Below, piece by piece: positions 1 to 38,287 of a DNA stretch of 38,287 nucleotides (positions within the stretch are counted from its first letter, which is position 1; every line of letters begins with the position of its first letter). This DNA is from Phycisphaeraceae bacterium (GTDB taxonomy: Bacteria > Planctomycetota > Phycisphaerae > Phycisphaerales > UBA1924): positions 1 to 38,287 of the forward strand of contig BQJQ01000004.1 in NCBI GenBank assembly GCA_021604785.1, in the 5' to 3' direction. The notes below the pieces were generated by a model. It did no database searches. It was not told the DNA's origin and saw only the letters and a program-made list of their open reading frames with translations. Made by a program: the position numbers and the translations under genes.

Positions 1-54
1 CGCGGGGGGAGCCGGGGTCGGGGTGGGACCGTGGCCTTGGTTCTCGTCGGACAT
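1..54 (-). CDS. Partial CDS, N-terminus only, unknown product
   Basis: The first 18 codons of a minus-strand gene that leaves the window at base 1: an ATG at 54 followed by MSDENQGHG and a Pro/Thr/Ala-rich stretch. An excellent Shine-Dalgarno (AGGAGG, 63-68) lies 8 bases upstream, which is the main reason for the call. It is divergent from the gene at 205. A hydrophilic, proline-rich N-terminus of this kind often precedes membrane segments in such genomes, but nothing here identifies the product. Confidence 0.6.
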   Translation of the reverse strand, partial: MSDENQGHGPTPTPAPPA

Positions 55-204
55 GCTCGGGCCCTCCTCAGGGGGAGCGCCGGGGGGTGGCCCGGCGCTG
101 TCGTCGGACTCTAGACACCCGGTGGACGTGTGCGAGCGACGGGCTACAGTTGTCGGCTCGGCCCCGGGCGTTTCCGGGGCTGTTCCTGTCTTTGGAGCTC
201 AGAC
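55..204. promoter_or_regulatory. Divergent intergenic region
   Basis: Separates the minus-strand start at 54 from the plus-strand start at 205 and should hold both promoters. The only sigma-70-like candidate I see for the plus gene is TGGACG (123-128), a 16-base spacer, then TACAGT (145-150); each box matches 4 of 6 consensus bases, so it is weak. Confidence 0.3.
63..68 (-). promoter_or_regulatory. Shine-Dalgarno for the truncated minus-strand gene
   Basis: AGGAGG on the minus strand, 8 bases from the ATG at 54. It is the best evidence that the short open stretch at the left edge is the start of a real gene. Confidence 0.6.
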
Positions 205-528
205 ATGGCCGCGATCGACACCCTGAACGCCGGGCAGACCATCACGTGCACCGTCGCCCAGGTGCCCGCCAACGAGGGTGGGTGCGACACGATCTGCCGC
301 CTGATGCGCCGCGACCCGGACATCAAGCGCGGGCTCGCCCGCGCCCAGCGCCTGCGTCGCCAGCGGATGCACGTGTACATCCGCGGCAACCGCCGCTGGC
401 ACTCGCGCGAGACCGCGGCCCGCATCGCCCGGTGCGTCGAGGGCGCCTCGTGGTCGATGCCCTACACGCACGACATCGCGCCCGACCTCGCGTCGGTCGA
501 GAAGTATCTCAAAATCGAGTCCGCGTAA
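205..528 (+). CDS. Conserved-looking small basic protein, unknown function
   Basis: A 107-residue protein I do not recognise. The ATG at 205 is chosen over an upstream in-frame ATG at 130 because GGAG (194-197) sits 7 bases before it. The product starts MAAIDTLNAGQ, has two cysteines in a central segment (GGCDTICRLMRRDP) and a very basic middle (RAQRLRRQRMHVYIRGNRRW), then an acidic C-terminus. There is no signal peptide or membrane segment, so it is probably cytoplasmic. The basic, aromatic middle could contact nucleic acid, but that is only a guess. It is followed after 14 bases by the copper-lipoprotein gene and may share its transcript. Confidence 0.6.
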   Translation: MAAIDTLNAGQTITCTVAQVPANEGGCDTICRLMRRDPDIKRGLARAQRLRRQRMHVYIRGNRRWHSRETAARIARCVEGASWSMPYTHDIAPDLASVEKYLKIESA

Positions 529-542
529 GCGGGAGGTTCGTT

Positions 543-1049
543 ATGAGCTTTGATCTGACCCGACCGGGCGTGCTGCTCGTCGGGCTTGTTTCGTGCGCGC
601 TGCTGGCGCCGGGATGTTCCGAGTCCGCGAGCGAGCACACGCACGCGGACGGGTCCGACCACGACCACGCGCCCACGGATGCCACGGGCGACGACGCCGA
701 GTCGTCTTCCTCATTCACCTACGAAGGGATCCTGGGCGTGGTGATCGAGATCCCCGAAGCGGGCAAGCCCGCGACGGCGTTCCGCATCCACCACGAGCAC
801 ATCCCCGGGTTCCGCGATCCGAAGACGGGCGAGGTGTTCGTCGGCGCGTCGGGCGTGTCGGGGATGCGGGCGATGATCATGGAGATGCCCCCGGCCCAGG
901 GCGTTGATGTGTCCGGGTTTGCGCCGGGCGACAAGATCCGGTTCACGATGCGCGTGACGACCGAGCCGCGGCTGGCGTGGGCGGTCACCGAGATCGAGAA
1001 ACTCGCCCCGGCGACCGAGGTCTCGTTCGAGGACAAGCCGGCGCCGTGA
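543..1049 (+). CDS. CusF-like copper-binding lipoprotein
   Basis: A 168-residue exported protein. Residues 8-25 are a hydrophobic signal ending in LLAPGC, a slightly non-standard lipobox (Pro at -2). A linker rich in His and Asp (HTH, DHDH, about 31-42) follows, and could bind metal. Residues 59-155 resemble the CusF copper-binding fold: YEG at the start, HHEHIPGF, then MRAMIMEM, and APGDKIRFTM near the end. By alignment to CusF, H86 and M111/M113 would be the His-Met-Met ligands, but the copper-stacking Trp is Met108 here and about 20 residues are inserted between the His and Met ligands. GGGAGG at 531-536 gives a clear ribosome site for the ATG. Likely role: periplasmic Cu(I) chaperone or buffer, by family inference. 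Confidence 0.75.
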   Translation: MSFDLTRPGVLLVGLVSCALLAPGCSESASEHTHADGSDHDHAPTDATGDDAESSSSFTYEGILGVVIEIPEAGKPATAFRIHHEHIPGFRDPKTGEVFVGASGVSGMRAMIMEMPPAQGVDVSGFAPGDKIRFTMRVTTEPRLAWAVTEIEKLAPATEVSFEDKPAP

Positions 1050-1357
1050 TGAACACGCCCTCGCATCTTTGAATTGCTCCAAACAACTTCGCGGCTTGGT
1101 TGCGCACCAAAAGAAAACCCGGCACGCGGCATAACACCGCGCACCGAGTCTCGTGGGGGCTCGTTCCGACCTCCAGCCGGGGCATGCACCGCGCTCAGGC
1201 GGGCGACGTCACGGTCGTTGGAAGCCGGGGATGGGTCAATCGTCTCGGGGGAATCACCCCTCATCATTCCTGCACCGGCCGATACGCGGGATCGGGCGGG
1301 CGGTTGCTTCGGGGTGCGGGTTTTTACGAGGTTCGCACGCGGGTGTAAGCCGACGGC
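1050..1357. other. Gene-free interval between convergent genes
   Basis: A 308-base gap between the copper-lipoprotein gene and the converging UDG gene. Several open frames cross it, but none has a good ribosome site or recognisable product. Toward the right end a GCACC...GGTGC pair with a loop of about 40 bases precedes GGGTTTTT (near 1320-1325), a weak terminator-like arrangement for the plus strand. I see no RNA gene or repeat. Confidence 0.4.
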
Positions 1358-2227
1358 TCACGCGTCCGCGGGCGTTCCCTCGGCGGCGAGCCGGTCCATC
1401 ACCAGCTTCAGGTCCGCCCAGACCTTGCGCCTGTTCTCAGGGGTGTACGACCGGAGCAGGTACGCGGGGTGGTAGGTCGGCATGACCTGCGTTGTGCGCA
1501 CCGGCGCGCCCTTCCAATACACACCCTGCCCGAGACCGTCGGCCTGCGGCGGGAACTCGTGGAACCTGCCACGCAGCGCGCGCATGGTGTCCGATACGCC
1601 CAGCAACAAGCGCGTCGCGGGCAACCCGAGCGTGACGATCACGCTGGGTTGAACGACGCGGATTTGATCGAGCAGGTACGGCGCGCACAGCTCGGCCTCT
1701 TCGAGCGTGGGCGTCTGGTTGTTGGGCGGGCGCGTCTTGAGGACGTTGCAGATGTAGACCCGCTCGCGGGACAGCCCCATCGCGACGATCATCTTCTCGA
1801 GCAGCTGGCCCGCTTTGCCCACGAAGGGGCGGCCGGTCTGGTCCTCGGTCTCGCCCGGGGCTTCGCCGACGAACATGAGGCCGGCGCGGGGATCGCCCTC
1901 GCCGAAGACGATGTTGTGATGATCCGTGACGAAGTGCTTGTGCGGGGCGTCGCGCTCGTAGCGGGCGCGGACTTCGTCGAGCAGCTGCTGGGCTTGCTCG
2001 GCGGCCAGCTCGCCCTCGGGGATCTCAATGGGCACGTACGCGCTCGGCGTGCGCCCGCCAGAACCACGGGGCGTGCCCGGTTCCTCGTGCGTCGGTGCGG
2101 GCTCGGCCGCGACGAGTTCCGGGGCGTCGGCGTACGCCCCGGCGCCGATCGGGATGAAATCAACACCCAAGAACCGCGCCGATTCGGCCTGCTGGGTCAG
2201 GATTCGGTTCGCGCGGTCCCGGTCCAT
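1358..2227 (-). CDS. Uracil-DNA glycosylase, family 4-like, lacking most Fe-S cysteines
   Basis: A 289-residue base-excision repair enzyme predicted to remove uracil from DNA. The first 80 residues are a low-complexity Ala/Pro-rich extension. Motif 1 is GEAPGETEDQTGRPFVG (121-137), followed by KAGQLLEKMI, VYICNVLKTRPPNN (158-170), the LCAPYL segment (C181) and HPAYLL (253-258), the usual family 4 order. Family 4 enzymes use four cysteines for a 4Fe-4S cluster: a CxxC just before the VxGxG segment, one in KCRPP and one before PYL. Here the CxxC region reads RDAPHKHFVTDHHNIVFGEG, KCRPP is KTRPP, and only C181 remains, with C160 nearby. The fold is therefore recognisable but the cluster is probably absent. 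It begins 18 bases after the small membrane protein gene and is probably co-transcribed. Confidence 0.88.
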   Translation of the reverse strand: MDRDRANRILTQQAESARFLGVDFIPIGAGAYADAPELVAAEPAPTHEEPGTPRGSGGRTPSAYVPIEIPEGELAAEQAQQLLDEVRARYERDAPHKHFVTDHHNIVFGEGDPRAGLMFVGEAPGETEDQTGRPFVGKAGQLLEKMIVAMGLSRERVYICNVLKTRPPNNQTPTLEEAELCAPYLLDQIRVVQPSVIVTLGLPATRLLLGVSDTMRALRGRFHEFPPQADGLGQGVYWKGAPVRTTQVMPTYHPAYLLRSYTPENRRKVWADLKLVMDRLAAEGTPADA

Positions 2228-2245
2228 CGGGTCAGCGTACGTCGG

Positions 2246-2614
2246 TCAGGGCCCGTCGTCGCCGGTCGCGTCGTCGATCAGCTCGTTCGCCTTGTTGGCA
2301 GCGTCGTCCGCGGCTTCCTCAATCGCCTCGCCCGCGTCGTCGATCGTGTCGTCGACGGTCTCCGCTGCGTTCTCGGCGGCTTCGCGGGCCGCGTCGGCGG
2401 CGTCCTGCATCTCCTGCGGGATGCCTGAGTCGCGGTCGTAATCGCGCTCGCCGGGCTCGGCGTTGTGGTCGATGGGCGAGCGGGAGGGCCCGCTGCCGAT
2501 GATGTCGGGAAGAACCGCCCCGGCGAGTCCCCCCACCACAAGGCCCAGGATCAGACCGGGCAAGAAGGCGCGGGTGAAGGCCCCGCCCGAATCGGCGTTG
2601 TTGTCGTTGGCCAT
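2246..2614 (-). CDS. Small single-pass membrane protein with acidic Ala-rich tail
   Basis: A 122-residue protein of unknown function. I start it at the ATG at 2614 (MANDNNADSGG) because the longer upstream reading overlaps the neighbouring small gene and has no membrane-protein character. Residues 14-37 form one hydrophobic, glycine-rich helix (FLPGLILGLVVGGLAGAVLP). From about residue 60 the tail is a repetitive Ala/Asp/Glu helix (DAADAAREAAENAAETVDD and similar), probably an extended amphipathic or coiled-coil segment, as seen in YtxH-like proteins. It lies between the small coupled gene at 2680 and the UDG gene. Confidence 0.65.
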   Translation of the reverse strand: MANDNNADSGGAFTRAFLPGLILGLVVGGLAGAVLPDIIGSGPSRSPIDHNAEPGERDYDRDSGIPQEMQDAADAAREAAENAAETVDDTIDDAGEAIEEAADDAANKANELIDDATGDDGP

Positions 2615-2679
2615 CGCGATCGGCTCCGGTCTCGAGGCTGAGTCCTGTGCCGCCCCCCGCGGGCGAGCTCGCCAGAACT

Positions 2680-2898
2680 CTAGGCCCCCGGGCGGACGCC
2701 CCCGGATGAGCCGATACGGGCCATCCGGCGGCGCCAGGCCCCGAACAGGGCGGCGTCCCGAGCCATCGTCATGAGCCCGGGGCGGGTTGAGCCGTAGACC
2801 GTGGTCATCCGCCAACGCCAATACCGCCCGCCGAGGCGGCCGCGGAGGGCGATGACCAGCCCGATGAGCCCGAGGATGCTCGAAACCACCCGCGTCAC
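2680..2898 (-). CDS. Small 72-residue protein, translationally coupled to the epimerase
   Basis: The GTG at 2898 overlaps the TGA of the upstream epimerase as GTGA. The product (MTRVVSSILGLIGLVIALRG at the start) has one short hydrophobic helix at about 4-19, then a strongly basic, aromatic region (RLGGRYWRWRM) and a C-terminal RRRMARIG segment. I recognise no family. The small size, one helix and basic flank suggest an inner-membrane or membrane-associated protein. The coupling is the main support; a much longer antisense-like reading of the same frame runs up through the epimerase gene and is rejected. Confidence 0.55.
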   Translation of the reverse strand: MTRVVSSILGLIGLVIALRGRLGGRYWRWRMTTVYGSTRPGLMTMARDAALFGAWRRRMARIGSSGGVRPGA

Positions 2899-3917
2899 CC
2901 GCCGCCCGCTTCGCGGGACTCGGCGGCCTGGGCCTGGTACCACGCCGCGGTCTCGTCGAGCCCGGCGGCGAGCGACATGATCGGCTCGTACCCGATCGTC
3001 TTGCGTGCCGCGTCGATCGAGGCGAGCGAGTCGAGCACCTCGCCGGGGCGCGGGGTGGTGAACTCGGGCTCGACGCCCGGGGCGCCCAGCCGCTCGGCGA
3101 GCAGGCGGGCGAGCTCGACCACGCTGGTCCGCTCGGCGATCCCGACGTTGAGCGCCTGGCCGCGGATGTCGGCGCGGGTGCTCAGCAGGTTGGCCGCGAC
3201 GGCGTTGCAGACGGGGGTGAAGTCGCGGGTCTGCGCGCCGTCGCCGTAGATGACGGGGCGCTTGCCTTCGAGCAGGCGGGCGGCAAACGCCGGGACGACC
3301 GCGGCGTAGTCCGAATCCGCCGGCTGGCGCGGGCCGAAGACGTTGAAGTATCGCAGCGAGACCGTGCCCAGCCCGTACGACTCGGACCACGATCGGCACA
3401 GCCCTTCGCCGGCGAGCTTGGATGCGGCGTACGGGGACGCGGGCGTGGGGGCGGCGGTCTCGACCTTGGGCAGCTCGGGCGCGTTGCCGTAGACGCTCGA
3501 TGAGGACGAACAGATCACCCGCCCGACGCCCGCGGCTCGGGCGGCTTCGAGCACGCGCATCGTGCCCGTCGCGTTGACGAGCCAGGTGCGGTCCGGGTCC
3601 TCGATGGAGCGCTGGACGGACCCGATGGCGGCGAGGTGGAAGACGTGGGCCGCCCCGCGGACGGCGGTCGCCAGCGCATCGTCGTCGAGGATGCTGCCCC
3701 GGACGAACCGGACGCGCGAGGGTTCGAGGTCGATGAGCTCGCAGACGTGCTCGGCGGTCGAGTTTGAGCAGTCGTCGAGGACGACGATCGAGGCGCCCAG
3801 GGAGAGGAGGGCGTCGATGAGGTGCCCGCCGATGAACCCGCACCCGCCGGTGACGCAGGCGAGGCGGCCCTCGATGGACGGGCGGATCCGCTCGACGAAC
3901 TGGGTGGGAAATCGCAT
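2895..3917 (-). CDS. NAD-dependent nucleotide-sugar epimerase/dehydratase
   Basis: A 340-residue extended short-chain dehydrogenase. VTGGCGFIGGHL (22-33) is the NAD-binding GxxGxxG loop, SSSSSVYG (137-144) holds the catalytic Ser region, and Y163-AAS-K167 is the catalytic YxxxK. FNVFGPRQ and GDGAQTRDF are typical of UDP-glucose 4-epimerase and UDP-GlcNAc 4-epimerase relatives. It probably interconverts or modifies UDP-sugars for surface polysaccharide; the exact substrate cannot be read from sequence. The ATG at 3917 (MRFPTQFVERI) is chosen because the family normally starts about 20 residues before the Gly-rich loop. Upstream lies the 3955-3982 hairpin; downstream the small GTG gene overlaps its stop. 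Confidence 0.88.
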   Translation of the reverse strand: MRFPTQFVERIRPSIEGRLACVTGGCGFIGGHLIDALLSLGASIVVLDDCSNSTAEHVCELIDLEPSRVRFVRGSILDDDALATAVRGAAHVFHLAAIGSVQRSIEDPDRTWLVNATGTMRVLEAARAAGVGRVICSSSSSVYGNAPELPKVETAAPTPASPYAASKLAGEGLCRSWSESYGLGTVSLRYFNVFGPRQPADSDYAAVVPAFAARLLEGKRPVIYGDGAQTRDFTPVCNAVAANLLSTRADIRGQALNVGIAERTSVVELARLLAERLGAPGVEPEFTTPRPGEVLDSLASIDAARKTIGYEPIMSLAAGLDETAAWYQAQAAESREAGGG

Positions 3918-3954
3918 GGCAGCGGAGTGTAGTGCCCGGGCCCGCGCGCACAAA

Positions 3955-3982
3955 GCGGGCGGGCGCCCAAACGCCCGCCCGC
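3955..3982 (-). terminator. Strong GC hairpin ending the secreted-protein island
   Basis: A perfect 11-bp inverted repeat, GCGGGCGGGCG (3955-3965) and CGCCCGCCCGC (3972-3982), with a 6-base loop. Read on the minus strand it lies 55 bases after the stop at 4038 and is followed by TTTG, so it fits an intrinsic terminator with a short U tract. It separates the island from the epimerase gene. Confidence 0.6.
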
Positions 3983-4037
3983 CCCGCTCGTTCGCCCGGC
4001 ACACCGGCTCGAACGTGCTTTCGTGAATCGGCGGCGA

Positions 4038-5675
4038 TCAGCACCCGCCGAGGAAGAGAGCCACGAACCGGTCGATGTCGTCCACGTTCAGCAGCCCGTT
4101 GCAGTCCAGGTCCGCCCGCGCGTCCGAGCTGGTGAAGAACATCACGAACAGGTCGATGTCGTCCACGTTCAGCAGCCCGTTGCCGTCGAAATCGACCACG
4201 CACGGCGTGCACGTCGGGTGGTAGCACTTGATGACGTCGACCAGACCCACGCGGGCCCAGTTGCCCCAGGGCTCGAACTGCTCGTCCCCGATGAGCTGGA
4301 ACTGGAGCGGAAGTTGCTGAAGGACCGGCTCGCGGACATCCATGGGGATGCGGTCCTCGCAGCAGCCCGACGAGCCGAGGTCGTTGACCTTGATGAGGTG
4401 CTGGTCATCGCCGCCGATGGCCAGGGGGTAGTCCTCCCACGCGGAGAACGCCCAGCCGCAGACGGACTCGCCGAACCGGACCGGGGTGACGCCGGTCGCG
4501 CGGTCGCGCGGGTTGAGGTTCGGGCCGTAGGTGTAGAGCCAGAGGGGCGAGCCGACGGCGTCGAAGCTGATGCCCGCGGCGGTGCCGTGCGCGCCCGGGC
4601 CGGGCAGGAAGAAGTCCTGCGCGCCCGTCGCGACATCGAGGTTGTCGTTGAACCGCGTCGCGGCGTACGCGGGGACCATGCCGTCCACCTGGTTGTTGAA
4701 CAGCAGCACGCCCCCGGCGTCGAGCCAGAGGTGCGACGTCGCGAGGAGCGGGCCGCCGGCGTCGGTCGAGGCGCCGATGACCAGCGGCGTGCCGTTCGGG
4801 CCCACGTCGATGCCGTAGCCGACTTCCTGCGCGGGGTTATCGGGCAACAGCTCGCCCGTCGCGTTCGCCCAGATCGGCGCGCCGCCCGGGGCGATGCGCA
4901 TCGCGAGCACTTCAAAGTCCGGCGGGAGCCCGAGCGGATCCGGCGGGCGCGTGTTGATGAACCCGGTGATGACGACGTCGCCGTTGGGCAGTTCCTTGAG
5001 GTCGCTGAAACCCATCTCGGTCAGCGGGCCCAGCGCGGGGATCGAGTACGTCACCTCGACGAGCGGGATGCCCGCGGCGGTCGTCCGCACGTACTCGCCC
5101 AGCTGCCCGCCGGCGGTCGGCGCGACGTTGGTCACCGCGATGATGTCCCCCGTTTCGCGGGACTCGCGCACCGCGACCTGCGGGCGCGTGCCGTCAGGCC
5201 CGGGGTTGAAGAGCTCGAAGAAGACGTCGCCCGGGTAGGCGTGCGTCCAGAGGACGATCCCTGTCGGATCGAGGCGCGAGATCACGAGCCCGAGAATCGG
5301 GCCGACAGACTCGGTCATGCCGGCGACGATGAAATCGCCGTTGGATGCCTGGTGAACGGAGTACGCGACATCGCGTGCGAACCCGCCGATCTGGGTGGAC
5401 CAGATGGGCTTGCCGTCGACGTCGTAGCGGGTGACGAGCATGTCGGACGGGTCGATCCCGCCGGCGGGGTCGAACATGCCGTCGCGTTCGCCCGCGGTGA
5501 CGTACCCACCGCCGAAGGTTTCTTCGATGTCGTAGGCGCGTTCGGTGGCATCGGTGCCGTTGAAGCGTTGGAAGGTCTGCCCCGGCGCGACGCCGGCGAG
5601 AACAGCGAGCAGGCCCGCGGCGCACACGGTGCGTGCCGCGCGGTTCTTGGTCTGGTTGCGTTGCGTGCGTGTCAT
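4038..5675 (-). CDS. Secreted propeller-like protein with dockerin-like C-terminal tail
   Basis: A 545-residue exported protein. The ATG at 5675 has GGGGAGA 6 bases upstream. Residues 1-33 are a signal peptide (basic start, AGLLAVLAGVAPGQ). The body repeats short beta units of the type GGGYVTAGE...RYDVDGKPIWSTQ and NGDFIVAGMT...RLDPTGIVLWTH, which suggests a beta-propeller; I cannot name a ligand. Residues 492-545 form the island's tail: Cys492, a calcium loop DFDGNGLLNVDD, helix DIDLFVMFF, a second loop DLDCNGLLNVDD and helix, ending LFLGGC. The two loop-coding segments share a perfect 33-base direct repeat. It is the last gene of the island, 201 bases after the FG-GAP gene, and ends before the hairpin at 3955. 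Confidence 0.85.
   Translation of the reverse strand: MTRTQRNQTKNRAARTVCAAGLLAVLAGVAPGQTFQRFNGTDATERAYDIEETFGGGYVTAGERDGMFDPAGGIDPSDMLVTRYDVDGKPIWSTQIGGFARDVAYSVHQASNGDFIVAGMTESVGPILGLVISRLDPTGIVLWTHAYPGDVFFELFNPGPDGTRPQVAVRESRETGDIIAVTNVAPTAGGQLGEYVRTTAAGIPLVEVTYSIPALGPLTEMGFSDLKELPNGDVVITGFINTRPPDPLGLPPDFEVLAMRIAPGGAPIWANATGELLPDNPAQEVGYGIDVGPNGTPLVIGASTDAGGPLLATSHLWLDAGGVLLFNNQVDGMVPAYAATRFNDNLDVATGAQDFFLPGPGAHGTAAGISFDAVGSPLWLYTYGPNLNPRDRATGVTPVRFGESVCGWAFSAWEDYPLAIGGDDQHLIKVNDLGSSGCCEDRIPMDVREPVLQQLPLQFQLIGDEQFEPWGNWARVGLVDVIKCYHPTCTPCVVDFDGNGLLNVDDIDLFVMFFTSSDARADLDCNGLLNVDDIDRFVALFLGGC
4070..4183 (-). repeat. Perfect 33-base direct repeat inside the tail-coding DNA
   Basis: Bases 4070-4102 and 4151-4183 are identical over 33 bases, 81 bases (27 codons) apart. 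They encode the matching GLLNVDDID parts of the two calcium loops. Identity down to third positions suggests recent duplication or gene conversion of a half-module. Confidence 0.85.
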
Positions 5676-5798
5676 GGTTTCTCCCCAGAGACACGGGCGT
5701 GTGCGGGCCACGGGCCCGCGCCGCGGTGTGCGGCGTGTTCACCCAATACGGCATGAGCGGAGGCGCGCACGCGTGCTCACGCAGCGCGTAAGAAATAC

Positions 5799-5816
5799 CT
5801 GCACCGATTGGCGCAG
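5799..5816. repeat. Imperfect palindrome upstream of the propeller gene
   Basis: CTGCACC (5799-5805) and GGCGCAG (5810-5816) pair at 6 of 7 positions around GATT. It lies in the 201-base gap upstream of the gene starting at 5675, so it could be an operator or a small hairpin. No protein partner can be assigned. Confidence 0.25.
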
Positions 5817-5876
5817 GCTGGGGCAAGATCACCGTTTGTACGCGCGGGGTTCGCACGCCACTTCGGGGGGCTTTCG

Positions 5877-7349
5877 CTAGCCACACCCCGCGAGGAATGC
5901 GCCGACAAAGATATCGATGTCGTCGGTCGTCAGCACTTCGTCGGCGTTGAGATCAGCCAGCGGGCTCGACGCGAGGAAGTTCGCGACGAACACCTCGATG
6001 TCGTCGATGTTCAGGGCGCCGTCGCCCGTGAAATCGATGCCGCAGACGAGGAACGAGCGGCCCGAGAGCACCCAGAAGCGCCCGTGCTGCGGGCCGTCCC
6101 CGGTGAGCCAGGGCGCATTCACAAAGATGTCCGGCATGCCGTCGGCGTCTACATCGCCCATGCCGAAGGTCCACCCGCCGAAAGCGCCGCCGGGGCTCGT
6201 GGACGTCACGGTGCCGATGGGCGCGCCGTCCGTGCCGCGCACAACGCGGACTTTGCCGGTGAACCCGGGCGCACCGTCGGGGCTGCGCCAGTCGGTGACG
6301 ATGAGATCGTCGAGCCCGTCGCCGTCAAAGTCCCCGGCATTTCCGGTAGCGCCGGTGCCCTGAAGCGCAGACGACCCCACGATCTCGTAGAGAACCTCGC
6401 GGGTGGCGCCGTCGAAGACCACGGCCCGCCCGGTCTCCTGCCCGAGCGCGAAATCGAACTGGTCGCTGATGACGATCTCGTGGGCGCCGTCGCCGTTGAG
6501 GTCCACGGTTGGCGAAGGGATCCAGGAGCCGAACTCGGCGCTGGTGGCGCTCGGGGAGGTGAGCGGGTCGCCGATCGGTGCGCCCGTCGCACCCGAGAGA
6601 AGAAGGACATAGCCCGGGCCGGTGTTGGCAAAGTTCGGACGCATCTGGGGCGCCCCGACGGCGACATCGCGCACGCCGTCGGCGTTGTAGTCGTCCACCG
6701 GGAAGCAGTTGTGCCCGAAGGCATCGTGGGCAACGGCGCCGAGGGCGGACCAGAGCTCGGTGCCGTCCGCGCCGGAATACATCGCCACGCGCCCTGTGCG
6801 CTGCGCACCGGGCTTGTGGAACGGCGCCCCGACCAGCACGTCCGCGTGCCCGTCGGCGTTCACGTCTCCGGGCGAGGCGAGCCCGAGCCCGAACTGCTCG
6901 CTCGTCGTGAGCCCGTTCAAAGTAAGCACCGTCGAGCCATCGGCGCCGCTGAACACGAAGACTGTTCCGTTCGATCCGGTGTTCCACCCGGCGGCGGCGT
7001 AGTCGGGCACGCCGTCCGCGTTGACGTCCCCCACCTCGGCGGCTCGCTGAAAGACAACATCGAATCCCGGGCTCGGGTGCGTGCGGATGAGCACACCGGT
7101 CGCGCCGTCGTACAGGAAGCACGCCCCCGTGGTCCCGCTCGGGTTGGATCGGCCCGGCGCGTTGCAGGCGATCTCGGTGACGCCGTCGCCCGTGACATCT
7201 CCGACGGCGGCGGGGGCGAGCCCGAACTGGTCGAAGTTCTGCACGCCGCCGGCGGTGTGGATCACCTCGACACCGAGCTGCGCAAACTGGGCGCCGGCGG
7301 GCCCCGAGGCGAGCGTGCACCAAACGAAACACATCGAGATCGTCTTCAT
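5877..7349 (-). CDS. Secreted seven-repeat FG-GAP propeller protein with dockerin-like tail
   Basis: A 490-residue exported protein; AGGAG lies 5 bases before the ATG at 7349. The signal peptide ends near residue 20 (ASGPAGA before QFAQLG). Seven FG-GAP/VCBS-type units can be counted by their calcium loops, including GDVTGDGVTEIACNAPG, GDVNADGVPDYAAAGW, DDYNADGVRDVAVGAP and GDVDADGMPDIFVNAP, as in a seven-bladed integrin-alpha-like propeller. The tail (436-490) begins at Cys436 and ends FLAGCG. Its second loop, DLNADEVLTTDD, has lost the Gly and the position-9 Asn, so it may bind calcium poorly. It follows the AraC gene by 38 bases and ends the second peptidase-AraC-propeller cassette. Probable role: extracellular binding or scaffold protein; ligand unknown. 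Confidence 0.88.
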   Translation of the reverse strand: MKTISMCFVWCTLASGPAGAQFAQLGVEVIHTAGGVQNFDQFGLAPAAVGDVTGDGVTEIACNAPGRSNPSGTTGACFLYDGATGVLIRTHPSPGFDVVFQRAAEVGDVNADGVPDYAAAGWNTGSNGTVFVFSGADGSTVLTLNGLTTSEQFGLGLASPGDVNADGHADVLVGAPFHKPGAQRTGRVAMYSGADGTELWSALGAVAHDAFGHNCFPVDDYNADGVRDVAVGAPQMRPNFANTGPGYVLLLSGATGAPIGDPLTSPSATSAEFGSWIPSPTVDLNGDGAHEIVISDQFDFALGQETGRAVVFDGATREVLYEIVGSSALQGTGATGNAGDFDGDGLDDLIVTDWRSPDGAPGFTGKVRVVRGTDGAPIGTVTSTSPGGAFGGWTFGMGDVDADGMPDIFVNAPWLTGDGPQHGRFWVLSGRSFLVCGIDFTGDGALNIDDIEVFVANFLASSPLADLNADEVLTTDDIDIFVGAFLAGCG

Positions 7350-7387
7350 GGGGGCTCCTGCGGGGATGGTTCCGCGAGGAGCTTGGT

Positions 7388-8350
7388 TTACCGCGCGCCG
7401 AGCCCGGCCTCTTGAAGAGCCGTGCGCAACTGCTCTGCCCCCGACGCGTTCTCGGACAGCCGACCGGGCGGGATGCCCAGCTCGCGGCAAAAGCACCGCG
7501 TCATGTGCGACTGGTCCGCGTACCCGCACGCGAGGGCGATCGCCGAGAGCGGCTTTTGCCGGGCCAAGACCCGCTCGGCGGCGCTGAGCAAACGGACACG
7601 CCGACGGAACTGGTGCACCGTCATCCCCGTCGACCGCTTGAAGATGCGGCAGAAATGATGCGGCGCAATATGGACCCGCCGTCCGATGTCCGCGAGCGAA
7701 TACCGGGCCGACGCGTCCGACAAGAGCGTGATCGCGTGGGCGACGGCGTCGTCGTGGGCCCGGGCGACCGCGGGCGAACTGGGCGTGGGCAGCGCCGCGG
7801 GGACGTCCTCGCCTGCGCACGCACGCTCCACGATCTCGAGCAGCAGCGACTCGCACTCCGCGTCGTCGGCCCGCCCGGACTGGGCCCAACGCGCCGCCGC
7901 GCCGACCGCCAGCGCACACCAGGCGTCCGGGCGCCGCGTGCAATGCCCTTCGCGGCTCGTCTTGCCGCGGACGCGCCGCATCACATCGGGCGTGCACAGA
8001 TCGTCGAACGCATCCAGCTCGACGTTGATCCAGAGCGTCTGCCCGGGCGCGTCCGCCACGGCGCGGCGGACCACGGGCTCACGCCACGCATCGAACACCA
8101 CGGGCGTGCCCGGCGCCGCGAACTGGTGCCGACTCCGCACGCCCAGGATGAGCGGGACCTCCGGGAATGACACCCTCGGGAAATCGAGCCTGGGCCACTC
8201 GGCCGGGAGACTCGATGATCCCTCAAGCCAGCGCGAGCGGCAGAGCTTGACGGGGCCCCCGTCGATCAGGAGCGTCTTCTTGAACGCCCCGTAGCCCTCG
8301 GTCTCGAGCGTTTTCTCGAAACCGGCGCGATCGCAGCCGCCCGGTCTCAC
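7388..8350 (-). CDS. AraC-family transcriptional regulator, coupled to the upstream peptidase
   Basis: A 320-residue regulator. I choose the GTG at 8350 because it overlaps the peptidase stop as GTGA; an ATG at 8383 would run 37 bases into the peptidase gene. The N-terminal 200 residues are an unrecognised sensing region. Residues 212-297 are the double helix-turn-helix: YSLADIGRRVHIAPHHFCRIF and then LSAIALACGYADQSHMTRCF. It resembles the regulator at 11322 in the HFCRIF...TG-TVH segment, so the two are paralogues. Position between a secreted peptidase and a secreted FG-GAP protein suggests it controls the island, perhaps in response to peptides or sugars; that is inference. Confidence 0.88.
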   Translation of the reverse strand: MRPGGCDRAGFEKTLETEGYGAFKKTLLIDGGPVKLCRSRWLEGSSSLPAEWPRLDFPRVSFPEVPLILGVRSRHQFAAPGTPVVFDAWREPVVRRAVADAPGQTLWINVELDAFDDLCTPDVMRRVRGKTSREGHCTRRPDAWCALAVGAAARWAQSGRADDAECESLLLEIVERACAGEDVPAALPTPSSPAVARAHDDAVAHAITLLSDASARYSLADIGRRVHIAPHHFCRIFKRSTGMTVHQFRRRVRLLSAAERVLARQKPLSAIALACGYADQSHMTRCFCRELGIPPGRLSENASGAEQLRTALQEAGLGAR

Positions 8351-9627
8351 GGGCACCCGGCGACGAACGCGGCGACGTAACAATCGATGTCGTCCACGTT
8401 CAACCCGCCCGAACCGTCGCAGTCGGCAACCGCGAGGTTCCCGCCGACGAAGGCCGCGACGTAGGCGTCGATGTCGTCGACGTTCAGCGTCCCGTTGCCG
8501 TCCGCGTCGGCGAAACAGGCCGGGGCCTCGACGATCGACAGGTTGAGCGTGTACGGGTAGAACCCGACATCCTGCTCGATGTGCAGCACGTAGGTGCCCG
8601 GGTCGAGCGTCGTCTCGATGACGTCGCCATCATCCCACGGGCCGTTGTCGGCGAAACCGAGCTGGGCACCGCCCGCGTCGTGCAGCGTCGTGATCGCCTG
8701 CCACGCGAGCTCGTCCGTGCTGACCGACGCGGAAACTTCGGACCGCTCGGCGAGCGTGAACGTGAAGTAGTCGCTCTCGTCGCCCATGATCAGCGGGTGC
8801 GAGCCGGCGCCGATCGGCGCGGGGCTCCCGAAGGAGTCGTTGGGCTCGTGCTCGTCGTCGCCGACGTTCGGGCCGTTGTACATGAACGCGATCGTGTCCG
8901 CGTCGCCCTGGCTCAGGTAGCCCCGCTGACCCATAACGGATTCCTGGTCCGCGTATTCCGGAAGCGCGCTGATCGTGGGGCACGAACTGCACGAGCAGAT
9001 CGAGAACGCGCACCGCGAGTAGTGCATGATCGACTCGAAGTTGTACTCGCCGACCGGCAGCCCGCTCGAGGGCGTCTGGAAGTTGTTCTTCTTGTCAGGG
9101 TCGATGTTGTTCCAGTTGATCGTGACGTAGTCGTTGCGGAAAGGCTTCTGCTGCTCGTGCCAGATGCCCAGCGAGTGCATCACCTCGTGGCAGATGATGA
9201 ACCGCCAGGACCAGCTGACGATGTTGATGCCGTTGGAATTGCCCGAGTAGCCCACCGGCGAGCTGTTGGAGTTCGAACTCGCGTTGAAGTTGATGTACGC
9301 GTCCTCGTCGGTCCAGGGGATGAACTCGAGGAACGAGACGGCCTCAAGCTCGTCCATCGCCGCGCGGGCTCTGGACTGGTTGGTTGAGTTGACGTTGGCG
9401 CTGAACCGGTAGGGCACGACGCCGCCGGGCCAGAGACGGTCCGAGAACCCGCCGCGGAGGTTCGTCTCGATCGCATCGGTACAGGGGGCCCAGTCCTCGG
9501 GCATGTTCTCACCGGGCTGGGAGCCGAAGACCTCGCCGACGGGCGTGACCTGGGCACTCGCGGGGAAGGCCCCTGTGAGGCACACCGTGGCGGCGATCGC
9601 CGTCCGTACACCGAACACGTTCTGCAT
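8347..9627 (-). CDS. Secreted astacin-type metallopeptidase with PPC domain and dockerin-like tail
   Basis: A 426-residue exported zinc protease. The ATG at 9627 has GGGAG upstream. The signal peptide ends at about ASA-Q (25/26). Residues about 60-245 are an astacin (M12A) catalytic domain: zinc motif HEVMHSLGIWHEQ (147-159) and Met-turn SIMHYS (199-204). A Cys-rich segment follows at once (CAFSICSCSSC, 206-216). Residues about 257-362 fit a bacterial pre-peptidase C-terminal (PPC) domain, beginning EPNDSFGSP, with DYFTF and a GTYVLHIE strand. Residues 371-426 are the dockerin-like tail from C371 to FVAGCP. The gene begins the second cassette and its stop overlaps the AraC start. Likely function: cleavage of extracellular protein or peptide; substrate unknown. 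Confidence 0.9.
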   Translation of the reverse strand: MQNVFGVRTAIAATVCLTGAFPASAQVTPVGEVFGSQPGENMPEDWAPCTDAIETNLRGGFSDRLWPGGVVPYRFSANVNSTNQSRARAAMDELEAVSFLEFIPWTDEDAYINFNASSNSNSSPVGYSGNSNGINIVSWSWRFIICHEVMHSLGIWHEQQKPFRNDYVTINWNNIDPDKKNNFQTPSSGLPVGEYNFESIMHYSRCAFSICSCSSCPTISALPEYADQESVMGQRGYLSQGDADTIAFMYNGPNVGDDEHEPNDSFGSPAPIGAGSHPLIMGDESDYFTFTLAERSEVSASVSTDELAWQAITTLHDAGGAQLGFADNGPWDDGDVIETTLDPGTYVLHIEQDVGFYPYTLNLSIVEAPACFADADGNGTLNVDDIDAYVAAFVGGNLAVADCDGSGGLNVDDIDCYVAAFVAGCP

Positions 9628-9710
9628 GTCTCGCTCCCGACCTGGAGAAACGGCACCATGGGCACCCCGAGCGGGGCAGCGACACGGACGGCGCCTCTGG
9701 ACGGGTCAGT

Positions 9711-11264
9711 CTACGTGCAGCCGGCTAGAAAGGATGCCACAAACGCGTCAATATCGTCGATGTTCCGGACCCCGTTCGCGTCCAGATCCGCGATGCGGGA
9801 CCCGCCCAGGAACGCGTGGACGTAGATATCGACGTCGTCCGTGTCGGTGTCGTGGTCGCCGTCGTAGTCGCCCGGGCAGGGGGCCCGCCCGGCGATGCCG
9901 TAGTACGCGCCGACGAGCTGGCCCTGCTCGTCGTCGCGGAACCCGGCGGAGATGACGTAGTCGACCTCGCCGTCCCCGTTCGCGTCCGCCAGCGGCGAGA
10001 TGGAATACCCGAACTGCTCGCCGGTCGTGCCCGCGGCGTTGCCCCGGGTGCTCGTGATCGTCCGCAGCACCCTGCCGGTGCGCCCCGAATACACCCGCAC
10101 GCGCCCGGACCAGACGTGCTCGGGCTTGTCCGGGAGGTAGAGAAAATCGGTCGCGACATCAGCGCAGCCGTCGTGGTCCACGTCCCCCACGCCGCCGCCG
10201 AACCCGACCCACTGCCGCTGGCGCACGCCCTTCACGGACCAGTACGGCGCCAGCACCGCGCCCGGGTTCGCGAGCCCGTGGGCGACATCGAACACGTAGG
10301 CCGCGCCGGTCCTGCCGCCGAACGTGCGGTCCTCGTGGTCACCAACGAAGATGTCCGGGACGCCGTCGCCCGTGCAGTCGCCCGGTGTGGACGCGAAATA
10401 CTGCCCGAAGTTCGCCATGCCTGACGAATCGCCCGTAAAAGCGAACAGCGTGTTCCCCGTCGCGCCGTCGTACACCCAGCCCATCCCGGTCGTCATGTGG
10501 TTGCGAGCGCAGATGAAATACTCGCCGATCCCGTCGCCCGTGACGTCGCCGAGCAAGTTCGCCGACGACCCGTACCGGTCGTTCGCCGCGGGCCCGGGGT
10601 GCGTCCGCAGGACCGTGAGGTCCGCGCCCGAGATCACCCAGGCCCGCCCGGCGTTGTTCGCGTCCTCGTCCCAGAGGTCCGCGGTGACGAGGAAATCGTC
10701 GTGCCCGTCGCCGTTGATGTCGTCGAGCGGTGCGATGTCCTGCCCGAACCGGTCCGTGCCCAGGTCCGTCTCGGTCGTCGCGTACGTCGCCGCGACGAGC
10801 TCGTGCAGCAGCGCGTGGTCCGCGCCCGAGTACACGAAGACGCGCCCGGGCACGGTTGGATTGCTGGTTCGGTAGATATCCCCCGCGGCCCCGACGGCGT
10901 AGTCCGGCGTGCCGTCCGCGTTCACGTCGCCCAGCCGCGCCAGCCGCCACCCGAAGAAGCCCAGCGGGATCCCCCCAGTGTGCGTCGCGAGGATCTCCCC
11001 CGTCGCGCCGTCGTGGACGAACGCGACGCCGACCTCGAGCTGCCCGTCGAGGCGCCGATACGGGGCCGAGTTCAAGCATTCGGGCACGCCGTCGCCCGTG
11101 AAGTCCGCCAGCGTCTCGGTGACGTACCCGAACTGCTCTCCCGGGTTCTCCCCGAGCTGCTCGTACAGCTGCACGACGCCGTCCTCGACGTACCCGGGCG
11201 AGCCCGCACCGAGGGCCTGCGGGCCCGAAGCAACCGCCGCGATGATCATGAAATACGCACGCAT
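9711..11264 (-). CDS. Secreted seven-repeat FG-GAP propeller protein with dockerin-like tail
   Basis: A 517-residue exported protein. AAAGGAG at 11271-11277 is 6 bases before the ATG. The signal peptide ends near residue 20 (ALGA). Seven FG-GAP-type units are visible, for example ADFTGDGVPECLNSAP, GDVNADGTPDYAVGAA, GDCTGDGVPDIFVGDH and GDVDHDGCADVATDFL, again matching a seven-bladed propeller. The tail (463-517) runs from C463 to FLAGCT; its first loop DYDGDHDTDTDD keeps the acidic residues but not the usual LN pair. It is a paralogue of the protein at 5877 in architecture and sits in the same place, after an AraC gene (57-base gap) and before a peptidase gene. Confidence 0.88.
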   Translation of the reverse strand: MRAYFMIIAAVASGPQALGAGSPGYVEDGVVQLYEQLGENPGEQFGYVTETLADFTGDGVPECLNSAPYRRLDGQLEVGVAFVHDGATGEILATHTGGIPLGFFGWRLARLGDVNADGTPDYAVGAAGDIYRTSNPTVPGRVFVYSGADHALLHELVAATYATTETDLGTDRFGQDIAPLDDINGDGHDDFLVTADLWDEDANNAGRAWVISGADLTVLRTHPGPAANDRYGSSANLLGDVTGDGIGEYFICARNHMTTGMGWVYDGATGNTLFAFTGDSSGMANFGQYFASTPGDCTGDGVPDIFVGDHEDRTFGGRTGAAYVFDVAHGLANPGAVLAPYWSVKGVRQRQWVGFGGGVGDVDHDGCADVATDFLYLPDKPEHVWSGRVRVYSGRTGRVLRTITSTRGNAAGTTGEQFGYSISPLADANGDGEVDYVISAGFRDDEQGQLVGAYYGIAGRAPCPGDYDGDHDTDTDDVDIYVHAFLGGSRIADLDANGVRNIDDIDAFVASFLAGCT

Positions 11265-11321
11265 ATCCGTCTCCTTTGCGTCAGGATCCGGACATCGATA
11301 CCCGCGACCCGGCCTCCCGGA

Positions 11322-12278
11322 TCACCGCGATCCTGCGCATCCGCCCGGCGAAGGACGCAACGCCCGGGCGAGCTCGCCCCGGTCGCCCCGCGTGAGCCGG
11401 CGGACGGCGCTGGGCGTCATCCCCACGTGCTTTCGGCACGCGTCCGCAAAGTGATTCCCCCCCGCGAACCCGCACCGCGACGCGATCTCCGCGATCACGA
11501 GTGAGTCGTCGGCGAGCATGCCCACCGCTTGCGCCAAACGCAGACGCGTCAGGTAGGTGTGCACCGTCACGCCCGTGCGCGTGCGAAAAATCCGGCAGAA
11601 ATGCAGCGGGGACAGGTACGCCACCCGCGCGACGTCCGTGAGCGTCATCCGCTCGGTCGCGTGGGCCGCCATGTGCTCCGCCGCCAGATTCACCGCCTCG
11701 TGGTGGGCCCGGGCCGTCTGCTCCCGCCGAACACGCGCCGTCCGGGTCATCGCGACCGCCGGGGCGATCAAACCCCCGAGCACGCCCAGCGCCAGCTCCT
11801 CGGCGAGCACCGGGTCCGGGTCCGCCCCGGCCAACGCTGCCAGCGCCCGCAGGTGCACGCCCGTTGTGGGCGTCACCGGCCCGGTCATAAACCCGAACGG
11901 GCGACTCTGGTCCACCGAGCCCGACCCCGAGCCCCGCGCGACGAACTCCGCCGTGACATCCGGCCGCGCCCAGACCCAGTCGGTCGCCTCGCCCCGCGGG
12001 TCGAGGGCTCGCTTTCGGTACGCCTGTTCCTGGTTCGAAAACAGCGCGACGGCGGGCGTCCCCACGACCTCCCGCGGCGAGCCCGCCCAGGCGAATCGCA
12101 TCGCCCGCCGCGGCACGCCCACGATCGGGCCGCCGCGACCGGTCACGTTCTCAGCCCCCCACTCGGGCGCCCCCGGGCGAAGCCGCAGCGTCCCGAACGC
12201 GACCGAGCCGATCACCTCGAGGGTGCTCGACCCGCCGCCTTCCAAGTCACTCCCGCGATCCGTGTCCCGCATCCGCAT
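11322..12278 (-). CDS. AraC-family transcriptional regulator
   Basis: A 318-residue regulator starting at ATG 12278 (MRMRDTDRGSD), 37 bases after the peptidase stop; an alternative ATG lies at 12272. Neither has a strong ribosome site, so coupling to the upstream gene is plausible. Residues 205-294 are the double helix-turn-helix: MTLTDVARVAYLSPLHFCRIF, then LVIAEIASRCGFAGGNHFAD. The N-terminal half is an unrecognised ligand region unlike a classic cupin. It is a paralogue of the regulator at 7388 by sequence and by position in its cassette. Confidence 0.85.
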   Translation of the reverse strand: MRMRDTDRGSDLEGGGSSTLEVIGSVAFGTLRLRPGAPEWGAENVTGRGGPIVGVPRRAMRFAWAGSPREVVGTPAVALFSNQEQAYRKRALDPRGEATDWVWARPDVTAEFVARGSGSGSVDQSRPFGFMTGPVTPTTGVHLRALAALAGADPDPVLAEELALGVLGGLIAPAVAMTRTARVRREQTARAHHEAVNLAAEHMAAHATERMTLTDVARVAYLSPLHFCRIFRTRTGVTVHTYLTRLRLAQAVGMLADDSLVIAEIASRCGFAGGNHFADACRKHVGMTPSAVRRLTRGDRGELARALRPSPGGCAGSR

Positions 12279-12315
12279 GTCGGGTGATACCGCCCGGCCC
12301 GGCGCCGGTGGCGGC

Positions 12316-14253
12316 TCAGGGACACCCGGCGATAAACGCCGACACGAACCCGTCCACGTCGTCAACGTTCAGCGTCCCGTTGCCGTCGAAATCGACCGCG
12401 AGGTCGCCCCCGATGAACGCCGCCACGAACGCGTCCACATCGTCCACATTCAGCACGCCGTTGCCGTCCACGTCCGCGGGGCAGGCGACGGCGCAGACAT
12501 CCAGCACGCCGTCGCGGTCCGCGTCCACGGCGTCGTTGAACGCGCGGTACCGGAACCGGACCGTCGCGGCGGTCGATGCCGAGCAAACCGTCAGCCCGAC
12601 GTCCGGCGTGCCCTCGACCTCGATCTCCACGCCCGGCCCGTCCCGCAGCGCGTTGAACTGCGCGGCGCTGAGCGTCACGGTCTCGAGCACCGTCGGGGCG
12701 TAGCAGTCGAACGGGTACCCGGCGCCGTAGATGTTCGACCACTCGCCGTTATCAAGAGTCACGGTGAGGAGCTCGGACGACTCGCCGAGGTCGCCGTAGA
12801 TGACGATGTCCATCGAGACGTTGCCGTCCGCCTCGGGCAGGCCGGCCATCGTGGCCGATGCCGTCTGGCCATCACCGACGGGCCCGATGGGCAGCGACGT
12901 CTCGAAAACATTCGGGCGGGCCTCGTAGTCATCGAGGATGCCGTTCGCGTTGCAATCCGGCGCGCCCGCAGCGATGTCGCACGAATCGGGCACGCCGTTG
13001 GCGTTGTCGTCGCGGACGTCCCCCGCCGCGATCTCGATCGCGTCGGGCGCGCCCGAGCCGTCGCAGTCCGCCGGGTCCGTCGCGCCCATGCGGAAGGACG
13101 TGATGAGGTCGTCGGTCTGCTCGATCAGGCGGGCGTTGTCACGCTGGTTCGCGATGCCCGTGGCCCCGCCGAACGCCGAGACGTCCGGGTTCGAGAAGTA
13201 CGGCACCCGCTGCCCGGGCGAGTACGACATTACCGAGCGGTACTGCTCGCCGTTCCACCGGTGCCCGTACCCGTAGGGGAAGTACGACCCGCCGGCGTTG
13301 TCCGGGTCGTGCGCGCACCCGTAGTTGTGCCCGAGTTCGTGCGCAAAGGTGAGGTTGCCGATCGCGCAATCGAGATCGATTACGGAGAACCCGCTGTACG
13401 ACGCGTCATCCGGCGCAAGCCACGCGACGCCGCAGAAACCTGAGACATCGACCACCAGCGGCACAAGGTCCGCCTGGTACGCATCGCGAAGGACATGAAG
13501 CTCGTCCATGTGCCCCTCGTGCACGCCCGTGGAGTAGTGCAGCAGCGTGCCGCCATTGTCGCTGGGCAGGGAGTCCACGACGGTGTACCCCGCGAGCTCG
13601 AGCTCGAACGGCCCCAGGTCGCTGTTCCCGAGGGCCTCGTTCGCGCTGGCGACGGCGGACGCCGCGAACACCGCGCGGTTCGCGTCGGACCCGAGCTGCG
13701 ACGCGACGCTCGGCCCGATCGCCACGAGCACGCGAGCTACCGTCTCGGCGCCACGCGCCACCGGCGCCCCGTCCACGCCCTCGAGCAGGTGTTCCTCGGC
13801 CCCGGCCATGCACGCGGGGAGGTTGCGCGCCACGGGCACCACCTCCGCCAGCGGGCGCCCGCGGGCGTCTGCGCTGCCGGTGCCATGAATTTCAAACGCG
13901 CCGTCCGCGGTCCACACGGCGCCCCAAACCGCGTCGTCCGTGCGCGCCAGCACGTACGTCCCGCCATCCGCAACGCGCCCGGTGAGCGTGAAGATCGTCC
14001 CCGGCTCGCTCGCGCCATCCCCAACGCGCCCGGCGCGGGTCTCGCTCACGCGCCCGCTCATCAGCCGCGCGACCCGGCCGTCCGGCAACTCAAGCATGAT
14101 CGGCGCCCGCGGGCCCGCATCCAGACCCTCGCCCTGCCCCGCCGCGGCACGCAGCGCGTCGATCCGCACAGGGACCTGGGCCGGCGCAGCGCCCGAGACA
14201 GACACAAACACGAACGGCACGGCAAGACACGCCGCGGAGCGGATCGAATGCAT
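12316..14253 (-). CDS. Secreted reprolysin-like metallopeptidase with dockerin-like tail
   Basis: A 645-residue exported zinc protease. GGAGG (14260-14264) lies 6 bases before the ATG at 14253; the signal peptide ends near PAQ (26). Residues 27-165 look like a propeptide. The catalytic domain (about 170-390) has HELGHNYGCAHD (305-316), the HExxHxxGxxHD motif of M12B reprolysins, and Met-turn VMSYSPG (341-347). Residues 395-445 contain short Asp-rich repeats (DCDGSGAPDAIEIA, DNANGVPDSCDIA, DCNANGILDDYE) like thrombospondin type 3 calcium linkers. A beta-sandwich-like region follows (about 450-575), then the tail from C591 to FIAGCP, whose two loops are near-perfect dockerin loops. First gene of the first cassette. 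Confidence 0.9.
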   Translation of the reverse strand: MHSIRSAACLAVPFVFVSVSGAAPAQVPVRIDALRAAAGQGEGLDAGPRAPIMLELPDGRVARLMSGRVSETRAGRVGDGASEPGTIFTLTGRVADGGTYVLARTDDAVWGAVWTADGAFEIHGTGSADARGRPLAEVVPVARNLPACMAGAEEHLLEGVDGAPVARGAETVARVLVAIGPSVASQLGSDANRAVFAASAVASANEALGNSDLGPFELELAGYTVVDSLPSDNGGTLLHYSTGVHEGHMDELHVLRDAYQADLVPLVVDVSGFCGVAWLAPDDASYSGFSVIDLDCAIGNLTFAHELGHNYGCAHDPDNAGGSYFPYGYGHRWNGEQYRSVMSYSPGQRVPYFSNPDVSAFGGATGIANQRDNARLIEQTDDLITSFRMGATDPADCDGSGAPDAIEIAAGDVRDDNANGVPDSCDIAAGAPDCNANGILDDYEARPNVFETSLPIGPVGDGQTASATMAGLPEADGNVSMDIVIYGDLGESSELLTVTLDNGEWSNIYGAGYPFDCYAPTVLETVTLSAAQFNALRDGPGVEIEVEGTPDVGLTVCSASTAATVRFRYRAFNDAVDADRDGVLDVCAVACPADVDGNGVLNVDDVDAFVAAFIGGDLAVDFDGNGTLNVDDVDGFVSAFIAGCP

Positions 14254-14430
14254 GGGAGACCTCCATCTGGGAACGGGCAAAGCAGCCCCAAGATCGTACC
14301 AGACCCCGCGATGCGGACCGCGTGATTTGCATGGCATTCGGCTGGTTATCGCTGCCTCCCGCCCGCAACGATCGCACACCGGGCGTCGCGGGACCACAAA
14401 CCGTCACCAAACGCCGCGGAATACGGGCCC

Positions 14431-15666
14431 CTACGGGCACCCGCCGAGGAAAGCGGCAACGAACGCCTCGACATCGTCCACGTTGAGCGCGCCGTTCGCA
14501 TCGAGGTCAACCGCGAGATCCCCCGCGAAGAACAGCGTCACGAACGCGTCGATGTCATCCACATTGAGCGACCCCGACCCGTCCAGATCCGCCGGGCACA
14601 GGGCCGTGCCGCCCACCGTGAGCTGGTACGGCGCGTGCCCCGTGAGCCGTTCGACGCAGAGGGTGTACGCGCCCGGCGCGACATCAAGATCAAACGCCGC
14701 GACCGCGCCGCCGAGCATGCGCCGCGTCGCCACGATCCCGCCGACGTCGGTGTACACACGCAGGCGAGCGTCGAGCAACGGCTCGCCCGACTGAGCCGCG
14801 ATGACAAGTGAGCCGTCGCCGGACGCCCCCAGCGTGAAGTAGTCCTCGTTGTCCTGCAGCTGCATCTCGTACGAACCGGGACCGATCGCCGCGGCGGACT
14901 CCGCGTCGTCGTTGTCCTCGAACGCGTCGTCCACGCCGCCGGGGAGCCCGTACAAGAACACGAGCAACGCCGCGTCCCCGTCGCTCAGATAGTCCTTCTG
15001 CCCGATGACCCCTTGATACTCGGCGTACTCGGGCTGCATCTGAATCGTGCGACACTCCGTGCAGCTCAGCAGCACCGCGCAGTTCGTGAAGGTGCACTGC
15101 TTGTAGTGCATGATCGACTCGAAGTCATACTCCCCGTGCTTCGACGCGACCGAGTTCGGAAGCTTATCAAACTGCGGCCACCATCCGGGATCGATCTCAT
15201 CCCACAGGATCTCGATGTAGGTGTCCCGGTCCGCACGCTGATGCTCGTGGATCGCGCCCAGCGCGTGCATGAGCTCGTGCGCGATAATGAATCTGCGGTC
15301 CCAGCTCGTCACACTCAGCTGCTGGGGCCCGCCCACCATCCCGAGCGGCGAGCTGTTGCCCGCGGCGGAATTGATACACAAGTAGTTCGAATGCCCCGAC
15401 CGAGGCACATACACCACGTTCGCCGCCGCTTCCAGTTCGGCCATCGCGTCTAGCATCCGTGTCTGGTTCAACGGCGTGACGCCCTCATCAAACTCGTACG
15501 GCACCACGCCCCCGGGCCACGACACACCAGCGAACACGCCCCGCGCCGGGTCCATCACAACCACGCACGGGTCCTCGCCCGCCCACGGATCTGGCGGCGC
15601 CGCGGCCATCCCCCCGGGCACACCAGCACTCAACACCCCCACGATCAACACACCAAACATCAGCAT
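14431..15666 (-). CDS. Secreted astacin-type metallopeptidase with dockerin-like tail
   Basis: A 411-residue exported zinc protease. GGGAG is 7 bases before the ATG at 15666 (a second ATG is at 15660). The signal peptide is short and ends near AAA (23). HELMHALGAIHEHQRADRD (130-148) matches the full astacin signature, and SIMHYK (184-189) is the Met-turn. A Cys-rich segment follows it (CTFTNCAVLLSCTEC), as in the protease at 8347, and PEYA...GQKDYLSDGDA is shared with that protein, so the two are paralogues. Residues about 258-350 are a PPC-like beta domain. The tail (357-411) runs from CPADLDG to FLGGCP. It stands alone between the deiminase and the reprolysin gene, with a candidate promoter at 15834-15863. 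Confidence 0.9.
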   Translation of the reverse strand: MLMFGVLIVGVLSAGVPGGMAAAPPDPWAGEDPCVVVMDPARGVFAGVSWPGGVVPYEFDEGVTPLNQTRMLDAMAELEAAANVVYVPRSGHSNYLCINSAAGNSSPLGMVGGPQQLSVTSWDRRFIIAHELMHALGAIHEHQRADRDTYIEILWDEIDPGWWPQFDKLPNSVASKHGEYDFESIMHYKQCTFTNCAVLLSCTECRTIQMQPEYAEYQGVIGQKDYLSDGDAALLVFLYGLPGGVDDAFEDNDDAESAAAIGPGSYEMQLQDNEDYFTLGASGDGSLVIAAQSGEPLLDARLRVYTDVGGIVATRRMLGGAVAAFDLDVAPGAYTLCVERLTGHAPYQLTVGGTALCPADLDGSGSLNVDDIDAFVTLFFAGDLAVDLDANGALNVDDVEAFVAAFLGGCP

Positions 15667-15833
15667 TCCATCTCTCCCGCCGGCGTCCGCGCGCCGCTCC
15701 GAAGTACGAGCATCGCCCGAGGCACGTCCCACACCAAACCCGCCGCGACCGCCCCCATGCCGGGCTCGCCCTCGCAACCCCTCCACGCGCCCACCGCGTT
15801 TGGTGCTACGGCTGGCGCGGACCACGAGCTGCT

Positions 15834-15863
15834 ATTATTCACCAATAGTGTGCATTTTGTGAA
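15834..15863 (-). promoter_or_regulatory. Candidate sigma-70 promoter for the astacin gene
   Basis: Minus strand: TTCACA (15858-15863), an 18-base spacer, AATAAT (15834-15839); both boxes match 5 of 6 consensus bases. It lies in one of the few AT-rich patches of the window, about 170 bases before the ATG at 15666, leaving a long leader. Confidence 0.45.
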
Positions 15864-15946
15864 CAGAAAGCCCGACAGCAGCCCTGATCACCCCAAAAAA
15901 TCAACGCCAATCAAACCCTTCGCGCGATGCCCGCCGCCCCGTGCGG

Positions 15947-17155
15947 CTACGGGCACCCGCCGAGGAAGGCGGCGACGAATGCATCGACGTCGTCCACGTT
16001 CAGCAGGCCGTTCCCATCGAAATCGACCGCGAGATCCCCCGCCAAGAAGAACGTGGTGAATGCATCAACATCGTCGACGTTAAGCAGACCATTCGCGTCC
16101 AGATCCGCAGAGCACGGCTGCGCCTGTGATATGGGCTGGTCGTTGGTCACACAATGCACCCCGCCACCCCAGTACCAGATTTCCCGGCAGTCAACCACAA
16201 GAACATCACGCCCCGGGAAGAAGCCCTGGATCGTGCTGGCCGCCGCGTTGTCCCACGCGGGCTTGTTGAATCCTGTGACAATGACGGCCCCGTTGATCAC
16301 GAGCCAGTTCACGTAGTTCGCCGACATCTGGCTGCCTTGGTAGCTCACCTTCCCGGGGATATCGATCCTGACGACCTCGAAGCCCGCGGCTGAGATGATC
16401 TGCACCGCCTCTTCGTACACAGGCGCATCGACATCGCTCTGATCCACGTGCCGCGCCACCGCAACGGTGTCCACATCAATGAAGCGCGCAATACCGTCCA
16501 CGTGTCCCCCGGTGAATTCGTCATCGGCGGGCGCTGTCTCAAGCCACACGATCTGCGTTACGCCGAATTTCTCGGCAAACAGCACCTCGTGCTCGGCACG
16601 CGTCATGCCCGGGTTGCGATCGGCGAACACGGGCCACGTCGTGATCAGCGCACCAGCACCATTGAACTCAAGCGCCCCCCGCTCGTTGATCGTGCCGATT
16701 GCGTCGGTTGCGTGCCCGGTTGTCTGTGCGACCCACGCGGGCACCGCGTCATCGAGATTCCACGGCGCGATGATCCCGCCCCACGCGTCGAACGCCCAAT
16801 CCTGCGCCGTGAGCCCGCCGCCCTGCTCGACCCAAACCGGCCCGTTATCACGCATCCACGCCCAGTTGTACGGCGTGACATGAAATGTCACATTGTTGAG
16901 CGGGACCCCCCGCGCCGCGAGGTACGCCTCCGCCTGCCCACGCGCGGCCTCAGTCCTGGTGAGTAAGTTAAGGTGCTCGTATCCCTGGATCGCACCGATG
17001 ATGCGCGCAAAATCAGGTCGGTAAGAACTCTCGATGCCATGCGGCCACTGCATCCATGTCGCCGACTGCGGCTCCCACTCAGCAGGCACGCGCGGCGTCG
17101 CGGTTGCAGTCCCGCCCGCGATCGCGATGACCGCAAGCAGAATCAGTGACTTCAT
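15947..17155 (-). CDS. Secreted agmatine/peptidylarginine deiminase-family protein with dockerin-like tail
   Basis: A 402-residue protein. The ATG at 17155 has GGAGGAG about 7 bases upstream. Residues 1-20 are a signal peptide (MKSLILLAVIAIAGGTATAT). Residues 24-345 belong to the family containing agmatine deiminase and Porphyromonas peptidylarginine deiminase: MRDNGPVWV (101-109), DDEFTGGHVDGIARF (211-225, with H218 and D220) and GGGVHCVTND (330-339), whose C335 is the expected nucleophile. The usual LEGG segment is degenerate (GALEFNGAGALITT). Typical agmatine deiminases are cytoplasmic; export and the Cys-bounded tail (348-402) make an extracellular role, on free or peptide-bound guanidino groups, more likely. 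The three protease genes downstream fit that idea, but the substrate is inference. Confidence 0.88.
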   Translation of the reverse strand: MKSLILLAVIAIAGGTATATPRVPAEWEPQSATWMQWPHGIESSYRPDFARIIGAIQGYEHLNLLTRTEAARGQAEAYLAARGVPLNNVTFHVTPYNWAWMRDNGPVWVEQGGGLTAQDWAFDAWGGIIAPWNLDDAVPAWVAQTTGHATDAIGTINERGALEFNGAGALITTWPVFADRNPGMTRAEHEVLFAEKFGVTQIVWLETAPADDEFTGGHVDGIARFIDVDTVAVARHVDQSDVDAPVYEEAVQIISAAGFEVVRIDIPGKVSYQGSQMSANYVNWLVINGAVIVTGFNKPAWDNAAASTIQGFFPGRDVLVVDCREIWYWGGGVHCVTNDQPISQAQPCSADLDANGLLNVDDVDAFTTFFLAGDLAVDFDGNGLLNVDDVDAFVAAFLGGCP

Positions 17156-17192
17156 CACCAGGCTCCTCCAGCGCAGCACAACGCTTGGTCGC

Positions 17193-17221
17193 AGTCTAGT
17201 TTCTGTGACGCTCTTACACAA
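17193..17221 (-). promoter_or_regulatory. Candidate promoter for the deiminase gene
   Basis: Minus strand: TTGTGT (17216-17221), a 17-base spacer, TAGACT (17193-17198), about 40 bases before the ATG at 17155. The boxes match 3 and 4 of 6 bases; the support is the exact spacing and the low GC of this gap. Confidence 0.3.
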
Positions 17222-17251
17222 TCATGTCTCTAGGACGAGCAAACAGCCGAC

Positions 17252-18826
17252 TTACGCCGACCAGCCCGCCTTGAACTTCTTCAGCTGGTCCTCGAGCCCC
17301 GTCACGACGTCGTCGCCCAGCGCCTTCGACTCGGCCAGCTTGTCGTACACGTCCTTGCCGCCCGTCTGGAAGTGCTCGTGCATCGCCTTCTCGAACGCGC
17401 TGACCTGGTCCAGCGGCACGTCGTCGAGGTACCCCTTGGCACCGGCGTAGATCGAGATGATCTGCTCGGTCACGGGCATCGGGACGTACTGAGGCTGCTT
17501 GAGCAGCTCGACCATCGCGGCCCCGCGGTCCAGCTGCTTCTGCGTCGCCTTGTCCAGCTCGGTGCCCAGCTGAGCGAACGCCTCGAGCTCGCGGAACGCC
17601 GCGAGGTCCAGACGCAGCGAGCCGGCGATCTTCTTCATCGCCTTCACCTGGGCCGCACCGCCCACGCGGCTCACCGAGATGCCCACGTTCACAGCCGGGC
17701 GCACGCCCTTGTAGAACAGGTCCGGCTCGAGGTAGATCTGCCCGTCGGTGATCGAGATCACGTTCGTCGGGATGTACGCCGACACGTCGCCCTCCTGCGT
17801 CTCGATGACGGGCAGCGCGGTCAGCGAGCCGGCGCCGTTCTCGTCGGAGAGCTTGGTCGCCCGCTCGAGCAGGCGGCTGTGCAGGTAGAACACGTCGCCC
17901 GGGTACGCCTCACGCCCCGGCGGGCGACGCAGCAGCAGCGATAGCTGGCGGTACGCGACCGCCTGCTTGGACAGGTCGTCATAAATCAGCAGCGCGTGCT
18001 TGGGCATCGGCGCGCCGGAGGACAGCTTCTGCCCCGCCTGCTTGCCCGACCACATGAAGTACTCGCCCATCGTGCACCCGGTGTACGGCGCGATGTACTG
18101 CATCGGCGCCGGGTCCGAGCTCGCGGCGTTCACCACGATCGTGTAGTCCATCGCGCCCTGCTCGCGCAGCGTCTGCACCACGCCCGCGACGGTCGACTCC
18201 TTCTGCCCCACCGCAACATAAATGCAGACCACGGCCTCGTCGGTGCCCCAGAACTGCTTCTGGTTGATGATCGCGTCCAGCGCGATCGCCGTCTTGCCCG
18301 TCTTCCGGTCGCCGATGATCAGCTCGCGCTGCCCGCGACCGATCGGGATCATCGAGTCGATCGCCTTCACGCCCGTCTGCAGCGGCTCGTGCACCGGCTG
18401 CCGCGCCGCAATGCCGGGCGCGATGATGTCCACCTTGCGGAACTCGGCCGGGTTCAACGCCGCGCCGTCGTCGAGCGGCTCGCCCAGTGGGTTCACCACA
18501 CGCCCGAGCAGCGTCTCACCCACAGGCACATCGAGCAGGCGACCGGTCGATTTGACCATGTCGCCTTCCTTCACCTTGAGGTAGTCGCCGTAGATGATCG
18601 CGCCGACCGTGTCCTGCTCCAGGTTCATGACCTGGCCCATCACGCCGCCGTCGGACGTCTGGAACTCGAGCAGCTCGCCGGCCATCGCCTTGGCCAAGCC
18701 GTAGATGCGGGCGATGCCGTCGCCGACCTCCACCACACGGCCGACCTCGCTCACCTCAAGCTCCGAGGCAAACTGCGCGATCTCTTGCTTGATGACGCTC
18801 GTGATCTCGTCGGTTCGGATCTTCAC
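17252..18826 (-). CDS. atpA: F1F0 ATP synthase subunit alpha
   Basis: A 524-residue alpha subunit, full length for the family, starting at GTG 18826 ([16 protein letters not shown]). It carries the non-catalytic nucleotide site: Walker A GDRKTGKT (172-179), then [20 protein letters not shown] and the [13 protein letters not shown] signature. It should form the alpha3beta3 hexamer with beta subunits and sit on the cytoplasmic side of the membrane ATP synthase. The usual neighbours are absent: upstream is a CdaR-like gene after a 173-base gap and downstream the deiminase, with no delta, gamma or beta gene in the window. Nothing in the sequence looks degenerate, so it is probably the functional subunit encoded away from the rest of the operon, or part of a split operon. 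Confidence 0.96.
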
Positions 18827-18999
18827 GGGACGTGTCCTCTCGGCTCCGCCCGGGCCCCAAAGCGCGCCACCTCATGGCTCGCCCGGGCCCGGCTCCGGCG
18901 TGGTGTTCAGCGACCGCCGATGCACCGACCGGCGGGCCCCAACGGTAGCTCCGCACGCACAAGATTTCCGCCCGATCCAGACCCCGATCCGCCCCCCGC

Positions 19000-20058
19000 T
19001 CACGGCGAGGCAGGATCCGGCCCCTCCACCGCCGCTCGCTCGATCCGCACCCGGACCTCATCGCGGGCGATTTCCGCCCGCACCCCCGCCGGGAGCCCGT
19101 AGATCCGGGCCCGCGCCGACTCCACCCCGGCTTCGAGCTCCGCAAACGACAGCCCCACCACCGCCACCGGGCGGACCTCGCCCCGCCCAATCCGGTCAAG
19201 CTGCTCCTGCGGCCCGGTCAGCACCACGTCCACCAGGTCCTGGTCCGCAGGCTCCACCGTGATCGTCCACCGACCGAGCTCCGACGGCGCCAGCAGAATC
19301 TGCACGGGCATCGTCGGCACCGTCAACGACGCCGCCTTCGACCGCAGCTGCACCCGGATGTCCACGCGAGCCGGGTCCACCCGCACGGGCCACCCGCCGC
19401 GGACGTCCGCCGGCGCCGCCACCCGCACCCCCGCGACAACCTCCTCACGCCCGGGCACCAGCGGCCCCAGCTCCCGGTCCGTCAGCGTCGCCTCCACCGC
19501 CAGCCCGTTCTCGATCTCATTGAGCACCGATTCGGGCGCGACCACCCGCACCACCGCCGGGCTCGCCGTCGGCGCCGCGAGCAGCTCCACGCCCTCGGGC
19601 ACGCTCACACGCACCGGGAACTCCCGCGCGCCCAGCTGCCCGACCTGCACCTCGACCCGCGCCGGCGAAACCGACTCGATCGTCACCCCCGCGTCCCGGA
19701 ACGACTCGCTCCCCCGCAACGCCTCGCGGAGATCGACCTCGTGCGTGCCCGGCTCGCTCGGGAAGTCCGGCCCGACCGTCAGCGTCGCACGCCCGACCAG
19801 GCGGTCCGCCAGCTCGTCGATCAACGCCGCCGACCCGGCGATCGTCACCTCCGCCGTCCCGTCCCACCCCTGCCCGGGCGCCGCCCGCACCACCAGCCCC
19901 TCGGACCGCGTCGCGTCGCCCTCGGACCTGTCCGCCAGCACCACCTGCACCGAGATCGTGCTCGTTTGCAGCGTCTGCGACTCCGCCAGCGCCCAAGCCA
20001 GCGCCGCCAGCACCGTCACCACGATCACCGTCCGCAGGTTGGGCCGCCCGAAAAACAC
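19000..20058 (-). CDS. cdaR: CdaR/YbbR-like regulator of diadenylate cyclase
   Basis: A 352-residue protein with one N-terminal membrane helix (about 8-25, LRTVIVVTVLAALAWALAES) and a large extracytoplasmic part made of repeated beta units resembling YbbR domains (for example VTIAGSAALIDELADRLVGRATLTV and VVLTGPQEQLDRIGRGEVRPV). In Firmicutes, CdaR binds and modulates the membrane diadenylate cyclase CdaA. The GTG at 20058 directly follows the cdaA stop (TGAGTG, no gap), so the two are translated from one message. The family match rests on fold-like repeats, topology and position rather than strong motifs. Confidence 0.75.
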   Translation of the reverse strand: MFFGRPNLRTVIVVTVLAALAWALAESQTLQTSTISVQVVLADRSEGDATRSEGLVVRAAPGQGWDGTAEVTIAGSAALIDELADRLVGRATLTVGPDFPSEPGTHEVDLREALRGSESFRDAGVTIESVSPARVEVQVGQLGAREFPVRVSVPEGVELLAAPTASPAVVRVVAPESVLNEIENGLAVEATLTDRELGPLVPGREEVVAGVRVAAPADVRGGWPVRVDPARVDIRVQLRSKAASLTVPTMPVQILLAPSELGRWTITVEPADQDLVDVVLTGPQEQLDRIGRGEVRPVAVVGLSFAELEAGVESARARIYGLPAGVRAEIARDEVRVRIERAAVEGPDPASP

Positions 20059-20994
20059 TCAGCCAGCCTCCTTCGACCGATCCGTGATCGTCGTGATCTG
20101 CGACGCCCCGCGCGCGCCGACCTTCGAATCGATCATCGTCCCGGGCTCCGACGCGTCGAACGTCTCGCCCTCGTCGTCGTTCTCGTCGGGACGCTCCTCG
20201 TCGGCGCCAAGCCGCTCGGCGATCTCCTGCTCGAGCCGGTCCGCCGGGATCGCAGACCCCAGCACCCCGCGCTCGGCCATCCGGATCAACCCCGACTCCT
20301 CGCTCACCACGATCACGATCGCGTCCGAATCCTTCGAGATCCCCACCGCCGCCCGGTGCCGCGACCCCAGCGTCGGGTCGGGCATGTCCGACGGGTCCGC
20401 CATGGGCAGCTGCACCCCCGCCGCCCACACCTTGCGCCCGCGGATCACCACCGCCAGGTCATGCAACGCCGACCCGGGATAGAAAATTGTCTGCAGCAGC
20501 CGCGCCGTCAGGTCCGCGTTCAGCTCCGTCCCGCCCTCGATCAAACTCCGCAGCCCGACCGTCCGCTCGACCACAATCAGCGCGCCGAACCGGCTCTTGG
20601 ACAGGTACACGCACGCCGTCGTGATGTCCCCCGCGACCTGCTCGATGTCCGTCTGAGTCCCGCGGAACCAGCTCGCCTCGCCCAGGCGGATCAGCGCCCG
20701 CCGAAGCTCGGGCTGGAAGACCACCACCAGCGCAATCGCGATCAGCGCCAACGCCCGGTCATACAGGTACCCGATCCGCTCGAACGATCCCTCGCCGCCC
20801 AGAATCCGCACGATGATCGTCCCGATCACGATCAGCGCGAGCAGCCCCTTGAGGGCCCCCGCCGCCCGCGTGCCCTGCACGAACCGGACCACGGCGTACA
20901 CGACCACCCAGATCAGCGCGAACTCGACGAGCACCTCCCACCACGGGTAGGAGCCCACGCGTTCGATCAGATCCAGGACTCTCGTAAACGGCAC
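20059..20994 (-). CDS. cdaA: Membrane diadenylate cyclase with DLA in place of DGA
   Basis: A 311-residue CdaA-type enzyme making c-di-AMP from two ATP. I choose GTG 20994 because GGAAGG (21001-21006) is 6 bases upstream; ATGs at 21030 and 21027 lack one. Three membrane helices lie at about 20-38, 47-66 and 81-95, then the DisA_N domain: FGALIVVER (136-144), FYPGSALHDLAVVI (171-184), GSRHRAAVGIS (210-220) and VIVVSEESG. RHR is intact, but the catalytic DGA is D179-L180-A181. Asp179, which contacts metal and ribose, is kept. The C-terminal 50 residues are acidic and variable. Paired with the cdaR-like gene. Confidence 0.92.
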   Translation of the reverse strand: MPFTRVLDLIERVGSYPWWEVLVEFALIWVVVYAVVRFVQGTRAAGALKGLLALIVIGTIIVRILGGEGSFERIGYLYDRALALIAIALVVVFQPELRRALIRLGEASWFRGTQTDIEQVAGDITTACVYLSKSRFGALIVVERTVGLRSLIEGGTELNADLTARLLQTIFYPGSALHDLAVVIRGRKVWAAGVQLPMADPSDMPDPTLGSRHRAAVGISKDSDAIVIVVSEESGLIRMAERGVLGSAIPADRLEQEIAERLGADEERPDENDDEGETFDASEPGTMIDSKVGARGASQITTITDRSKEAG

Positions 20995-21000
20995 GCACGA

Positions 21001-21006
21001 CCTTCC
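21001..21006 (-). promoter_or_regulatory. Shine-Dalgarno deciding the cdaA start
   Basis: GGAAGG on the minus strand, 6 bases from the GTG at 20994. The alternative ATGs at 21030 and 21027 lie upstream of it and have no comparable site. Confidence 0.6.
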
Positions 21007-21109
21007 GGGGGTTGGGCCCGCCGCCATCATCGCGCCGGGTCGCGGGCCGAACGCTCCGGGATGATCCTACCCGGAACCCGGATCGGGCCCACCATACCAT
21101 CGGCTCATC

Positions 21110-22231
21110 ATGGGCCATCGGGACCAATCGAACCCGGGTTCAGCCCGCAATACCCCCCGCGCGCCCGCCGCGCCACGCCCCCATCCCGGCCCGCCCGCGC
21201 CACCCGAACCCGAGTCTCTCGCGCCCGCCGTCGAACGCTGGTTCGCCGCCGCCGCGCGCGACCTCCCCTGGCGGACCCACCCCCGCGATCCCTACCGCTC
21301 GCTCGTCTCCGAGCTCATGCTCCAGCAGACCCAGGTCGCCCGCGTCATCGACCGCTTCGACGCCTTCGTCGCCCGCTTCCCAACCGCCCGCGCCCTCGCC
21401 GCGGCCGACGAGCAGGAGGTGCTCGCCGAGTGGTCCGGGCTGGGGTACTACCGCCGGGCCCGCCTGCTGCACGCGTGCGCCCGGGCGATCGTCGCCGACC
21501 ACGCCGGGCGAGTGCCAACGACCGCCGCCGAGCTGCGCTCGCTCCCGGGCATCGGGGCGTACACCGCCGGCGCGCTCGCCTCGATCGTCTTCGGCAAACC
21601 CGAGCCCGCCGTGGACGGCAACGTCATCCGCGTCCTCCTCCGCCTGCACGGGTCCGAGCTCGCCCAGGATGCGCCCGCGACGCGCACCTGGGCGACCGAC
21701 CACGCCCGCGCGCTCGCCGAAGCCGCCGACGATCCGGGCGCCGTCGCCGAGGGTCTGATGGAACTCGGCGCCACCGTCTGCACACCTGGAGCGCCCAAGT
21801 GCGACGCCTGCCCGCTGCGCGCATCGTGCGTCGCCCGCCGCGAGGGCACGACCACCACCATCCCCGCGCCCAAGACGCGCGCCAAAGTCAGCGCCCTCTT
21901 CTGCGACTCGATCCTTGACGAAGACACCCGCGGGCGCCTGCTCGTCGAACGCCGCCCGACGGCCGGCATGTGGGGCGGGCTCTGGCAGGCGCCCACGCTC
22001 GAGCAGCCCGACCGCGCGCCCACCGCCGCCGACGTGCGCGCGTTCGCCCGGGCCCGGTCCGTCGAACGCGTCGAGTCGTTCGAGCACAAGACCAGCCACC
22101 GGCTCGTCCGCTTCCGCGTCTGGCACGCCACGGGCGCCCGCGCCGGCAGCCTGCGCGTCCGCCGATCCCGCGCCCAGATCGCCGAGCTCGGGCTCTCCAA
22201 CCCCCAACGCCGCATCCTGCTGGGACCCTGA
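21110..22231 (+). CDS. mutY: A/G-specific adenine DNA glycosylase
   Basis: A 373-residue repair enzyme that removes adenine mispaired with 8-oxoguanine. A Pro/Ala-rich extension of about 35 residues precedes the catalytic domain. SELMLQQTQV (67-76) contains catalytic Glu68; LPGIGAYTAGA (145-155) is the helix-hairpin-helix; AVDGNVIRVL (167-176) holds catalytic Asp169; and C224, C231, C234 and C240 give the C-x6-C-x2-C-x5-C iron-sulfur ligands. The C-terminal 115 residues are the NUDIX-like MutY domain that recognises 8-oxoG (RPTAGMWGGLWQAP). It is divergent from cdaA, with 115 bases between starts. The ribosome site at ATG 21110 is weak, so a start inside the extension is possible. Confidence 0.95.
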   Translation: MGHRDQSNPGSARNTPRAPAAPRPHPGPPAPPEPESLAPAVERWFAAAARDLPWRTHPRDPYRSLVSELMLQQTQVARVIDRFDAFVARFPTARALAAADEQEVLAEWSGLGYYRRARLLHACARAIVADHAGRVPTTAAELRSLPGIGAYTAGALASIVFGKPEPAVDGNVIRVLLRLHGSELAQDAPATRTWATDHARALAEAADDPGAVAEGLMELGATVCTPGAPKCDACPLRASCVARREGTTTTIPAPKTRAKVSALFCDSILDEDTRGRLLVERRPTAGMWGGLWQAPTLEQPDRAPTAADVRAFARARSVERVESFEHKTSHRLVRFRVWHATGARAGSLRVRRSRAQIAELGLSNPQRRILLGP

Positions 22232-22253
22232 GGGCCCCACCTATGCTCGGGCC

Positions 22254-23000
22254 GTGAAGATCGCCGTCATCATCCCGGTCTACAACGAGGCGAACGTCCT
22301 CCGCGACAGCTTCGAGCGCCTCGCCGCGACCCCGGCCCCCATGAAGCCCGACGGCACCTGGTGCGAACGCGCGTACTACCTCGTCGACGACGGGTCGACC
22401 GACGGGTCCGACGCGATCATCGCCGAGCTCGCCGAGCGCGACGGTGTCCGCGCCCTGGGCGGCACACCCAACCGGGGCAAGGGGCACGCGCTGTCGCTCG
22501 GCTTCGCCGCAGCGGTTGAAGACGGATGCGACGCGCTGATCGTTCAGGACGCCGACCTCGAGTACGACCCGGCGGACATGGACCCCGTCCTCTCACCCAT
22601 CCTCGACGGGCGCGCCGACGCGGTCATCGGGACCAGATTCCTTGGTGAGTCCCACCGCGTGCTCTACTACTGGCACTCGATCGCCAACCGCGTGATCACC
22701 ACGTTCAGCAACATGCTGAGCAACCTGAACCTGACCGACATCGAGTGCGGGTACAAAGCGTTCACCCGCGACGTCGCCGCCCGCATCACCATCACCGAGT
22801 CCCGGTTCGGCGTCGAGCCCGAGCTGGTCGCCAAGCTCGCCAAGATGCGCCTGCCCGCGGACGACGCGAAGACCCGCCCTCTGCGCATCTACGAGGTTCC
22901 CATCTCGTACGCCGGGCGGACGTACGCCGAGGGCAAGAAGATCGGGTGGCGCGACGGCGTCGCGGCGATGTGGGCGATCGCGAAGCACAACCTCGGGTAA
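22254..23000 (+). CDS. Family 2 glycosyltransferase, dolichol/polyprenyl-phosphate type
   Basis: A 248-residue GT-A glycosyltransferase. It starts at GTG 22254, giving MKIAVIIPVYNEANVL, the usual N-terminus; no ATG is available in frame. DDGSTDGS (45-52) and QDADLEYDPADM (98-109, with the DxD-like metal site) are diagnostic, with RGKGHALSLGF between them as in polyprenyl-phosphate mannose or glucose synthases. The C-terminal segment RIYEVPISYAGRTYAEGKKI is typical of that group. It has no membrane helices, so it probably acts at the cytoplasmic face, transferring a sugar from a nucleotide donor to polyprenyl phosphate. It follows mutY by 22 bases and converges on purK. Confidence 0.9.
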   Translation: MKIAVIIPVYNEANVLRDSFERLAATPAPMKPDGTWCERAYYLVDDGSTDGSDAIIAELAERDGVRALGGTPNRGKGHALSLGFAAAVEDGCDALIVQDADLEYDPADMDPVLSPILDGRADAVIGTRFLGESHRVLYYWHSIANRVITTFSNMLSNLNLTDIECGYKAFTRDVAARITITESRFGVEPELVAKLAKMRLPADDAKTRPLRIYEVPISYAGRTYAEGKKIGWRDGVAAMWAIAKHNLG

Positions 23001-23012
23001 TTCTTTCGCGCC

Positions 23013-24128
23013 TCACCCGACGACGCGGGTGTAGTGCTCGAGCCGGGCGCTCAGCTCGGCGGGCGAGCACGCCGTGATCGTGACGTGCCCGACCTTGCGC
23101 CCCGGCCTGGGCGCCTTCTCGTAGTCGTGCAGCACCGCCCCGGGCACCGACGCCACGCGGACCGGGTCGGGCAGCTCGCCGATCGCGTTGACCATCGCGC
23201 TCGCGACGCTCCCGGCCGTCTCGCCCAGCTCCATCCCGAGCACCGCCCGCAGGTGGTTCTCGAACTGGCTCGCGGGCGCGCCCTCGATGGTCCAGTGCCC
23301 GGTGTTGTGCACCCGCGGGGCGATCTCGTTGGCGAGCAGCGTCGCGTCCGCGCCCTCGCCGGTCTGGAAGAACTCGACCGCCATCACGCCGACGTACCCG
23401 AGGTGATCCATGATCGCGCGCGCCGCGGATTCCGCCCGCTCGCGGAGCCCCGCGGGCACGCCCGGGGCCGGTGCGCGCGTCAGGCGGAGGATCCCGCCGC
23501 GGTGGACGTTCTGCGCGGGCGGGTAGAACCGGCATTCGCCATCGCGTGCGCGCACGGCGACCACGCTCAGCTCGCGTTCGAAAGGCACGAACGCGTCGAG
23601 GATCGCCGGGGCCCCGCCGATCGCGCGCCACGCCGCGGGCGCGTCGTGCGCGCCCGAGACCAGGAACTGCCCCTTGCCGTCGTACCCCAGACGCCTCGCC
23701 TTGAGAAGCGCCGGCTCGCCCACACGCGTCAGGGCGGGCGCGATCTGGTGCTCGCTATCGATCGGCACGAACCCGGGCATCGCCACGCCCAGCTGCGCAA
23801 ACAGCTCCCGCTCGTTCAACCTGTCCTGCGCGACGCGCAACGCCCCGGGCGTCGGGTGCACCGGCACGCGCTGCGCGACCCACTCGGCGCTCTCGACCGG
23901 CACGTTCTCGAACTCGTACGTCACCACGTCGCACCCGTCGGCGAGGCGGCCGAGGGCATCCGCGTCGTCGTACGCGCCCACGACCTGCTCGCAGACCCGC
24001 CCGGCGGAGCACTCCGGGTTCGGATCGAGCACGCGGCAGCGGACGCCGAGCTTCTCGCCCGCCTGCGCCAGCAGGCGCGCGAGCTGCCCGCCGCCGAGGA
24101 TCCCGACGAGGGGGCCGTCCGCGCCCAC
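23013..24128 (-). CDS. purK: N5-carboxyaminoimidazole ribonucleotide synthase
   Basis: A 371-residue ATP-grasp enzyme of de novo purine synthesis; it carboxylates AIR using ATP and bicarbonate. LVGILGGGQLARLLAQAG is the characteristic N-terminus, followed by VVTYEFENVP, LLKARRLGYDGKGQF (ATP-grasp lysine loop), FERELSVVAVR and NEIAPRVHNTGHWTIEG. Two GTG starts are possible: 24128, 4 bases after the purE stop, and 24143, which overlaps purE by 11 bases. I use 24128 because it gives the usual short lead to the Gly-rich loop. It is downstream of purE and surely co-translated with it; its product feeds PurE. Confidence 0.95.
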   Translation of the reverse strand: MGADGPLVGILGGGQLARLLAQAGEKLGVRCRVLDPNPECSAGRVCEQVVGAYDDADALGRLADGCDVVTYEFENVPVESAEWVAQRVPVHPTPGALRVAQDRLNERELFAQLGVAMPGFVPIDSEHQIAPALTRVGEPALLKARRLGYDGKGQFLVSGAHDAPAAWRAIGGAPAILDAFVPFERELSVVAVRARDGECRFYPPAQNVHRGGILRLTRAPAPGVPAGLRERAESAARAIMDHLGYVGVMAVEFFQTGEGADATLLANEIAPRVHNTGHWTIEGAPASQFENHLRAVLGMELGETAGSVASAMVNAIGELPDPVRVASVPGAVLHDYEKAPRPGRKVGHVTITACSPAELSARLEHYTRVVG

Positions 24129-24132
24129 GCCC

Positions 24133-24630
24133 TCAGTCCCCACCGCGCGGGTCCGGGTTGTCGAGGACCGTCTGCGTCTGCTCGGCGCGGAACGCCGCGA
24201 GCGTGCGCGCAATCTCCGGGCGCCCGCGTGCGACGATCGCCGCGGCGAGCAGGCCCGCGTTGGTCGCGCCGGCCTTACCAATCGCGAGCGTCCCGACGGG
24301 CACCCCCGCGGGCATCTGGGCGATCGAGAGCAGCGAGTCCATCCCCGAGAGCGCCTTGGACTGCACGGGCACGCCCAGCACGGGCAACGGCGTGAGGGCG
24401 GCGATCATCCCGGGCAGGTGGGCCGCCCCGCCCGCGCCGGCGACGATGACCTCGACGCCGCGCTCGGCGGCGCCCTTGGCGAAATCGACCATCAGCTCGG
24501 GCGTCCGGTGCGCGCTCACCACGCCCACCTCGTGCGCCACGCCCAGGCGATCGAGCACCTCGGCGGCGTGCTCCATCGTGCCCGACCAGTCGGACCGGGA
24601 CCCCATCACGATGGACACGAGCGGCGGCGG
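24133..24630 (-). CDS. purE: N5-CAIR mutase
   Basis: A 165-residue enzyme converting N5-CAIR to CAIR, the step after Pur[28 protein letters not shown] (41-47 region), [16 protein letters not shown] and [17 protein letters not shown] are the family signatures; SDW and HR belong to the active site. Length is normal for class I PurE. The ATG at 24630 begins the usual short N-terminus; a longer upstream reading is rejected. Presence of purK alongside indicates the bacterial N5-CAIR route. Confidence 0.97.
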
Positions 24631-24671
24631 CATGCCCGAGTCTATCGCCCGCCCGGCGCGCGCGGCCGGGC

Positions 24672-26375
24672 TCACTCGATCTCGAGCGTCTTCTCGATGA
24701 ACATGTACCCCGGGTCGACCACGGGCTGGGCCGCGACCGAGACTTGCCGCTGCACCTCGATCACCCGCCCCTCGCCGGCGGGCGCGATCACGACCGTCAG
24801 GCGGTACTCCGACCCGTCCTCGAGCTTGTACCGGACCGCCTCGCCCGCGCCCTTGAGCGATCCCCACGTCGCGGTGGGCGCACGCGAGAGGATCTCCAGG
24901 CTCCCGATCCGCTGCTCGATGGTGCGCTGGACCTCTTCCTCGAGCGTCTGGTCCGTGGCGTATTGCATGATCCGCAGGATCCCCTCGGCGTGCGGGTAGA
25001 CCTCCAGCGAGTGGTAGATCTCCTCAGTGCGGGACCCGCCAGACGAGCGCGTGCTCCACGACCAATTCCCCGGGATGAGCGCCCGGACCGGGCCCGACGT
25101 GATGTGGTACGCGTCGGCGAGCGACGTTGGCTTGCGGTCGGGCGTGTGCATCTTGAGTGAGTCGAGCACGTGGTCGATGCCCGCGCGGATCACCGGCTCG
25201 TCCGCCGGGAGGTAGAGCAGCAGGATGTCCGCGTTGTACCACTCGGTCAGCTCGACGACGAGGAGCTCGGCGATGTAGTCGCCGCCGTCCGTGTGGTGGG
25301 CCTGGTACCGGCGTCCGACGCCCTCCCACGCGCCGATGCGGGCTATCGGGGCGCCGGGGGTGAGCGTGAAGTCGGTCTCGTCGTTGAAGCCGTCCGCCGC
25401 GATGTCCAGCTCGTCGGCGGGCTCGTCGGTCGGCTCGTAGACGTCGATGCGGATCATCGCGTCCTGGATGTCGGGCGTGATGACCATGCGCCCGCCGTCG
25501 GCGATCGCGGTGCCCGCGTCGTCCACGCTCCAGTTGCCCGGGTAGTCAAACGTGTAAAGCTCGCTCTCGTAGGTCTTGGGATTATCCAGGTCGGGCGGAG
25601 TAACACCGACGGCAAACCACATCACGATGAACCCCACAGCCGTCATCAGGAGTTGGGCGATCCACGGGAGGATGAGGAACCAAATGACTGTTGGCAGGCG
25701 TTTCGCGTCGAAGACCGCGCGGACGCCGCGGTAGCTCGACCAGATGCTCCAGAGCGCGGCCAGGACGAACGCGCCCCCGACGACAAGAACCCAGAGCGAA
25801 TCGTGTTCGTGGTACTCCCGCGGAGTGTCGAACGCCGAGGTCGCCCACGCGAAGTACGCGACGGACGGCAGAGACATGATCATGGACGAGAGCGTGAACA
25901 GGTTCATGGCGACTCCAAAGCTCGGCTTCCGCACGCCGCACATGAGCAGGCGAAGCCAGTACCACCCCACGCGCAAGAGCGCGATCACCCCCATGCTGCA
26001 GAACGACACGCCCAACGCGAAAGCCCAGAACACGGCCCAGCTCGTGTCCACCCCCACCGTTCGGATCGCTTCTGGATTGGTGACGAACTGGATCTCAAGC
26101 CGGTCCGCGGTGCCCGACACCGCGGCGACCCACAGCAACACCAGCGTCACCCCGATCGGGCACGCCGCGCCGTAGCGGAGGAAGAAGAACCCGGGTCGGA
26201 ACAGCAGATAGAACGGGATGAGCCACGCCGACCCGCCCTCGGAGATGGTCCGGTGCGTCGGCTCGGGGATCGGATCCCACGCCGGCGCCCCGATCACGGG
26301 CGGCGGGGCTGGCTCGGGCCGCACCCCGCCCTCGGGCGTCTCGCTCGGGGTTTCGTCGGGGGGAGCCGGGGGCAT
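24672..26375 (-). CDS. Multi-pass membrane protein with PsbP/DUF1795-like C-terminal region, unknown function
   Basis: A 567-residue protein I cannot name. A Pro/Glu-rich cytoplasmic-looking start (1-45) is followed by about five or six membrane helices (roughly 51-66, 69-88, 113-133, 155-178, 194-212 and 229-256) in an arrangement like Yip1-type bundles ([21 protein letters not shown] between the last two). From about 270 the protein is soluble and appears to hold two related beta-rich domains: one starts [13 protein letters not shown] (274-286), the second near [10 protein letters not shown], each followed by beta strands and a DSLK or EKTLEIE end. The YPGNW pattern recalls PsbP/DUF1795 lipoprotein domains. 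It lies 41 bases upstream of purE but has no visible purine role. Confidence 0.7.
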
Positions 26376-26405
26376 GGGCGAGAGCCTACCGAAAACGCGT
26401 GGCGA

Positions 26406-27527
26406 TCAGAACCGTTTCGTCCATCCCAGCATCACCGAGCCGAGCGTGTCGCGGTCGCCCTGGCCCTTGTACTCGTGGGTGTTCATGGTCCACCCGTACC
26501 CGGCGACGAGGTCCCCGCCGAAGAGGTCGAAGCGGGCGCGGACGCCGATCTCGACCTCACCCACCAGCCGCTCGGGGCTGGTCGAGCGCGAGTTCGCGAA
26601 GGTGTTGCCCTCGAGGAAGATGTTCCGCCCGACGGCCCGCATGCCGACGCGCCCGTAGACGTACGCCCCCCACCCGTGCTCTTCGGACCACGACCCGGTC
26701 GCGTCGCGGTAGTCGAGCAGGCGGCCCGGGCCGAAGTCGTCGGGGATGTGCTTGCCCAGGCGAACGGTGACGTCCGTGTTGGCGCGGATGAAGACGTTGC
26801 CCACGTCGAACCCGAGGCGGGGGATGGCGTCGAGCTCAAGCCCGCCGTCGCCGCCGATCTGCGCGACGTCCGACTTCCACGACCGCTGCACGCGGAGGTT
26901 GATCGCCAGCTCGTTCGCCAGCTGCGTGCCCCACCCCTGCGGCTCGTACTGCCCGGGCAGCCCGTGGATCGCCCGCTGGGCGTCTTCCGCGAGCGACCAC
27001 GACCCGACCACGCCCACGTCGAGCTCGAAGTGATCGTGCACGTTGCCCGAGCGACGCTGCAGGAACGCACCGGCGTACAAATACCCGGCGTACGGGCGAT
27101 CGCCCGCGGGCGGGTCGCGGTCCTGGATGTCCGACGACGTGTAGATGTGCTGGGCGAGGACGACACCGAACGCGAGCTTGGCGTCGGGCCATTTGTCCGC
27201 CGGGGCGAGGAACTCGCGCGTCTCGGCGTCGAAATCCGGGTCGAAGGTGAGCTCGATCTTGGTGGCAGCGGAGTAGTGGCGGTCGTCGTCGTCCAAGGGC
27301 TCGATGATCGAGCCGTCGTTCTGGTGCCAGACGTAGAAGCCGGTGAACCGCCACCCATCGCGCTCGCCCTCGAGGTCGCGCGGGTCGAGGTCAAGCGAGC
27401 CGAGGTCCGCCGAGGTCTCCGCGTTCGTGACCGCAGCGGGCGTGCCGCCCTGCCCGAGCGCGGGGGCCGCGATCAGCGCCGTGCCCACCGCCGCGGCAAT
27501 CAATCCGATGTATGAGCGTCCCTGCAC
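26406..27527 (-). CDS. LpxR-family (DUF2219) outer-membrane protein
   Basis: A 373-residue exported beta-barrel-like protein. The start is uncertain: GTG 27527 gives a compact signal peptide (MQGRSYIGLIAAAVGTALIA, cleavage near ALGQ), while GTG 27566 overlaps the acetyl-CoA synthetase stop as GTGA and adds 13 residues. Family features are WHQNDGS (67-73, whose Asn-Asp would be the active-site pair), DDDRHYSAATKIELTF, GDRPYAGYLYAGAFLQR (142-158), AIHGLPGQ (His188) and GWGTQLANELAINL. The protein ends VMLGWTKRF, with a terminal Phe typical of outer-membrane barrels. Characterised LpxR removes the 3'-acyloxyacyl group of lipid A; the activity here is inferred. Confidence 0.8.
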   Translation of the reverse strand: MQGRSYIGLIAAAVGTALIAAPALGQGGTPAAVTNAETSADLGSLDLDPRDLEGERDGWRFTGFYVWHQNDGSIIEPLDDDDRHYSAATKIELTFDPDFDAETREFLAPADKWPDAKLAFGVVLAQHIYTSSDIQDRDPPAGDRPYAGYLYAGAFLQRRSGNVHDHFELDVGVVGSWSLAEDAQRAIHGLPGQYEPQGWGTQLANELAINLRVQRSWKSDVAQIGGDGGLELDAIPRLGFDVGNVFIRANTDVTVRLGKHIPDDFGPGRLLDYRDATGSWSEEHGWGAYVYGRVGMRAVGRNIFLEGNTFANSRSTSPERLVGEVEIGVRARFDLFGGDLVAGYGWTMNTHEYKGQGDRDTLGSVMLGWTKRF

Positions 27528-27562
27528 GCGACGAGCATACCCACGCCGCGGATGGGCCGGGC

Positions 27563-29548
<1,986 letters not shown>

Positions 29549-29599
29549 GACGGTCGTCTCCCTTGGGGAGAACCATCATAGTGACCGGCAGCGGGCGCC

Positions 29600-29620
29600 C
29601 CCAAACGGCGACTGTTTGGG
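29600..29620 (-). terminator. Hairpin after the pilB-like gene
   Basis: CCCAAAC (29600-29606) and GTTTGGG (29614-29620), a perfect 7-bp stem with a 7-base loop, start 2 bases beyond the TAA of the ATPase gene. There is no U tract, so it may be a weak or Rho-assisted terminator, or an mRNA-stabilising 3' end. Confidence 0.45.
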
Positions 29621-29622
29621 CG

Positions 29623-31620
29623 TTACGCCGACGCTTCGGTGACGCGGAGGACTTCCTGGATGCTCGTGCGCCCTTCCGAGCTCTTCTTGAGCCCGTCCTG
29701 ACGCAGCGAGACCATGCCCCGCTCCAGGCATAGCCGACGGAACTCGGCGACGTTCGGGTTCCGCGCCACCACATCGCGCAGCGAATCGTCGATCGTCAGC
29801 AACTCGTACAAACCCACACGCCCGGAGTACCCCGTGGACCGGCACTTGTCGCACCCCTTGGGCGCCCAGAGGTTGTCACAAGGAAGTCCCTGCATCTCGA
29901 GATACTCGCGCATCTCATCGCTCGGGGCTTCCTCGACCTTGCAAACCGGGCACAGGCGTCGGACGAGCCGCTGGGCCAGCACGCCGTTGACCGCGGCACC
30001 GACCAGGAACGGCTCGAGCCCGATGTTCACCAGCCGCGTGATCGAGCCCGGCGCGTCGTTCGTGTGCAGCGTGCTAAGCACAAGGTGGCCCGTGAGCGCA
30101 GCCTGCACCGCCGTGTGCGCAGTCTCGTGGTCGCGGATCTCACCCACCATGATCACGTCGGGGTCCTGACGCAGCAGGGCCTTGAGGGCCTTGGCGAAGT
30201 CCATGCCGATCTTCGCGTGCGTCTGGGTCTGGGTGACGCCGTCGAGGTGGTACTCGACCGGGTCTTCCACGGTCGAGATGTTCAGCTTGTTCTTGTCGAG
30301 CTGGCGGAGCGACGCGTACAGCGTGGTCGTCTTACCCGAGCCGGTCGGCCCGGTGACGAGCACGATGCCGTGCGGCGCTTTGACCTGATGCCGCCAGACC
30401 TCGAGCGTGTTGGGCTCGAACCCGAGATCGCCCAGATCTACCTGGATCGAGCGGGTGTCGAGGATACGCAGCACGACCTTCTCGCCGTACCCGCTGGGCA
30501 GGGTGGACATACGCAGGTCGAGCTTGCGCCCGCCGACCGAGCACCGGATGCGCCCGTCCTGCGGCACGCGCCGCTCGGAGATGTCCAGGTTCGCCATGAT
30601 CTTCAGGCGAGATGCAATCGCGGCGCTCATGCCCGCGGGCGGGTTCATGGACTCGAACAGCAAGCCGTCGATGCGGAAGCGGACCTTGAGCTTCTTCTCG
30701 CCCGGTTCGATGTGGATATCCGAGGCGCCCTCTTTGACCGCCTGCTGGATGATGTAGTTCACGTAGCGGATGACGGGCGACTCGCCGGCCTGGGCCTCGA
30801 GGTCCACCGCCTCCTGCGAATCGACGCTCGAGACCTCGACATCGCCCTCGTCCACGTCGGCGAGGATGTCGTTGATGTCCATGCTCTCATCGACATCGTC
30901 GCCCATCAGGTCGATCGCGCCGTGCACGTCGCCCGCGGTCACCAGCACCAGCTTGATCATCGACACGCCCAGGCGCGCCCGGATCTCATCGAGCAGGAAG
31001 ACGTCGTCGGGCGTCGTTGCCCCGACCACGACCCGCTGCCCCTCGGTGCGCAGCGGGACGACCATCCGGTCCTTGCAGAAATCCGTGCCCAGACGCTGCA
31101 TCATCTTGCCGTCGACGCCGCCGTCGAGCCCGGCTTCGAGGTCGATCCGCTCGAACGGGACGCCCGCGATCTCGGCCCGCGACAGCTGCACGTCGGCCTC
31201 GTCGGCGCCCTGCTCGATCAGCACGTCGGAGATGGTCTTGCCGGGCGTCTGGCGGACGACAAGCGCCGCCGCCGCGAGCCGCTCGGCGTCCACGATCCCG
31301 CGCGACACAAGGAGCTGCCCGAGGTCGGCGCCCTCGCCGTGCAGCGCGAGCCCCTCTTCGGGCGTGTAGATCGTGCTCGACGCGCTCCCAACGCTCGCCT
31401 TGCGCTCCTGCTGCGGGCGCCCCTTCACCGCGGGGTCGTCGCCCTCGTCATCCGCCGAACCGAATCGACGCTGGCCCGAGGGCATCGAAGGCAACGGGCT
31501 GAACGAGGACGTGGACTTGTCGATGCTGTGGCGCTTCTTGGGCTTGGGCGCGGGCCCCTTGCCCCCGCCCTCGCCCCCGATGCCGAGCTCGCTCAGGATG
31601 TCATCGATGTCCTTCGCCAC
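29623..31620 (-). CDS. pilB: Type IV pilus / type II secretion assembly ATPase
   Basis: A 665-residue PilB/GspE ATPase that powers pilin polymerisation at the inner membrane. GTG 31620 is chosen for the AAGGAAGG 7 bases upstream. Residues 1-95 are a charged, low-complexity lead; about 98-240 fit the MshEN/T2SSE N-terminal domain (LGQLLVSRGIVDAERL); about 280-650 are the motor with GASDIHIEP, Walker A GPTGSGKTTT (424-433), the Asp box (RQDPDVIMVGEIRD), a His box (HLVLSTLHTND) and two CxxC zinc pairs (CPVC and CDKC) as in PilB. Last gene of the pilM-N-O operon. No pilC/gspF gene follows; the type II versus type IV assignment rests on the pilMNO neighbours. Confidence 0.95.
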   Translation of the reverse strand: MAKDIDDILSELGIGGEGGGKGPAPKPKKRHSIDKSTSSFSPLPSMPSGQRRFGSADDEGDDPAVKGRPQQERKASVGSASSTIYTPEEGLALHGEGADLGQLLVSRGIVDAERLAAAALVVRQTPGKTISDVLIEQGADEADVQLSRAEIAGVPFERIDLEAGLDGGVDGKMMQRLGTDFCKDRMVVPLRTEGQRVVVGATTPDDVFLLDEIRARLGVSMIKLVLVTAGDVHGAIDLMGDDVDESMDINDILADVDEGDVEVSSVDSQEAVDLEAQAGESPVIRYVNYIIQQAVKEGASDIHIEPGEKKLKVRFRIDGLLFESMNPPAGMSAAIASRLKIMANLDISERRVPQDGRIRCSVGGRKLDLRMSTLPSGYGEKVVLRILDTRSIQVDLGDLGFEPNTLEVWRHQVKAPHGIVLVTGPTGSGKTTTLYASLRQLDKNKLNISTVEDPVEYHLDGVTQTQTHAKIGMDFAKALKALLRQDPDVIMVGEIRDHETAHTAVQAALTGHLVLSTLHTNDAPGSITRLVNIGLEPFLVGAAVNGVLAQRLVRRLCPVCKVEEAPSDEMREYLEMQGLPCDNLWAPKGCDKCRSTGYSGRVGLYELLTIDDSLRDVVARNPNVAEFRRLCLERGMVSLRQDGLKKSSEGRTSIQEVLRVTEASA

Positions 31621-31627
31621 GCGCCCA

Positions 31628-31635
31628 CCTTCCTT
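31628..31635 (-). promoter_or_regulatory. Shine-Dalgarno deciding the pilB-like start
   Basis: AAGGAAGG on the minus strand, 7 bases from GTG 31620. It makes the longer reading from GTG 31662 unlikely. Confidence 0.6.
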
Positions 31636-31677
31636 CGCCCCGAACAAACCCGCGGCCCGCACGCGGACCGGGCAGAA

Positions 31678-32415
31678 TCACTCGAACAGCTCGGTCGTCT
31701 CGCCGGCCATCGTCAGCAGGAACCGACGCCCGTGCGCCGTCACAATGACGCCGTCGCGGGAGATGTCCTGCACGTTGAACAGCCCGTCGGCGCCCACCGC
31801 GTCGCCGATGCGGCACAGCTGGCCCGAGATCGTCGCGACGGGCACCCGCCCGCCGATCATGCTCTGGACGTGCAGCTTGCGCACCTCAGAGGTGATCCGC
31901 CGGGCCATGTCGGCCGAACGCCGGCGTTCGTCCTCGGCGAGCTGCTGCTCGCGACGCTGACGCTGCGCCTCGTTCAGGTCCGCCTCGTTCACCTCGACGG
32001 CCGCCGAAGCCAGCTGCAAACGCTGATCGATCTCGAACGGCTGCTCCGGCAACTCCTCAGCAGCCACCTGCAGCGGCCGCCCGGACCGGGCCAGCTCGTC
32101 CATCGCCCGGTCGAACCGGCGCTCGAAGTCGGCGTTGATGGCGCTGGGCTGGTACTCGACGCTCAGGGTCTTGCCCGAGATGCCCGAGACGGTGCCGACC
32201 TTGCGCATCCCGTAAATGGCCCCGCCGCTAAGCACGAGCAACACCATCGCGATGATCGCCTGGTTTCCGACCTTGCCGCCCTTGCCGCCGAACCCGGAAG
32301 AGGGCTCGGGCCCGCCGGCCTTGCCCTCAAGATCCAGGAACATGTTCGCGCCCTCGCCGGCGGGCTTGGCCGCCAGCGGGTCCGATCCGTCATGCTGTGC
32401 GAGGTTCTGATTCAC
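31678..32415 (-). CDS. PilP/GspC-like inner-membrane pilus protein
   Basis: A 245-residue protein. The GTG at 32415 overlaps the pilO stop as GTGA and has AGGAGG (32423-32428) 7 bases upstream. A Gly-rich cytoplasmic lead (1-50) precedes one membrane helix (about 51-69, NQAIIAMVLLVLSGGAIYG). A helical region with a charged coiled coil (ADLNEAQRQRREQQLAEDER) follows. The last 50 residues (QLCRIGDAVGADGLFNVQDISRDGVIVTAHGRRFLLTM) resemble the small beta domain of PilP and GspC that contacts the secretin. Position after pilO, where pilP normally lies, supports the call; overall similarity is weak. Confidence 0.65.
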   Translation of the reverse strand: MNQNLAQHDGSDPLAAKPAGEGANMFLDLEGKAGGPEPSSGFGGKGGKVGNQAIIAMVLLVLSGGAIYGMRKVGTVSGISGKTLSVEYQPSAINADFERRFDRAMDELARSGRPLQVAAEELPEQPFEIDQRLQLASAAVEVNEADLNEAQRQRREQQLAEDERRRSADMARRITSEVRKLHVQSMIGGRVPVATISGQLCRIGDAVGADGLFNVQDISRDGVIVTAHGRRFLLTMAGETTELFE

Positions 32416-32951
32416 GACGCCGCCTCCTCATCCTCACGGAAGTAGATGCTCAGGGTGAAAGCGATCTCGATCTCGCCGTCCTCAGCCTCGTCCATCTTCA
32501 TGCTCACCACCCGCGTGATGCGGGGCAGTCGCTCCAGGCTCTGCAGGAACGCGTAGTACCCCGTGAACGTCCCGGTCGTGGTCATCTCGAGCGGCTGCTC
32601 GCGGTACCGCGCCGCCGCCACCGGCTTGGAGCTCTTGAGCGTCGGCGGCGCCAGCCCGGACTCCACCGCCAGCACGCTCACCTGACGCACGATCTGGTCC
32701 ACGCCCTTGCTCGTCGGCAGGCGCGACTCGATCTGCTCGATCTGCCCGGCGATCTCCATGTTCGCACGCTCGAGGTCGTCGTTGCGGGCCGTCTCGGCTC
32801 GCAGCTTGGCGAGCATCTCCCGCCGATGCGACAGCTCCTCGCGGTCCTTCTCGATCTGCACATTCTGAGGCTTGAACGCCACGAAATACGCACCAACCGG
32901 CAGCAGGATCACCGCCAGAAACATCACGAACTCACGCAGTCCGAATCTCAT
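32412..32951 (-). CDS. pilO: Type IV pilus inner-membrane protein PilO
   Basis: A 179-residue bitopic protein: a membrane helix at about 8-26 (FVMFLAVILLPVGAYFVAF), a coiled coil at about 30-78, then an alpha/beta domain (about 85-175) with MTTTGTFTGYYAFLQSLERLPRI, the classic PilO segment. It forms the alignment subcomplex with PilN beneath the outer-membrane pore. AGGAG is about 6 bases before the ATG at 32951. It lies 13 bases after pilN. Confidence 0.88.
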   Translation of the reverse strand: MRFGLREFVMFLAVILLPVGAYFVAFKPQNVQIEKDREELSHRREMLAKLRAETARNDDLERANMEIAGQIEQIESRLPTSKGVDQIVRQVSVLAVESGLAPPTLKSSKPVAAARYREQPLEMTTTGTFTGYYAFLQSLERLPRITRVVSMKMDEAEDGEIEIAFTLSIYFREDEEAAS

Positions 32952-32964
32952 GGTCAGCTCCTGC

Positions 32965-33735
32965 TTACTCGGTCTCGGTATCGGTCACGGTCACGCCGAA
33001 GACCGCCTGCTCGTCGAGCAAGGACGTCTCATGCGCCTCGGCCACCATGGCCACGTCCGGGGTCTCGCGCAGCCCCATCACGATCCGGAACTTCCGAAGC
33101 TCCGTGTCGTCGATCGTCGTCTGGTTGATGTACTGCAGCTCGACGTTGGTGAACAACGGCGAGTCCTTCAATGCCGCCAGGTAGTCCGCGACGTCGTTGT
33201 TCAACGCCGCAAGCCCTGTGAGCGTGATCGTGTGGTTGAACCGCGGCGGCAGCACCTTCTGCTCCTCGGTCCCCTTCTTGGCCGCCTGCACCCCGCGGAC
33301 CGACCGCGTCTTGTCCGCGTCCACTTTGGGCTTGGCCGTCACGCGGACGCGCTCGCCCACCAGGTCCAGCTCGGTCAGCGCCACGCCCTGGGGCATCGCC
33401 CGGGCGATCTCGGCGGTCAACACCGAGCGGGGCACCCGCTCGATGATCGCCGTCACCACCTCGGCGCGCTCGAGGATCTCGATCCGCTGGGCTTCGAGCG
33501 CCCGCAGCTGATCGATCTTGGTCGTCTCGGCCTCGAAGTCCGTCCGCACCTGGCGGACCTCGTTCGAGAGCTCGACCTTCTCTTTGTACATCAGCATGAA
33601 CGCGCCGATCGTCCCGATCGACACCGCGCCGAACAGCAGCAGCATGAGCACGTTCGCCCGGTGCTGCCCCTTCGACTTCACGTAGTCTTCGGGCAGGAAG
33701 CTCGCCTGCTGGCCCGACGATGGGTTCAGGTTCAT
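32965..33735 (-). CDS. pilN: Type IV pilus inner-membrane protein PilN
   Basis: A 256-residue bitopic protein, start ATG 33735. The conserved N-terminal PilN box that binds PilM is recognisable but divergent: MNLNPSSGQQASFLPEDYV. One membrane helix lies at about 30-49 (VLMLLLFGAVSIGTIGAFML), then a coiled coil and a domain with VPRSVLTAEIARAMPQGVALTELDL and LTGLAALNNDVADYLAALKDSPLF, the usual Fimbrial-assembly pattern. Slightly longer than typical PilN. It is 17 bases downstream of pilM. Confidence 0.88.
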   Translation of the reverse strand: MNLNPSSGQQASFLPEDYVKSKGQHRANVLMLLLFGAVSIGTIGAFMLMYKEKVELSNEVRQVRTDFEAETTKIDQLRALEAQRIEILERAEVVTAIIERVPRSVLTAEIARAMPQGVALTELDLVGERVRVTAKPKVDADKTRSVRGVQAAKKGTEEQKVLPPRFNHTITLTGLAALNNDVADYLAALKDSPLFTNVELQYINQTTIDDTELRKFRIVMGLRETPDVAMVAEAHETSLLDEQAVFGVTVTDTETE

Positions 33736-33752
33736 GGTCACATCCCCGTTCT

Positions 33753-34988
33753 TCAAAGGTCCGTCGGGCTCAGGCACATGCCCAGCGGCATCGCCCACCC
33801 CGGCTGCGGTTCATTCAGATGGAGCCCCGTCGCCGGCTCCTTGCCCGTCCGCGCCACCCGCGCCATCGGGTCTGCAATCTCGGCAGGCAAACGCAGCATC
33901 CGCGCGATGTGCTCGCACAACGCCCGGTGCCGCGACTCACCGCCCACAAACACCACCCGCTTCACCGGCGCGTCCGCGAACAGCGAACGGTGGTACCGCA
34001 GGCACATGCTGATCTCGTCGGTCAGGATCTCCATCGGCTCGCTCAGGTCGATCGGATGCTCGATCGGACGCACCGCCTGGTGCGTCATCGTCGAGGGATC
34101 GGGCTGCTCGCCCTGCTCGTCGGCGCCCGGCACCGCCAGCCCCGTCACGGCGCTCGCGTCGACCACGGACCCGTCCGCGGGGATCAGGTTGTCCAGCTCC
34201 AAACGACGCTGCCCCGCGCGGGCCATCGTGCACTTGAGCTGGCTCGACACCGCGGTGTCAAGCTCGAAACCGCCGTACGCGATCACCCGCGAGAACCGGA
34301 TCGCGTGCCCCTCCCCCACCACCACCGAGGTCGTGCCCCGGCCGATGTCCAGGTACAGCGTCGCCACTGGATCCGCGTCGCCCGAGGGCGCCATCGCCCG
34401 CACCAGCGCCTGCGGCTCCGAGTGAATCCCCACCGGCTCGAGCCTCGCCTGCTTGAGCGCCTGCATCATCCGCCCCACCAGCTCACGCGCCGCGGCGAAA
34501 CAGATCACCTCGGCGCGCCCGCCGCTGAGTTCTTTCACTTCCTCGTGCTGACAGACCAGCGACCCGGGGTCGCACCCGAGCTGCTTGGCGACCGCCGCGC
34601 GGGCGATCTCGCCCCGGCTCACGCCCTCGGCTTTGACAATCTGGAGGTGCTTGCAGAACATCTGCCCCGCCGGGATAGCGCACACCGCGCGCACCGACTT
34701 GAACCCGCCCTGCTTGACCAGCTTGGGCAGCGCCTCGAGCTGGAACCGCAGCCTGCGTGCCGGGTCGTCCTGGATCTCCTCGGGCACGTCGATCGACGCC
34801 GCCGCCACCAGCGCCGGGGGCTCGGCACCGGTCACCTGCAGCACCTTCAGCGACCCGACCCCGAAATCCACCGCGACCGGCGGCGAGCTCGTCCGCAAAG
34901 GAGCCGCGGCCCGCAGGGACGCACCGGCGGCCTTGGCCTTCTTCGAAGTCCCCTTCGATCCCAGTTTGCCCAGTCCTTTGAGGCCCAT
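33753..34988 (-). CDS. pilM: Type IV pilus actin-like ATPase PilM
   Basis: A 411-residue cytoplasmic FtsA/PilM-like protein. ATG 34988 is preferred over ATG 35012 because GGGGAG lies just upstream of it. A basic lead (about 1-35) precedes the actin fold: VAVDFGVGSLKVLQV (phosphate 1), AIPAGQMFCKHLQI, ATLYLDIGRGTTSVVV (phosphate 2) and VKRVVFVGGESRHRAL (adenosine motif). It binds PilN through the latter's N-terminal peptide. First gene of the operon; the 181-base region upstream must contain the promoter, but I see no convincing box there. Confidence 0.9.
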   Translation of the reverse strand: MGLKGLGKLGSKGTSKKAKAAGASLRAAAPLRTSSPPVAVDFGVGSLKVLQVTGAEPPALVAAASIDVPEEIQDDPARRLRFQLEALPKLVKQGGFKSVRAVCAIPAGQMFCKHLQIVKAEGVSRGEIARAAVAKQLGCDPGSLVCQHEEVKELSGGRAEVICFAAARELVGRMMQALKQARLEPVGIHSEPQALVRAMAPSGDADPVATLYLDIGRGTTSVVVGEGHAIRFSRVIAYGGFELDTAVSSQLKCTMARAGQRRLELDNLIPADGSVVDASAVTGLAVPGADEQGEQPDPSTMTHQAVRPIEHPIDLSEPMEILTDEISMCLRYHRSLFADAPVKRVVFVGGESRHRALCEHIARMLRLPAEIADPMARVARTGKEPATGLHLNEPQPGWAMPLGMCLSPTDL

Positions 34989-35169
34989 CCGCTCCCCGTC
35001 TGGCCGCGCCATGACTCAGACGCCGCACAAACGCGGCGCACCGTCCCATGCACGGGATCGGCGCGCAGACCGCATCCCTTCACACCCCGCCCGCACACTC
35101 ACCCGCTTGCGTGCAATCCGCAGCGCAGAGATCGCGCACACCGCACCAACCCACCAGTTGTGATCAGGC

Positions 35170-35862
35170 TCAGAGCCCGGGCAAACGTCCGAGAACCTCG
35201 CGCAGGCGCGCAAACGCCCCGTCAAGGTCCCACGCCTGCGACCCCCGGTCGCCCGTGAAGTTCGAGACCGTCCGCAGCTCGGCGAACCGGAACCCGCCCA
35301 CACGCTCGAGCGTCTGAGCGATCGCAGCCCCCTCCATCGCCTCGGCGATCGCCCCCGTCCGCCCGCGGACCGCCGCCGCCGCCCCGTCCGTGCCCGAGCA
35401 CGTCGAGACCGTCGCGATCGGGCCCGCCGCATCGGCCACCTGCTCGAGGGATTCCAGCCACCCCGGGTCCGCGGGGAAGGACCCGTCCGAGCCCTCGAGC
35501 ACCGGGAACCCCATCTCGTGGAGCCCGCGGTACCCCCCGGACTCGACGATCCCCTCGTCGGCATACACACTCTCGGTCCCGACCACGCACGCGCCCACGG
35601 GCACGTCCGCGTCCATCGAGCCGCACACACCCACGTTGAGCACCCCCCGGTGCCGCCGACGGTCGGCACACCGCACGATCGCGCCCGCCGCGTTCGCCTT
35701 GCCCACGCCGGTGATCGCCAGGTCGAACCCGCAGTTCTGGTCGATCGGCACCGCGACCCACGGGCTCGGCGGCGCCCCGGTGTTCCCGAACGCATCGAGC
35801 ACCGCGCGCGCCTCGCGCCCCACCGCCACCACGATCAGGATGCCCCGCTCGTCCGCCGCCAT
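35170..35862 (-). CDS. mqnB: Futalosine hydrolase
   Basis: A 230-residue nucleoside-phosphorylase-fold hydrolase. AITGVGKANAAGAI (49-62) and LNVGVCGSMD (75-84) form the base and ribose site; EAMEGAAIAQTLERVG (174-189) contains the MEGAA signature; and AELRTVSNFTGDRGSQAWDL (194-213) matches the ISN...GDR...W pattern of futalosine hydrolase rather than of MTA/SAH nucleosidase. It would release hypoxanthine (or adenine from the aminofutalosine form) in the alternative menaquinone pathway. Its genuine substrate should be confirmed, because the two nucleosidase families are close. No other mqn gene is in the window. Confidence 0.82.
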   Translation of the reverse strand: MAADERGILIVVAVGREARAVLDAFGNTGAPPSPWVAVPIDQNCGFDLAITGVGKANAAGAIVRCADRRRHRGVLNVGVCGSMDADVPVGACVVGTESVYADEGIVESGGYRGLHEMGFPVLEGSDGSFPADPGWLESLEQVADAAGPIATVSTCSGTDGAAAAVRGRTGAIAEAMEGAAIAQTLERVGGFRFAELRTVSNFTGDRGSQAWDLDGAFARLREVLGRLPGL

Positions 35863-35900
35863 GGGCCAAGCCTACCCGGGCCGGACCGGCCCGAACCCGC

Positions 35901-37157
35901 TCACGCGGCCTCGCTCTCGGGCATCTCGCGCAGGGCGTTCACACGCGAGACGTCCTCCGAGCGAAGCTCGAAGTTGTCCTCGCTCACGTCCTCGCCGTCC
36001 ACCTCGACGACGGACAGCTCGGGTTTCGCCGCCAGATCGATGATCGGCACCTTGCCCCGCGGGTCCGCCCGGACCAACTCGGCGACCTCGACCTCGCCGA
36101 TCGGTGTGACCTTCGGCCGGCACGGGTGCGCCGGGTCCCACTCCGCCACCGCGCACCGCATGCCGTCGCTCAAGCGCACGATCGACCCGGGCGGGTACGC
36201 CGGGCAGACATTGAGCAGCCCCCAAAGCACGATCGGGTCGATCCGCCCCGCGAAGGGCTCGCCCTGGATCATGTTCAGCGCCCGCACCGCCGGGCGCGTC
36301 CGCGGCCCGTATTCATCAGAGTTCGGGTCGCACGCCCCGTGCACGAGCCGGTCGTACATGTCCGCCGCCGCGATGATGCGCGCGTAAATATGGATATCGC
36401 TGCCCGAGAGCGCCTCGTCCAAGCCAGCCCGCGCCGGGAATCCGGACCCGTCGAAACGCTGGTGGTGGTGCAGCACCGCCGCCGCCGCCGTCGGCTCGAT
36501 CCGCCCCGAGACCATCCGGTACCCGAGTTTCGCGTGCTCCTGCCATCGCTCGTCGGACTCGTCGTGCGTCGTGTTCCACCGGTGCAGCGAGCCCTCGTCG
36601 AGGCGCGTCATTCCTATGTCGTGCAGCATCGCCGCGACGCCCAGGTTCGTCACGTCCTTCGCCTGCGCGGGCAGACGCTTGGGACGCTCGCGGAGCAGGT
36701 AGAAATCCAGCCGCAGCCCGATCAGCGTGGACAAGAAAGCGACGTCCGTCGCGTGGCGCACTGCGGGCTTGCCAGTCGCCGCCAGCTCGGCCACGAACAG
36801 CGACGCCCACTGGTTCTCCCCCAGCTGGCTCAACATCGACGCGATCGCGTTGCGGAAGACCTTGTAATCAAGCTCCGGATCGACCCGCTTGGTCGCCGAA
36901 TCGAAAGCGCCCGCGATCAAGTGCGTGATGTGCGCCCGAGCCGCCTGCACGCCCGGAGAGGCCGTCCGCGCCAAATCCTTGAGCTTCGGGCACTCGATCC
37001 AGACCTCCGGGACGCTCAGCTCCTGCAGCCGCGCCACCGCCTTGCGCTCCAGCGGCAGCCCGGCGCGGATCAGCACCGCCCCCGGGCGGGTCGGGTGATA
37101 CACCGGCAGCGCCAGGCGCATCCCGGTGCGGGCTTCGGATGGTCGGACGCGCAGCAT
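35901..37157 (-). CDS. HD-GYP-type phosphodiesterase (GFP variant)
   Basis: A 418-residue protein. The N-terminal 120 residues match the lead region often found before HD-GYP domains (ARTGMRLALPVYHPT...GLPLERKAVARLQEL). The HD-GYP domain (about 130-275) keeps the metal ligands: AMLHDIGM (H179, D180), EHAKLG (H208), VLHHHQRFDGSGFP (H230, H231, D236) and IIAAADMYDRL. GYP is GFP and the usual HDIGK lysine is Met183. A C-terminal extension of about 130 residues carries a small beta domain (VRLSDGMRCAVAEWDP) seen in many HD-GYP proteins. Probably hydrolyses cyclic dinucleotides, presumably c-di-GMP; the c-di-AMP made by CdaA in this window is another conceivable substrate, but there is no direct evidence. 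Confidence 0.88.
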   Translation of the reverse strand: MLRVRPSEARTGMRLALPVYHPTRPGAVLIRAGLPLERKAVARLQELSVPEVWIECPKLKDLARTASPGVQAARAHITHLIAGAFDSATKRVDPELDYKVFRNAIASMLSQLGENQWASLFVAELAATGKPAVRHATDVAFLSTLIGLRLDFYLLRERPKRLPAQAKDVTNLGVAAMLHDIGMTRLDEGSLHRWNTTHDESDERWQEHAKLGYRMVSGRIEPTAAAAVLHHHQRFDGSGFPARAGLDEALSGSDIHIYARIIAAADMYDRLVHGACDPNSDEYGPRTRPAVRALNMIQGEPFAGRIDPIVLWGLLNVCPAYPPGSIVRLSDGMRCAVAEWDPAHPCRPKVTPIGEVEVAELVRADPRGKVPIIDLAAKPELSVVEVDGEDVSEDNFELRSEDVSRVNALREMPESEAA

Positions 37158-37200
37158 ACCCCGCCGACATCGGGCGGTTTCCCCCCGCGATCCAGACCAG

Positions 37201-38178
37201 TCACCCGGAGCCCGGACCCTGATACCGGTACGCGAGGATCACGTAAACCAGGTAAGCCGCGAACATCAGCGAGCCCTGCGCCCGCCCGATCCGCCGATCG
37301 CGCCGAAGGACCGGATAACACAGCAGCCCGGTCCCCACCACCACCCACGCGTGCCACATCGCCGGCGACTGCAGCGGCTCCACCGTCGCCGTGAACCCCA
37401 TCACGCACAGCAGGTTGAAGACGTTCGACCCCACGATGTTGCCCACCGCGATGTCCTGGTGCTTGCCCAGCACCGCCCGCAACGACGCCGCCAACTCGGG
37501 CAACGACGTCCCGAACGCCACGATCGTCAGCCCCACCACGCCCTTGGACACACCGAGCAGATCCTCGGCGATGTACCGCGCCCCCTCGACCAGCAGCCAC
37601 GCCCCCAGCGCCAGCCCCATAAGCCCGGACACGATCAGCACCGCGTCGCGCCACGCCGGCGCGTCCGCGTCGGACTCGGTCTCGGACCGCGCCTCGTCGG
37701 CGATCTCCGCCGCCAGCTCCGGGTCCGCCTTGCCCACGCGGTACGCGAAGACCACGTACGCCACGATCCCCAGCGCCAACACCCCGCCCTCGATCCGCGA
37801 GACCGTCCCGTCGAGCAGCGTCAGCACCGCGAGCACCGTGATCCCGAGCATCACGGGCAGCTCCTTGCGGATGACCGCCCGCTCCACGCGCACCGGGTTG
37901 ATCAGCGCGGTGATTCCCAGGATCAGGCAGACGTTCGCGATGTTCGACCCGAGCACGTTGCCCACCGCCAGGTCGCCTGCGCCCGTCGTCGCCGCGCGCA
38001 GCGACGCGAACAGCTCGGGCGAACTCGTCCCGAACGCGACCACCGTCACGCCGATCGCGAACGCCGACATCCCGAGCCGCGACGCCAGCCGTGCGGCCCC
38101 CTTGACCAACCAGTCCGCGCCCAGCACCAGCAGCGTCAGCCCGCCGATCAACGCGCCAATCGCGAGCACCGCGTTCAA
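37201..38178 (-). CDS. Cation/Ca2+ exchanger, YrbG-like
   Basis: A 325-residue inner-membrane antiporter of the CaCA family. Two inverted alpha repeats are clear: GTSSPELFAS (50-59) with GNVLGSNIAN (73-82), and in the second half GTSLPELAAS with GNIVGSNVFN. About ten hydrophobic helices are arranged around an acidic loop at about 155-180 (ADPELAAEIADEARSE...), the usual CaCA layout. It starts at TTG 38178, which overlaps the TGA of the upstream gene as TTGA and has GGGGG 7 bases before it; GTG 38169 is an alternative. It probably exchanges Na+ or H+ for Ca2+. Confidence 0.92.
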   Translation of the reverse strand: MNAVLAIGALIGGLTLLVLGADWLVKGAARLASRLGMSAFAIGVTVVAFGTSSPELFASLRAATTGAGDLAVGNVLGSNIANVCLILGITALINPVRVERAVIRKELPVMLGITVLAVLTLLDGTVSRIEGGVLALGIVAYVVFAYRVGKADPELAAEIADEARSETESDADAPAWRDAVLIVSGLMGLALGAWLLVEGARYIAEDLLGVSKGVVGLTIVAFGTSLPELAASLRAVLGKHQDIAVGNIVGSNVFNLLCVMGFTATVEPLQSPAMWHAWVVVGTGLLCYPVLRRDRRIGRAQGSLMFAAYLVYVILAYRYQGPGSG

Positions 38179-38287
38179 GCTCCGTCCCCCTCGGGCGCAA
38201 CCGGCTGCGGAATGTTCGGCCGCAGCACGATCAGCACACGCGTTGGCGTCCGCACCCGCACCGACCCCTCGCCCTTATCCACCGACC
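38175..38287 (-). CDS. Partial CDS, C-terminus only, unknown product
   Basis: The end of a minus-strand gene entering at the right edge. The visible residues include SVDKGEGSVRVRTPTRVLIV and then LRPNIPQPVAPEGDGA before TGA. Its stop overlaps the TTG start of the exchanger, which supports both calls. A basic beta-like stretch followed by a proline-rich end does not identify it. Confidence 0.55.
   Translation of the reverse strand, partial: SVDKGEGSVRVRTPTRVLIVLRPNIPQPVAPEGDGA

Follow-up and report, generated by a model that had tools for sequence, protein, structure and literature searches.

What joins seven neighboring secreted proteins of otherwise different kinds, encoded in one Phycisphaeraceae genome, that all end in the same short module, and to what might that module attach? 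In the window, that is, the whole 38,287-nucleotide stretch of DNA that was analyzed, the locus in question (4038-17221, minus strand) comprised the seven tail proteins and two interspersed AraC-family genes, all consecutive (Table 1). A heuristic search placed a signal-peptide-like N-terminus on all seven tail proteins, and domain matches bore out a sequence-only reading in which the attached domains differ, returning a weak SBBP-like propeller, two FG-GAP propellers, two astacins, one reprolysin, and one peptidyl-arginine deiminase. The deiminase gene, for which that reading had set a bound at 17155, starts instead at approximately 17179-17221. No Rfam match and no tRNA was found in the window.

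Table 1. Coordinates of the tail-protein locus and its features in the window.
Feature	Coordinates	Strand	Remarks
Secreted protein, weak SBBP-type propeller similarity, C-terminal GC-dockerin tail	4038..5711	-	
GC-dockerin tail, CVVDFDGNGLLNVDDIDLFV...FLGGC-stop	4041..4202	-	profile match
Secreted FG-GAP propeller + tail	5877..7349	-	start set at signal peptide; frame open to 7997
GC-dockerin tail	5883..6044	-	profile match
AraC-family transcription regulator (HTH_18), amid tail genes	7388..8383	-	
Secreted astacin-type (M12A) metalloprotease + tail	8347..9627	-	
GC-dockerin tail, Cys staple in second loop (DCDGSGGLNVDDIDCYV)	8353..8517	-	profile match
Secreted FG-GAP propeller + tail	9711..11264	-	syntenic homologue in L130, 67% identical
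GC-dockerin tail	9717..9878	-	profile match
AraC-family transcription regulator, amid tail genes	11322..12365	-	kept in syntenic locus L130 (63%)
Secreted reprolysin-like (M12B) metalloprotease + tail	12316..14280	-	
GC-dockerin tail, template of AlphaFold2 model (pLDDT 97)	12322..12483	-	profile match + model
Secreted astacin-type metalloprotease + tail	14431..15825	-	signal-peptide start near 15732
GC-dockerin tail	14437..14598	-	profile match
Secreted Porphyromonas-type peptidyl-arginine/agmatine deiminase + tail	15947..17221	-	PF04371, E 5e-79
GC-dockerin tail	15953..16114	-	profile match

The common C-terminal module, which the sequence-only reading had recognized on these same-strand genes, spans 54-55 residues with two loops, and all seven proteins matched NF041540 (dockerin_GC) over approximately their last 54 residues (E 8.8e-10 to 2.1e-5). 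The curated cut-off (29 bits) was passed by four of the seven whole proteins and, in a six-frame search, by all seven tails. The NCBI name that the reading had given, GC-type dockerin, was right and corresponds to this family; no paper in the literature searched uses the term or describes the module.

Each tail is built of F-hand loops with ligands at positions 1, 3, 5, 9, and 12, typically two with a helix after each, and among the tails D1 is conserved in 99-100% and D12 in 100%; 20 tails have a single loop only, which is atypical of dockerins. In the AlphaFold2 model the helices occupy residues 13-24 and 40-51. Its nine best PDB fold matches were all dockerins (TM 0.56-0.63), with E-values of about 1, short of significance owing to the very small size of the module, as compared with TM 0.31-0.35 for most calmodulin-type EF-hands, while sequence matches to solved dockerins reached E-values of only 0.07-0.22. 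The model supports the earlier view of a dockerin-like module, which probably binds calcium. The proposed type I dockerin spacing holds for the register within each loop but not between the loops, where the distance from D1 to D1 (27-28 residues) is approximately 6-7 residues shorter than the canonical one of solved dockerins (41 query positions vs 47-48).

A genome-wide search for proteins ending in this tail, as the sequence-only reading had advised, recovered approximately 115 in the 2.87 Mb genome, almost always with the tail at the extreme C-terminus. A profile built from the seven locus tails matched 121 ORFs in tail-bearing contigs, in which the terminal Gly-Cys was conserved as G53 in 98 and C54 in 104. 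Among the 107 complete tails that have C54, the stop follows within seven residues in 103, and in 80 a single residue separates C54 from the stop. The seven-gene island is one of several; elsewhere in the genome, 16 tail genes fall within 29 kb on contig C14. Export of the carriers was supported across the genome, in that 91 of 113 tail ORFs had starts resembling signal peptides, vs 106 of 402 other large ORFs. Carriers included peptidases, deiminases, a nuclease, esterases, a peroxidase, a lysyl oxidase, a sulfotransferase, GH16, FG-GAP and beta-helix proteins, along with numerous proteins that lack a Pfam domain. Proteases were a minority among these mixed functions, which form no single degradative program, and we rejected the idea of a system built around proteolysis on account of this variety.

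The cysteines that bound the tail proved weightier than first supposed. Across 101 tails, covariation was perfect for C5-C18 (37/37) and C32-C45 (52/52), with C3-C49 and C1-C54 as further covarying pairs; about half of the tails have extra paired cysteines, and the pattern recurs in a second MAG. Judging from this covariation, which is new here, the pairs would form disulfides. The terminal GC probably serves as one side of a disulfide clasp and not as an anchor, because the N- and C-terminal cysteines covary and because Cys1, when absent from column 1, is often displaced by one residue; we rejected a lipid or sortase-like anchor on the former ground. Disulfides would in turn predict a disulfide oxidase in the family, and this prediction failed, with VKOR in one and DsbB in none of 19 family genomes.

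A second regularity lies in the loops. In both loops, positions 10, 11, 14, and 17 hardly vary within a genome and differ between genera, with the within-minus-between-genome identity highest there (0.49-0.64) and approximately zero at the calcium ligands 1 and 12 and the core F16; genera other than the host's, with codes such as FFD or TLD, were represented by 3-4 tails each. In pairs of homologous proteins from different genera (37-53% identical), each carried the code of its host genome in all seven pairs found. Synonymous codons in the tails were near background, with no homogenization, which argues against recent gene conversion, and we rejected conversion as the source of the uniformity. 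The two loop halves of one tail were also more alike than expected. In dockerins, specificity is determined at positions 10, 11, 17, 18, and 22, together with the calcium ligands 1, 3, 5, 9, and 12, and each species group has its own uniform residues at 10, 11, and 17 (PMC5748583, PMC4582956). The tails behave likewise at 10, 11, and 17, within the limit of 3-4 tails from each other genus. The genus-specific code at positions 10, 11, 14, and 17 is new here.

We propose, with a probability of roughly 55%, that the tail is a calcium-binding, disulfide-clasped docking tag on more than 100 exported proteins with a shared, genus-varying partner that is not a recognizable cohesin. The proposal builds on features established at the level of sequence, namely the module, its C-terminal place, the cysteine pairs, the genus code, the export signals of the carriers, and the missing recognizable cohesins. 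The compact dockerin-type tails would hold these unrelated proteins outside the cytoplasm on one partner, or very few, through a contact face formed by positions 10, 11, 14, and 17 of either tail half, and as the partner came to differ from genus to genus the tags of the whole genome would have followed it. A common receptor probably exists and would sit at the cell surface; searches of the 88% complete genome identified none and found no known receptor domain. That a single non-cohesin receptor per genus docks much of the secretome, for surface display or in a complex, with clasped tags and a code evolved in concert across more than 100 genes per genome, we advance tentatively, at somewhat less than even odds.

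Lasting docking would be unneeded if the tail were instead a sorting or export signal at the C-terminus, read a single time by an outer-membrane machine (e.g., type II-like) that moves folded proteins out, and thus equivalent in function to the T9SS C-terminal domain. Its near-invariable C-terminal place, the great variety of secreted proteins that bear it, its presence in over 100 copies in a genome, and the lack of a visible scaffoldin all suit such a signal, and coevolution of the tails with one translocon would also produce a genus-specific code. Moreover, a GspD-like secretin with at least 11 Secretin_N domains is encoded at a contig end of this genome, and in many relatives a giant form of 4,600-5,000 aa occurs. 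However, the giant secretin is absent from the tail-rich genomes G090, G096, G119, G201, G213, G221, and G237 and occurs in tail-less f5 genomes, the tail has neither the transmembrane helix nor the basic end of LPXTG and PEP-CTERM signals, and the code falls on dockerin specificity positions, such that we consider an export signal unlikely. The giant Secretin_N protein was likewise rejected as a docking partner, occurring in many but not all tail-rich genomes and also in tail-less ones.

Rather improbable, in our estimate, is an ordinary cohesin-dockerin system whose cohesin is too divergent for the profiles or falls within the 12% of the genome that the assembly lacks. The 'planctosome', a cohesin/dockerin protease complex, was hypothesized in 2019 for Phycisphaerae (Nemodlikiaceae), with cohesins in the model (PMC6461901). 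Thus, the idea of a protease cellulosome is not new, and the earlier claim of an undescribed system stands for the GC-type dockerin, absent from the literature searched, but not for a protease complex, although the one proposed is cohesin-reliant. In this genome (88% complete assembly), neither Pfam cohesin nor a lineage cohesin profile (30 sequences, run on 61 family genomes and this genome's called genes) gave a match, so the earlier observation that no cohesin-like partner is visible holds. Pfam cohesin matched only sporadically across 298 class genomes. In favor of a cohesin partner, besides the planctosome model, the lineage profile matched once in G336, of the same genus as the host (E 2.4e-7), and in eight other family genomes, among them G304 with three matches in one frame. 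Against one, these nine were the only genomes of the 61 with any match to that profile, the tail-rich G003 (149 compact tails, 100% complete) had none with either profile, and G032 (223 first-look tail candidates, 99% complete) none with Pfam. Recognizable cohesins, as sequence profiles define them, are missing from this genome and most of the family, a result also new here, and we rejected a cohesin partner on this distribution. No scaffoldin-like repeat protein was obvious when 1,867 called genes were compared with themselves by BLAST in sequence windows, nor was a cohesin-bearing scaffoldin found in this 88% complete genome.

It is very improbable that there is no common partner and that the tail is a stabilizing calcium/disulfide end-cap or a module uniform through spread by recombination, as clustered paralogues (contigs C14, C55, and C80), the likeness of the loop halves, and the unfound receptor might suggest, since codons are not homogenized, uniformity is focused on four positions and not module-wide, and a stabilizing cap needs no genus-specific surface residues.

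Cohesin-less dockerins have been reported outside cellulosomes. For the question of what such dockerins bind, the tails offer a genome-scale handle, with at least 149 counted in a single relative, codes that differ among several genera, and complete genomes in which no cohesin is recognizable. Within the same families, tail-rich members (G003, G032, G185, G189, and G291) stand beside tail-poor ones (G282, G288, G155, and G167). The partner should vary in step with positions 10, 11, 14, and 17 and is therefore searchable by coevolution. If the docking reading is true, a small calcium-dependent, disulfide-locked, genus-specific tag would make a useful orthogonal tether.

Among known systems, the tails share with NF041540 the domain itself, the C-terminal place, and the terminal Gly-Cys, and differ from its model of 67 positions in their shorter middle, the extra paired cysteines, and the one-loop forms. 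With type I dockerins of clostridial cellulosomes they share two DxDxNGxxNxxD loops, their ligands, a helix after each, and the group-wise uniformity of residues 10, 11, and 17 (PMC5748583, PMC4582956). Unlike those, they have a shorter inter-loop distance, a cysteine clasp, loop staples, and genus specificity at position 14 as well; neither a cohesin nor a scaffoldin was found in the genome, and the carriers are not plant-wall enzymes. The planctosome resembles the present case in its freshwater Planctomycetes, its dockerins on reprolysin-like and other peptidases, and the proposed extracellular complex (PMC6461901). That model requires anchor and adaptor proteins with cohesins, of which none is recognizable here, and the present carriers are much greater in number and variety. 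Slutzki et al. in 2013 reportedly found an intramolecular clasp in the R. flavefaciens ScaA dockerin, in which the N- and C-terminal ends are likewise tied together; the tie here would be a covalent Cys-Cys bond, with C3-C49 as an alternative second pair. Finally, T9SS C-terminal domains, PEP-CTERM, and GlyGly-CTERM also place one C-terminal tag on many secreted proteins per genome. The T9SS domain is an Ig-like beta fold, and PEP-CTERM and GlyGly-CTERM are transmembrane tripartite signals. In contrast, the tail is modeled as a helical, EF-hand-like fold and, in place of the motif, transmembrane helix, and basic tail of LPXTG, PEP-CTERM, and GlyGly-CTERM signals, is an acidic, soluble, helical module that ends in GC(P).

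Each of the seven minus-strand genes of the island ends in a module of 54-55 residues, and all seven proteins match NF041540, the NCBIfam model 'GC-type dockerin domain-anchored protein'. Domain searches bore out the attached domains assigned in a sequence-only reading (two astacins, a reprolysin, a peptidyl-arginine deiminase, and propellers). The window spans an entire contig, C4, of 38,287 bases, from a 2.87 Mb assembly (273 contigs, 88% complete), whose closest named relative among the genomes scanned was a Phycisphaerae MAG. Part of the island was retained beside the same atpA gene in locus L130.

The tail is not confined to the island: more than 100 tails were spread through the genome. 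Specifically, a genome-wide NF041540 search gave 118 matches at E<=10, with 67 above the cut-off, while a profile made from the tails of the island identified 121 ORFs on the contigs bearing NF041540 matches (101 two-loop, 20 single-loop) and tails in 115 of 1,867 heuristically called genes (2.19 Mb covered). Contig C14 consists almost wholly of tail genes, 16 of them on a single strand within 29 kb, and their order recurs in MAG 3_bin.101, a second genome (loci L137, L136, and L127).

Coordinates of features in the window, its genome, and relatives (L, stretches taken from genomes; G:C, genome and contig)
Feature	Location	Remark
Tail-gene island	window 4038-17221	minus strand
AraC-family regulator	window 7388-8383	among tail genes
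AraC-family regulator	window 11322-12365	among tail genes; kept in syntenic locus L130, 63% identity
ATP synthase alpha gene (atpA)	window from 17252	directly after island
Outer-membrane protein, LpxR-like	window 26406-27566	PF09982, E 2e-72
T2SSE ATPase, PilO, PilN, PilM	window 29623-35012	assembly genes of the type IV pilus / type II secretion kind, ~12 kb off island
Tail-gene contig C14	L071:145-20000, L072:1-13627	window genome (G000)
[AC]LFGGA-x-x-x-AG signal peptides	L087:648-5609, L092:6681-8678, L103:659-2354, L076:7127-8074
Single-loop half tails ending GC(P)	L087:516-5609, L092:6681-9438, L085:9840-10598, L113:2177-3343, L088:8408-9307	often tandem paralogues
GspD-like secretin with 11 or more Secretin_N domains	L216:10016-14500	window genome, contig end
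Giant GspD-like secretin	G003:C13, G032:C1, G279:C39, G125:C15	relatives
Three cohesin-like domains in one frame	L264 (G304:C283)	single family genome

By a crude signal-peptide test, export signals preceded 91 of 113 tail ORFs (>=150 aa) versus 106 of 402 other large ORFs. Pfam searches of 112 tail proteins exposed peptidases (astacins, subtilases, reprolysins, and M14, M43 and M64 members) alongside FG-GAP propellers, two deiminases, endonuclease I, esterases, haem peroxidase, lysyl oxidase, arylsulfotransferase, GH16 and beta-helix proteins, with many having no domain. Given this broad functional mixture, the proposal of a protease-centred complex fails, and the tail marks the general secretome. 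That proposal had already been published as the 'planctosome' hypothesis (PMC6461901), the relevant one of four papers in the literature searched that mention Phycisphaerae together with dockerins; the NF041540 domain has been named by NCBI, and the term occurred in no paper of that literature. The unusual signal-peptide motif [AC]LFGGA-x-x-x-AG was present in 10 of the 1,867 called genes, all ten with a tail, and these proteins are possibly a dedicated export class.

NF041540-type matches were present in all 28 sampled genomes of the window's family, mostly as 35-237 first-look candidates per genome, and profile A2 confirmed compact tails in G003 (at least 149), G225 (about 80), G189 (90), G185 (93), and G291 (100). 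A search of 294 genomes sampled from the phylum gave no strong match (E<=1e-6) outside the class. Other dockerin-like tails occurred in further genera of the family (L298, L276, L277, L297; for example, ADLAALLGAW...C, and longer repeats in G261 and G279), which suggests that the family has several types of tag.

In the tails of other genera the calcium ligands, clasp cysteines, and GC end were constant, while the loop-adjacent residues changed. These read N-V-D-D-I-D-x-F-V in the window genome and likewise in 3_bin.101 (position 10 more varied), and, from just 3-4 tails per genus for the five other genera, N-F-F-D-V-S-A-F-L in G291, D/N-F-F-D-V-Q-x-F-L in G189 and G185, N-T-L-D-V-L-A-F-L in G225, and T-I-F-D-F-L-A-F-Q in G003; the latter tails were fetched by likeness to our own-type profile, a bias that should oppose seeing a difference. 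Within-minus-between genome identity peaked at loop positions 14 (0.64), 17 (0.56), 11 (0.51), and 10 (0.49), and was about 0 at ligands 1 and 12 and at F16. In the cellulosome literature, dockerin specificity determinants are 10, 11, 17, 18, and 22, and calcium ligands 1, 3, 5, 9, and 12 (PMC5748583, PMC4582956).

Attached proteins within each of the five other genera shared no homology (E<=1e-5), and in seven homologous pairs across genera (37-53% identity) each member bore its own genome's code. One face, two-fold repeated, nearly uniform on more than 100 mostly unrelated proteins per genome, different between genera and lying at known dockerin recognition positions, is the pattern predicted by coevolution with one shared receptor. 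We favour, with a probability of roughly 0.55, docking of the carriers on a shared extracytoplasmic receptor that would not be a recognisable cohesin; the tags would coevolve with that receptor. In the main rival reading, a translocon would recognise the tail as an export or sorting signal; we regard this as unlikely, at less than half the weight of docking. Recent gene conversion as the source of the uniformity was ruled out, since synonymous codons at conserved tail columns were near those in the remainder of the genes.

Cohesin is the natural partner of dockerin. No Pfam cohesin was found in the window genome, and in the family sample 3 of 28 genomes had one or two matches each, all below cut-off. 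A profile from 30 cohesins of the class matched in 9 of 61 family genomes, with no match in the window genome or in the tail-rich and complete G003. Cohesins are thus sporadic in the family. A cohesin partner that is divergent or missing from the assembly is more doubtful still than a translocon signal. No scaffoldin-like repeat protein stood out among the called genes of the window genome. One conspicuous repeat protein of the window genome is the GspD-like secretin at a contig end, of which giant forms occurred in many relatives (open frames of 4,600-5,000 aa, ~45-50 matches per genome); we do not propose it as the receptor, as its distribution across the order does not track the tails.

Cysteines in the 101 two-loop tails of the window genome were paired. 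Those at columns 5 and 18 (loop positions 2 and 15) occurred together 37 times and singly 0 times, and the loop-two equivalents, 32 and 45, together 52 times and singly 0 times; in single-loop half tails the corresponding cysteines covaried in 10 of 10. Columns 1 and 54 also covaried (both 82, single 2 and 9, neither 8), as did 3 and 49 (both 9; three apparent exceptions were alignment gaps when the tail strings were read by eye). Where Cys 54 lacked Cys 1, a cysteine lay one residue further upstream in 5 of 9 tails here and 14 of 18 in 3_bin.101, and in two of the tails without Cys 54 its place was taken by the pair Cys 3 and Cys 49. In 3_bin.101, 5/18 was paired in 44 of 44 plus one lone C18, 32/45 in 52 of 52, and 1/54 in 62. 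The simplest reading of this covariation would be four kinds of disulfide, an end-to-end clasp (1-54, with 3-49 as the alternative) and a staple within each calcium loop, so that the terminal Gly-Cys is probably not an anchoring residue. Of 19 genomes from the window's family, one had VKOR and none had DsbB, despite the cysteine-rich exported tails, and VKOR was common in two tail-less families (f2 and f3) of the same order; this scarcity of candidate oxidants is a difficulty for the disulfide reading.

Each tail half has the consensus D-x-D-x-N-G-x-L-N-V-D-D-I-D-x-F-V-x-x-F, and AlphaFold2, given a window tail and 63 relatives, predicted helices at 13-24 and 40-51 (pLDDT 97; 94.8 for the predicted model of an eight-cysteine relative). 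In Foldseek searches of the PDB, dockerins were all nine top matches (TM 0.56-0.63), but at E ~1, owing to the small size of the module, and calmodulin-type EF-hands ranked next, mostly at TM 0.31-0.35. Solved dockerins matched the tail weakly in sequence (E 0.07-0.22), and compared with them, the two loops of the tail lie 6-7 residues nearer each other.
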